A DNA stretch of 64,000 nucleotides from contig RSEE01000036.1 in the NCBI GenBank assembly GCA_003971905.1, positions 580,417-644,416 of the forward strand, read 5' to 3'. Below the pieces are notes generated by a model that had not been told where the DNA came from, made no database searches, and was given only the letters and a program-made list of their open reading frames with translations. The position numbers were made by a program, and so were the translations under genes. Positions 1-64,000 of the stretch are shown here, piece by piece. How positions within the stretch are numbered: the stretch's first letter is position 1; every line of letters starts with the position of its first letter. Origin of the DNA: Moniliella sp. 'wahieum' (lineage: Eukaryota; Basidiomycota; Moniliellomycetes; Moniliellales; Moniliellaceae).

Positions 1-1085
1 TCCTCCTCGCCTTCCCCTTCGAATGCGGGCGGCGCCTTCACCGGTTGAGCCAACGGGGTCGTAGCGTCCTGGTCAACCGGGTGGAAGGCTTCCAAGCCGC
101 CGTAGCTCACATCATCGCTGTCGCTCACCGCCTAGAGGCTGCACGGCCGAAGACAAGGACGAAAGGGATGACACGCGGCCGACGGGGCCCATTGGCTGGG
201 TGGTAGCGCGTGGTAGGACGGGCGATGAGCTGGTCCAACTCGTATGCGTCGAGCGAGGGGCGAACGCCTGCTCCAGCGAAAAGTCTTCCTGGCCCTCGCC
301 TTCGAACGCGGGCGCGCGCGCCTCAGCCACGGGGTGCGCCATCGGTGTCACCGCCTCGTCAGCCGGAACAACGTGTTCAGCGCCTCTGCCTCTGCCGTCT
401 CGGTGCGAGCAGATAACTTGGACGCTGATTGGACGGATGTGGTGGGTCCATCTGGGGGTTCCTCCCCTTCGCGCTCCTCCCCCGCCGACGACGCATTGTC
501 ACTCCCGTTTCTAAATGTATCAAGCGAAGGAAGGAGTACGCTCGACGGGAATGTCGGCTTGCTGGTCAGCTGGATGGAAGGAGATCAAACCGTCCGCTTC
601 CATGCCTTCCGTCTCGTCCCCGAAAGGTTGAGAAGCGGTGGCCAGCGAAACGGGTCGAGGCGTGGACAGGTTGAGTGGTTCCTGTGTCGAAGGAACAATG
701 GGGGGCGAGACGACGGAGGACCCCGACCAGCTGGTGTGGGTCGACTGGGGCGCAAACGCCTGGTCGAGGGAAAAGTCTTCTTCACCTTCTCCTTCCAAGG
801 TGGAAGGAGAGGGGGCACGCCCACTGGGGGACAGGACCGGTTTGGTCCAGAGGATGGAAAGTATCCAGTCCAGTGAACTCCACAGCATCGGCTTCTTCCG
901 TTAGGCACTGTGCGCCATCACTGTCTTGGGGCTGAGGCACGCCTTGCATGGCAGGTGAACGCGGGACCTCTGTATGCCGGGCCAAGGGGGATACCGCACT
1001 AGACTCACCAGCAGAGCCGACGTAGCTGGTATGAGTCGATTGAGGGGCAAATGCAACGTCCAATGCAAGATCTTCTACGCCTTGC
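1..1085 (-). repeat. Protein-coding tandem repeat (EGEGxEDFSL ... APQSTHTSW unit)
   Basis: Four copies of the motif AFEGEGxEDFSLxQAFAPQ can be read on the minus strand, near 36-1, 310-255, 800-735 and 1080-1015. Three copies of FHPxDQ precede them, near 85, 590 and 860. Spacing is about 270 bp for neighbouring copies and about 440-500 bp in the middle, where one unit seems degenerate or spliced. The DNA copies differ at many third positions while the peptide is kept, so these are old, protein-level repeats and not a recent minisatellite. Confidence 0.6.
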
Positions 1086-2555
1086 CCCTCAAAACTAGCT
1101 TCGTTGTGCAGACGGATCCGTCGGTAGCCTCGTCGATGGTCGTTAGTCGATCTAGCGTACCACCTTCGGGATGCACAAGGCCGGGGCTGACTTGTATCGT
1201 GTGATTCGTCACTTCTTGAACATGTGCCTCACCTTCCTCTTTCCCATTCTGGGAGAGAGGATTGGGCTCGAGGCTGGCAAGGCCATGTGAAAACATCCGT
1301 TGTTTGACATTGTGGGTACGCAAGGAATCGGTTTGTGACTGGGACACCCGACCGTGGCCGGGCAAGTGGGGGAGAAGGCGAGGCGAGAGACGATGAGGGA
1401 CAGGCGGGGCGAAAGGCGGGGCGAGAGGCGAGGAGACACGAGGGAAAAGACCGGGCGTACTTGAAGTAGGTGCATTCGGTTCGGGAAGAGCGAGGTGCGA
1501 ACTTGCCTTGGCCGAGACTGGCGCCGTTTCTTCCCGCACCTTTGTAGAGGCAGGCAGAGGCGATAATGCAGGCGTCTCTGACAGGGGCTGGCTACTGTCG
1601 TTTCCTGCTGTTCCGGCATCCTGCCCGCCCAGGCTCGTGGCTCGAAGTGAAATGGGCGGCGAGCCATACGAAGAGGATATCGCTTCGACACCATTCGATC
1701 CTTCCGGAGCTCCATCCGATAAGGAGAGGGGAGGAATCTCTGGTTCCACCTCCCGTAGGATTTCTTGCGAGGCAACGGGGGGCGTAGAAAAGGGTGTTCC
1801 GGGCGAGAGGTAGCCAGGGCGGGGCTCAGAACCTTCGGCAGCAAAAGATTGCCAGGCAAGACTGTGTAGGCGCAAAGGTCAGTTCCGAATTCCATCATCA
1901 CATAGCACCACACATTTAGGTCAACGTACCTAAGCGGAGAGCGGCTAAGATCGATGCCGCTACTAACGAACGATGTGTCGGTGCGAGCTCCTTCGGAGGA
2001 AGAGTAGAGACTACCTCCGGTGGGGAGATTGTTGTCGGAGGTTCGATTTGCCCGTTGGGGGACGGCGGGAGGCGGTCCATGGGCGTGATCGCTGGGCTGG
2101 CGCCGCGCGATGGGTCGACGGTTGTGCTGGGGTAGGAGCAATGATGGGGGAGGATGAGGAGGAGGTTTTGGTGTTCTGGGCGGGGCGGCGTACCAGACGC
2201 GCCAGGCCGCCAGTAGCCACGCTGTGCCGTTGGGTCCGCTTCCCGCCCGCGGGAGCTGGGCCGGAGGCGGCCGGGCCTGCTACCGAGTGGGAAGCGGAGG
2301 AGGCATCAGGTTTACGGGAAGAAGAGTGGTGGTGATGGTGGGGGTGGGCGGCGCGCTTGAGGCCGTCGATAAAGGAGTGGGTGGAGGCCGAGTAGGCGCG
2401 CGAGACGGGAGAGGAGCTGCCGGTGCGGGAGGCAGAGGCGGTGGTGCGATGGTCGTCGGGGCATGAGAGGAGGTCGTGGCAGGGGGGGGCGGGGGAGAGG
2501 CGGGGGGAGCAGGGGCTGCCGTGCCGAGGTGCCAGAGACGGCTGAAGAAGCCCAT
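1..2555 (-). CDS. Disordered protein with ~90-residue internal repeats (3' end outside window)
   Basis: I do not recognise the family. The likely start is the ATG at 2555 (MGFFSRLWHLG), followed by a Pro/Ser/Ala-rich, His-run-containing N-terminus. A 68-bp intron at 1929-1862 has a GTACGT donor and a CAG acceptor, and it joins the two flanking frames in exact phase, which is good evidence that this strand is coding. The second exon is Ser/Pro-rich to about 1090. After that the protein consists of diverged copies of a unit containing FHPxDQ, then FEGEGxEDFSL, then QAFAPQSTHTSW. The reading frame changes several times (around 2450, 2100, 1070, 825 and 520-350), all probably one-base slips. No membrane segment, signal peptide or enzyme motif is visible. 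It could be a regulatory or scaffold protein. The coding sequence continues past base 1. Confidence 0.55.
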
Positions 2556-5132
2556 CGTGCCCAGGGCAATGCAGGTGGAACGGGGGAGTTGAGGGGATGG
2601 TGGGGCGGAGACGAGGAGGAGATCGGAGGTCGGAGGAGGTCGTCAGAATAGTCGTGCGGGGCGTGAGCGGCGTGAAGGCGGCGGGCGGAGGATGGTGGGA
2701 CAAGCGAGGCAGGATCGGCGAGGCGAAATAGGCGACGCCTGCAGGGGGCACCGCATGGGATGGATGGACCGTCGGTCTTCCGCCAAAATATAAGCCCCTG
2801 AGACCCCCACCAGCGCGCCCGCCGGCCGGCGGCAGTCTGCGGGGGGCTGCCCTGCCCACCTCCTCCCCCACTGCCCCCACGCCCACACTGCCCACGGCCA
2901 GGCGAAGGACCATGCTGCGCCCCTGTCGTCGCCACACAGCCTCCACCTCGGCCCCGCGGTGGCCCGCAAGGCTCCTGAATATATGAACGGTCTGCTCCAC
3001 ACGCCGTCCCGGCGTTGCCATGGAAACCCAGCTACAGACAGAGTGGGTTCGTCGTTCGACGTACGCGACGTTACAAAAACTCCCAAAAGCCACTGCCACT
3101 CCTTTGGTCATGCCGTCCATATGCAGAAGCTCAAGGTCTGACATGGTGCGGAATGGTCGATGGGCAGGTGGGAGGCGAGCAAGGCAGACGAAGTGGTGGA
3201 GATGCAATCGGGGCTAATCGATAATCATTAATCAGGGCAAGGCAGTCGTCAGGCGCGCAGACAGGGGAGCGGAATAGGGGCGGAACGGGACCACTTGGCA
3301 CTGGTCAGTACTCAGTGGCTGTGATTGCCTGTGTCGGATGTGTGAAACACGACACCCGTCACACAATCACCAACATGCCATCGGCGTCCTAGTCGCTGGG
3401 CCACCAACGCTTTGCATTTGAACGCTGAGTAAGCTGAACGATGAACGATGAACGTGAACGTGAACGCGAACGTTGACCATAGAATCTTGGCCAACCAACA
3501 TCAGCCAGTTTCTCAACTTCAGCACCTCAGCCGGCAGCCGCGCCACCCTATCGACACTGGGACACATCCATTGTTTCCCCATTTTTGCTTGTAACATGTA
3601 ACGCGTAACGGCAGGACCGGCACCGCGTACCTGTCACATCCAACACACGCCGCCCCATCTCGCAGCGCCAAAGTATCATGCAAGCAACGTTAACGTTTAC
3701 TACCACTGCCTTCATCATGCATCACTGCGACATGATACACACTGCTCCTACACCCAAGTGTGTTGACGCGTTGACGGCTGGATAGTGGATGCCCTGTGCA
3801 TGCGCACGACAGCAGACACTTGGCGAGAGTAAACCATCGAGCGTGATATGCCTATAGGCCCCATCCTCGAGTGCATCCACTCTCGCTGTGTCCTCCGTTT
3901 CGATGGAGAGGCAAAGATGGTCACCAGGATGGGGGACCACAGATATGTTGGGGCATCCACAGAGGATATCAAACGGTCCATGGTGTGCAGACTGAGAGCG
4001 TATATTCGGGCCCACACCGGCGGTGCAAAGTTGGCAAGAACACGGATGGTGTAGTGGCTGCTCAACGTTGAACGTTGAACTCTACTTTTGTAGGGACTGT
4101 TGTGTTTGGGTCTCTCATCGGCACAATCCCCCTCCCGCACAGGATATAGTGGCAGAAACGCCTTCGGAAGGGGAGTGGACGGCGGTGCCTGGCGTTGCGG
4201 AAAAGGATCTCTCAGGATCACACCCTAAAAGGCAACACGCGTCCCCTGGTCCAAATTCCTTCGGAGTAACCGGTAAGACCTAAGATCTGCGATTGTCGAT
4301 GAATGTGACCAAGAGAGAGCGTCTCAGTAAGGCGGTCACATGTCACAGATCCATTGCCTATGACACACGCACGACCCTACTCCAGTGCATATCGGCTGCT
4401 GTTTGTCAGTAGAGGGGATGCAGGATGGAAGAAGTTCACTCTAGAAGTACGCGACTGGCGCTGCAAGCATGTCGTTCTCTCTCCTCCTTTGCGGGTAGTG
4501 TGGGCATGCGCTAATATACCTGTTGTCGTGATCATTGGCATGGTGCGGTTGCGCGTCAATCCATCTACCATACTTGGACAGTGAGAAAAAATGACTATAG
4601 TAACCAGTGACTTTTGGCAAGTGATTCTGCGACAAGAGCCAGACCATGCACGCCACTGTACAGTTTTGAGAGGACGTTGGGCAGGCAGTGGGCCTGTCGT
4701 TTAATACGAGTGATGGCGACCTGCCGTTCTAGGCACCGGCTGGCCATTCTAGCACCCAACTTGGTCTCACCGTTGTCCCCTCCCCAATACTTGCCACGCA
4801 TGTCATGCAACCACTAGTCACTAGATACGATTGAGTGACTTTGGCTTTCTATCGCCGCTCGCCTTCTCCAGTCATATTAAAGCCAGCGGGTTGTCCCTCC
4901 CTCAGCCCAGCCCACCACCTCGTCTTGTCCTTCCCCCCTTGTGCGCAGCTGGCTCTGCCCAACCTAATACTAGGCTCTCTTTCTCCTCCTTGGCTGGCCC
5001 ATCATCCTTCTCCCGCCCTCTCTGGATTTCTCTGCTGGACAGACATCCTTGTGCCTTGAGCTGGCTCTGGCGTCTTTTCTACCCCTATTCCTCCCCTTCC
5101 TCACGCCTTCTGTGCCGCTTCTTGTTTGCGAC
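2556..5132. other. Intergenic region, no supported gene
   Basis: About 2.6 kb between the minus-strand repeat protein and the plus-strand GH18 gene, so it should hold both upstream regions. Open frames here (for example minus 4221-3748 and 3086-2643) show no family motif, no intron signals and no codon bias like the neighbours. The part next to 2555 is strongly C/G-skewed. A short GAACGT repeat and a CAACGTTGAACGTT palindrome-like element are the only structures I could see. Confidence 0.5.
3436..3477. repeat. GAACGT short tandem repeat
   Basis: Six to seven head-to-tail copies of GAACGW/GAACGT (first two spaced by an extra T or AT), ending in GAACGTTGAC. The same AACGTT core recurs at 4062-4080 and near 35,133, also outside genes. 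Confidence 0.7.
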
Positions 5133-6160
5133 ATGTCGCGTCTGCTCGCCACCCTGTTCTGCTCGCAATTGCTCTCGCCAGCCTCGTGACTGCGGCGCCG
5201 GTTCACTACCTGGAGCAACGGAAGGCTGGGAAAGCCCATAAGCCAGCCTTTGTTGTACGTTGCCTCTCGCTTGGAACTGCGCTATTCCGGTGCAAGCGTA
5301 AGCTGACCCTGGACCACTCTTTGATTAGGCCTACGGATGGACGCCCAACCAAGGCAGCGGCGGCGTACCCGCCCCGCAAGACATTCAAGGCTTCACGCAC
5401 TACAACCTTGCCTTTTGGACCACCCAGGGCCCGCTCTCGGCCGCGGCGGCGTGGAACCAATCGGGGGCCGAGGTACGGGCGCAAGTCAAGGCGCAGTACA
5501 AGGCTGCAGGAATCAAGTTGATGATCAGTGCGTTTGGTTCGACGGATCGGCCGATGGCGAACGGGTACACGGCCTCGGGGATTGCACAAGAACTAGTGGA
5601 CTTTGTCTTGTCCAACGACCTGGACGGAGTGGACATTGATTTTGAAGAGTCGGACCTGGTCCAATCGGGCCAGGCTACTCCCCTGGCTCGTCGAGTTGAC
5701 CCAGGCACTGCGAACGGCCCTGCCACACAAACAAGGCTACGTCCTAACCCATGCGCCTATGGCGCCGTACTTCTCGCCCAGCTGGGCCAGCTCGGGCAAG
5801 GGATACCTAGATGTCGAGGCACAGGTGGCAAGAGCATCGATCACTACCTCGTCCAATTTTACGAACAAGAAGGTAGCTATGAAGACTGCTCCACCCTGCT
5901 TACCCCGCCGGCCTCGCCCCCCCTACAGCCAATCGTCCCTGTTTGAGATCCACACCAACGGCGTGCCGCTCAAGCGCCTCGTGGTGGGCAAACCAGCCAC
6001 ATCGGCAGATGCCGCGAGCGGGTACATGGACCCAACCACATTGGGACAGTGTCTGGCCACCGCGCGCCAGCAGCACTGGAACGCCGGCGTGTCGTTTTGG
6101 CAGTACCCGCACACCCAAAATGTCCACTCTACCGTCAAGACCGCCGCCGGGTGGAGCTAG
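5133..6160 (+). CDS. Secreted GH18 chitinase-like protein (copy 1)
   Basis: Glycoside hydrolase family 18 enzymes cleave chitin or related N-acetylglucosamine polymers, usually outside the cell or in the wall. The start at 5133 (MSRLLATLF) gives a short hydrophobic signal peptide ending near VTAAP, once a one-base slip near 5155 is allowed. An intron at 5255-5328 (GTACGT donor, CTGAC branch, TTAG acceptor) leads to the mature domain beginning AYGWTPNQG. The catalytic signature DGVDIDFEE is at about 5625-5650, matching the family's DGxDxDxE with the proton-donating Glu. Later blocks FGSTDRP, THAPMAPYF, LVQFYEQ and WQYPHT fit small fungal class III-like chitinases. Frame slips occur near 5675, 5830 and 5900. 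At about 310 residues it is a single catalytic domain without a visible binding module. It is a paralog of the minus-strand gene ending at 14427. Confidence 0.85.
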
Positions 6161-6537
6161 TGGTAACCCTTTCCTACTTCAAGTGTCTCCTCTCTTGCCC
6201 CCCATGACCGTGCCCCGTCTACATGCACCCCATATCTCCATCTGTTTGCTTCTTCCAGTACCCCTCCCCACACACCATTTTTGTCAATGCACATTCTATT
6301 TCGAGGTGGTTTATGCTGGGTTTAGGGTGCCGACAGCTGTATAGTAGGTAGGTATAGGGCGGGTGCTTCAGGAGGCGCGAGGCGGCCGGGGGAGAATCAG
6401 CAGTACAATCAGTCGAAACCTCCATTGTCCTCTTGCCAGTGAAGCAAATGTTTGGGAACTGGTAATTAAGCACGGGGCAGAAGGCCAATCGAGCAACGGT
6501 CAACGGTGTCCCCACACGAAACAGAGCAGCAGTCAAC
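6161..6537. other. Convergent intergenic region
   Basis: Short spacer between the 3' ends of the GH18 gene (plus) and the Sfr1-like gene (minus). It is T- and C-rich just after 6160, as expected for a 3' UTR. No gene or repeat was seen. Confidence 0.5.
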
Positions 6538-8245
6538 TCAAACCGGCTGAGGAAGATACGCACGGCCCATCGCATCCAGCATGCGTCCCACCGTCCAAGT
6601 GGCTGGTTCAGTACGGGCGGAAGTAGGTTGCCCGTCGGTCGAATCCGTGCATTCCGTACCCACCTCTCCGTCCCACCCCCACTCATCTCTGCACGGCAAG
6701 GGCCTAAAGGGATTGTCGACCGGGACAGGGACCAAGGTGAAAAGTGCCTGGGCCGCTTCCTGCGCTACAAGACGCCACTGGGATATCAGGGGATGGATCG
6801 GGCGCACGAGGTCGTCTCTGCCACCAAATGAAATGGTCAACGAAACAAGGAGGGTCAGCATGTTCAACGTTCCACGCAGTAGGTGAGAAGAACCACACTC
6901 TATTACCCTCTTGGTATCGCAGTGCCAAACGGAGCGTGCGCAGGCGGGATTGGAGCTGGAGCTGGTTTCGTTGCTTCCCTTTCGCCCGAGTGCGCGGCAC
7001 ACCGCGCTTGACGGACGAAAAACTACAGGAAGAAGAACGAAGGGCCATCGTGGGCGTGGCATGAGTAGAGTGGGACCGAGCCAGACGAGGCGCAGCGGTG
7101 TGTGCTGCTGCTACCGCAACAGAGGGGGAGGAGCAGGAAGGGGGCGGGGACCATTCATCTGGCCCACTAGGGGGGGCGGAGGATGAAGTGACCCGGCTGG
7201 GGGGACGGAAGGGGCGGAACAAGGTGAGGGCCACTTGGTCGGGAGGGGGGACGTGAGGTGGCATGGGACAGATGAGCGGGGTAGCAGAAGAAATCCCGCC
7301 GGTCTTCTCAACCGGTTCCCCTACTTGATAGGAGGGTGCATTAGTGCAGTAAGAACCCGCGTGTTGCCTGAGCCGGCCGCGGCGGTACCGCGGTCGGAGG
7401 ATGAAGGGATTGCGGTTTCGGATGTATGCTCGCTCCCCTTTCGGGACTGACGTGGCCTGCCACCCCACCGTTTACCGTTTGCAAGGACGAGCTAGGTTCC
7501 ACGATCCGTACCCGCTTGACTGGATGCATTTTTCGCTTGGCTCATCCAACGAATCTCGCGAGGACGTCTCCCAACTGCGCTCTTCTCGAGCGGTGCTGGG
7601 CGCAGAGGCAATGAGAGGCTCGGAACGGGAGGGTTGAACTGTCCTGAGGAAGTGTGTGCATATCTTCGAGTAACCCTTCACTAGGATTATCCTCCGTTGC
7701 CAGCACTGGCTGTGGCCCCTGATGAGTGGTCTGGGATATCCGAGCCTCATCAGGGCCAGGCCGGATGGGATAATGCAAAGGCAGTGTGTCTTGGGAGGCG
7801 AGAGAACCGAGATGGTGCGGCTCTGACCCAACATGAAGACCGAGGTGAGAGGTGGAGAGTGGGGTGTTGTGGCGTTGCACAGACCCAGATGGCTGGATGC
7901 TGGGTTGGGAGATGGTGGATGAATGCGGCAGTGCAGCGGGAACGCACTGCTGGCGGAGGTTGGCGTGGCTGTGGGAGAGAGAGAGGAGTAACCCCCATCA
8001 GATGCGGGGGCCGACGGAAGGTGGCTGCGCGCATGAGTGGAGGCGGGCGAGGTGGATGGCAGGGAGGGGGTGTGGGGACGGGCCGCAGTGGCTTGATGCG
8101 TGGGCCGAGCAAGGGCCAGTAGTGGTGATAGGGGATGGATGGCGTCAGCAGCTGCCCCGGGGCAGCTTGCCTGGGGCGCCTCGGCCGGCGTCTTCCATGT
8201 GGCTGCGTCCGATAGGCGGATGGGCTGAGACGTCATGTGGGGCAT
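6538..8245 (-). CDS. Probable Sfr1/Mei5-like recombination mediator
   Basis: Sfr1/Mei5 partners with Swi5/Sae3 and stimulates Rad51/Dmc1 strand exchange in the nucleus. The ATG at 8245 (MPHMTSQPIR) opens a long Ser/Pro-rich disordered region. The recognisable part is C-terminal: QSRLRTLRLALRYQE, then HPLISQWRLVAQEAAQALF, then TWTVGRMLDAMG just before the stop at 6538. In known Sfr1 proteins a coiled segment of the type RRLKLVKMYR, an LIxxWR block and a final SLTQLIDHYG-like block occur in that order. A likely intron at 6906-6818 (unusual GTAATA donor, GCTGAC branch, GGCAG acceptor) sits exactly between the first two blocks, although the phase does not close without one more slip. Frames also change near 7880, 7530 and 7400. 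The family call rests on short motifs, so it is moderate. The start is shared promoter space (271 bp) with NUP49. Confidence 0.5.
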
Positions 8246-8516
8246 CCACACGGGCAAATGGTGCTCTGGTGGCAGCAGTCCTCCCTCTCAGCGAGTGGGT
8301 GTTGGGTGCCCCCGCAAAGACATATACACAACACCACGAGAGAGATCCAGCCGGCCAGCAGTGCAGTTTTGCAATGTTGCAGCCCCGACAGCGGAATGCC
8401 AGCGGAATCACGCTGCGGAATCACGCTGCTGCTTTCTACAATTCGAGCCTGCTCTCCTCGCGTCTGCTTGACCGCCTCGCCCACGGCCTTGGCACCACCA
8501 CGCCACCACCGCCACC

Positions 8517-10065
8517 ATGTTCGGCGCCGCCAGACAGACGCCCACGGCGGGAACCCTCTTCTCCTCTACCCCCGCATCCGGTACCACCGGAAGCATCTTC
8601 GGCCAGCAGCAGCAGCAGCCCGCCGCCACCGGTGGTCTCTTTGGCCAGCAGCCTGCCCAGCCAGCCCAACAACAACAACAGCCGCCCCAGCAGCAGCAAC
8701 AGCAACAGCCCCCTGCTGCCGGCGGGCTCTTTGGCGCCAAACCTGCTGGAACAACGTCAGGTGGGCTGTTTGGCACCACCCCTGCGCCTGCGCCTGCAGC
8801 TGGAGGTGGCCTCTTTGGTCAACCAGCCACTGCGGCTAAGCCTGCTTTTTCCTTTGGTAGCACCAAACCTCTGCCCAGCCGGGTGCGGCCCCCGGCGCCA
8901 GCACTGGCACCGGGTTGTTTGGTCAAAATCAGCCACAACAGAACCAACAACCCGCTGCGGGAGGCCCATTTAACTTTGGACAAAATCAGACTGCTCCTGG
9001 GACTCAGGGTACGGCCACCTCGCTTTTCTCAACCCAAAACCAGCGGCAGCAGCAACCTTCTGGCATTGGCTTTGGCTCTACATTTGGTGCACCTGCAGCA
9101 GGCGGGTTGGGTGCATCCACAGCACAGCCGTTCGGAATGTCTACCATGACCGCCACGTCGGCTGCCGCGCCCCAAAATCCTTTCCTCCAGTTCCCATTTC
9201 AACAGAAGGAGCGCTTTAACGACTTGCCAGACCAGCAAAAACAAATGGTCGAACAACTCGAGTACGTCGCGTGGCCTTTTGGTATGCCAGCGTTCACACT
9301 GACACCTTCTCCTTGCCTCTTTTAGCCAATTCATCCAGCAGCAAGTCCAAATCCGCAAGCAGCTCGAGGCGTCTAACAAGGCCGAGGAGATTTCCAAAGG
9401 TTCCCAGGCCATTTGGGCGGTTCAGTCGGTGCGTAGAAACCCTTTTGTTTTTCATATCTTTCTCTCGAACGGCAGGCGCTGACACTGATGCTGACCTTTG
9501 GCACTGGCTTCTAGGACCTCAAATCGTTGTTGGCACTGGTGGACTCGGACCACATTGAGATTACTGATCTGCGGAGCACGGTGGAGGTGGACCGCAAAGA
9601 CAGCAACACCATGTTTGAGATTGGCCACAACTGGCAGCAAGGGTTTGACAACTCGCACTTGCGCTCCTTTCCTCTCAAGTACGTCCTGTTCCCATTTCAA
9701 CCGTTGCTGTTGTGGCGCGGTGCAGGGTGCCGGACGGACCAAGTGACTGACAGGCTGGCGCGAGCAGCTACTTTGCCCGGGCTGTGCAGGACATTTCGCG
9801 GCGCGTGACGCGGTACAAGAGTACCCTCGAAGAAATCCAACGCCAGCTCATCTCGATCGACCACCGCGACACCTACACGCCCGATGCGATCCAGAACGCG
9901 ATCCAGGCGCAGAACACCAGCTTCATGGCTCTCGCCACCAAGGTCGCCGCGGTCCACGCCGACATTCAAACGCTCAAAGCGGACTATACGCAGTGGTATC
10001 AGCAGCAGCACCACTCTCTCCGCGACCCATTCTCGATGCAGCCGTTGGAGGCGGCGGTGCCGTAA
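8517..10065 (+). CDS. NUP49: FG nucleoporin Nup49 (Nup58/p45 family)
   Basis: A central-channel nucleoporin that forms the Nsp1/Nup62-type complex and binds transport receptors through FG repeats. The start MFGAARQTP at 8517 has a GCCACC context. Residues 1 to about 210 are Gln-rich with at least five GLFG repeats plus FSFG and FNFG; a polyQ tract lies near 8690. After a one-base slip near 8875 the conserved coiled-coil part follows: EQLDQFIQQQ, then AIWAVQSDLKSLLALV, then NYFARAVQDISRRV, then FMALATKVAAVHADIQTLK. This order matches Nup58/Nup49, not Nup54 or Nsp1. Three introns are clear and in phase: 9262-9325, 9429-9514 and 9679-9767, with donors GTACGT, GTGCGT, GTACGT and CTGAC-type branch sites. 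It is divergent from the Sfr1-like gene. Confidence 0.9.
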
Positions 10066-10703
10066 TGCGAGCCGGGGCTGGGGGGGGCAGGCAGCCATGA
10101 AGGTGGATACTGTTTGACGACGAGCATTGGAGGAGGAGGAGGCTGCGGATGTAGTGGCAGACACGCGTGCATGGCAAGCAGAGCTGGCTGGCGGTCGGCC
10201 TGCCGGTTGCTATGTCCGGGCCGGGTGAGGGGCAGAGCGGCTAGTGGCCAGTTGCTAGTTACGGGGGGCGGGTGCAAGAAACGCACGCAACGCGTTGGGA
10301 CGCTGCGCACAGACAGAAACACAGATAGGCTGGCTGGTTACCCGGCGCTGGCCAGCGCACACGGCGTCGTCCTTCTGCTTCGCACGGGCGCTTGTTGCGG
10401 ATGGCTGACATGTGCCATGGCACAGGCGGTGTACCACTGCCCCTGTGCCAGGACGTGCTGCTTGTCACGCGTCACACGTCATCGTCACCGGTCCTTAATC
10501 CTTCATTTATTCCCCGCCCGCCTGGGCCACTGCCGCGCTTTGGGCGCACCCACCACATCCCCGACGCAAGGGCCAACACACTGCCCCTGTGCCGTCCCTG
10601 TGTACACGGCGTCTGCAACGGCTCAATAAGCAGCACCCAGCAGCTGCCCTCGCCCAGAAGCTGCCTCGGTCGGCCCTTGGGGGTTTCCCTTGTCGCCACC
10701 ACA
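10066..10703. other. Intergenic region upstream of the dehydrogenase gene
   Basis: Holds the NUP49 3' end and the dehydrogenase promoter. Frames are open because of the base composition, but none carries a family motif. The last 150 bp are strongly pyrimidine-rich on the plus strand. No TATA box was obvious. Confidence 0.45.
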
Positions 10704-12512
10704 ATGCGTTTCTTGCGTCCCCACCACCACCACCCCGCCCCCCTCGCCTCCGCCCTCCGCCCTCTCCCGCTCTGCCCGCGCTCCGCTTCCGCCTCCGCGC
10801 CCGCTCTCCCTTCGCCCTTGCCTTCCCCGTCCGCTTCCCCGTGTGGCTGCACTCTGCCCCCGCCCCACCCCCCCGCCTCGCCCCGCTGCCTCCACACCTC
10901 TTCGCGCGCCATGTCGCTCCCCCAGATCGCCATGCCCCACGGCCTCCAAGTCGCCCCCGGCACCAAGCAAGATGTGCCTGCGCTGCTCCAGGCCCCCGAG
11001 CTGTTTCAGCACGCGGCCTACATCAACGGCCAGTGGATCAGCTCCGTCCCGGACGGCACGACATTTGAAGTGCCAACAAGGCCACCGGTGCGCTGCTCGG
11101 CACCCTGCCCAACATGGGCGTTGACCAAGCCGAGCAGGCTATCCAAGCTGCGTCGGATGCGTTCAAGCCCTGGGCCGCGCTGCCCGCCACGGCGCGTCGC
11201 AGCTGCTTCGCAAGCTGCACGACGAGCTGATGGCCCACCGCGAGGACATTGCCCGGTTGATTGTGCTGGAAAATGGCAAGGCATGGCCCGATGCGTTTGG
11301 CGAAGTGGCCTACGGCGCAGGATACATTGACTTTTACTCGGCAGAAGCGCTGCGCATGCCCGGCTCCACCCCGACCCCGGCCGTGCCCGGCGTAGTCAAC
11401 ACGGTCACCACTCGTCCCGTTGGCGTCGCGGCACTTATCAAGCCATGGAACTTCCCTCTTGGCAGTACGTTTTTTTTCTTCCTCCTCCTCTTACCCTTAC
11501 CATCCCGTTGCTCGGTGCCTTGCTAACCTGCTCTTGCGTCTGCCGTAGTGATTGCCCGCTCGATCGCGCCTGCGCTGGCGGTGGGCTGCACAACGGTGAT
11601 CAAGGCGCCGGCCGAGACGCCGTACACGGCACTTGCGCTGGCCTACTTGGCGGAAAAAGTTGGGTTCCCCAAGGGCACCATCAATGTGCTCACGGTGGCC
11701 AAGGGAAGCGAGAAGGAAATTGCCGTGGGGCAGAAACTGTGCACGAGTCCTACAGTCAAGAAGATTTCGTTTACCGGCTCGACGGGCGTGGGCAAGTTGC
11801 TGGTCCAGCAGGGCGCGTCGACACTGAAGAGCTGTCGATGGAGTTGGGTGGCAATGCGCCGTTTATTGTGTTTGAGGATGCGGACATTGACCTGGCTGTG
11901 GCCGGGCGATTGCATGCAAGTTCCGTGGCTCGGGCCAGACGTGTGTGTGTGCGAACCGGATCTTTGTGCACGAAGCGGTGTACGACGAGTTTGCTCGTAA
12001 ACTGGTCCAGGCCGTGGCGCAGTTCAAAGTCGGTTCAGGGCTGGACAAGAGCACGACCCATGGCCCGCTCGTCTCCCAGGCCGGCGTGGAAGGTGGAGCG
12101 GCACGTGAAGCAGAGCGTGGCAGCAGGCGCCAAGGTGCTGATTGGTGGCGAACGGGCGAGGGTCTGTTCTTTGCACCTACCATCCTGGCCACGTTACTGA
12201 CCAGTGCCCCATGACGACCGAGGAGACGTTTGCCCACTTGCCGCGCTGTACAAGTTCAAGACGGAGGAGGAGGTGCTGGCGCGGGCCAATGCCACGACGT
12301 TGGACTGGCCGCCTACTTTTCTCCAACGACGCTCGCCGCTGCAAGCGCGTCGCCCGCTCCCTCGACGTCGGCATGGTCGGCGTCAACACGGCCTCATCTC
12401 CCAGTCACCGTGCCGTTTGGCGGCGTCAAGGAAAGCGGGATTGGACGCGAAGGCGGGGCCGAGGGCCTGCTGCCCTGGCTCGAGACCCAGTTTGGTCGTC
12501 GAGAGCCTGTAA
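10704..12512 (+). CDS. UGA2: Succinate-semialdehyde dehydrogenase (UGA2/GabD type)
   Basis: This NAD(P)-dependent aldehyde dehydrogenase makes succinate from succinate semialdehyde, the last step of the GABA shunt. The ATG at 10704 opens a Pro/Ser/Arg-rich segment ending HTSSRA, which looks like a mitochondrial presequence; a second ATG at 10911 ([11 protein letters not shown]) would make a shorter, cytosolic form. Family motifs in order: [29 protein letters not shown], the Glu-bearing [16 protein letters not shown], the Cys-bearing [11 protein letters not shown] near 11925-11955, [14 protein letters not shown]. The GQTCVCANR form is typical of SSADH within the superfamily. An intron at 11465-11548 (GTACGT donor) is in phase. 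At least eight one-base slips break the frame, so the exact C-terminus is uncertain (stop at 12512 or 12559). The gene symbol is by analogy with yeast. Confidence 0.88.
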
Positions 12513-12944
12513 GCCGATCCAGCCCATTCAGCTTGTCCCGCGTCGATCCATTTCCTTAGAAAGCATCCCTTTTTCGGGCGCGAGACGTAGCTGGTAGAGT
12601 TGGACTGGCCATGAGATCTGAGACCGCTGCGGTCCGGAGCCGTCTGGGCGCAACCATGCTAGTCGCAGGGCGGCTAAGCGGCTAAGCGCTAGCCCAGCCT
12701 CGGCCATGCCGCAAGCGCAATGAAATGTGGGCAGGCACAGTTCGGGTGAGATCGGGTGCCGCAGCGCTGGGATGCGATCCGATGTGACATGTGATGTGCA
12801 AGGTGTGCTCACTCTGAGACAGTCGCAGCGGGTCGGACTTGGTTACGTCAGCGAAGAATTTGGTGAGGCGCTCCGGCTGGCCTTCCCAGGAAGAACGGTG
12901 GCCGGCCGCCGGCGCCGGCCCGCCCCGACCTCCATCTTCCCGCT
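12513..12944. other. Intergenic region between dehydrogenase and bL12m genes
   Basis: No gene seen. It includes the 3' end of the dehydrogenase and the short promoter of the ribosomal-protein gene. Confidence 0.45.
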
Positions 12945-13683
12945 ATGGTCCTTGCTGTCTGTCGTCCGCGAGCTGCGCTGCGTGCGGTGGCCCGTGCCCC
13001 GTCTGCGTCCACCAGGTGGCAGGCGCGCAGCTTGACTGTCTCTGCGCTGCGCGCTACCGAGGCGCCTGCGCCTGCTCCGGCCCAGCCCCGCGGCCCCGTC
13101 GACCTAAGCTCGTGGCATTGTGGACCAGGTGGAGAAGCTGACGCTACTCGAGGCGTCGTCGCTTGTCACGCTCCTCAAGGTACGTCTTTTGTGTTCGGGT
13201 GTGCTTGTGCGTGTGCGTGTGGGGAGACAAGAGAGGGGATACGCGCGCGGGGGAGACAGGTCACGCAACGGCTGGACTGACCTGGACCGGCTGCCCTGTA
13301 TCGTAATGTTGTGTGTGTTTGTCGTGTCGTGTCGTGTTGGCATGCGATGGTAGGAACGGTTGAACATCACGGACATTGCGATGCCCGTCGCGGCGGCCGC
13401 GCCCGGTGCTGGTGGAGCGCCAGCGCGCGGCCGAGGAGGCAGAGGAAGCTGAAAAGCCCAAGGAAAAAACAATATTCGCCATCAAGCTCAAGGGCTTGAA
13501 AGAAGGTGGTGCCAAGGCCAGGTAATCAAGGGGTCAAGGCGCTCAACTCGTCCATGTCCCTCGTCGAGGCCAAAAGTTGTCGAGAGCGCCCCGCAAATCC
13601 TGAAGGACAACGTACCCAAAGAAGACGCCGAGAAGATCATTGCTGCCATTGAAAAGGCGGGCGGGGAGGCCGAGATGGTCTAA
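12945..13683 (+). CDS. MNP1: Mitochondrial large-subunit ribosomal protein bL12m (L7/L12)
   Basis: bL12 forms the flexible stalk that recruits translation factors to the ribosome. The ATG at 12945 starts an Arg/Ala-rich presequence (MVLAVCRPRAALRAVARAP) suited to mitochondrial import. The N-terminal dimerisation helix reads VDQVEKLTLLEASSLVTLLK and is cut by an intron at 13180-13353 (GTACGT donor, 174 bp, the longest in the window). Then come an Ala/Pro/Glu hinge, TIFAIKLKGL, and the C-terminal domain SMSLVEAKKVVESAPQILK, EDAEKIIAAIEKAG, ending GGEAEMV at 13683. These are classical L7/L12 blocks. One-base slips occur near 13110, 13400, 13510 and 13575. The intron carries a GTCGT short repeat before the acceptor. 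Naming follows yeast MNP1. Confidence 0.9.
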
Positions 13684-14426
13684 GTGGAACCCGCTCGATT
13701 GCCGACCAAAGGCCCTGGAGGGGGTGGAGCAACCACGTTGTTGTTGTTTCCCTTCCACTCGTTCCCCTCCCCTGGTATGGCACCATCAAGCGATGCATTC
13801 CTCTCACAGGGGTGCGCTCAAGCAGCCCGAAGCGGACCTACTCTTCCGTTTCAGCTGGCCAGGGCGGATATGCCATTCTGGACCAGGGTCGACGTTGGTT
13901 GGCCGACGCGCATTCCTTCCTTGCCATCCGTCGCACAATGCATCTAAGCTCAGGTTGATCCCTGCCTGCTTGCCGTTAGTGATTCTGTAGACAAAAACAC
14001 ACACATATGGCAGAGCTCTACTTGAATGAATGTCCCGGCGGCCCGTACTCAGTGTAGCCAGGTTGGCGTTCCGCCTTACATATAGGGAGCGAGGCCAGTG
14101 AGGTCCATGGTGAGAAAAAAAGATATGGATGTGTAGCGAAACAAACGTAAGGAGGCGGTGAAAGGTACAAGAAGGCATCAAAACGCATGTTCAGATGCTC
14201 ATGTGGGGCTCAGGGCCAGGGAAAGAGAGTGATAATTGGAAGCAAGAGAACGCAGAGAGGGGCGACTGACAGTGAAGGGAAAACAAAAGGTATCGATCGA
14301 ACATATTGCCTTGCTCCGTTCTTGATCCACGATGCAACGAGACAACGTGACGGGCCCGGTCCAGCCAGGCATATAAAGCAGGTATAACAGACACGGAGGC
14401 AAAAGCGGTAGATGCGATGGCACTTA
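13684..14426. other. Convergent intergenic region
   Basis: About 740 bp between the 3' ends of the bL12m gene (plus) and the second GH18 gene (minus). It is less GC-rich than the genes. Open frames here show no motif. Confidence 0.5.
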
Positions 14427-15641
14427 TCACACCCACCCAGCCCACCCAGCCCATAACTTGACGCGCGCCAAAAACGAGGGCGTCAAGTCCGGGTACTGCC
14501 AGAATGCGGCGCCCGCGTTCCAGTCATACTGGCGCGCCAGGGCAAAGCATCGACCCAACTCATCCGGTGGGATGTAGCCATTGGTCGCGTCAGCAGGCAT
14601 GGCGGGCTTGCCCATGACCAACTTGCTCAGTGGGATATTTTGATCGTGGTGAATCTCAAACAGCGACGGAGTTGGCGCACGTACCGCCCGACTGGAAGAG
14701 AAGCGTAGAACAGTTGGTGTACATGTGGTGCCCTGGTTGTACATCTGGGTCAAGAAAAGTCCACATCGGGTACCTGCTCGTACACCTTGGCCCAGCCTGC
14801 CTTCCATGGACAGGCAGCCGAAAAGTACGGCGCTGAGGCGCGTGGGTAATCAGGTACTGGCCCACAGGCAGCCGCTCGCGCACCGTCTTGTGCAGCGTGA
14901 CAACCAGGGAATGGCAGTACCGTTGACAAACGAGGCCGAGTCCTGAACGTCGGATGGGTGAGGGCGGGCGGGGTTACCGGTTAGTGTCCATCTGCATGTG
15001 CGCTGTATATAACCAACCCACCCATCGCACCACCTCGCTACCAGAGCCTAACGTACCTCGTAATCCAGGTCGACCCCGTCGAAATCATACTGCTTGACAA
15101 ACTCGGCGAGCCGAATGCCCGTCTGAAAGGGTCCTGCCGGGGGGTAGTCGTCCGAGCCAAAGGCAGAGCAAGAGCTTGACGCCCGCATGGGCATACACGG
15201 CCTTGAGCTTGCTCCGCTGCGCAGCGCTGGCCTTGGTCCAATTTGCAACGCGCCCGTGGGGGCCGAGGTGGTCCAAAAGGAGATGAGGTAGTGGGTGATG
15301 CCGGGCGGAGGCACATCGGCCGCGCCATGCGTCTCATTCGCAAACCCATACACGGCAAACAACACAGCGGGGTCTGCGGACCGTGCCCCGAGCCCGAGCC
15401 GGCGGCGCCGGTGCCAGCGGGGTGCCAGGCCAGGCCGGGAGCCGCCGACGGGCGGGCGAGAAGGACGCGGATGCGGAGCGTTTGCCTGGGCCGGGGCCAG
15501 GGGGGCTGGGCGGGGAGGCGGCGCTGGCGGGCGGGCGGGGGAGACCTGGGCGCGTGGGGCAGGGGGCGCCGCTGGCGGCGGCGAGCGCGGGGGCGAGGGC
15601 GGCGACGAGGGCCAGGCGAGAAGGAGAAGGAGCGAGCGCAT
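14427..15641 (-). CDS. Secreted GH18 chitinase-like protein (copy 2)
   Basis: Second family 18 glycoside hydrolase. The ATG at 15641 gives MRSLLLLLAWPSS, a strong signal peptide, followed by a long Pro/Ala/Arg-rich linker not present in copy 1. The catalytic domain starts near AVYGFANETHG; GITHYLISFWTT and GVKLLLC align with copy 1, and the catalytic signature DGVDLDYE lies at about 15060-15085. The intron at 15056-14943 (GTACGT donor, TTCAG acceptor) interrupts right after that catalytic Glu codon; copy 1 has no intron there. Downstream are YLITHAPQ, FFLTQMYNQG, NCSTLLF, KLVMGKPAMPADATNGY and AFWQYPD, ending in a GW-rich tail encoded by a GGGCTGGGTG repeat. Several one-base slips occur near 15200, 14870, 14820 and 14700. 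It is divergent from NTE1. Confidence 0.85.
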
Positions 15642-15670
15642 GCGGAGGGGGTGGGGCTGCTGCGGGGGGG

Positions 15671-15678
15671 CATTTATA
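15671..15678 (-). promoter_or_regulatory. TATA-like box before GH18 copy 2
   Basis: TATAAATG on the minus strand lies about 30 bp before the chosen ATG at 15641. That is very close for a fungal gene, so the transcript either has almost no leader or initiates translation farther in. Confidence 0.4.
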
Positions 15679-15888
15679 CCATGGAGAGCGCCGGCTCTCC
15701 GTCGGAGGGGTGCTGCGGCGCACATGGGAGCGTGCTGGGCGCAGCGGGCGGGCGCGGACGCCGGCAGTCTGGCGCTGCTCTGCCCCGTCGCGCCTCTTCG
15801 CCGTCGGACTTGCATGGCCGCGCAGCCAGTGCCGAGCGTTGGTAGGCACGCGTAGTACGCCCCCCGCAGCCCAGCGAGCAGCCGCGGT

Positions 15889-15947
15889 CACGTGTGCTTT
15901 CGGGGGTCACGTGGGTCACGTGCTGGCCACAGCGGTGGGCACACGTG
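15889..15947. promoter_or_regulatory. Cluster of four CACGTG E-boxes in a divergent promoter
   Basis: CACGTG occurs at 15889-15894, 15908-15913, 15917-15922 and 15942-15947. The first three read GTCACGTG, the exact form bound by Cbf1-type bHLH proteins; CACGTG is also the Pho4/USF core. The cluster lies about 85-140 bp before the NTE1 start and about 250-305 bp before GH18 copy 2, so it could act on either gene. Binding is inferred from the motif only. Confidence 0.6.
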
Positions 15948-16030
15948 GAGGCGCACACCCACGCCCAGCTCCCAGCCGCCACCCCCCCATGGCGCACAGA
16001 CCAGCCCCACCCACGACGTAGCCAGCGCCC

Positions 16031-19000
16031 ATGCAACCCCGCGCCCCTCGCGGCCGCCCTGGCCAGCGCCTCCTCCGCCCTCGCCACCGCCTCCTCCGCC
16101 CTCGCCCCCCCTCCCCCGCCCTGCCCACCCCATGCCCCCCTCCCAGCTGCTCCCGCGCGCCGTCCTCTCCCCCCCCCTCCCCCCAGCCCGCCGACGGCAG
16201 CAGCGTCGTCTTGCTCCTCAGCGGCCTCTTCGAGGTCACCGTCGCCCTCCTCAGCATCGCACGCTCCCTCGCCGGCTTCGCCACCCTCACCGTGCCCGCC
16301 ACCGTGTACGCCGTCCTGCACTACAGCCTCACCCTCCAGCTCTCCTTCCCCTTCCTCGCTTCCCTCACCCTCGCCGGCCTGGCCGCGGCCTTTTTCTGGT
16401 TCCGCACCTCGATGCGCGTGTACGAAAAAGTGCGCGAGCCCCCGCTCGACTCGGATGCCGGCTTCAGCTTGCACCCCGACCTCGCCGGCGGCGACCCCTT
16501 GAGCCCCTTTGGCCTCTACGGCTCCGGCGAGCCGTCTGCCTTTGGCCCGGCCGGCAGCACCGCCGGCGGCAGCGGCACCCTGCACGACTACCTCGATGAG
16601 TTCTTGCAAGCCATCCGCATCTTTGGCTACCTCGAGCGCCCCGTCTTCCACGACCTTGCCCGCCACCTCCAAACCCGCCGCCTCATTGCGGTGACTCTCT
16701 CTCGCTCGACCATGATGGCTGCTTCTACATTGTGATCGATGGCTCGGTGAGTGTCTATGCCCCTCGGGTGCTCGCTCGGGCTTTGACCCCGCTCCGCCTC
16801 CCCCGTTCAATGAGGACAGCGAGGGGGACGATGGGCTAGAGGGCTACCAGCTCTTGCACCAGGTCGGAAATGGCGGCACCCTTAGCAGTCTCTTCACCAT
16901 CCTCAAGCTGTTCACCGAGGGCGCCCCGGGCCCTCGTGCTTCTGCCGTGCCCCAGACACCCAAGGCGCACGACCCTGCTGGCGCCACCACACTGCCTCTC
17001 CGTACTGCCGCACCTGGCTCCATGGCGTCGACGATGGATCTCGGCGTCTCTCCCGATGCTACGCCCATGCTTTCTGCCACCGCGTTGGGGTCCACTAGGC
17101 TTGGGCGCGGCGTCGGCCCAGACCCCGAGCAGGTGGGCGACCCCCTGGAGATTCCTGCGTCGAATTATCGTCTCGCTTCAGTTGCTTCGGGCGCTAACCC
17201 CTGGACCGGGGGGGCCGCGCCCGGCGGTACGGCCTATGCCGGCTCCCCGTTCGCGCCTCCCCCTCCAAAGGAATCGCTGACCGAGTTGACGCACACCGTG
17301 GCCAGGGCGCGCGACACCACCTTGGCCGTGATCCCAGCCGAGGCATTCCGGAGGTTGACCAAAAAGTATCCCAACTCAGCTGCCCACATTCTGCAGGGTA
17401 GGTATTGTAGCCTCCCGTTCTGTCTGTTTGCTTTTGTTCGCTTCTGCTGACCCTCGCTGCCATTCGTTGCCTTGCCCAGTCATCCTCACTCGTCTGTCGC
17501 GCGTCACGATGCACACGGCTCATTCTTACCTTGGTCTGACGAAGGAAGTGATGCGCGCCGAGGTTGTACTCAACCAAACCGCCAGCACACCCTGCCACCT
17601 TCGTTCTACGTATCGGAGGCGATGGAGCGGCTGCGTCAACGGTTCGTGCAGGTCAATGCGGGTGTCCCGCCCGTGGCTCCTGCTGCGCAAGGTGTGGTTC
17701 CCGGCGTTGATCCACGAGCGCGCGCGGCGGAACGCATCAAGTCTCCCCTCAGCTCGCCGCGCCTACGTGGCCGACGTGCCCACTCGCCGCTCCAGTCCCG
17801 TTCGGGCATGACCTTGTCCAGTTTGGATTTACAAGGATCCAATGCCGCCATGTTTTCCACCTCGGCATTGACCACCCCGCTGGACGCGCCATCGTCCACC
17901 GCTGCTGTCGACCCGACAGCTCGCACGAGCAAGCGCGCTAGCCAAGCGCTCAACCCAGGCGACCTCTTCACCTCCACCCAGGCCGGTCCTGCGCTCCAAG
18001 TTCAGCCCCCACTGCATTCCCCTCGCTCCAGCAGAGTATCTTACCCTGCCCACGCCCATTCCATGTCTCCTAGCTTGAGTTCAACTTCCTCTGCTGCCGC
18101 TCCTGCCTCCTCGCCCGCTCCAACAGACACGGCCGAAAGCATTGGCTGGGCAGCGGATGGACAAGCTAACTTTGACCTGAAGGAAGCCGTGATGCAATGC
18201 ATCGCCAGTTCCTTGGGCTTGCTTGCTCCGGTCGCCCAGCCGACGCGCATGGGTGCGGGTGCGGGTGGAGGTGCGGCAGACACGGCCAACCCGTCTCCGT
18301 ATGCCGACTCTCCCTCGCTTGCGGCTCAGGATGCGACCTTGTCCAGTCGCAATGCTGGGGTGTATGGCTCGGCCTGGGGGCCCTTGACCATGCTCGCCGA
18401 AGTCACGGCCGCTTCCCGCGGCCAAGGGCGAGGAAGGGATGGGCGAGCGGATTTCCCCTGCGTATCGGGGCAGTAGCGGTCCGAGCCAGGACATACCTGG
18501 CTTCCCATTCCCCCACTCGAGCTTGCCGTTGCCATTTGAGAATGATGTGGAGATCAAGTTTTTCCATGCGGGCGACACGCTGATTTCGTCGGGCGAGCGC
18601 GAAGGCGGTCTGTTCTATGTGATTGATGGACAGCTGGATGTAACCATCTCGTCCCCGACTGGCCTCGCCGCCCAGCGCACCACCACCCCGCCTCTTGCCC
18701 CGGCCAGCACAGGCACCACGAGCCCCGACCGCGCTTCGTCGCGCGAACGAACAGCCAAGGTTGCCTCGGGCGCCGCACACCCTGGCCAAGACAAGGCGCA
18801 GAGGGCCGGAGTGCGAAACCGCTTTATTCGATTGGTCGCGGTGGCATTGCCGGTTACCTGGCCACGCTACTGGGTGCGCCGTCGTATGTGAATGTGACGG
18901 CGCGGACGGATTGTTATGTGGGGTTGTTGCCGGCGCATGCGCTGGATAAGCTCATGGACCGTCGTCCGACCGTCTTGCTCAGTCTGTGCCGTCGACTCTT

Positions 19001-21277
19001 ATCGCTCTTGTCGCCCACGCTGCTGCAGATTGACGCGGCGTTGGATTGGCAGCATGTCAATGCCGGCCAAGTCATCTACCGTCAAGGCGACGCCGCAGAA
19101 CAGTTCTACCTCGTCATCAATGGCCGCCTTCGCGCCATTGCCGCTGACCAAGCCGGCTCGTCCCATGTCCACATTGCCAACGAGTTTGGCATGGGCGACT
19201 CGGTCGGCGAGCTGGAGGTGGTGACCGGATCCCCGCGCACACATACCTTGCATGCTATCCGCGATACCGAATTGGCGTGCATCCCCGTCAGCTTGTTCCG
19301 CGCCGTGAGCGCATTGGAACCTTCGTTGAGCATCCAGCTGGCCCAGATCATTGCCCGGCGTGTGTCGAGCGCCATGGTGCACCACGGCGCCAGTGCCGTG
19401 CCTTCCCACCTTCCCATGCCCCTACTGAGCGGCGGCGAGAGCAGCATGGTCAGTAAGGCCGGGCCCAAGAAACGGCCCGGGACCGAAATGTGGCGGAGCA
19501 ACACCAATCTCAAAACGGTCGCGATTGTGCCCGTGACGCGCGAAGTGCCGATTGCGGCGTTTGCGCGTCGGCTCCAAGCTGCATTTGAGCCGACGACAGG
19601 CGAAGAGGCCGTCTACCTCAACCAGGCGGCCGTGCTGGGCGTGCTGGGCCGCAACGCGTTCAACCGAATGGGCAAACTCAAGTTGGCCGGTTGGCTGGCG
19701 GACCAGGAAGCCAAGCACCGCATGGTGCTCTATGTCGTTGACACGGCCGTCTCCTCGCCCTGGGCACAAACCTCGATCCGCCAGGCCGACTGTGTGCTCA
19801 TGGTCGGCTTTGGCGACGACCCCACCGTAGGCGAATACGAACGCTTGTTGCTGGCCATCAAGACGACCGCACGCAAAGAGCTCGTCTTGCTCCATCCCGA
19901 CCGCTCTGTCCCGCCAGGCTCGACACGCGCTTGGCTCCGCACCCGGCCCTGGCTCAGCGCCCACCACCACGTCGAGATGCCCGGGATCAAAAAGGTGCCC
20001 AGTGCCGGCGTGCTCGCTGGCTCCCGCGCCACGTCCACCAGCTTCAACTGGGCCGAACTCGCCCGCCGCGCCGGCACGATGACGGCCGCGACCATGCCGC
20101 CGCTGCCGCCGCTCGCGGCGGTGGCCGCCATGGCCGGGGTGGACGAGCGGGCAGCGGCAGTGCGGGCACTGAAGCGCCTGCGCGGTCAGATCGGATCGCG
20201 GTTGCAACGTTACCGCGAAAAACGGTCGGATGGCACCGCGCCCGATGCACGGCCGCCGCACCTGTCGGACTTTTCCCGCTTGGCACGCCGGTTGTGTGGC
20301 AAGAGCGTGGGCCTGGTGTTGGGTGGTGGCGGGGCGCGCGGGATTGCGCATTTGGGCGTGATCAGCGCGCTGGAGGAGGCCGGGGTACCGATCGACTTGA
20401 TTGGCGGCACGTCGATTGGCTCGTTTGTCGGCGGCTTGTATGCCAAGGAGGCTGGCTTGGTGCCGAGCTACGGACGGGTAAAGAAGTTTGCCGGCCGGAT
20501 GGCGTCCTTGTGGCGCTTCGTGCTGGACTTGACCTACCCCTATGCCTCCTACACCACCGGCCACGAGTTCAACCGCGGCGTGTTCAAGGCGTTCCGCGAC
20601 ACGCACATTGAGGACATGTGGCTCCCCTTTTTCTGCAACACGACCAACGTTACCTGGAGCCGGATGGAGATCCACACAACGGGCTATGCCTGGCGCTTCA
20701 TCCGCGGCTCCATGACCCTGGCTGGCCTCGTGCCGCCGCTGGTGGACGAGGGGGACATGCTCGTCGACGGCGGCTACATGGACAACTTGCCCGTATCCAC
20801 CATGTTTGCCGCTGGCGCTGCGCGGGTCTTCGCCGTGGACGTAGGCTCGATTGACGACACGTCGCCACGCGACTATGGGGACACCTTATCGGGCTGGTGG
20901 CTGCTGGTCGCGCGCTGGGTGCTGCCCTGGGTACCTGGCATGGGCGCCCTGAGCCGCCGCGTGGCCCTCATCCCCTCCATCCCGGACATCCAAGCCCGCC
21001 TGGCCTACGTCAGCTCCGTCCGCACCCTCGAGGAAGCCAAAAGCGCCCCGGGATGCTTCTACATGCGCATGCCCGTCGAACACTTTGGCACACTCGAGTT
21101 TGGCTCGTTTGAGGCCATTCATAAGGCCGGCTATACCGCCGCCCAGACCCAGCTCGCCCGCTGGAACAACAACACAAGTTGCCCACCGCCAGCACCGGCG
21201 GCCCTCCCTCCGTCGACGCGTCCCAGCCGACCGCGGCGCACAGGACGGGCATCCGCGCCCGTCGGAACAGTGTCTGA
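16031..21277 (+). CDS. NTE1: Lysophospholipase NTE1 (neuropathy target esterase family)
   Basis: NTE1 deacylates phosphatidylcholine to glycerophosphocholine at the ER. The ATG at 16031 begins a Pro/Ala-rich tip, followed by a membrane segment around VTVALLSIARSLAGF and a second near FLASLTLAGLAAAFFWF. The first cyclic-nucleotide-binding-like domain includes SLSLDHDGCFYIVIDGS; two more follow near 18530-18660 (AGDTLISSGEREGGLFYVIDG) and 19060-19330 (QGDAAEQFYLVINGRLRAIA). Long Ser/Pro-rich insertions separate domains 1 and 2. The patatin domain has the oxyanion motif GGGGARG at about 20320-20345, nucleophile motif GTSIG with Ser at 20412-20414, and catalytic Asp in DGGYMDN at 20766. An intron at 17398-17479 (GTAGGT donor) is in phase. 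Frame slips near 16690, 16790, 17600, 18440 and 18810. A slip near 21175 probably restores an RRNSV end at 21277; without it the frame runs to 21437. Confidence 0.93.
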
Positions 21278-22343
21278 ACGTCGCAGCGCCGGGGTGTTGG
21301 GCGTCGGGGCGTCGGGGCGTCGGACCTGCCTCCCGCTCGCGCACCCTCCTCTCAATCGTCTGCGGGCGTCGAAGCGGTGGATGCACGCTGCTGCCCTCGT
21401 TCGTACAGTGCCCAGCTACCATAACCACTTCTCTTAGATCTTGTTTGGCCGATGCGGCGCGAGGCCACAGCCGTGGGGCAGCAAGGACACAGTAGTCGCA
21501 GCAGCGTGCTAATCGGATGTTGGTCGCGGCGTGCGTGCCTATAGCCAGACGATTGAATATCCAACCTCCCATCCTAACTCAAGTATATACGAAAGGGAGC
21601 GGGTGCGGTACGACAGATACGGTGCGAATATACGATGGGATGCGGTACGGTGCGGTGCGATGCGATGCAATGCGAGGCGAGGCGATGCCAAGTGAAGCGA
21701 TGGGTGTGGAGGATGCGAGACGATCGGATACAAGACAGACAAATGGCGGACGGGACCAAAGCGGGTAAGGGTGAGGGGAACATCAGTGCGGTGGAGAAAG
21801 ATCGAGGGAAAGCATCGCCACTTTCTCGTCTCGGCTTCCAGCCCTGATCGTCCCCACCTGACGCTCTTGTCTCGCGCGCGGTTTCATGAGGGCGTGACAG
21901 GAGGAAAACAGGATGAAGTGGATGAGTAATAGGACATACCCCACCCAGTGTTGGATGCTTGGAGACGCGGGGGGTGGGGTGGGGGGTGGGGGTACAAATA
22001 CAATAATACAATACCACAGACGAGCGAAGAAAAGCCAGGGAAGTGCGTACGACCACATGCTCAACCATGAGCCAAGGAAGGGAGAGAGAAAGGATGATGG
22101 GACACCTGAAGGAGAACAAGCCCAACCAATCTCAATAAACCAAAACAACCAAAAACCAAAAAAGACCAGAGAACCGGAAAACCAAAAACGAAACCCGCGG
22201 GGGACACACAGCCGAAAGAAGCGAGGGATGATGTTGGACATATCCAAGGGAAAAACCAACCGAACCAGTTCATCATGGGGAGGAACAAACAAGACAACAC
22301 CAAAACGACGTCAAGACGAGAGTAAGAGGTTAGGGAGGGGGAG
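21278..22343. other. Convergent intergenic region with simple repeats
   Basis: Between the 3' ends of NTE1 and the C2H2 gene. It holds an RTGCG-type simple repeat at 21634-21689, a G/T-run near 21968-21995 and an A/C-rich stretch near 22125-22195 that is the probable 3' UTR of the minus-strand gene. No gene was supported. Confidence 0.5.
21634..21689. repeat. Degenerate GATGCG/GGTGCG simple repeat
   Basis: Runs of gatgc, ggtgcg and gaggcg units in the NTE1 downstream region. No coding frame is preserved. It is probably replication slippage. Confidence 0.6.
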
Positions 22344-25300
22344 TCATAGGCTCGTTGCCTCGTCCGCAGCTTGGGGCTGCGCGGTAACGAGAAGGTCGTC
22401 AATCGGAATCGAAGGGGTACATTTGTGTTCCGCCTCGTCTGGCCGTTCAATGTCGTTGGCTACGGCCATCGACAACGCGGACAGCGCATGCTTCCACGTA
22501 CGCCCCTCCGCCGTCGACTCATCGGGGTCAGACTGGGACGTATGTGTAGTTTCTGTCAGCATCAGGGCTTCTCCCGTAGCCGACGGGCGGCGGTTGTGCC
22601 CTGAGATCGGGGTGTCGTGCTTGCTTCAAAGCCGGAGGAAACGGCGACAGCAGGCAGCACATCCTGTATACCATGCACCATATCCAGGCCAGCCGTGGGG
22701 GCTGTGCCGCTCTCGTACCAGGCCAGACAGGGTTTTTTGGTGGCCGAGCGAGAGCGACTGTGTTGACTTAAGGTGGGGGACGGGGAGCGGCTACGGCGAC
22801 GGCGGCTTGCATGGGATGAAAGGGAAGAAACAAGGGATTCGTCTGCCTCCTCTTCCGCCTTTACTAGGTCGTTTCCATCGTTTCCTTTTGCTTCTCCTTC
22901 TTCGCTTGACCCGCGGGGTTGCTCTTGTACCGCCCCAGGTTCATCGCCAGGAGGCCAGTCGGAGGGCAAGGCCCCCTCAAAGTTCGGCTCCATCTCGCTG
23001 GGCCAGTCACGGTGCTGATTGACGTGGCGGTTGAGTGTGGTACGGCGGGTGAAGCGTTTGTTGCAGCCAGGGAAGGCGCAGCAGTGCGGCCGGTTGCCCG
23101 AGTGAGTACGACGGTGCCGGGCCAACGAAGACGAATCGCTAAAGCTTTTACCGCAGCCTTCGAACTCGCATCCATGCGGCCGTTCCCCGTGTGCACGCGC
23201 TTGTGCACCGTCAGTGCCGAGCGCTGAATAAACGATTTGCTGCAACCGGCATAGTCGCACACAAACGGTCGCTCGTTCGAGTGGATGCGCAGGTGCCTTG
23301 CCAAGTCCGAACGACGGGTAAAGCTTTTGGTGCAGTGGATACATGCGTGTGCGCGCTCTGCCGGTGGTTTGCCATTCCGCCCCTTACCCTGCACAACCAG
23401 AAGCGTGCGCGTCGGTCCCATATCCTTGCCCGCAGGGCTACTGGCTGCGGGGCCATCTCCGCCAGGGCTCGGGATCCGCTCATCGTAGCTCGCATCGCTC
23501 GGCAAGGACTTGCCCCCCGCAAGGGAGAGAGTAGGGGATGACGTGCATAAAGTCTCAGGTGCCATTGTAGGAGAGGCAAGCGTATTGGCCATGACGCCCG
23601 CAGCGACATCAGCAGCTGCTTCAACATCACTCTCACGCAGCGTTTGGCGGTCCACCGCCTCTTCCCGTCGCGGGAATACCATGGTATCGGCGGTACTGGG
23701 GAACGAAGATACTGATGACCCCACCCGTTCTGCCGGGACAGGACGTTCGGTCGAATCAGCAACCTGGGAAGTGGAGACAGTCGAAACGAATGGGAGACCA
23801 GTGCACGACTGGGCCCGTTTGTGCGACGGGGTGAAAGGGAATCCACGGACAGAAGCGGGGCCCGGGAGCTGCATGGAAGGACGGGCCCGCGCCGCGGACC
23901 GCTCGGTAAATGGGGATGAATACGCGGGCGAGGTACCGTTGCGCGTTGTTTCCGCCGTCGCGAACAGGTTTCCATTCATGAAAAAGAGCGGATATCCCTC
24001 GCCTTGGTCTGTGTCGGGTGATATCGCTCGCATCCTAGGGTGCCCATCCGATCCATGTGCATCACTGACAGAAAGCAGGTTGCCCCGCTGGCCGGGTGGA
24101 TACCACGGGGTGGTAATAGAGAGGGCTGGAACTGAGGGATCAGGGACGGTGCGTGGTGGTGCGCAGCTATAGAGGGAGGTCATTGGCTCATCCCCCCATC
24201 CAGGAAGCCACGTCAAGTTGTTGGACGAATCCCCCGAGGCCGAGCTGGCAGCTTGGGTGTGACGTAAGAAGGCGTGCGAGGTGGCGAAGGGCATAGAGTG
24301 GGACCTTGAGTGAGTATGCGCCATAGCGCCCAGACGTCCATGGGAATTCAAAGGCGGTAGGAACCCTTGGGGAAACAATGGAGGGGCCTGTTGGGCCAGG
24401 TTCGTTGTGAGATTGGGTGCGGATGAAGGGTTAATGACGGGCTGGCTCTCCGGTTGGATGCTCAGGCCCGGAATCCAAGTGTGCCCCGAAGGCACGCCAA
24501 CAACCGGACTCGGATTCGGTGGTGCCAAAGATGGAGCGCAAGTGGGAGCCTCCTCGTCGATTACCCGGTAGGACTTTACAGGGGAAATGGATGAATCCGC
24601 CGAGATGGATGCATTGGCACCATCACCGTTCGATTCCACCCTGGCGGAGGAGAGGGAGGGATTGAACAAGGTAGCAGCCGAGGCGGGGTTCTGCAAGGCT
24701 TGCTCATGAGCGCGGGCCTCTTCTTGTGCCTTCTTTTGTTGTGCGCGCTGCTCGCTACTGGCCGCGATAAGGACCGAGATGGCACCACTTGCGGTGGCGA
24801 AGAGCTGTAGCGATGGTGTGTGCGCTCGGATGAAGGGGTGGGCACGTGGTTCTTGGGGGAAGTCGGCGTATCTTGCGCAACCTCCCATTGCATTAGGGGG
24901 CTGAGTCCCAACTCTTTGACCTCGTCCAGCTCCATGGGAATGGGAAGGGGGCCTGACGCGGAAGGTATGGTATGGTCGTGTACGTGGAGGGAGGCCGGGG
25001 CTTCGGGTGTGGGAACCCCAGCGTCTGCATCCGCCTCGGCGTCTGAGGTCGAGTCGCCGACTTGAGGGGTGGATGGGTAGGAGCGGAAGGCGGTTGCGAA
25101 GTCGGTTAGGCGGGACGGGGAGTTGGGCTGGACATCTTCGGGGTAGAGGCTGGGAGGAAAGTAGATGGTCTGCGGCGCAAGCCCTGGAGGAAGGCAACGG
25201 GATTCGAGTCAGTATACTCCGACCCAGCCTGACATCGACAAGACAGAGCCACACGTACCGTCTCCCGGCGGAAACTCGGAGCCGCGCTCAGGATGGGGGG

Positions 25301-25457
25301 GGGCTGTGCGGGGACTGATGGCGGCGTCCTGCTGGTGTGGCGGGGACACAGGGCCAGGCGGGGAGGGGGAGGCGAGCGGGGCGGAGAGCGGGGAGAGACG
25401 CGGGCTGGCCACGCCTGAATGCGCTGCTGCTGGGCCGTCGGCGCCGTCGGGTGGCAT
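22344..25457 (-). CDS. C2H2 zinc-finger transcription factor (four fingers)
   Basis: A nuclear DNA-binding regulator of a conserved fungal type. ATG at 25457 ([15 protein letters not shown]); the intron at 25258-25184 (GTACGT donor, ACTGAC branch, CCAG acceptor) joins PPGDG to [17 protein letters not shown] in phase. A coiled stretch [20 protein letters not shown] follows a slip near 24780, then about 400 Ser/Pro-rich residues. Fingers: [21 protein letters not shown] (23345-23283, first Cys to last His), [40 protein letters not shown] and [20 protein letters not shown]. The SALTVHx[16 protein letters not shown] and [10 protein letters not shown] blocks recur together in fungal regulators loosely called Azf1-like. 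A one-base slip near 23185 separates fingers 2 and 3, and another near 22580 leads to the probable C-terminus ADEATSL. The target genes are unknown. Confidence 0.85.
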
Positions 25458-28400
25458 GGCGAGGGCGAGGGCGAGGGTGCTGGCGAGGGCGACGGAGAGC
25501 AGGGGGAGACCGGTGCGGGGAGGGGCCGCTGGGGCGGAGTACGTCAGCTGGCGGCGGCATCAGCAGTACTGAGTACGGCAAAGCCCAAACGCGCATATAA
25601 CACGCCGCAGCCAAAGTGGCGGCGGCCCGTGCACACTTTAAAAGTTGCATCCCCAGACGCGATGCCCCCCACACCCGCTCGGTGAGAATATATACGGCGG
25701 CTCAACGTAACTATCCTGGTGTGCCCATGAGGCTCGCTTCAATTGGTCCACATCCATCCAGTATCCACTGCCACCCTCCTAGTCTAGACCCTCGCCAGCG
25801 GGCAAACCCATTTCTCCTACTGTCGTTCCGACAGACCCCCGACTTCGCGCAATCGGGCAATAGTGTATACTGGCGGTTCTTTGTTGGTAGTAGTACTACT
25901 AGCATACGTGTGTAACTCCGCTCGAAACTTCAAAGGGCCGTGCTCTTGCCTTGTTCCCGCCACTAGACGGACACACCCTATAGCAGCTCCAGCCCAGACT
26001 CGACCGCCGACCACAGGATTCCCTCCAAACATCATGCATGGGGGAGGGACCTAGTATACATTGCAAAAAGGGCTGGGAGCCCACCTCGTCATGTCGAGAT
26101 CTCATCGATCACACCCGCCTAGTCACATGTTTAAAGTCACCCATGGTCACCAGGTTGGCTGGACCCTGATCTATTCTAGACCCTGTTTTCCCTTTGTCGA
26201 TGCTCCCCTTTCTTTCTCCGTGTGGCTCAGCTCGCATATGCAATGTTCTCTTCTTCTCCGAACTACATATACCTCGCCACCTTTTCCCCCTCATGATTAT
26301 GATCCTGATCCGTTCCTCCATCCATCTCCATCTCCATCTCCTCAGGCCACGTTAGGAACCCAAACAGGTGCAGCTGTGCATAAAGACACGGCTGGGCACC
26401 ATTTCGTCCACTGGAATCCCACTGTGCAACACGCCACGTATATTAGTAGTGTACGCAGAAGGGAACTCACCTTGATATAGGAGAAGAAAGAAAGAGAGGT
26501 TGAGTTACCAACAAGAATCAGCGGGTCCTAAGCTCGACTCACGGTAGTTACGCGGCTATTGGGCTGATTGATGTGTCCGAGCGGAGCTTGGGACAATGAA
26601 CGAGTTATCGGCGTACAGCATAGGCGCTGGCAGGTGTGGAAAGGCTGCGTAGCGCCGGCTTGGGTGGCCGGACGTGTCTGAAGCCTTCAGGGCTCAGGGA
26701 CGGGAAGTGACATCGGCCGGGGGACAAACACTGCCAGAGCTGAAGCTGGGCTGGGATTGGAGGCGGCGTGGCTGGAAGGGGGGAGGCCGACCCGGCGAGT
26801 GGATTTGGTTTTGACGTGGCGTGAGGAGGGCACACATGCGACGTGGTAGACTGAGAGGGTGTGAGAGCGGGATCCGGGAGCTGGAGGGTGGTGAGATCGA
26901 GGAGCGGAGGAGCAACCAAGGTAGGAGAAGTTGCCTGTACTGGGTTGATCAATTGGCGAGGACAGTAGGAGGCGACCCCACTTGACTGTGGAGGAAACCT
27001 ACCAGAACTATTTCTTCGAGACAGGGACTATCTGATAGGGAAACACACAATAGAAGAGAACGGGGGCCAGTGGACAACATGACGGCCGGTTTCTGCACGG
27101 TCTCGAGATAGAAAGGCAAAGTAAACGGGCACCGGGAAACATCGTCGTCACAAAGAAGGATAGAGCACACGGCCTCAGCAGAGATCGGATCAGATCGCAT
27201 GAACACCCTCGGGCCGGGGTTAGTAAGGCGAAGGGAGCGCGTAGGCTTAGCCGGACTTGTTGCTAGCTCGTATTCGCCGTGACAATAACATGTTCCTGTT
27301 CACCAGGCGAATCCTCACGCTTATAAAGGACCTGCTTCCCTCGCCTAACAGCGGAAGAGGGGGTGAAGGAGTGTACGCTTCCCCCTGCACACATATCTCG
27401 TTCCCACGGTACAGCCATCGAGAGGTACACTCTTTTCTTATTCGGTCTTTGGGAATATACTATCGACGTCGGGCCCATGCCTGCGCCGATCAAACTGGCA
27501 GCTAGCGCTGGATACTTTGCATGCCCCACCTTCCTTCTCGGTTGTTAGGCATGCTATCCAAAGGGGGGTTCTTGCTCGCCCGCCCCGTCTTCCTTCGTTC
27601 ACCGGGGTGCAAGCTAACGCCAGCTTAAGTGCAGGGAACAGGAAGGAGTAGAGGCGTTGTTGACCCTCCGGCCAGTGCTCGCCTCAGATTATGCTCGACA
27701 CCTGACTGACCTGATACGCATCTGCTAGCGCGCTGCGCGAGACGACCAGGATCGCCGGATCCATGGATGGGCCTGCACAGGAGGAAGATATGGCGGACGA
27801 GGATGATCGTGCGGACGAAAACGGCCACCTTGGGTTGCAATTCAACTCGGTAAGCTCATCATATAGAACTAGGGGACCACCGGGCTTACGGCCTGGTCTG
27901 CGTACCCTTGTGATGCTTTTACGGTCCGTGTGTATTGAAGGTCTGGGGCTTCACCCCACAGCCTTCCTCCGTGTTGGTTGCGAACACTCCCGGCTATCTT
28001 TTCCCCCTGGTCCACCGTTCCGTCCATAGGCCTCTTTTCCTACTCATCCCCGCGGCCCATCCGTCCATCGTCAACAGAGACTCCAGCATGCGACACGGGT
28101 TAACATTCCATCGTATGCAGTGTGGCGTAGCACGCCGTTCCGTTGTCAGTAGCAGGAAAGCACGGGAGTTGGTCCATGGCCCAGCGTGATGTGGTAACCG
28201 TAAGGTAGGAAGCGTTCTGTTTGCCACCGTTTGACTGCGCAAGCTGGCGTGGATTGGGTGGAGCTGCCGCTTAGTCACAGATTCGTCGCAGACGGGTGAT
28301 GCGATGAGCGAGTGATGGCGTGTGGGCTGGTGCGGCGGACGACCCAGGGATGCTGGTTCAAATTTGTGCGCGGTGGGTTTGAAAGTTGCAGCAGCGATAA

Positions 28401-28620
28401 TGTTGGAGTGAACGCAGGGAAGAGGGCACGCATTGGCGGTTGCCACCATCGGCTTCTGCCGTCGTCTGCTCCATACTCGGACGCGGTTTGTAGCACGCAG
28501 GACACGCTACTCGGTACACACCACTTCCTACGCACTATTCTCCACACACTAGCCACTACTCCCTCCCTCCGCCCTACTCCCTCCTCCCTCCTCCCACCGC
28601 TTGCCTGTGCCTCCTCCGCC
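25458..28620. other. Large intergenic region; no confident gene
   Basis: About 3.2 kb, less GC-rich than the flanks, divergent promoter space for the C2H2 and Zn2Cys6 regulators. A weak multi-exon candidate lies on the minus strand at 27200-26471: a frame from the ATG at 27200 (MRSDPISAEAVCSILLC), a Ser/Pro-rich frame to 26605, and two GTGAGT donors near 26541 and 26471. On the plus strand an acidic peptide at 27763 (MDGPAQEEDMADEDD) runs into a GTAAGC donor near 27850. Neither has a recognisable family. A CCATCT repeat lies near 26320-26342. Confidence 0.4.
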
Positions 28621-31600
28621 ATGTGGCCGCCGCTGCCCACCACGTCCGACGCTGCGCTGCCCATCCCTCCTTGGCCCGCCGACCAGCTGGACGCCTTCCC
28701 CCTGCGCCCGCTGCCGCGCCTCCTTCCCTGCCCCCACCCCCTTCGACCTCCTCGCTGCCCCTCTCCCACCCCGCGCCCGCCTCCGCCCCCGCACCGCCCC
28801 TTGCGCCCTCTGCCCTGCCCCCCCCATCCCACACACCTCCCCGCACATGCCCCCATCCGCATCCGCATCCGCATCCGCACCGCCGCCATCTTCGTCTTCC
28901 CCCCCCCACCACCCGCACAACCGCCCCTTCCCTATGTCCAGCCGCCGATCCACAACGACCCCTATGCCGTGTTCCCGCCTCCTCCCACCAGCACCTCGTC
29001 CACTGTCTATCCCGCTAGCCACCCAGCCCCACCCCGCGCCCCACACCCACACCCCTCTTCCCCCCCGCCCCCGCCCCCACCCACCACCCCGAACCCTCCC
29101 CTCTGCCCTCGGCGCTGACGGCATCGGTCCAGTCGCACCCGCCGCGCTCCTCCTCCTCCTCCTCGCACCAGCACCCTACCGCCCACGAGCCACAATGGAG
29201 CAGCTCGTTCGCCTCCCCCTTCCTGCTTTCCCAGATGCATGTCCCACCGCACCCCCCTGCTTCCGCCCTCCACGCCTGGCCACACGCCTGGGACGCCCCT
29301 CCCGCCTTGCAGCAGCATCCCACCGACACGGCTGCCGCAAGTTTTCTCTCCTCTCCTGCGCCCGCCATCCCCCCTCCCCCGTCCAGTGATCCGAACCAAG
29401 TTCACCCATCCCCCTTGGGGCCTGACCCGCTCATCCGTTCCCCCGGCGCAGTCAAGGCGGTGCGCGGGAGCAAGCTCAAGAGCCGGACGGGCCGCAGGCA
29501 GAATTCAGCGTGCGATGCGTGCCGGGCGAGTAAGAAAGGGTGCGACCTGCAGGTCAATGTGACGTACAATGACATTGGCGTGACAGTCAAGCCATTGATC
29601 AAGTGTTCCACCTGTCGGCGACGTGGCATTGAGTGCACCACCCATGAGGTCCATCTCATCAAGTCTGCCAACGGCCACTTTCGACCCCATGGCGCGCTCT
29701 CTGCCACCGCCCAAGCCCGCCTCGCCGCCCTCTCCTCGTCCTTGTCCGTTGACATGGGTACCGCCTCGCCGTCGGTCCCCATTCCGGACCCGGTACGTCT
29801 GTCAAGTCGGCGCGCTGCTGGCTTTCCCCGTGCCCCGCCAGGCGGATGGACGGGGACGGGCAGCGGGTTGGGGTCTGGGTACGCATCGGAGGCTATGCCG
29901 AGCGTGCTGCTCGACCCTGAACCCTCCGCAGGCAGGTTGATCAAGGCGGAAGAAGGGGAGGAGGAGCAAGGGACTACCCGCGTGCTCTCTCAACAGGACG
30001 AATGGGATGCACGGCGGCCGTCCGTATCGTTATTTGAACAGCTCGAGGCTCTGTCTTCCATCCCCGGTACCTCGCGCACCATTGCTTCCATCAACCAGAG
30101 CAGCATGTCTGCCACTCTCATCAGCCGTACCCTTTCACTCTACTCGTCCATCATGGAGGCCCAATGACTCTCTGGCTGTCACATGAACTCTCCTCTGCCA
30201 CGCCAGTGTTTTCGGTGGACGAGATCCAGCGCCGGTTGCTTATCGCAGGCCCCAGCATCCCCAGTCAAGCTTCTTCCTCGCCTCGGTCCGAAGGGACCGG
30301 ATCCAGCGCGTCAACACGAGACGCCCATGACGATGGCTTGGCACCCAACAGCGTACGTCGGCTCCTTGACATTCTCAAGGACGCCCGGCTAGTTGGGCAG
30401 AGTGGACGAGCTCAGGCAGCAGCCTGGGCATTGGCTTGGCTGACGCTGAGGGCACCGACAGTTCCACCCCAGGCGCGACCCCCAACTTGGTTTTTGTTGC
30501 TACCTTGCTCGATGCAGCATTTGAGACGGATCTGGATCCCCCCAAACAGGACGCAACATCTCGAGCACTTGGGCCCAGCGGGCCCGGTGGCGAACATGGG
30601 TACGTTGGCGCATTTTTCTTGTTGTTGTTGTTGTTGTTGTCATGTTGAGAAGTGAGTGGACCAGGTACTGACACAGCACTGTGGACGCAGAACGAGATTA
30701 ACGAGGCGGTCAAGGCGTGTTGACTGCGTTTGGAACACAGTACTTGACCAGTGCCACCATGCCTTCTCCGGGCCTTGCCCCGTTGCACCTCCTTGCTCAG
30801 CGCGCCACCTGGAAGCGGGCCAGGGACCTACTCGCTCTCTCGTTTCCGCCCCCTCGTTCCGCGTGGCCTTTGCCCTGATGCTCTTCTCGTCCATTCCTCC
30901 CCCCTTTAATGCGAGTGTGGCCAGCCGTGCCAAGGAGGCCGGCTCGGAGCCTACCGCTGCGCCGGCCGCCACGAGGCGGAAGAGGACGAGTACCTGTCCG
31001 ACCGAGCAGCACAAGATTGTCGTTTTGCCGCGGACCGCGGAGTGAAACTGATGGAGCAACTGGTGGTTCGCGCGCGCAAGTTGTGTTTGTTTGGCCCCTG
31101 TCGTCCGGGCCGGGCGCCGGCGCGGGTAGCACACCTTGGTCCCCCACCCGCGCGCCTGCTCGCTTCCCCGCCACGCAGACCAAGGCAGGCCTGCCGTCCA
31201 GCTTGACCCTACCCTGCTTGGCTTGCTGGAAGCCATGTCCTTCTTCACGTTGATTCTCGATTCGGGATTTGCCATGTCGCATCGCGAACAACCGTTCATG
31301 TCTATGGCCTTTGCCGAGCAGTGCATCAACCTCGCTGCGCGCCACCAGGGCCTCCAACACTTTAACACCCATGCGCCCCAGATTGGATTTGTCCAGTCCG
31401 CCACATCCAGCAGCGCTTCCTTGGTCCAAGAGTTGAACCAAGAGCTGGCCGGACTGGGCGCGCACCACCCCAGTTCTCATCCCGATCACCTGCTGCGACT
31501 ACTGGTACTGGTTCTGGTACTGGCACTGGCACTGGCACTGGTACTGGTACTGGTGCTGCTGCTGCTACCACGGCTGCCGCTTCCTTCTTTCTGCCGATGG

Positions 31601-32669
31601 ACGAGCAAGGGAAGCGGACCGAGGCCTCGGTCGCGCTTGCCCGCGCCAAGGCGGTGGCGCTGGCGGGCGGGGACGACTTGATGCAGAGTTTGCATTGGGC
31701 CAATGCGCTCAAGATTTACCTGTGGCGGCAAGTGTCGGTGTTGCAAGAGCTGGTGCACTCGGACACGGCGCCGCCAGCGATGGTTCGCACCGCGGCCGCG
31801 TTGGCAGTGGACATTGTTCGTCGTCACTTTAGCACGTTTGGCCAGCTGGTGCAAGCGTCCATCGGCGCGTTTCCGTTGCTGGACGAGGACATTCAGATGA
31901 TGCTCTACTACCTCGTGCTCCATTCCACCTTGGGCACCTTCCATCTGATCGATGTGCTGGATGCCATGCCGGCCGTCCGGCCAGCCGAGGATTGGTCCGG
32001 ATTACCACGCCGTCCGAGCGGAGGATGACGATTGATATGAGCACGGACTGGTGGCGATGATCGCGCTGGCCATGCGGCGCGCCGGACGTCACCGGCGCTC
32101 GACCACTGGCAGCCCACGCAGCGCCGCTGCCACCTCCCTATCCACGTCCACCTCCACGGCCACGTCTAATTCCAATCCATTCCACGCCCACGTTTACCCC
32201 GGCCTCCACCGCCACCGCCACCGCCACCTCCACCTCTACCTCGAGCTCCACCCCGCACTTTATCCCGTCGGAAGCGCCCAGCATCTGGAACCATCCGATG
32301 CTGTTTACCGCCTTTGACGCGTTCCTCAGCGCCTCCGTCTTCTCTGCCCGCGTCTGGGCCGAGCAGCTGTCGGTCCCGTGCCAGCTGCTGCACCAGCCGG
32401 GCTCGCACACTGCTGCCACCTCGCCGCCGAGCGCCGTGCGCCGACCGCGCCGGCGCGGCTGCGGGTGCAGCGGCAGGAGGCGGAGGCGACGCGCGCGGCT
32501 GGTGGTGTGTGCGAGTGCGCTGGGCGAGCTGACGCACCACGTGCCGTCGCTCTTGTCGTGGCGCAACGCCCAGCGCGCCGCCGCCGTCCAGGCCGAGCTG
32601 CTGCGCCTCGACGCCCTCTGGGCCGCTGTCCGCGCCGGCGAAGAGCAGGGCGGCGGGGAGGGCGAATGA
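28621..32669 (+). CDS. Zn(II)2Cys6 transcription factor with fungal-specific middle domain
   Basis: A nuclear, probably dimeric regulator. The ATG at 28621 (MWPPLPTTSDA) has a GCC context and starts a long Pro-rich region in which the frame slips at least twice. The binuclear zinc cluster is at 29511-29636: CDACRASKKGC, a 20-residue loop, then CSTCRRRGIEC. The loop between the third and fourth Cys is unusually long. A disordered segment follows; then, after an intron at about 30600-30690 (GTACGT donor, TTG repeat inside), comes a helical region with ALTAFGTQYLTSATMPSPG, DRGVKLMEQLVVRARKL, MSFFTLILDSGFAMSHRE and LQELVHSDTAPPAMV, which fits the fungal-specific transcription-factor domain. The frame breaks near 30170, 30430, 30715, 30850, 31065, 31200, 31500 and 32000. 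A TG-coding minisatellite lies inside. The stop at 32669 is the end of the last good frame. Confidence 0.75.
31501..31566 (+). repeat. GGYACT hexamer minisatellite inside the Zn2Cys6 gene
   Basis: About ten copies of ggtact/ggcact, encoding Gly-Thr or, after a slip, Leu-Val/Leu-Ala runs. The coding frame on both sides suggests Thr-Gly is the native reading. Copy-number change here would alter linker length. Confidence 0.75.
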
Positions 32670-32954
32670 ACAACCAGTGCATCGGCCGTGCGTGTGCTGT
32701 GTAGCCTCCCCCTCCTGGGACGCGCGAGGCCCAGTGCGGGGGGCATTATGTAAGCACACTAGGGTTATGCGCGCACGAGGCGAGTGTGGGGCGGCAGGCG
32801 CGTCGCGAGCCGCACCCGCAGCCCTTAGGCTGAGGCCTTATCCCATCGCCCGCCTGCGCCCTTGCAAATTGCACCACTGCACGTGTCGCCGCCCCCCCCA
32901 TCCCCCGCCCGCCCCCCACCACCCTCGCCCCCGCCCCCGCCACCGCCCGCAGCC

Positions 32955-34827
32955 ATGCCGCCGCGCAAACGCCCTGCCACCTCCACCCGCCGCACCCGCA
33001 CCCCGGCCGCGCTTCCGCTGCCGCCGCCGCCGACCCCGACCTGCCCCTGCCCCCGCCCGATCCACCCGCTCCCGCTCCCGCAGCGTCAGCGTCCTCTCCG
33101 ACAACGCCAGCGAAGCGTCCCACGCGTCCCGTGCTTCCGCGCCCAAGCCGCGCACGCCAAGCCTCGCACCCCACGGCCTACCCGTGCCTCTACGCGTGTT
33201 TCCGCGTCGGCAGCCGCATCGACCCCGCTGCCGGCCCCGGCACCCGAGACCAAACCCAAGACCCCGCGCTCGACGCGCTCGACGCGTTCCACGCGGTCCA
33301 CGCGCTCCACTCGCACTCGCACTCGCGCTTCTGCCAATCGCTCTCCACCCCCGAGGATCGCGACGCGACCCCGACCCCTGCCTCTCCCTTGCTGGGGGCC
33401 GCATCGCAGGCAGAGGAAGAGCCCAAACCTCAACTCAACCCGGAACCGGAGCCGGAACCGGAACTTGAGGCTGACCTTGCGCCTGCGTCCCATTCCGACG
33501 CGCAGGTCGATCAGCCTTCACGGTATCCTCCGCTTCCTAGTGAGCGCAACCCCCTTCTGCCACCGGGACCGGTCCAGGTCAAGCTGCAGGTGATCCAACG
33601 AGAGGTGCCGTCGCCCGATGGCGATGTGGAGTTGAAGGAGATTGTGATTGGCCGTGTCAAGTTGCCAATGGTCAATGGGTCAACGCATGGATTTTTGCTC
33701 AAACGCTTCGACACGGATGCGCTCGCAGCGGCGTCCATGTTTAAGATTGCCTTTCCTTATGCCACGCCGGAGGAAGAGGCGTCCGAGATGGCCCACCTCC
33801 TTCGCTCGTACGACTGCCACCGGCCAATGGCGGGCGTGTGGAGCAACCGCGCCCCGACAACACCATCCACTACGTCCTCCCACCCGGCTCGAGCGGAGTG
33901 ATGCTCCAAGGCGTCTGGGTGCCTTCGAGTGATGCCCAGCAGTTGGCAGAGGAGTATGGTCTGGCGCGCTACACCCTCGCCCTTGTTACGGCCCGCGCAG
34001 CCATCGTTGATGGCAAGCCCTACTTTTTGGATTCCGATGGCCGTCCGTGCGCGGCCGCGAGCGGCGCCAAACTCGGCTCCAAGGAACGTAACTTTCTCTG
34101 GACCAACCTTGAAACGGAGCGCGAGGCACGCGAGCTCAAGGCCCGTGCGGCCCAGGAACGCATGTTGCTCGAGGCAGAGGCGACCGGGGTAGAACAAGAG
34201 GAGATTTGACTGAAGCAGAAGAGGAAGACCAAGGAGCCGCGCGAGGCGGCAAGCGCTCCCGTCCTACCCACCTTGGCGGCACTGGGCACGACGAGGAGCA
34301 TGTGCTCGTTGCCGACCACGAGGCAGCTCGGGAAGCGGCACGCCAGGAGGCCATGGCCATCCAGGCTGACGCTGCCTCCACGAGCACGAGCACGGGCAAG
34401 GCCAAGACCAACTCCAAGGCCAAGTCCAGGGCCAAGCGCCGGGCAGCGGAACCGGCGGAAGACCCGTCGGAGCAAGAGGAGGAACCGCAACCGCGGCCCG
34501 TGACCCGGGCCCAAAAGGAGGCCCAGCGGGTTAGGAAGGAAGCGGCAGCCCGCTTGGCCGCCAAGTCCGCACCCCAGCACCCCGTGGCAGGGTCCGAGAC
34601 GGCTGTGGTGCCCGCTCCGCGTAGGCTGGCTGGCACGGCGCGGGTGCGTGCGCTGCTGCGGCAACACCCGGTCGCTTCGGCTGCCGGCGTGGCTGGGTTG
34701 GGTGTGGCCGCCACGGCGGCGGCCACGGCCGCTGCCTGCGTCCGGCTTCATCCCCCCGGACCAATGGGCGGCGGCGATCACTGCGGTGCAAGCGGGCGTG
34801 GCCAACCTGCAGCACTGGTTTGCTTGA
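32955..34827 (+). CDS. Bqt4-like nuclear-envelope protein with APSES/KilA-N-type domain
   Basis: In fission yeast Bqt4 is an inner-nuclear-membrane protein that tethers telomeres and other proteins to the envelope. The ATG at 32955 (MPPRKRPATSTRRTRTP) starts a very basic region with Ser-Thr-Arg repeats, then an acidic Pro/Glu linker. The folded domain covers about 33640-34100: IVIGRVKLPMVNG, LLKRFDTDALAAASMFKIAF, EEEASEMAHLL, then VMLQGVWVPSSDAQQLAEEY and a YTLALVTARAAIVDG stretch. The order KRxDTxxxxATSMF, then GxWV plus LAxxYGL, is what I associate with the Bqt4 branch of APSES-like proteins, not with Swi6/Mbp1. After a charged linker, HPVASAAGVAGLGVAATAA is a plausible C-terminal membrane anchor, and a slip near 34735 gives the end NLQHWFA at 34827. 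Other slips near 33110, 33840 and 34205. Confidence 0.65.
33267..33329 (+). repeat. Ser-Thr-Arg coding repeat
   Basis: Tandem tcgacgcg/tccacgcg units encode STRSTRSTR followed by TRTRTR in the basic N-terminal region of the Bqt4-like gene. Confidence 0.7.
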
Positions 34828-35745
34828 CCCGCAACGGTTGCTTCCGGAGATGGGCCTTGTGCGCAAGCCTGTCCCTGGGCGTGGAGGGGACTGTATTCTA
34901 CTTTGGCTGTCTTCTTTGCCCTCTTCCCTCTTCCCTCTTCCCGTGCACTGTACTGCTGCTGTCTTTCCGTCTTTCCTGCTCGCGTCGAGATTTGTCTGGC
35001 CTGTTCCGTTCGGACTTGATCTTCCCCGACACCCTCTCCCGCACCAACGGGAGGGTTTTTTTGGTGGGAGAGAGGGGGACGTGTTTGTAACCTGTATTTC
35101 GTCCGCTTGATTCTATTGATGTGTTCAACTCAACGTTGAACGTTCACCCTCGTTGGTTGCCTGACCCCACCCCTACGTAAGGTCTCTGCCCTCTACCTCA
35201 GTATTAACGCCCAGGAAGAGCTCAAAGAGCAGCAAATGGGAATGGTGGTCGATGGAGATCAAATTGCTAAGGCGGTGGCGAATCCAAGTCATCATGGAGT
35301 CGGAAACGCCACGTCAGAAAACATCACACGCGCATCACACATGATGTCACTTGGAAGTGACCTTGGCCATAAATGACCAGAGGTCAACACTCAGTCAGAC
35401 GTTTCTCCTCCCCCTGTAGCAGTCCTTGCTTGCTCACCAGTGAGGGTCACTCCCCTTGGCACGGTTAGTCGGCCTCGAGCGACTCTGGAAGCGTAGCTGC
35501 ATTGGTCTGCGCCATGCCTCCTACTTCGCGTGGCCTGCGCCATGCCCTCTACTTCCTGTGGCCTGCACGTCTCAACCACATTGCCATGGCTGTATACCAG
35601 TTGCGAACAATTTTGGGTTAGCACTACTACGTGATGAGGGTAGTCGTGGTGCTCAGCGAAAGGGCACGGGGGGGGGGGGGCAGGGATTCGGCCTGGATGG
35701 TGGATGATTGTATTACGAAATGTACAGAAGATGGCAGGGGCTGGA
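34828..35745. other. Convergent intergenic region
   Basis: About 920 bp between the 3' ends of the Bqt4-like gene and TFB4. It contains an AACGTTGAACGTT element near 35133 and a run of 13 G near 35668. A few frames are open but none has a motif. Confidence 0.5.
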
Positions 35746-37148
35746 TCAGTCGACAGGCATGTCCTCCGCCAGACCTGCTTGTACGAACAACTGTCGTTGC
35801 TGCGCCAGTCGGTCAATGGTAGCGGAAGGAAAGACGGAGCGACACGTGTCGCATTGCTTTTTGGGGTGACAAAGATGCTGAGGCAAACCGAGCAAACGTA
35901 GCCCACCGACACGGTCTGGTGATGACAAAAACACGCAGCGCGAAAATCAACAGCGTCCGAGCCGGGGGTGCGAAGCAATGCCGCGCCCGCTCCCGAGCTG
36001 CCACCGCCAGGCTCACCAGGCCGGACGAGAGAGGCGGACGAGGTGGCGGCGCTGCCACCGGGTAATGGTAAAAATGCAGAGAAGAGAACTTGGACCAAGC
36101 CACCCGTGCCCGTAGGCGTAGTGGGATCAACTTTGCGTCGCTTGGGCGCCTTTTCTTCTGCCTCCTTCGACCCCGAAGGAAGAGCAAGCACGCCAAACCT
36201 TCCGCCGAGCGGGCCAGATCAACACGAAGATAGATGCCCCCCGTGAGGTAGGACGCTTGTTGGAGAAAGACCGAGTCGGGCCCATGTAGCTTGAGCACGA
36301 GATGGGCACGCTTTTTTGCGCGGCAAAAACAGTTCATCATGGCCACATATTGTTCGGACGTATCGCCGGTAACGGATAAGATGAGCAACTTGGGTCGGAA
36401 GCCGGCCCGGCCCGAGGCTCCCGACCCATTGGCGCCGGTTCCAGCCGAGGAGGTGGCCGCCGCACCCACTTTCCCCCCGAGGTGGAGGTGGGATCGGCGG
36501 CGCCCAAGCGATTGATCAGGCAGAGCGACTGCGACAGGGCACGGACCAGCCCCGTTTGGCGATGTTGCGACGTAGTGTTGTCAGCGGGCTCGGCAGGCGC
36601 CGATGCGAAGGCCTTGACGGCGTGACGGATGAGACGGCGGACACCAAAAAGACTTGCGAGTCGAGTGTGGTAAAGTCTTGGAAGGTGTTGGCATCCGGAC
36701 GAGCTCGTTCCCGCCGCTCCTGGCCCGACCGGTCCTGGTCCAGGTCCTCGTCGCTGTCCCCGGCCTCATCGGCGCCCTGCCCGCCTGCCCCGGCACCCAA
36801 CCCACCCGCCGTCGAGTAGAGCAAGCGCGCCTCGGACCCCACCGATCCATACACGGCCACCGCATTGTCGCTCTGCATGGCGACATGCGCATTGAGGAAC
36901 ACAAGCACGTCCGCCAGCGCCTGCTCCAACGCATCCGCCGCACTCTCCCCGGAAGCGGTCGCGACGGAAGCGGCGGTGGCTGTGCGCGTGTGCGCGACAG
37001 AGGACCAGCCCAGCAGGCTGCAGTCAATCACAACTACAAGCAGGTCGGGCACATGGCGCCGCAAGCCCGTGCCGGCAGCACTGGGGACCGGCGCAGACGC
37101 AGCCCCGCCACCGCCACCTCCGTCGGCCCGCAGCTCGTTGGTGGACAT
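35746..37148 (-). CDS. TFB4: TFIIH core subunit Tfb4 (p34)
   Basis: Tfb4/p34 pairs with Ssl1/p44 in the TFIIH core, needed for RNA polymerase II initiation and nucleotide excision repair. ATG at 37148 (MSTNELRADG). The von Willebrand A-like domain begins PDLLVVVIDCSLLGW, then VLVFLNAHVAMQSDNAVAVY, then GFRPKLLILSVTGDTSEQYV, NCFCRAKKRAHLVLKL and DSVFLQQASYLTGGIYLRV. The C-terminal zinc motif reads VDFRAACFCHH, GYVCSVCLSIF, KKQCDTCRSVF, ending AEDMPVD at 35746. All are Tfb4 hallmarks. Compared with the family there are Gly/Ala/Ser-rich insertions and a basic insertion containing KAPKRRKVD just after GGIYLR. Frame slips near 36600, 36480, 36190 and 35880. It is head to head with TFA1. Confidence 0.92.
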
Positions 37149-37329
37149 GGTGGTGGTGGAGCCCACTCGGCCTTGCCCAGCCCCGCCAGCCTAAGATGTC
37201 GGCCGCAGATCCGGGGGGGGGGGGGGGGGGGCGGCGGAATGGGGTTAAATAGCGAGTCACTTCCGCCGCTGAGAACGGGGCCACTCGGTTGGGCAGCGGC
37301 GTGCCCTCTGGTGCGCTCCGGGCGGAACC
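37149..37329. promoter_or_regulatory. 181-bp bidirectional promoter with a G19 run (TFB4/TFA1)
   Basis: The start codons of TFB4 (minus) and TFA1 (plus) are only 181 bp apart. A run of 19 G at 37213-37231 sits in the middle, followed by ggcggcggaat and a ggttaaat segment. The run may exclude nucleosomes; its exact length is the sort of thing a consensus gets wrong. Confidence 0.6.
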
Positions 37330-38979
37330 ATGGATCCTATCCAAGAGCGATCTCGTGGCTCGACCACCCACCACCACCCACCACCACCATCACCAACCTA
37401 CCCGTTGAGGCCGTCGCCTCTCTCTCTCGCCTTGCCTTGTGTGGTCGCCCAGCTTCGATGGCTTGCCGTTTCTGCTGCTGGCCTGGCAGCCCCCGCGGCC
37501 TGGATCGGCGGCCCAACCCCCACCGGGCCGGCACGTACACCCGCCACGCCAGAAGAGTGGACAAGATCCAGCACCTGCTCCAGGTCATTGCGGCGCATGG
37601 TTTTATGACGATGCCGCAGTCATGGTCCTGGACCAGGTCATGCGGTTTCGCGTGATCCCCGTCGACCTGTTGGCGGGCCGGTTGGGCGTGACACCAAAAA
37701 TCCAAGGTTGTGGCCAAAAAGTTGCTCGATGACCAACTTATTGCCGAGGACGGCCGCTCCGAGGTCCCTGCCGGCACGCCCAATCCAACCATCGTGATCG
37801 AAAAGGGTTCCGTACCAGCCCGGATGCGACCCGCAACGGAGGTACTACTACCTGTTTGATCCGCATTTTGCATTCCTCGCCATCAAGTGGCGGATTGGAG
37901 AAATGTACAAATCGATCGAAGCCGTTACGGCCTCGGTCGACGCCCTAACTACCAGGGGGTAACTTTGTCCCCAATGCGGAGCCAAATTTACCTCGTTTGA
38001 TGCCGCGCGTCTTTTTGACCCCAACACCAACGACTTTCGCTGCGAGACACCTGGATGCTACATGAGCTCCGTGCCGACGAGGATCGGGCGTCGGCTAAGC
38101 GCAGGAAGACAAGATGAAGCGTTTCAACGACAGTTGCCTACCTTTTGTCCATCCTTCATCAACTCGATGGAGTGCAGCTGCCATCGTCTGTATCTCGCTC
38201 CCTGTCCTCCCTTCTTCGCTCTGCCTGCTGACTTCTTTGGTACAGGGTGAATTTGGAAGAGTGGCTGCTGACAATGGTAAGGCCGAATGGAAGGCCTACG
38301 ACTGAACGACAAGGAGGTCCAGGCTGCGTAGAGGTCTCCCCGTGGCGGCAGCCCCGCGCCCGATGCCAAGCCTGTGATCAACGTTGAGCGGGACGAAGAT
38401 GGGATTGCGATTGCAACGGGCTCGAACAACTCGATTGCGACAGGATTGCAGGGTGATGTGTCGGCGGTGCTGGACCCCGAAGCGGCCGAGGCAAGGGCGC
38501 GGGAAGAGCCGAGCTCAAGGCCAAGACGGCCGAATCGAACGCGCTCCCAGCATGGCACTTGACCAGTACCGTTCTCGGGGAGAAAACAACGCTTGGGTTG
38601 CAGGAGGACAAGAGGCAAGCCGGAATGGGCTTTGCGCCTGCCAGTACTGGTGCGCCGGGCAAGGCGAACGGGGCAAGCTGGGTCGCTCGCTGCGCCCGGC
38701 ACGAAACCCGAGGGGCAAGATACGGACACATACGACTATTAGCCTCGATGCTGGAGCAGGAGGCGAGGAGGAAGGAGGAGTTTGACGAAGTGGATGCCCC
38801 CAGCCTTGGCACCACTCCGAGCGCCGGCGCGGCCAAGCGGCCTCTCGAGGACGGCGGCGCCGAGGCTGGCCCGATGCCGCAGCCAAACGCGCACGGACCG
38901 AGCCACCGCCGCCCACCGCGTCTCCTGCGCCTGCCGCGAAGGAAGAGGAGGGGAGGAGGAGGAGTTTGAGGAGGTGTGA
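37330..38979 (+). CDS. TFA1: TFIIE large subunit (TFIIE alpha, Tfa1)
   Basis: TFIIE alpha recruits TFIIH to the RNA polymerase II pre-initiation complex. The ATG at 37330 (MDPIQERSRG) is followed by a His/Pro tract and NLPVEAVASLSRL. The winged-helix part reads FYDDAAVMVLDQVMRFRVIP, VDLLAGRLGVTPK and LLDDQLIAEDGRSEV, then YYYLFDPHFAFLAIKWRI. The zinc ribbon is CPQCGAKFTSFDAARLF with NDFRCETPGC, a C-x2-C...C-x4-C arrangement. Later DKMKRFND, NALPAWHLTSTVLGEKTTLG and an acidic EEEFEEV end at 38979 are typical of Tfa1. The stretch 37440-37590 between SLSRL and FYDD does not fit the family and may be an insertion or a badly damaged piece. Many one-base slips (for example near 37600, 37705, 37815, 37960, 38060, 38510, 38735, 38940). 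Confidence 0.88.
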
Positions 38980-39510
38980 TGGATGGTGTTGGGCCGTCGG
39001 ACGAATAAATGCATGTCAAACCGGCGAACCACTCGACGGCCAGCGGAGACAGCGCGTGTCAGGCTAGTCACCCTTGTTGGTGGGACGCGTGATGCGTCAC
39101 GTGCAGAGAAGGAAGCATCACGCTTGGGCGCAAACGCCGCCAGGCACCACGCGTGAGGCTGCACTCTTGAAACATAGATCCCTGTGGCGGCGGAGGATGT
39201 TGAATTGGAGTGGCTGCCATCGTGATTTCCCCGCCGGCAGCCACCATCCCATCGCCATCGCCACCATCCACCACCACCACCGTCGCCATTGCCATCGCCA
39301 TTGCCATCGCCATTGCCATCGCCATTGCCATCACCGAGCACCCGTCTCCTGTTTCATCCCCCCACGTGTCCCCCGTCTGCACCCGCTCCCCCTGCTGTCT
39401 GCTTTGCGGCCGCGCCAACTCTCCTGCGTCCGGCTCATCGCTCCCACTCCCCACCGCGCGCGCCCCACTGCATTACGCCACACCACGCCCCTCCTCCTGG
39501 CCCTCTTCTC
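38980..39510. other. Intergenic region upstream of CDH1
   Basis: Contains a GTCACGTG E-box near 39095-39102 and a CCATTG/CCATCG microsatellite. The first exon boundary of CDH1 is not certain, so the 3' part may include a leader. Confidence 0.45.
39283..39332. repeat. CCATTG/CCATCG microsatellite
   Basis: Alternating gccatt and gccatc hexamers, about eight in a row. They give Ala-Ile or Met-Ala runs in some frames, which produces false open frames on both strands. Confidence 0.8.
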
Positions 39511-41738
39511 ATGTACCACTCGGAATTTGGCCGCCGCCTCCGCTCAAATCGGGCGGAAGCTCCTCGCTCGTCGTCCCTCCTGGCAGTGGTGCCCACTCGA
39601 GACTCTCGTCGCCCCTCCCTCCTCTCTCTGGCAACAACCGGAACGAGCCTCGCCTCTTCCTCCCGCTCTTCCGCCCCCTCTCCCTCGCTGGTGTGTCTGG
39701 GCCTCTGACGCAGTAGACCAGGACCCTCCTTCACTGGGCCCCTCCCATTCCGGCCGCGTCGCTCCGCCGCCAAACGCAGACGCCGCTCCTCCCAACTTTC
39801 CGGCGGTTTACGTCACGCCGCGTCTTCGGAGAGCCTTCATTCGTCCCCGACGAAAAGCATCAGCCGCTCGCTTGGCGCCGGACCCCCCCCATCTCGCCCC
39901 CTCGTACCTCGGCTGCAGGGTTGTCAGCTTCAATCGGATCAGCCCAGACGTCCCACTCGGCTAGGAGACGCAACGTCTTTGTTGATCGCTTCATCCCCAC
40001 TCGCCACGGTGACGACTTGCACGACGCTTACCATCTCTTGGACGACCATCCCGCGTCTCCTACCTACGGAAAAAAGGTCTGCCCCGTTGATACGGATGCG
40101 CAAAAGGGTGTGTACCACTTTCCTTCTGGTTTGGGCTAGATACTGACAGAGCTGCGACAGCGGAAGCCTCCCAAGCTTTCTCTTCGGTTCTCGGGACCGA
40201 GCTCTTTGGAGATACCGCCTCGGGTGCTGCGGCACGAGCTTACGTGCTCAATGGCAGGACCAACAGCACCAGCCTTGACCCTACTGATCGGCCTACCTCC
40301 CCTGGGCCATCAAACTCCAGTGGCGCTCCCTCTGTGCCTGCCCGTTCCCCCCGCACACCCGGGAAACGAAACCTGCTGGTTTATTCCCCTTCGGGCAAAG
40401 CCAGCCGCTCCTTCCAAGCGCCAGGGCTAGGCTCAACACCCACCTCAGGCGAGGGCCTGTTTGGTTTGGGCGACGCGTCCAGAGAAGACACCAGCTTCTC
40501 CATCGACTCACCTCTGCATCAATCCTATTCGACCTCGCCTGTCAAGGTCGAGTCGCAACGCCTGCTTCTCGGTCCCAGGAGGGCACCGAGGGTGCTGCCC
40601 AAGGTGCCCTTCAAAGTTCTCGATGCACCGTATTTGGCTGATGACTTCTACCTCAACCTGGTAGATTGGTCGAGTCAAAATACACTCGGTGTTGGCTTGG
40701 GTTCGTGTGTCTATCTCTGGTCAGCCAAGAACAGCGCCATCACAGCGCTTTGTGATCTCAAGAACCAGCAAGATAAAGTTACCTCACTTTCTTGGACTGG
40801 ACGTGGGTCCCACATTGCCGTTGGGACAGATCGGGGGCAAGTCCAGATTTGGGATACGGACCATTGCCGCCTAGTTCGTACCATGTCCGGCCACACTTCG
40901 CGCGTTGGCGCCTTGGCCTGGAACGAGCACGTTGTCACATCTGGCTCGCGGGATCAGAGTATCATACACTGGGACGTCCGTGTCCCCGATCCCGCCATCC
41001 AAACATTGACCGCCCATCGACAAGAAGTGTGTGGCCTGCGCTGGAACACGGAGCTGAACCAACTCGTCTCGGGCGGCAACGATAATCGGGTGTACGTCTG
41101 GGACGGCATGCGCGCCGACCCGCTGTGGAGGTTCAATGAGCATCGTGCGGCTGTCAAGGCGGTGGCTTGGTCGCCCCATCAGGCTGGCTTGCTCGCTTCC
41201 GGGGGCGGTGGTACAGCGATAAACGACTGTGCTTTTGGAACACGTTGACGGGGGAACGGGTTGGGTCGGTACATACGGGCTCGCAGGTGTGCAACGTGGC
41301 GTGGAGCAAGACGGCCAACGAGGTGGTGTCGACGCATGGCTTTTCCGGCGGGCGGTGCAAAACCAGATCATGGTGTGGAGGTACACCAACCCGCACTCGC
41401 ACAACCCCATTGGCATCCATGCCTCCGCCAGCCAGGCATGGGGCGGGATGAACGCCGCGGCCAGCACCTCCTCGCTCTTGTCCCACTCCTCTCCCTCGGC
41501 CGACGTGCTCGGTGGCGACGACGCAGATGCGGGCGGGATGGTGCTGCAGCCGATGGCTACGTTGACCGGCCACACCATGCGCGTTCTCTATCTCGCCATG
41601 TCCCCGGATGGCGATACGATTGTGACCGGCGCAGGGGACGAGACGCTGCGGTTCTGGGACCTCAACGCGCCGTCGCGCCGAGCAATCGAGAAGCGGGCGC
41701 AGAGCACAACGCTCAACCCTTTTGCGCGCCTGCGGTAG
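39511..41738 (+). CDS. CDH1: APC/C activator Cdh1 (Fizzy-related, WD40)
   Basis: Cdh1 brings substrates to the anaphase-promoting complex in late mitosis and G1. The start at 39511 (MYHSEFGRRLRSN) is tentative because the Ser/Pro-rich N-terminus is frame-damaged. The C-box VDRFIPTR is near 39980-40005. An intron at 40108-40160 (GTGTGT donor, CTGAC branch) is in phase. Next come SPVKVESQRLLLGPRR, the Cdh1-type KVLDAPYLADDFYLNLVDWS, and seven WD repeats (CVYLWSA, VQIWDTD, HTSRVGALAWNEH, HRQEVCGLRWN, VYVWDG, RLCFWNTLTGERVGS, LTGHTMRVLYLAMSPDG). DDFYLNLVDWSS and the HTSRVGALAWN block separate it from Cdc20. About 60 low-complexity residues are inserted between repeats 6 and 7. The protein ends NPFARLR, so the usual Ile-Arg tail is Leu-Arg. 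Slips near 41215 and 41345. Confidence 0.92.
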
Positions 41739-42712
41739 AGCAAGTCAGGCGAGGAGGGGCACTGCTGGGGTAGGGGGTATGGATTGTGGCCAGGCACGCG
41801 GGTGCCTAGTGTGGGTGTGTACGCTGTGGAAGGGGCGGGAATGCTGCGCCTGCTGCGCCTCGACTCTGCCGAGAATCCATTGTACAGTGTAGCAACTCAG
41901 AAATCGTCCGTCCGGGACAGCCATCGCATGATCATCAAGGCGGCCTGACGCCTGAGACGGGACAGGCGGAGCCAACGGCGACGCGTGCTGGCCTCGCGCG
42001 TGCCCACCACCACGACTGCTGCTCATCCTCCAACCCTCCAGCCACAGCTGGGTGGCTCTGGGACGAAAGGAGGCCGACTTGAGGCATGGTAGACGAGTGT
42101 TTATGTTAGCACAACGATAGTGTTCTCCCCATCGGCCGTAGGGGGAGCAGTCTGCGTCCAGGCAGAACAAGTGACGGTACGCGCGCTGGACGCTGGCAAT
42201 TGCGTGCGCCCGCGGCTGCTGAAAGGACTTGGAGAAGTTGGCCTCTCCTCCGCCTTATAGAACGCGGGGGGGTTCGAACAGGGCGCCGTCTCGAACGGCT
42301 GGGAAGGCAGTACTCGTGGTGTTGCTACTTAGTACTTAACACTTGTTGGCCTACTTTCCTCGCCACCCTTCTCCCCTTCCTCTCTGTTTCGCTCGACGCG
42401 ATGCTTGAATCAATATTCAATGCTCGCTGGGTCGTTCCAGCGATTATAATCGTGGACACATCCCGCAGGGGAGCAGTGTGTACCCTGCCGGCGACCGGAG
42501 ATGGAAGTGTGAAGCCGGCGGGGAAACTGGATGCCTGTGGATGGAATGTCGCACACTGCCCCCGTCCCCCGTCCCCCGCCCCCCCCGGGCTGGTCTGTGC
42601 GCCTCGGCGAGGCGCGGCGTACAAAAGCGCGACCACAGCCGATCCCCTGCACGGACATCTCACCACCTTCGCCGCCGCCCGCCCTTCGTCCGTACTCGCA
42701 CCACCGCCCCTA
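41739..42712. other. Intergenic region
   Basis: No supported gene. The part before 42713 is C/T-rich and carries a run of 9 C or so near 42575; it is the promoter and leader of the small Tyr-rich gene. Confidence 0.45.
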
Positions 42713-43025
42713 ATGTCCCAAAAGTCGTACTCGGACAACCGTGGGCAGTCCTACACCTACACTGGCTCCGGCACCAACAGCCAGGGCAACCACTATTGCT
42801 CGCGCGACTACGGCGCAGGCACGGCCAACAGCTACCACTACTCGAACTGTGTGTCGATTCATTCTCGTCTCTTCCCTTGCTTCTCAGCGTGCTAACCCAG
42901 CAGCAGCCAACGGAAGTTACTATTACGCCAACTCGGACGGAAGTACCTACTACAACAATGGATCGGGGCAGTCCACCTACACCTCGTCCAACGGGTACTC
43001 GGTTAGCAAGTCAGACAGCAAGTGA
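42713..43025 (+). CDS. Small Tyr/Ser/Gly/Asn-rich protein
   Basis: An 85-residue protein with no known function. It begins MSQKSYSDNRGQSYTYTGSG, continues HYCSRDYGAGTANSYHYSN, and after a 55-bp intron (42849-42903, GTGTGT donor, GCTAAC branch) reads NGSYYYANSDGSTYYNNGSG and ends GYSVSKSDSK. The intron closes the frame exactly, and this is one of the few genes here with no frame slip. Similar short Tyr/Ser/Gly-rich proteins with NSDGSYYY-like repeats are common in fungi as conserved hypotheticals. No signal peptide or membrane segment. The composition suggests a disordered or self-associating protein; that is inference only. Confidence 0.75.
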
Positions 43026-44273
43026 GAAGCGCTGTTGCGACTGGGGCCCAAGGCCCCATCCCTAAATCCTCTCCTTCTGGCGCCGTTTGCCTACCAGCAA
43101 GGGTCGTACGAAACCGGCTATGAATAGCGCTCCTAGACAAAACGCGTTGGGTGTGTTTTGATTTGTAGCACATGTGCTGATGATCGGGCAGACACCTTCG
43201 TATCGTGGTAGAGATGACCTGCTGGTGGCGGTCAATGTTAGTAGGATACCTCCTCGAAAAGGAGGAGAAATAACAGGACCGCAACCACGAGGGTTTCTGG
43301 CGTTCGGTTAAAGCCGATGCGATGAAAGGCTTTCTGCCTAAACTGTCGAGCCTTAGTTCATCATCTTTTCATCTACTCATAACTGACACTGTGAAGATCT
43401 TCGCGACGACACTTTGCAATATGTCTTTCGATGAAAGGTTTGAAGTCCTGAAGGGCCTGAGTCGAGGGAGATGCAATCACACTAGCGGTGGTGGTGATAT
43501 AAGCAAACCAGCAACGCCTACAGAGGAACATCAAGCAGCCAATCGCCACCAGGGGGGGCTAGGCTGCGGAACAAGGAAAACAGAAGCGAGAAAACAACTG
43601 AACTTCTAAGCCTGCCACGGAGGGACTGAAAGGGCGTTGGCCAAAACACACGAGCCACCCGCGGTGGCTCAACACTTTTCCCCGGGCCAAAGGACCAAAA
43701 GAAATCCGGAGGCCAAAATACGGTAAGAAAGAACCATCAGTCGAGAAGAACTGGGAGCTAAATCGAATCGCAAAGAAGTAGAAAGGAGTTTGGGTATAGC
43801 CCAACAGGTTTGGTGAGCTACAACCAGGGAGATCATGATGAAGAGAGCTGGTGAATCACAAGCTTGTCGCGATATGGATGCGTTCTCGAACCTCCTACGT
43901 GATACCACACTCGGGATAAGGGCGACTCCAGCGGAAGGGCAAGCAGGCCGTGCTGGTGGGCAAAAACACGATCCATATGAAGACGCTGTTGGAACCAGAC
44001 TCAACCAGGGCAAAAGAAGGGAGATCGGAGCTGGGGACGGGGACGCGGACGAAGAACCACAGGGCGCAAATGAACAAGGACTGCGAAAGATCCTGAAGAA
44101 GGCCGCCTGTATGGGGCCGATGGCTGCCTCAGACAGAACCAGCCGTGGAAGATTTGGCCTGGCGAGCCGGGGGCGGACCGTCAAGCGGGCAGTGTGTTTT
44201 GGGCAATGCGGTGGTCACGGGTGCCGCAAAAGTAGCAGGATCCTTTCACGCTCTATGCTCCCGATGCCGCGCT
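43026..44273. other. Unexplained lower-GC region between small gene and LTR
   Basis: About 1.25 kb with composition unlike the genes on its left. It has frames on both strands: plus 43421 (MSFDERFEVLKGLSRGR, in a frame ending 43609) and plus 43835-44317 (MMKRAGESQACRDMDAF, basic, ending across the LTR edge with a CFGQCGGHGC stretch that loosely recalls a gag zinc knuckle). I cannot assign either. It may be another degraded mobile element. Confidence 0.35.
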
Positions 44274-44454
44274 TGTCACAGTCGGGGCTAAGGCGAGGGA
44301 GACCAGGATCGGACTAGGCCAAGGGGTGTAGCAATCGTTCGTGGGGAAGAAGCAAGAACAGAGGACATGGTGCGAAGTGGAAGGAACAGGGAAGGAGCGA
44401 GACGCTCGAGACGAAGGAATTGGAAATGGGAGCGAGATCAGCCAAACTATGACA
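44274..44454 (-). repeat. 3' LTR of a Ty3/gypsy chromovirus (181 bp)
   Basis: On the minus strand the pol stop codon is followed at once by a polypurine tract (AAAGGGGGC) and then TGTCATAG, the classic start of an LTR. Reading on, CTGTGACA at 44281-44274 is an imperfect inverted copy (7 of 8), giving TG...CA ends and a 181-bp LTR. No second LTR is present, so the ends are inferred from sequence rules. Confidence 0.65.
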
Positions 44455-44464
44455 TTGCCCCCTT

Positions 44465-45471
44465 TCAGACCTCATCTCCCGGGCGGCGACGAAGGCGAGA
44501 GAGGGCGAGTCGGCGGGCATGGGAGACAGGCTTATCGGGGTAGAGGGCGTGGAAACGAACCACTGGCTCGGCGTCATGAGACATGTCCGCAGCGGGTACC
44601 CACTCCCTCTCGTGGACAGGATAGCCCCGGAAGTGAACAAAGTACTCAATGCGGCCTCCACGACCCTTGCGGCGAGAGTCGAGGACATGCTCGACCTCGT
44701 GATGAACCGCACCATCATCAGCAAACTCGGGGAGAGGAGGCGGGGGCTCGATCAAGCGGGCAGGGACCACGTCACCAGGGGTGTAGGCTCGCAAGCGGGA
44801 CACATGGAACACGTCATGGAGGTGTAGGTAGTCGGGGAGGCGGACCTGGTACGCGGCGCGGCCCACGGCGCGGACAATGGGAAAGGGGCCGAGGTAGCGA
44901 TAGTCCAGGCCGTCAGAAGGCCTGGCTGGACACATACCCGTCCCGACGGACCAAAACAGGCTGGCCAGCAGTGAAGGAAGCCGCCTCGGTGCGCTGCTGA
45001 TCGGCATAATGCTTGTAGCGTTCTTGGGCCGCGGCGAGCGTGCGGCGGGCCACCGCCTGGGCCGAACGCAAATCCTCCAGATATGACGCAGCATCGGGCA
45101 CGGGCGAAGTGGAGGGCTCCAACTCCCCCGGGGGAGTAACCATAGGTGAGGACAAAGGGGGACTGGTGGGTGCTCGAGTGGGAGGACGAGTTGTAGGCGA
45201 ATTCGGCCGTGGGGAGGAGATCGAACCAGTTGGACTGCTGCTCGTCGAGGTAGCAGCGGAGGTACTGTTCGAGGATCTGGTTGAGTCGCTCAGTCTGGCC
45301 GTCCGTCTGGGGGTGGTACGCGGTGCTGAGGCTCGACTTGATGCCCAAGTCGGCACACAAGGCTTGCCAGAAGTGGCTTGTGAAGGTCGGTCCCCGATCA
45401 CTCACCAGATCCCGGGGAACGCCATGGTAGCGAAAGACCTGGTGTACAAACTGGCGCGTGTTACGGGCCAT
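44465..45471 (-). pseudogene. Integrase-chromodomain fragment of chromovirus pol
   Basis: Starts inside the integrase core at ARNTRQFVHQVFRYHG; the second catalytic Asp is in LVSDRGPTF and the Glu in HPQTDGQTERLNQ, while the first Asp is lost with the truncation. A slip near 45125 leads to RRTLAAAQERYKHYADQQR, another near 44930 to DYRYLGPFPIV and LHDVFHVSRLRAY. The chromodomain reads HEVEHVLDSRRKGRGG, EYFVHFRGYPVHEREWVPA, with the aromatic residues expected for methyl-lysine binding, and the stop at 44465 follows RPGDEV. It cannot be active. Chromodomains of this family direct insertion to heterochromatin. Confidence 0.85.
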
Positions 45472-45637
45472 GTCGGATCCGACCAGATCTGACCTTCAAG
45501 CCGAGGCCCGTCTGCTCTATCTGATCAAAGAGCTCGCTCCCAAGTCTTTTTCCAAGTCCACCATGCGGCTGGCGCAAATGCCAGCCGACGTCCAAGTCTA
45601 CGTACTCAGCGACAATAGTCGCTTCCGCCTCAGTTGA
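45470..45637 (+). other. 55-codon open frame at the element junction (weak)
   Basis: ATG at 45470 opens MSDPTRSDLQAEARLLYLIK and continues through KELAPKSFSKSTMRLAQM to a TGA at 45637. It reads like real protein (helical, balanced composition) and begins exactly where the integrase homology ends, on the other strand. The opposite strand is also open here, so direction is uncertain. It could be the start of a damaged gag or host exon. Confidence 0.25.
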
Positions 45638-46220
45638 TTGAGGACCCCAGTTTCGTCGCTCCCAGCTTTCCGTTGCTCCCCGTTTTCCCTTGCGACCTCG
45701 CGACGCTAGTCGCCCCGTGCTTGTTGATCCTCTTCGCCTCCTGCCCACTTCTCGCCAATCGATTCAGTACAGGCAACTCCTCCCGCTCTTAGTCGCCTTT
45801 CTACTCCCGGCTTAGATCGCAAGCCCTCGTCCTCAGTCCTCAGTACTCCTAGTTCCCCCAGCCCGCGTGAGCCTTCCTCGTGCCACGCTCGGTCCAGCCC
45901 AGTTAAGCCGCGTGTGATCTGGTTCTTCGCCACGCCGCTCCCTCAGTCCAACCCCAGTTCAGCAGCGTTGGTCCTCCGCTGCCTTCCACCTTCCCCGAAT
46001 CACGAGGCTTCAGACACGCTACTGCCGCCCAAGCCGGTGTTAAGCAGCCTTGCCACACTTGCAGCGCCTCTGCTATACGCCGAGAGGCCTCTCCTTGTCC
46101 CTAGCTCCGCAGCGGACACACCAATCAGCTCAAGCGCGTAACTACCGTGAGTCGTCCTTCCGTTTAATAAGGGATTGTACCCCAATACTTGGGTGAGCCT
46201 CCTAGCGGGGCCCGCCCGTG
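45638..46220. other. Spacer between retroelement remnant and satellite
   Basis: C- and T-rich non-coding sequence with short echoes such as cctcagtcctcagtactcc. No satellite homology was seen until about 46221. Confidence 0.45.
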
Positions 46221-49200
46221 ACTTACAAGGGCATGCCCCCCCCCATTCAGGGTTGAGACAACTTTTGACTGGCAGACCGGGGGAGTGAGTTTTTTTGAAT
46301 AGCCCCAGGCCGTAGCTTTCCAACGATCCCACTCTCACTCCGATCTGACGCCTGGTCTTGCGTCGCGTGGGCACCCTAGCGTAGCCCTACCGATAGTACC
46401 CAGGGTGGATGTGACCATGCCAACTTGGGGTCTCATCCGTTCCAGCCCCCACTTCCCACAGCAGTAGTCCCAGTCCAGGAGATGACCTGGGGCTATTCAG
46501 ATCCAGGATCACCTTGTAGAATCTAGTACCTGTCATAGGAGGGACGTGGGTGACAGGCATCACCGGTCACCGTACATCGTTGAGTGAACATCACCCTTCA
46601 ACCCCGACGGTGACTGAATCGAAGTACCTTGGTGTGTAGAGCTGGGTCAGGAGAAGCGATAGCACCGGTCCGGATCTCGATCCGACCAATACTGACCGAG
46701 TACCATCCGTGGAAAGTCTGACCGGTGACATCACCCTCTACTCGACCTGCAGGGCTCAAACCTCGACCTATTCCAGATCTGTTTCGTGCAGCCTCTAGTC
46801 CTGACCGAGGTCTAGAGGCTCTGGTAGTTTCATTCCGGTCGGACCAATATTGACGGACCGAGGTGGAGTTGAACCTGGGGTACGACCTGATACTTACAAG
46901 GGCATGCCCACCCCACCCATTCAGGGTTGAGACAACTTTTGACTGGCAGACCGGGGGAGTGAGTTTTTTGAATAGCCCCAGGCCGTAGCTTTCCAACGAT
47001 CCCACTCTCACTCCGATCTGACGCCTGGTCTTGCGTCGCGTGGCACCCTAGCGTAGCCCTACCGATAGTACCCAGGGTGGATGTGACCATGCCAACTTGG
47101 GGTCTCATCCGTTCCAGCCCCCACTTCCCACAGCAGTAGTCCAGTCCAGGAGATGACCTGGGGCTATTCAGATCCAGGATCACCTTGTAGAATCTAGTAC
47201 CTGTCATAGGAGGGACGTGGGTGACAGGCATCACCGGTCACCGTACATCGTTGAGTGAACATCACCCTTCAACCCCGACCCCTGGACTGAATCGAAGTAC
47301 CTTGGTGTGTAGAGCTGGGTCAGGAGAAGCGATAGCACCGGTCCGGATCTCGATCCGACCAATACTGACCGAGTACCATCCGTGGAAAGTCTGACCGGTG
47401 ACATCACCCTCTACTCGACCTGCAGGGCTCAAACCTCGACCTATTCCAGATCTGTTTCGTGCAGCCTCTAGTCCTGACCGAGGTCTAGAGGCTCTGGTAG
47501 TTTCATTCCGGTCGGACCAATATTGACGGACCGAGGTGGAGTTGAACCTGGGGTACGACTGATACTTACAAGGGCATGCCCACCCCACCCATTCAGGGTT
47601 GAGACAACTTTTGACTGGCAGACCGGGGGAGTGAGTTTTTTTGAATAGCCCCAGGCCGTAGCTTTCCAACGATCCCACTCTCACTCTCACGATCTGACGC
47701 CTGGTCTTGCGTCGCGTGGGCACCCTAGCGTAGCCCTACCGATAGTACCCAGGGTGGATGTGACCATGCCAACTTGGGTCTCATCCGTTCCAGCCCCCAC
47801 TTCCCACAGCAGTAGTCCCAGTCCAGGAGATGACCTGGGGCTATTCAGATCCAGGATCACCTTGTAGAATCTAGTACCTGTCATAGGAGGGACGTGGGTG
47901 ACAGGCATCACCGGTCACCGTACATCGTTGAGTGAACATCACCCTTCAACCCCGACCCCTGGACTGAATCGAAGTACCTTGGTGTGTAGAGCTGGGTCAG
48001 GAGAAGCGATAGCACCGGTCCGGATCTCGATCCGACCAATACTGACCGAGTACCATCGTGGAAAGTCTGACCGGTGACATCACCCTCTACTCGACCTGCA
48101 GGGCTCAAACCTCGACCTATTCCAGATCTGTTTCGTGCAGCCTCTAGTCCTGACCGAGGTCTAGAGGCTCTGGTAGTTTCATTCCGGTCGGACCAATATT
48201 GACGGACCGAGGGGAGTTGAACCTGGGGTACGACCTTACTTACAGGGCATGCCCACCCACCCATTCAGGGTTGAGACAACTTTGACTGGCAGACCGGGGG
48301 AGTGAGTTTTTTGAATAGCCCCAGGCCGTAGCTTTCCAACGATCCCACTCTCACTCCGATCTGACGCCTGTCTTGCGTCGCGTGGGCACCCTAGCGTAGC
48401 CCTACCGATAGTACCCAGGGTGGATGTGACCATGCCAACTTGGGGTCTCATCCGTTCCAGCCCCCACTTCCCACAGCAGTAGTCCCAGTCCAGGAGATGA
48501 CCTGGGGCTATTCAATCCAGGATCACCTTGTAGAATCTAGTACCTGTCATAGGAGGGACGTGGGTGACAGGCATCACCGGTCACCGTACATCGTTGAGTG
48601 AACATCACCCTTCAACCCCGACCCCTGGACTGAATCGAAGTACCTTGGTGTGTAGAGCTGGGTCAGGAGAAGCGATGCACCGGTCCGGATCTCGATCCGA
48701 CCAATACTGACCGAGTACCATCCGTGGAAAGTCTGACCGGTGACATCACCCTCTACTCGACCTGCAGGGCTCAACCTCGACCTATTCCAGATCTGTTTCG
48801 TGCAGCCTCTAGTCCTGACCGAGGTCTAGAGGCTCTGGTAGTTTCATTCCGGTCGGACCAATATTGACGGACCGAGGTGGAGTTGAACCTGGGTACGACC
48901 TGATACTTACAAGGGCATGCCCACCCCACCCATTCAGGGTTGAGACAACTTTTGACTGGCAGACCGGGGGAGTGAGTTTTTTTGAATAGCCCCAGGCCGT
49001 AGCTTTCCAACGATCCCACTCTCACTCCGATCTGACGCCTGGTCTTGCGTCGCGTGGGCACCCTAGCGTAGCCCTACCGATAGTACCCAGGGTGGATGTG
49101 ACCATGCCAACTTGGGGTCTCATCCGTTCCAGCCCCCACTTCCCACAGCAGTAGTCCCAGTCCAGGAGATGACCTGGGGCTATTCAGATCCAGGATCACC

Positions 49201-52200
49201 TTGTAGAATCTAGTACCTGTCATAGGAGGGACGTGGGTGACAGGCATCACCGGTCACCGTACATCGTTGAGTGAACATCACCCTTCAACCCCGACCCCTG
49301 GACTGAATCGAAGTACCTTGTGTGTAGAGCTGGGTCAGGAGAAGCGATAGCACCGGTCCGGATCTCGATCCGACCAATACTGACCGAGTACCATCCGTGG
49401 AAAGTCTGACCGGTGACATCACCCTCTACTCGACCTGCAGGGCTCAAACCTCGACCTATTCCAGATCTGTTTCGTGCAGCCTCTAGTCCTGACCGAGGTC
49501 TAGAGGCTCTGGTAGTTTCATTCCGGTCGGACCAATATTGACGGACCGAGGTGGAGTTGAACCTGGGGTACGACCTGATACTTACAAGGGCATGCCCACC
49601 CCACCCATTCAGGGTTGAGACAACTTTTGACTGGCAGACCGGGGGAGTGAGTTTTTTGAATAGCCCCAGGCCGTAGCTTTCCAACGATCCCACTCTCACT
49701 CCGATCTGACGCCTGGTCTTGCGTCGCGTGGGCACCCTAGCGTAGCCCTACCGATAGTACCCAGGGTGGATGTGACCATGCCAACTTGGGGTCTCATCCG
49801 TTCCAGCCCCCACTTCCCACAGCAGTAGTCCCAGTCCAGGAGATGACCTGGGCTATTCAGATCCAGGATCACCTTGTAGAATCTAGTACCTGTCATAGGA
49901 GGGACGTGGGTGACAGGCATCACCGGTCACCGTACATCGTTGAGTGAACATCACCCTTCAACCCCGACCCCTGGACTGAATCGAAGTACCTTGGTGTGTA
50001 GAGCTGGGTCAGGAGAAGCGATAGCACCGGTCCGGATCTCGATCCGACCAATACTGACCGAGTACCATCCGTGGAAAGTCTGACGGTGACATCACTCTCG
50101 ACCTGCAGGGCTCAAACCCGACCTATTCCAGATCTGTTTCGTGAGCCTCTAGTCCTGACCGAGGTATGAGGCTCTGGGTAGTTTCATTACGGTCGGACCA
50201 ATATTGACGGACCGAGGTGGAGTTGAACTGGGGTACGACCTGATACTTACAAGGGATGCCCACCCCACCCATTCAGGGTTGAGACAACTTTTGACTGGCA
50301 GACCGGGGGAGTGAGTTTTTTTGAATAGCCCCAGGCCGTAGCTTTCCAACGATCCCACTCTCACTCCGATCTGACGCCTGGTCTTGCGTCGCGTGGGCAC
50401 CCTAGCGTAGCCCTACCGATAGTACCCAGGGTGGATGTGACCATGCCAACTTGGGGTCTCATCCGTTCCAGCCCCCACTTCCCACAGCAGTTAGTCCCAG
50501 TCCAGGAGATGACCTGGGGCTATTCAGATCCAGGATCACCTTGTAGAATCTAGTACCTGTCATAGGAGGGACGTGGGTGACAGGCATCACCGGTCACCGT
50601 ACATCGTTGAGTGAACATCACCCTTCAAACCCCGACCCCTGGACTGAATCGAAGTACCTTGATGTGTAGAGCTGGGTCAGGAGAAGCGATAGCACCGGTC
50701 CGGATCTCGATCCGACCAATACTGACCGAGTACCATCCGTGGAAAGTCTGACCGGTGACATCACCCTCTACTCGACCTGCAGGGCTCAAACCTCGACCTA
50801 TTCCAGATCTGTTTCGTGCAGCCTCTAGTCCTGACCGAGGTCTAGAGGCTCTGGTAGTTCATTCCGGTCGGACCAATATTGACGGACCGAGGTGGAGTTG
50901 AACCTGGGGTACGACCTGATACTTACAAGGGCATGCCCACCCCACCCATTCAGGGTTGAGACAACTTTTGACTGGCAGACGGGGGAGTGAGTTTTTTTGA
51001 ATAGCCCCAGGCCGTAGCTTTCCAACGATCCCACTCTCACTCCGATCTGACGCCTGGTCTTGCGTCGCGTGGGCACCCTAGCGTAGCCCTACCGATAGTA
51101 CCCAGGGTGGATGTGACCATGCCAACTTGGGGTCTCATCCGTTCCAGCCCCCACTTCCCACAGCAGTAGTCCCAGTCCAGGAGATGACCTGGGGCTATTC
51201 AGATCCAGGATCACCTTGTAGAATCTAGTACCTGTCATAGGAGGGACGTGGGTGACAGGCATCACCGGTCACCGTACATCGTTGAGTGAACATCACCCTT
51301 CAACCCCGACCCCTGGACTGAATCGAAGTACCTTGGTGTGTAGAGCTGGGTCAGGAGAAGCGATAGCACCGGTCCGGATCTCGATCCGACCAATACTGAC
51401 CGAGTACCATCCGTGGAAAGTCTGACCGGTGACATCCCTCTACTCGACCTGCAGGGCTCAAACCTCGACCTATTCCAGATCTGTTTCGTGCAGCCTCTAG
51501 TCCTGACCGAGGTCTAGAGGCTCTGGTAGTTTCATTCCGGTCGGACCAATATTGACGGACCGAGGTGGAGTTGAACCTGGGGTACGACCTGATACAAGGG
51601 CATGCCCACCCCACCCATTCAGGGTTGAGACAACTTTTGACTGGCAGACCGGGGGAGTGAGTTTTTTGAATAGCCCCAGGCCGTAGCTTTCCAACGATCC
51701 CACTCTCACTCCGATCTGACGCCTGGTCTTGCGTCGCGTGGGCACCCTAGCGTAGCCCTACCGATAGTACCCAGGGTGGATGTGACCATGCCAACTTGGG
51801 GTCTCATCCGTTCCAGCCCCCACTTCCCACAGCAGTAGTCCCAGTCCAGGAGATGACCTGGGGCTATTCAGATCCAGGATCACCTTGTAGAATCTAGTAC
51901 CTGTCATAGGAGGGACGTGGGTGACAGGCATCACCGGTCACCGTACATCGTTGAGTGAACATCACCCTTCAACCCCGACCCTGGACTGATCGAAAAGTAC
52001 CTTGGTGTGTAGAGCTGGGTCAGGAGAAGCGATAGCACCGGTCCGGATCTCGATCCGACCAATACTGACCGAGTACCATCCGTGGAAAGTCTGACCGGTG
52101 ACATCACCCTCTACTCGACCTGCAGGGCTCAAACCTCGACCTATTCCAGATCTGTTTCGTGCAGCCTCTAGTCCTGACCGAGGTCTAGAGGCTCTGGTAG

Positions 52201-55200
52201 TTTCATTCCGGTCGGACCAATATTGACGGACCGAGGTGGAGTTGAACCTGGGGTACGACCTGATACTTACAAGGGCATGCCCACCCCACCCATTCAGGGT
52301 TGAGACAACTTTTGACTGGCAGACCGGGGGAGTGAGTTTTTTTGAATAGCCCCAGGCCGTAGCTTTCCAACGATCCCACTCTCACTCCGATCTGACGCCT
52401 GGTCTTGCGTCGCGTGGGCACCCTAGCGTAGCCCTACCGATAGTACCCAGGGTGGATGTGACCATGCCAACTTGGGGTCTCATCCGTTCCAGCCCCCACT
52501 TCCCACAGCAGTAGTCCCAGTCCAGGAGATGACCTGGGGCTATTCAGATCCAGGATCACCTTGTAGAATCTAGTACCTGTCATAGGAGGGACGTGGGTGA
52601 CAGGCATCACCGGTCACCGTACATCGTTGAGTGAACATCACCCTTCAACCCCGACCCCTGGACTGAATCGAAGTACCTTGGTGTGTAGAGCTGGGTCAGG
52701 AGAAGCGATAGCACCGGTCCGGATCTCGATCCGACCAATACTGACCGAGTACCATCCGTGGAAAGTCTGACCGGTGACATCACCCTCTACTCGACCTGCA
52801 GGGCTCAAACCTCGACCTATTCCAGATCTGTTTCGTGCAGCCTCTAGTCCTGACCGAGGTCTAGAGGCTCTGGTAGTTTCATTCCGGTCGGACCAATATT
52901 GACGGACCGAGGTGGAGTTGAACCTGGGGTACGACCTGATACTTACAAGGGCATGCCCACCCCACCCATTCAGGGTTGAGACAACTTTTGACTGGCAGAC
53001 CGGGGGAGTGAGTTTTTTGAATAGCCCCAGGCCGTAGCTTTCCAACGATCCCACTCTCACTCCGATCTGACGCCTGGTCTGTCGCGTGGGCACCCTAGCG
53101 TAGCCCTACCGATAGTACCCAGGGTGGATGTGACCATGCCAACTTGGGGTCTCATCCGTTCCAGCCCCCACTTCCCACAGCAGTAGTCCCAGTCCAGGAG
53201 ATGACCTGGGGCTATTCAGATCCAGGATCACCTTGTAGAATCTAGTACCTGTCATAGGAGGGACGGGGTGACAGGCATCACCGGTCACCGTACATCGTTG
53301 AGTGAACATCACCCTTCAACCCCGACCCCTGGACTGAATCGAAGTACCTTGGTGTGTAGAGCTGGGTCAGGAGAAGCGATAGCACCGGTCCGGATCTCGA
53401 TCCGACCAATACTGACCGAGTACCATCCGTGGAAAGTCTGACCGGTGACATCACCCTCTACTCGACCTGCAGGGCTCAAACCTCGACCTATTCCAGATCT
53501 GTTTCGTGCAGCCTCTAGTCCTGACCGAGGTCTAGAGGCTCTGGTAGTTTCATTCCGGTCGGACCAATATTGACGGACCGAGGTGGAGTTGAACCTGGGG
53601 TACGACCTGATACTTACAAGGGCATGCCCACCCCACCCATTCAGGGTTGAGACAAACTTTTGACTGGCAGACCGGGGGAGTGAGTTTTTTTGAATAGCCC
53701 CAGGCCGTAGCTTTCCAACGATCCCACTCTCACTCCGATCTGACGCCTGGTCTTGCGTCGCGTGGGCACCCTAGCGTAGCCTACGATAGTACCCAGGGTG
53801 GATGTGACCATGCCAACTTGGGGTCTCATCCGTTCCAGCCCCCACTTCCCACAGCAGTAGTCCCAGTCCAGGAGATGACCTGGGGCTATTCAGATCCAGG
53901 ATCACCTTGTAGAATCTAGTACCTGTCATAGGAGGGACGTGGGTGACAGGCATCACCGGTCACCGTACATCGTTGAGTGAACATCACCCTTCAACCCCGA
54001 CCCCTGGACTGAATCGAAGTACTTGGTGTGTAGAGCTGGGTCAGGAGAAGCGATAGCACCGGTCCGGATCTCGATCCGACCAATACTGACCGAGTACCAT
54101 CCGTGGAAAGTCTGACCGGTGACATCACCCTCTACTCGACCTGCAGGGCTCAAACCTCGACCTATTCCAGATCTGTTTCGTGCAGCCTCTAGTCCTGACC
54201 GAGGTCTAGAGGCTCTGGTAGTTTCATTCCGGTCGGACCAATATTGACGGACCGAGGTGGAGTTGAACCTGGGGTACGACCTGATACTTACAAGGGCATG
54301 CCCACCCCACCCATTCAGGGTTGAGACAACTTTTGACTGGCAGACCGGGGGAGTGAGTTTTTTTGAATAGCCCCAGGCCGTAGCTTTCCAACGATCCCAC
54401 TCTCACTCCGATCTGACGCCTGGTCTTGCGTCGCGTGGGCACCCTAGCGTAGCCTACCGATAGTACCCAGGGTGGATGTGACCATGCCAACTTGGGGTCT
54501 CATCCGTTCCAGCCCCCACTTCCCACAGCAGTCCCAGTCCAGGAGATGACCTGGGGCTATTCAGATCCAGGATCACCTTGTAGAATCTAGTACCTGTCAT
54601 AGGAGGGACGTGGGTGACAGGCATCACCGGTCACCGTACATCGTTGAGTGAACATCACCCTTCAACCCCGACCCCTGGACTGAATCGAAGTACCTTGGTG
54701 TGTAGAGCTGGGTCAGGAGAAGCGATAGCACCGGTCCGGATCTCGATCCGACCAATACTGACCGAGTACCATCCGTGGAAAGTCTGACCGGTGACATCAC
54801 CCTCTACTCGACCTGCAGGGCTCAAACCTCGACCTATTCCAGATCTGTTTCGTGCAGCCTCTAGTCTGACCGAGGTCTAGAGGCTCTGGTAGTTCATTCC
54901 GGTCGGACCAATATTGACGGACCGAGGTGGAGTGAACCTGGGGTACGACCTGATACTTACAAGGGCATGCCCACCCCACCCATTCAGGGTTGAACAACTT
55001 TGACTGGCAGACCGGGGGAGTGAGTTTTTTGAATAGCCCCAGGCCGTAGCTTTCAACGATCCCATCTCACTCCGATCTGACGCCTGGCTTGCGTCGCGTG
55101 GGCACCCTAGCGTAGCCCTAGAGAGTAGCCCAGGGTGGATGTGACCATGCCAAGTGGGGTCTCATCCGTTCCAGCCCCCACTTCCCACAGCAGTAGTCCC

Positions 55201-58200
55201 AGTCCAGGAGATGACCTGGGGCTATTCAGATCCAGGATCACCTTGTAGAATCTAGTACCTGTCATAGGAGGGACGTGGGTGACAGGCATCACCGGTCACC
55301 GTACATCGTTGAGTGAACATCACCCTTCAACCCCGACCCCTGGACTGAATCGAAGTACCTTGGTGTGTAGAGCTGGGTCAGGAGAAGCGATAGCACCGGT
55401 CCGGATCTCGATCCGACCAATACTGACCGAGTACCATCCGTGGAAAGTCTGACCGGTGACATCACCCTCTACTCGACCTGCAGGGCTCAAACCTCGACCT
55501 ATTCCAGATCTGTTTCGTGCAGCCTCTAGTCCTGACCGAGGTCTAGAGGCTCTGGTAGTTTCATTCCGGTCGGACCAATATTGACGGACCGAGGTGGAGT
55601 TGAACCTGGGGTACGACCTGATACTTACAAGGGCATGCCCACCCCACCCATTCAGGGTTGAGACAACTTTTGACTGGCAGACCGGGGGAGTGAGTTTTTT
55701 TGAATAGCCCCAGGCCGTAGCTTTCCAACGATCCCACTCTCACTCCGATCTGACGCCTGGTCTTGCGTCGCGTGGGCACCCTAGCGTAGCCCTACCGATA
55801 GTACCCAGGGTGGATGTGACCATGCCAACTTGGGGTCTCATCCGTTCCAGCCCCCACTTCCCACAGCAGTAGTCCCAGTCCAGGAGATGACCTGGGGCTA
55901 TTCAGATCCAGGATCACCTTGTAGAATCTAGTACCTGTCATAGGAGGGACGTGGGTGACAGGCATCACCGGTCACCGTACATCGTTGAGTGAACATCACC
56001 CTTCAACCCCGACCCCTGGACTGAATCGAAGTACCTTGGTGTGTAGAGCTGGGTCAGGAGCGATAGCACCGGTCCGGATCTCGATCCGACCAATACTGAC
56101 CGAGTACCATCCGTGGAAAGTCTGACCGGTGACATCACCCTCTACTCGACCTGCAGGGCTCAAACCTCGACCTATTCCAGATCTGTTTCGTGCAGCCTCT
56201 AGTCCTGACCGAGGTCTAGAGGCTCTGGTAGTTTCATTCCGGTCGGACCAATATTGACGGACCGAGGTGGAGTTGAACCTGGGGTACGACCTGATACTTA
56301 CAAGGGCATGCCCACCCCACCCATTCAGGGTTGAGACAACTTTTGACTGGCAGACCGGGGGAGTGAGTTTTTTTGAATAGCCCCAGGCCGTAGCTTTCCA
56401 ACGATCCCACTCTCACTCCGATCTGACGCCTGGTCTTGCGTCGCGTGGGCACCCTAGCGTAGCCCTACCGATAGTACCCAGGGTGGATGTGACCATGCCA
56501 ACTTGGGGTCTCATCCGTTCCAGCCCCCACTTCCCACAGCAGTAGTCCCAGTCCAGGAGATGACCTGGGGCTATTCAGATCCAGGATCACCTTGTAGAAT
56601 CTAGTACCTGTCATAGGAGGGACGTGGGTGACAGGCATCACCGGTCACCGTACATCGTTGAGTGAACATCACCCTTCAACCCCGACCCCTGGACTGAATC
56701 GAAGTACCTTGGTGTGTAGAGCTGGGTCAGGAGAAGCGATAGCACCGGTCCGGATCTCGATCCGACCAATACTGACCGAGTACCATCCGTGGAAAGTCTG
56801 ACCGGTGACATCACCCTCTACTCGACCTGCAGGGCTCAAACCTCGACCTATTCCAGATCTGTTTCGTGCAGCCTCTAGTCCTGACCGAGGTCTAGAGGCT
56901 CTGGTAGTTTCATTCCGGTCGGACCAATATTGACGGACCGAGGTGGAGTTGAACCTGGGGTACGACCTGATACTTACAAGGGCATGCCCACCCCACCCAT
57001 TCAGGGTTGAGACAACTTTTGACTGGCAGACCGGGGGAGTGAGTTTTTTTGAATAGCCCCAGGCCGTAGCTTTCCAACGATCCCACTCTCACTCCGATCT
57101 GACGCCTGGTCTTGCGTCGCGTGGGCACCCTAGCGTAGCCCTACCGATAGTACCCAGGGTGGATGTGACCATGCCAACTTGGGGTCTCATCCGTTCCAGC
57201 CCCCACTTCCCACAGCAGTAGTCCCAGTCCAGGAGATGACCTGGGGCTATTCAGATCCAGGATCACCTTGTAGAATCTAGTACCTGTCATAGGAGGGACG
57301 TGGGTGACAGGCATCACCGGTCACCGTACATCGTTGAGTGAACATCACCCTTCAACCCCGACCCCTGGACTGAATCGAAGTACCTTGGTGTGTAGAGCTG
57401 GGTCAGGAGAAGCGATAGCACCGGTCCGGATCTCGATCCGACCAATACTGACCGAGTACCATCCGTGGAAAGTCTGACCGGTGACATCACCCTCTACTCG
57501 ACCTGCAGGGCTCAAACCTCGACCTATTCCAGATCTGTTTCGTGCAGCCTCTAGTCCTGACCGAGGTCTAGAGGCTCTGGTAGTTTCATTCCGGTCGGAC
57601 CAATATTGACGGACCGAGGTGGAGTTGAACCTGGGGTACGACCTGATACTTACAAGGGCATGCCCACCCCACCCATTCAGGGTTGAGACAACTTTTGACT
57701 GGCAGACCGGGGGAGTGAGTTTTTTTGAATAGCCCCAGGCCGTAGCTTTCCAACGATCCCACTCTCACTCCGATCTGACGCCTGGTCTTGCGTCGCGTGG
57801 GCACCCTAGCGTAGCCCTACCGATAGTACCCAGGGTGGATGTGACCATGCCAACTTGGGGTCTCATCCGTTCCAGCCCCCACTTCCCACAGCAGTAGTCC
57901 CAGTCCAGGAGATGACCTGGGGCTATTCAGATCCAGGATCACCTTGTAGAATCTAGTACCTGTCATAGGAGGGACGTGGGTGACAGGCATCACCGGTCAC
58001 CGTACATCGTTGAGTGAACATCACCCTTCAACCCCGACCCCTGGACTGAATCGAAGTACCTTGGTGTGTAGAGCTGGGTCAGGAGAAGCGATAGCACCGG
58101 TCCGGATCTCGATCCGACCAATACTGACCGAGTACCATCCGTGGAAAGTCTGACCGGTGACATCACCCTCTACTCGACCTGCAGGGCTCAAACCTCGACC

Positions 58201-61200
58201 TATTCCAGATCTGTTTCGTGCAGCCTCTAGTCCTGACCGAGGTCTAGAGGCTCTGGTAGTTTCATTCCGGTCGGACCAATATTGACGGACCGAGGTGGAG
58301 TTGAACCTGGGGTACGACCTGATACTTACAAGGGCATGCCCACCCCACCCATTCAGGGTTGAGACAACTTTTGACTGGCAGACCGGGGGAGTGAGTTTTT
58401 TTGAATAGCCCCAGGCCGTAGCTTTCCAACGATCCCACTCTCACTCCGATCTGACGCCTGGTCTTGCGTCGCGTGGGCACCCTAGCGTAGCCCTACCGAT
58501 AGTACCCAGGGTGGATGTGACCATGCCAACTTGGGGTCTCATCCGTTCCAGCCCCCACTTCCCACAGCAGTAGTCCCAGTCCAGGAGATGACCTGGGGCT
58601 ATTCAGATCCAGGATCACCTTGTAGAATCTAGTACCTGTCATAGGAGGGACGTGGGTGACAGGCATCACCGGTCACCGTACATCGTTGAGTGAACATCAC
58701 CCTTCAACCCCGACCCCTGGACTGAATCGAAGTACCTTGGTGTGTAGAGCTGGGTCAGGAGAAGCGATAGCACCGGTCCGGATCTCGATCCGACCAATAC
58801 TGACCGAGTACCATCCGTGGAAAGTCTGACCGGTGACATCACCCTCTACTCGACCTGCAGGGCTCAAACCTCGACCTATTCCAGATCTGTTTCGTGCAGC
58901 CTCTAGTCCTGACCGAGGTCTAGAGGCTCTGGTAGTTTCATTCCGGTCGGACCAATATTGACGGACCGAGGTGGAGTTGAACCTGGGGTACGACCTGATA
59001 CTTACAAGGGCATGCCCACCCCACCCATTCAGGGTTGAGACAACTTTTGACTGGCAGACCGGGGGAGTGAGTTTTTTTGAATAGCCCCAGGCCGTAGCTT
59101 TCCAACGATCCCACTCTCACTCCGATCTGACGCCTGGTCTTGCGTCGCGTGGGCACCCTAGCGTAGCCCTACCGATAGTACCCAGGGTGGATGTGACCAT
59201 GCCAACTTGGGGTCTCATCCGTTCCAGCCCCCACTTCCCACAGCAGTAGTCCCAGTCCAGGAGATGACCTGGGGCTATTCAGATCCAGGATCACCTTGTA
59301 GAATCTAGTACCTGTCATAGGAGGGACGTGGGTGACAGGCATCACCGGTCACCGTACATCGTTGAGTGAACATCACCCTTCAACCCCGACCCCTGGACTG
59401 AATCGAAGTACCTTGGTGTGTAGAGCTGGGTCAGGAGAAGCGATAGCACCGGTCCGGATCTCGATCCGACCAATACTGACCGAGTACCATCCGTGGAAAG
59501 TCTGACCGGTGACATCACCCTCTCGACCTGCAGGGCTCAAACCTCGACCTATTCCAGATCTGTTTCGTGCAGCCTCTAGTCCTGACCGAGGTCTAGAGGC
59601 TCTGGTAGTTTCATTCCGGTCGGACCAATATTGACGGACCGAGGTGGAGTTGAACCTGGGGTACGACCTGATACTTACAAGGGCATGCCCACCCCACCCA
59701 TTCAGGGTTGAGACAACTTTTGACTGGCAGACCGGGGGAGTGAGTTTTTTTGAATAGCCCCAGGCCGTAGCTTTCCAACGATCCCACTCTCACTCCGATC
59801 TGACGCCTGGTCTTGCGTCGCGTGGGCACCCTAGCGTAGCCCTACCGATAGTACCCAGGGTGGATGTGACCATGCCAACTTGGGGTCTCATCCGTTCCAG
59901 CCCCCACTTCCCACAGCAGTAGTCCCAGTCCAAGATGACCTGGGGCTATTCAGATCCAGGATCACCTTGTAGAATCTAGTACCTGTCATAGGAGGGACGT
60001 GGGTGACAGGCATCACCGGTCACCGTACATCGTTGAGTGAACATCACCCTTCAACCCCGACCCCTGGACTGAATCGAAGTACCTTGGTGTGTAGAGCTGG
60101 GTCAGGAGAAGCGATAGCACCGGTCCGGATCTCGATCCGACCAATACTGACCGAGTACCATCCGTGGAAAGTCTGACCGGTGACATCACCCTCTACTCGA
60201 CCTGCAGGGCTCAAACCTCGACCTATTCCAGATCTGTTTCGTGCAGCCTCTAGTCCTGACCGAGGTCTAGAGGCTCTGGTAGTTTCATTCCGGTCGGACC
60301 AATATTGACGGACCGAGGTGGAGTTGAACCTGGGGTACGACCTGATACTTACAAGGGCATGCCCACCCCACCCATTCAGGGTTGAGACAACTTTTGACTG
60401 GCAGACCGGGGGAGTGAGTTTTTTTGAATAGCCCCAGGCCGTAGCTTTCCAACGATCCCACTCTCACTCCGATCTGACGCCTGGTCTTGCGTCGCGTGGG
60501 CACCCTAGCGTAGCCCTACCGATAGTACCCAGGGTGGATGTGACCATGCCAACTTGGGGTCTCATCCGTTCCAGCCCCCACTTCCCACAGCAGTAGTCCC
60601 AGTCCAGGAGATGACCTGGGGCTATTCAGATCCAGGATCACCTTGTAGAATCTAGTACCTGTCATAGGAGGGACGTGGGTGACAGGCATCACCGGTCACC
60701 GTACATCGTTGAGTGAACATCACCCTTCAACCCCGACCCCTGGACTGAATCGAAGTACCTTGGTGTGTGAGCTGGGTCAGGAGAAGCGATAGCACCGGTC
60801 CGGATCTCGATCCGACCAATACTGACCGAGTACCATCCGTGGAAAGTCTGACCGGTGACATCACCCTCTACTCGACCTGCAGGGCTCAAACCTCGACCTA
60901 TTCCAGATCTGTTTCGTGCAGCCTCTAGTCCTGACCGAGGTCTAGAGGCTCTGGTAGTTTCATTCCGGTCGGACCAATATTGACGGACCGAGGTGGAGTT
61001 GAACCTGGGGTACGACCTGATACTTACAAGGGCATGCCCACCCCACCCATTCAGGGTTGAGACAACTTTTGACTGGCAGACCGGGGGAGTGAGTTTTTTT
61101 GAATAGCCCCAGGCCGTAGCTTTCCAACGATCCCACTCTCACTCCGATCTGACGCCTGGTCTTGCGTCGCGTGGGCACCCTAGCGTAGCCCTACCGATAG

Positions 61201-64000
61201 TACCCAGGTGGATGTGACCATGCCAACTTGGGTCTCATCCGTTCCAGCCCCCACTTCCCACAGCAGTAGTCCCAGTCCAGGAGATGACCTGGGGCTATTC
61301 AGATCCAGGATCACCTTGTAGAATCTAGTACCTGTCATAGGAGGGACGTGGGTGACAGGCATCACCGGTCACCGTACATCGTTGAGTGAACATCACCCTT
61401 CCCCCGACCCCTGGACTGAATCGAAGTACCTTGGTGTGTAGAGCTGGGTCAGGAGAAGCGATAGCACCGGTCCGGATCTCGATCCGACCAATACTGACCG
61501 AGTACCATCCGTGGAAAGTCTGACCGGTGACATCACCTCACTCTACGACCTGCAGGCTCAAACCTCGACCTATTCCAGATCTGTTTCGTGCAGCCTCTAG
61601 TCCTGACCGAGGTCTAGAGGCTCTGGTAGTTTCATTCCGGTCGGACCAATATTGACGGACCGAGGTGGAGTTGAACCTGGGGTACGACCTGATACTTACA
61701 AGGGCATGCCCACCCCACCCATTCAGGGTTGAGACAACTTTGACTGGCAGACCGGGGGAGTGAGTTTTTTTGAATAGCCCCAGGCCGTAGCTTTCCAACG
61801 ATCCCACTCTCACTCCGATCTGACGCCTGGTCTTGCGTCGCGTGGGCACCCTAGCGTAGCCCTACCGATAGTACCCAGGGTGGATGTGACCATGCCAACT
61901 TGGGGTCTCATCCGTTCCAGCCCCCACTTCCCACAGCAGTAGTCCCAGTCCAGGAGATGACCTGGGGCTATTCAGATCCAGGATCACCTTGTAGAATCTA
62001 GTACCTGTCATAGGAGGGACGTGGGTGACAGGCATCACCGGTCACCGTACATCGTTGAGTGAACATCACCCTTCAACCCACCCCGACCCCTGGACTGAAT
62101 CGAAGTACCTTGGTGTGTAGAGCTGGGTCAGGAGAAGCGATAGCACCGGTCCGGATCTCGATCCGACCAATACTGACCGATACCATCCGTGGAAAGTCTG
62201 ACCGGTGACATCACCCTCTACTCGACCTGCAGGGCTCAAACCTCGACCTATTCCAGATCTGTTTCGTGCAGCCTCTAGTCCTGACCGAGGTCTAGAGGCT
62301 CTGGTAGTTTCATTCCGGTCGGACCAATATTGACGGACCGAGGTGGAGTTGAACCTGGGGTACGACCTGATACTTACAAGGGCATGCCCACCCCACCCAT
62401 TCAGGGTTGAGACAACTTTTGACTGGCAGACCGGGGGAGTGAGTTTTTTTGAATAGCCCCAGGCCGTAGCTTTCCAACGATCCCACTCTCACTCCGATCT
62501 GACGCCTGGTCTTGCGTCGCGTGGGCACCCTAGCGTAGCCCTACCGATAGTACCCAGGGTGGATGTGACCATGCCAACTTGGGGTCTCATCCGTTCCAGC
62601 CCCCACTTCCCACAGCAGTAGTCCCAGTCCAGGAGATGACCTGGGGCTATTCAGATCCAGGATCACCTTGTAGAATCTAGTACCTGTCATAGGAGGGACG
62701 TGGGTGACAGGCATCACCGGTCACCGTACATCGTTGAGTGAACATCACCCTTCAACCCCGACCCCTGGACTGAATCGAAGTACCTTGGTGTGTAGAGCTG
62801 GGTCAGGAGAAGCGATAGCACCGGTCCGGATCTCGATCCGACCAATACTGACCGAGTACCATCCGTGGAAAGTCTGACCGGTGACATCACCCTCTACTCG
62901 ACCTGCAGGGCTCAAACCTCGACCTATTCCAGATCTGTTTCGTGCAGCCTCTAGTCCTGACCGAGGTCTAGAGGCTCTGGTAGTTTCATTCCGGTCGGAC
63001 CAATATTGACGGACCGAGGTGGAGTTGAACCTGGGGTACGACCTGATACTTACAAGGGCATGCCCACCCCACCCATTCAGGGTTGAGACAACTTTTGACT
63101 GGCAGACCGGGGGAGTGAGTTTTTTTGAATAGCCCCAGGCCGTAGCTTTCCAACGATCCCACTCTCACTCCGATCTGACGCCTGGTCTTGCGTCGCGTGG
63201 GCACCCTAGCGTAGCCCTACCGATAGTAACCCAGGGTGGATGTGACCATGCCAACTTGGGGTCTCATCCGTTCCAGCCCCCACTTCCCACAGCATAGTCC
63301 CAGTCCAGGAGATGACCTGGGGCTATTCAGATCCAGGATCACCTTGTAGAATCTAGTACCTGTCATAGGAGGGACGTGGGTGACAGGCATCACCGGTCAC
63401 CGTACATCGTTGAGTGAACATCACACCTTCAACCACACCCCCCGACCCCTGGACTGAATCGAAGTACCTTTGTGTAGAGCTGGGTCAGGAGAAGCGATAG
63501 CCACCGGCCGGATCTCGATCCGACAATACTGACCGAGTACCATCCGTGGAAAGTCTGACCGGTGACATCACCCTCTACTCGACCTGCAGGGCTCAAACCT
63601 CGACCTATTCCAGATCTGTTTCGTTGCAGCCTCTAGTCCTGACCGAGGTCTAGAGGCTCTGGTAGTTTCATTCCGGTCGGACCATAATTGACGGACCGAG
63701 GTGGAGTTGAACCTGGGGTACGACCTGATACAAGGGCATGCCACCCCACCCATTCAGGGTTGAGACAACTTTTGACTGGCAGACCGGGGGAGTGAGTTTT
63801 TTGAAGCCCCCGGCCGTAGCTTTCCAACGATCCCACTCTCACTCCGATCTGACGCCTGGTCTTGCGTCGCGTGGCACCCTAGCGTAGCCCTACCGATAGT
63901 ACCCAGGGTGGATGTGACCATGCAACTTGGGGTCTCATCCGTTCCAGCCCCCACTTCCCACAGCAGTAGTCCCAGTCCAGGAGATGACCTGGGGCTATTC
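46221..64000. repeat. Tandem satellite, unit ~676 bp, 26 complete copies plus partial
   Basis: The anchor ACTTACAAGGGCATGCC (or its position) recurs at about 46221, 46892, 47564, 48237, 48904, 49579, 50247, 50929, 51592, 52266, 52939, 53611, 54286, 54955, 55624, 56297, 56973, 57648, 58325, 59001, 59674, 60347, 61022, 61695, 62373, 63049 and 63727. Clean neighbours are exactly 676 bp apart. The copies are nearly identical; differences are mainly one- to few-base indels, many in short homopolymers. The array begins abruptly at 46221 in mid-unit and continues beyond the right edge. The unit has no known gene, rRNA or tRNA that I can recognise. It contains an internal diverged duplication around CCAATACTGAC / CCAATATTGAC about 158 bp apart, and several hairpins. 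Confidence 0.95.
56195..56223. repeat. Perfect 8-bp inverted repeat in each satellite unit (example)
   Basis: GCCTCTAG, a 13-base spacer, then CTAGAGGC. It recurs in nearly every unit. Other dyads in the unit are CGGATC-TC-GATCCG and GGTGAC...GTCACC. Confidence 0.8.

Follow-up and report, generated by a model that had tools for sequence, protein, structure and literature searches.

Drosophila HeT-A forms head-to-tail arrays, in which the inner end is fixed, and can attach to broken ends. In yeast X/Y', a short core found at many ends is accompanied by a larger element in tandem, while the Sultan elements of Chlamydomonas are subtelomeric satellites. The family described here resembles the latter two, as they are generally described, by its subtelomeric position and by the combination of a short core with a larger tandem unit; to our knowledge, unrelated flanks joined to one fixed base have been reported for neither of them. 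It differs from HeT-A in that the unit is short, and in that the genome features TTAGGG repeats and matches to TERT domains.

In Magnaporthe oryzae, a subtelomeric tandem repeat (STR, ~0.9 kb) was present at TEL4 in 35.5 copies within a single read, and changes in its length were attributed to unequal exchange (PMC7367193). Both STR, located between unique DNA and the telomere, and the repeat reported here are long-unit tandem arrays; in contrast to STR, as described in the parts of that report considered here, our family features one common start base on dozens of unrelated flanks (PMC7367193). MoTeR and FoTeR non-LTR retrotransposons are also elements found at chromosome ends: MoTeRs have their 5' ends telomere-ward and include truncated copies, a MoTeR1 was found one TTAGGG from rDNA, and rDNA telomere truncations carried de novo telomeres, 19 out of 24 on seeds of 1–4 nt (PMC7367193, PMC12857005). 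Unlike MoTeR1 and the FoTeRs, which are described with a reverse transcriptase, the 676-bp unit has no recognised coding part. Titles and abstract openings, searched by word rather than by sequence, yielded no literature on the 676-bp repeat.

The array and its neighbours

The window, i.e. the whole stretch of 64,000 nucleotides that was analyzed, terminates in a long satellite array, whose features are located in Table 1. The preliminary description had claimed at least 26 head-to-tail units with a 676-bp period, and this is borne out: 26 complete units are followed by a partial one of 273 bp, and the consensus unit is 676 bp long. The array is also present where it had been placed, with its first unit opening, with TTACAAGGG, at 46,223 rather than 46,221, and extends to the window end. 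Six of the 26 units are identical to the consensus, and four in succession, from 56,298 to 59,001, measure exactly 676 bp each. Departures from the consensus amount, for the 26 units, to 104 deleted bases, 33 inserted bases and 6 substitutions; no substitution is common to any two units, either within this set or within sets of 42 and 21 units. One row, u1_45357, was a false anchor, and was left out of the unit count. Tandem Repeats Finder gave no entry for the array, the longest period in its listing being 500.

Table 1. Location of the features at the end of the window
Feature	Position	Strand	Basis
Ty3/gypsy chromovirus remnant	44274..45456	-	Integrase core, Tf2-type SH3, chromodomain; bounds by match to dispersed copies
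Dispersed LTR-like repeat (by its ends), between remnant and array	45458..46222 (about)	.	Matches to dispersed copies
A-type 676-bp satellite, 26 complete head-to-tail units	46223..63727	+	
First 53 bp of the unit (approximate here: small C-tract differences in first unit)	46223..46275	+	Consensus comparison
141-bp core, common with terminal cassette at other contig ends (end approximate; indels in first unit)	46223..46363	+	
Last unit, partial, 273 bp, cut by contig end	63728..64000	+	Contig boundary

Base 64,000 of the window is the final base of contig C36 (644,416 bp): as the contig stops within the array, the assembled length need not be the true one. This break, the fact that an assembler cannot count identical units and the many one-base deletions, which point to an unpolished long-read consensus, might indicate that the length of the array, and even its tandem arrangement, were made by the assembler. 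Yet arrays of the family are found on several contigs with different flanks, two unit types, A and B, differ at 74 out of 676 bases, and C7 and C88 carry single units with core and cassette after them, which makes such an artefact very improbable. Contig C215 (30.6 kb) is a pure array with the same consensus as the window array (A-type); four contigs carry the same B-type units.

The hypothesis of a coding unit was rejected: the unit length, 676, is not divisible by three, the longest stop-to-stop frames (139 aa in the A consensus, 136 aa in that of B) are unlike in sequence, and five array frames of 134–162 aa had no Pfam match at E<=0.1. A structured RNA was also rejected, on the absence of Rfam matches at E<=0.1 in window positions 40,000–49,000 and on the folding of the core, no better than that of shuffled sequences (z between -0.54 and 0.26).

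The remnant that precedes the array contains a chromo domain (PF00385, E=7.4e-8), a Tf2-type SH3 and an integrase core (PF00665). The chromodomain retroelement first noticed beside the array is therefore real, at 766 bp instead of the claimed distance of about 750; its vicinity looks incidental, because its copies are dispersed and a second dispersed repeat lies between remnant and array. The remnant stretch recurs in at least 22 near-full copies at 96–99% identity, along with weaker ones, at coordinates not confined to ends; the number is a lower bound, 40 of 1510 candidates having been scored. As to the LTR-like repeat, three of the four fetched copies (C60, C49, C92) diverge directly past GTGACA or ATGACA, and the window array opens immediately after its GTGAC. 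It is probable, jointly with the whole explanation favoured below, that the array sits on a break at the end of this repeat, or one base short of it.

Distribution of the family in the assembly

The 69.5-Mb assembly contains 103 matches (100 of them listed) to a 33-bp pattern taken where the unit starts, up to 3 mismatches being allowed, against 0 for the reversed-pattern control: the unit, which might have been found only once, is not confined to one site. The 141-bp core that starts the unit, or part of it, is also present at 34 other places that were examined, almost always contig ends. It faces outward: with few exceptions, matches close to the start of a contig are on its minus strand, and those close to its end on the plus strand. 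Terminal TTAGGG repeats are reached, by our reading, at 16 of the 35 core-bearing places, window included. At four places the copies lie some way in from the contig end. The distance is about 5 kb at C98, 7.5 kb at C166 and about 8 kb at C151; at C88:69,710, core and cassette are found deep inside the contig, with CACTAC preceding TTACAAGGG. On C166, bases 1–252 of an A-type unit are followed by an LTR-type element with 158-bp identical direct repeats, by the cassette and by a 40-bp minisatellite, up to the contig end; this arrangement ties the A-type unit to subtelomeres. On C7, a full unit and a core are separated by TTAGGG. The outer ends of the copies vary (35, 83, 141, 170, 252, 570 and 676 bp), and at many telomeric ends the stretch examined contains no core.

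The family is subtelomeric rather than centromeric: it is tandem, highly homogeneous within arrays, and adjoins the telomeres of several chromosomes. Its position, outward orientation and telomere linkage give good support to the initial proposal of the edge of a subtelomeric block; the window array is so placed because of its family, of the contig end and of its capping-type junction. Both the window array and C215 end in array, with no telomere assembled beyond. The centromere had been proposed as well, and a long homogeneous array, less than 1 kb away from a chromodomain element, could be seen as a centromeric satellite adjoining a centromere-type chromovirus. For the family, this is unsupported: its members lie at contig ends tied to TTAGGG, with one internal core (C88:69,710), the chromovirus is dispersed, and the unit opens at a junction of the chromosome-end type. 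The centromeric reading is therefore rejected on position, and is extremely improbable.

Inner boundary and junction bases

At all of the 35 places, the proximal copy opens with TTACAAGGG or a one-base variant. On C102 and C191 the start reads TTACAGGG; on C81 a degenerate copy, TTACAATGG, was the one taken, the main core of this contig also opening with TTACAAGGG. The survey was anchored on this type of start; unit-long searches, which have no such anchor, revealed no proximal fragment starting elsewhere. The flanks preceding the proximal copy are mostly unrelated, and include rRNA genes (18S-ITS-28S, located by pattern); at the 18S junction, a short filler, TTTAC, lies ahead of TTACAAGGG.

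Thirty-four distinct junctions were compared: C89e, which is the same junction as C83s, was dropped, and neither C215 nor the internal copy at C88:69,710 is included. The base preceding TTA is G in 18, C in 12, T in 3 and A in 1, so that A or T are found in 4 out of 34 (P about 1e-4). The flank ends with GGG in 14 (P about 2e-15); a TTAGGG seed is retained in 5, with flanks ending in TTAGGG(G), while in 29 the core is not immediately preceded by a full TTAGGG. Core-less telomeres show a similar spectrum (G12 C7 T1 A0, n=20), with A or T in one case (P about 2e-4), or in two (P about 0.002), if C111 (CTTTAGG) is read strictly. They were drawn from 29 telomere-bearing stretches (27 plus C8 and C92), leaving out C19, where the tract is not at the end, and those where the cassette is present (C3, C45, C48, C75 start, C82, C121, C181, C198). 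As a G before TTA may be a telomerase product, only the excess of C and the scarcity of A and T are informative. The flanks of C167 and C210 are 98.8% alike over about 258 bp, and their cut points are 25 bp apart; TTAGGG precedes the core in each.

The most likely explanation is that the satellite, a telomere-associated one, took hold on broken ends healed by telomerase and was later amplified by recombination. The element would be the 676-bp unit, non-coding as far as recognised, with a fixed inner end (TTACAAGGG) and the other end telomere-ward. The initial event would be a chromosome break: the ends falling inside rDNA and the two homologous flanks cut at different points demonstrate that breakage occurred. 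Telomerase would then heal the break by adding TTA or a small number of TTAGGG repeats, a step supported by the residual seeds, by the similar spectrum of junction bases and by matches to the RNA-binding domain of TERT. From TTA on, where the boundary lies, the short healed end would gain a copy of the element, or the 141-bp core with the terminal cassette, we infer by recombination from another end. The 29 junctions without a full seed count against this, as simple recombination within telomere tracts should leave TTAGGG more often. The four places away from the very contig end and the many telomeric ends where no core was seen also speak against the explanation. At a few ends only, unequal exchange, or copying of the break-induced or rolling-circle type, would multiply the unit into arrays and keep its copies identical, as suggested by the lack of substitutions common to two units. 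Arrays may also move between ends, as indicated by the B-type units.

A possible RNA-templated attachment

Alternatively, the unit could be a non-autonomous telomeric retroposon, HeT-A- or MoTeR-like, attached to chromosome ends by RNA templating: an inward transcript, ending ...CCCUUGUAA-3', would be reverse-transcribed by telomerase, or by another reverse transcriptase, with TTA as primer. The fixed inner end on mostly unrelated flanks, the variable outer ends, the usual absence of a full telomere seed and the filler at the 18S junction are in agreement with such a process. In addition, A, B and the cassette core have the same consensus over the first 53 bp, and none of the 74 A/B substitutions falls there (P about 0.0016 for a uniform spread; about 3e-5 when the 20 in the 141-bp core are taken as given), as for a recognised RNA tail. 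The end of the unit, however, is conserved too, B' deviates within the first 53 bp, at position 36, and the core has no folding aptitude above that of shuffles. The counted array units are full length, without common variants, which is better explained by DNA amplification. A fixed 3' end facing the centromere and a variable 5' truncation, typical of telomeric non-LTR elements, are indeed observed, but terminal erosion would give the same pattern; neither a reverse transcriptase among the frames of the unit, nor an autonomous partner with the same tail was found, the 100 listed of the 103 matches to the 33-bp start being all at the loci described. No match in the assembly was obtained for PF14529, which represents one LINE endonuclease family. 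RVT_1 has 71, a closer look being taken at two, C71 and C2, as possible partners: the former is a chromovirus, and the latter is a weak match, in a stretch beginning in 18S rDNA. On the whole, the retroposon is unlikely.

A capping of broken ends by RNA-templated addition is quite unlikely; here, a short subtelomeric RNA, antisense and ending in CCCUUGUAA, would be copied with the first TTA (or GGGTTA) of telomerase as primer. If true, it would equip the end at once with a complete subtelomere (core, T/G-rich repeat, cassette) or with an expandable 676-bp unit, and would constitute a small non-coding HeT-A-like end-capping system alongside telomerase, in which a short non-coding repeat takes over some of the work of telomere-specific retrotransposons. 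Should recombination be the sole route, the family is a clear case of a long-unit satellite starting at healed breaks, and then expanding. With 34 distinct, sequence-resolved chromosome-end junctions sharing one fixed start, and 20 plain telomere additions in which the preferred bases are similar, the rebuilding of subtelomeres after breakage becomes directly testable, as DNA capture versus RNA templating.

As to the assembly itself, IFT57 was not found, and its control gave signals below the cut-off in three archaea; the chitin-synthase domain has 21 matches in the 69.5 Mb, fitting a fungus.

The window array and its inner neighbours

The head-to-tail array of at least 26 units with a 676-bp period, reported in the preliminary description, was recovered as 26 complete units followed by a 273-bp partial one, with a consensus of 676 bp. 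Contig C36 is 644,416 bases long and the window covers its positions 580,417-644,416: the array therefore continues off the contig end, and its assembled length need not equal the true one. Relative to the consensus, the 26 units carry 104 deleted bases, 33 inserted bases and 6 substitutions; six units are exact, and no substitution is common to two of them. A second contig, C215 (30,608 bp), is array throughout: 42 full units were counted, two of them exact, with three single substitutions in total, and its consensus shows no substitution against that of C36. The units differ by scattered one-base indels, which look like read errors in one sequence, and which point to an array either very young or strongly homogenised. 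As all counted units are full length and no substitution is shared, growth of the array is best explained by DNA recombination.

Features in the window, with their positions in the 64,000-nt stretch
Feature	Position	Strand	Description
NTE-type patatin phospholipase frame	18888-21434	+	
Tfb4-like frame	35391-36191	-	
CDC20/Fizzy-like frame	40244-41245	+	
Chromovirus remnant	44,274-45,456	-	Ty3/gypsy chromodomain element
Dispersed repeat, LTR-like	about 45,458-46,222		ends TGTTAC...GTGACA
Satellite array	46,223 to window end		head-to-tail

The array starts directly after the GTGAC of a dispersed repeat, termed LTR-like from its ends. Three of the four other fetched copies of this repeat (C60, C49, C92) diverge after GTGACA or ATGACA, which places the break at, or one base before, the repeat end; the match in C82 ends earlier. 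Inward of it sits the chromovirus remnant, whose chromodomain was confirmed; its 1.2-kb stretch occurs in 22 near-full copies (96-99%), along with weaker ones. No sign of the chromovirus having targeted the satellite was seen.

Unit types and layout of contig ends

Apart from a few exceptions, matches of the whole unit in the assembly are minus-strand near contig starts and plus-strand near contig ends. The first 33 bp of the unit (up to 3 mismatches) were found in 103 places, 100 of them listed, and the control in none. Three kinds of unit were seen. Type A is found in C36 and C215, with fragments in C166 and C98 (97-98%). Type B is found in C133, C135, C86 and C167: its 21 full units share no substitution and average 99.5-99.9% alike, both within and between contigs. 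Type B' is represented by one unit each in C7 and C88, 99.7% alike and about 96% similar to B. A and B differ at 74 of 676 bases. At most other places the first 141 bp, the core, occur without the rest of the unit; the core is nearest to B, with 3 differences, against 8 for B' and 17 for A.

A/B substitutions per 50 bp along the unit are 0, 11, 16, 11, 7, 8, 5, 5, 2, 4, 1, 2, 2 and 0. None falls in the first 53 bp (P about 0.0016 if uniform), where the core also agrees with A and B, and B' shows one difference, at position 36; the far end is likewise conserved. Such a pattern fits a terminal sequence that is recognised, but equally a preference of conversion for the region where units join.

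Proceeding outward, chromosome sequence is followed by the core, by a degenerate, T/G-rich repeat containing GGGTTAGGG, by a segment marked by GTAACTTTTGAACGGGG, by a minisatellite of ~40 bp, and then by TTAGGG repeats. Of the 35 places with a core that were examined, we read 16 as running to these repeats, two of them with fewer than two. Counts of ends are lower bounds, being taken from the best-scoring candidates only, and by our count a 16-base TTAGGG pattern marks roughly 38 contig ends among 223 contigs. Variants of this layout include a full unit before the core (C7, C88), a truncated core followed by a core with terminal cassette and a B array, with junctions at GGGTTACAAGG (C133), and a unit broken at about 570, directly followed by telomere repeats (C175). 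At the start of C166, positions 1-252 of an A-type unit precede an LTR-type element whose direct repeats, 158 bp long, are identical, and which is putatively copia-like by our own reading of its frames; the cassette and about 50 minisatellite sites come next. A core with cassette and minisatellite also lies deep in C88 (69710-69847), which may once have been a chromosome end or may reflect a misjoin. Non-terminal TTAGGG tracts occur at C75:199297, C19:775281, C87:142025 and C86:1344. Over the whole assembly the telomere repeat is outnumbered by its reversed control, which is a GGGATT microsatellite.

The inner boundary and proposed acquisition of the element

In all 35 places the proximal copy begins with TTACAAGGG or a one-base variant. 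The boundary listing was anchored on this start; unit-long searches of the assembly, run free of that anchor, revealed no proximal fragment starting at another base. The flanks are mostly unrelated. Pairs of similar flanks do occur: C83 and C89 are alike, with an identical junction within the 18S rRNA gene; those of C167 and C210 are 98.8% alike over about 258 bp, cut 25 bp apart, with TTAGGG before the core in both; the C88 end and C95 show a short, weaker match. The C175 attachment lies, by position, in the 28S region, and plain telomeres are found in ITS2 (C35) and in the 28S region (C59, 36-bp match). At some contig ends the sequence is cut within rDNA, with core or telomere as the cap. 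Copies of the 18S-ITS junction are present on nine contigs (C6, C21, C39, C41, C83, C89, C103, C137, C195). For the eight other than C6, which is left out of this count, the copy lies no farther than about 16 kb from a contig end.

The base preceding TTA, the first bases of the core, is G in 18, C in 12, T in 3 and A in 1 of 34 junctions (C89 left out); the flank ends in GGG in 14 of the 34 and in TTAGGG(G) in 5. At 20 ends where the telomere directly follows sequence without a cassette, the counts are G12 C7 T1 A0; a strict reading of C111 changes them to G12 C6 T2 A0. The flanks are composed of A.21, C.30, G.27, T.21. Since a G before TTA can be a telomerase product, the informative part is the excess of C together with the rarity of A and T. 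The similarity of the two spectra points to a common manner of starting for core attachment and for the healing of telomeres.

The simplest reading of the junctions is that a chromosome would break, telomerase would heal the break, and the healed TTA would then acquire the element. Matches to the TERT RNA-binding domain are present at C1:727603-727920 and C25:114883-115191, the latter with one stop inside. Acquisition might proceed by copying DNA from another chromosome end, as favoured by the residual TTAGGG seeds, by B units near-identical on four contigs and by the failure to find an autonomous partner, or by copying an RNA, as favoured by the fixed start, by junctions mostly without a seed, by the conserved first 53 bp and by the outer truncations. 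No coding part was recognised in the unit.

Parallels may be drawn with fungal systems. The blast fungus features a subtelomeric tandem repeat of 0.9 kb, telomere truncations in rDNA for which healing was mostly at seeds of 1-4 nt, and one MoTeR1 a single TTAGGG away from rDNA (PMC7367193); FoTeRs show asymmetric telomeric junctions (PMC12857005). The 676-bp satellite resembles the sum of these features, with no reverse transcriptase present in its unit. The sequence AACTTTTGA, present both in the core and in the cassette segment adjoining the telomere, is possibly a shared candidate binding site.
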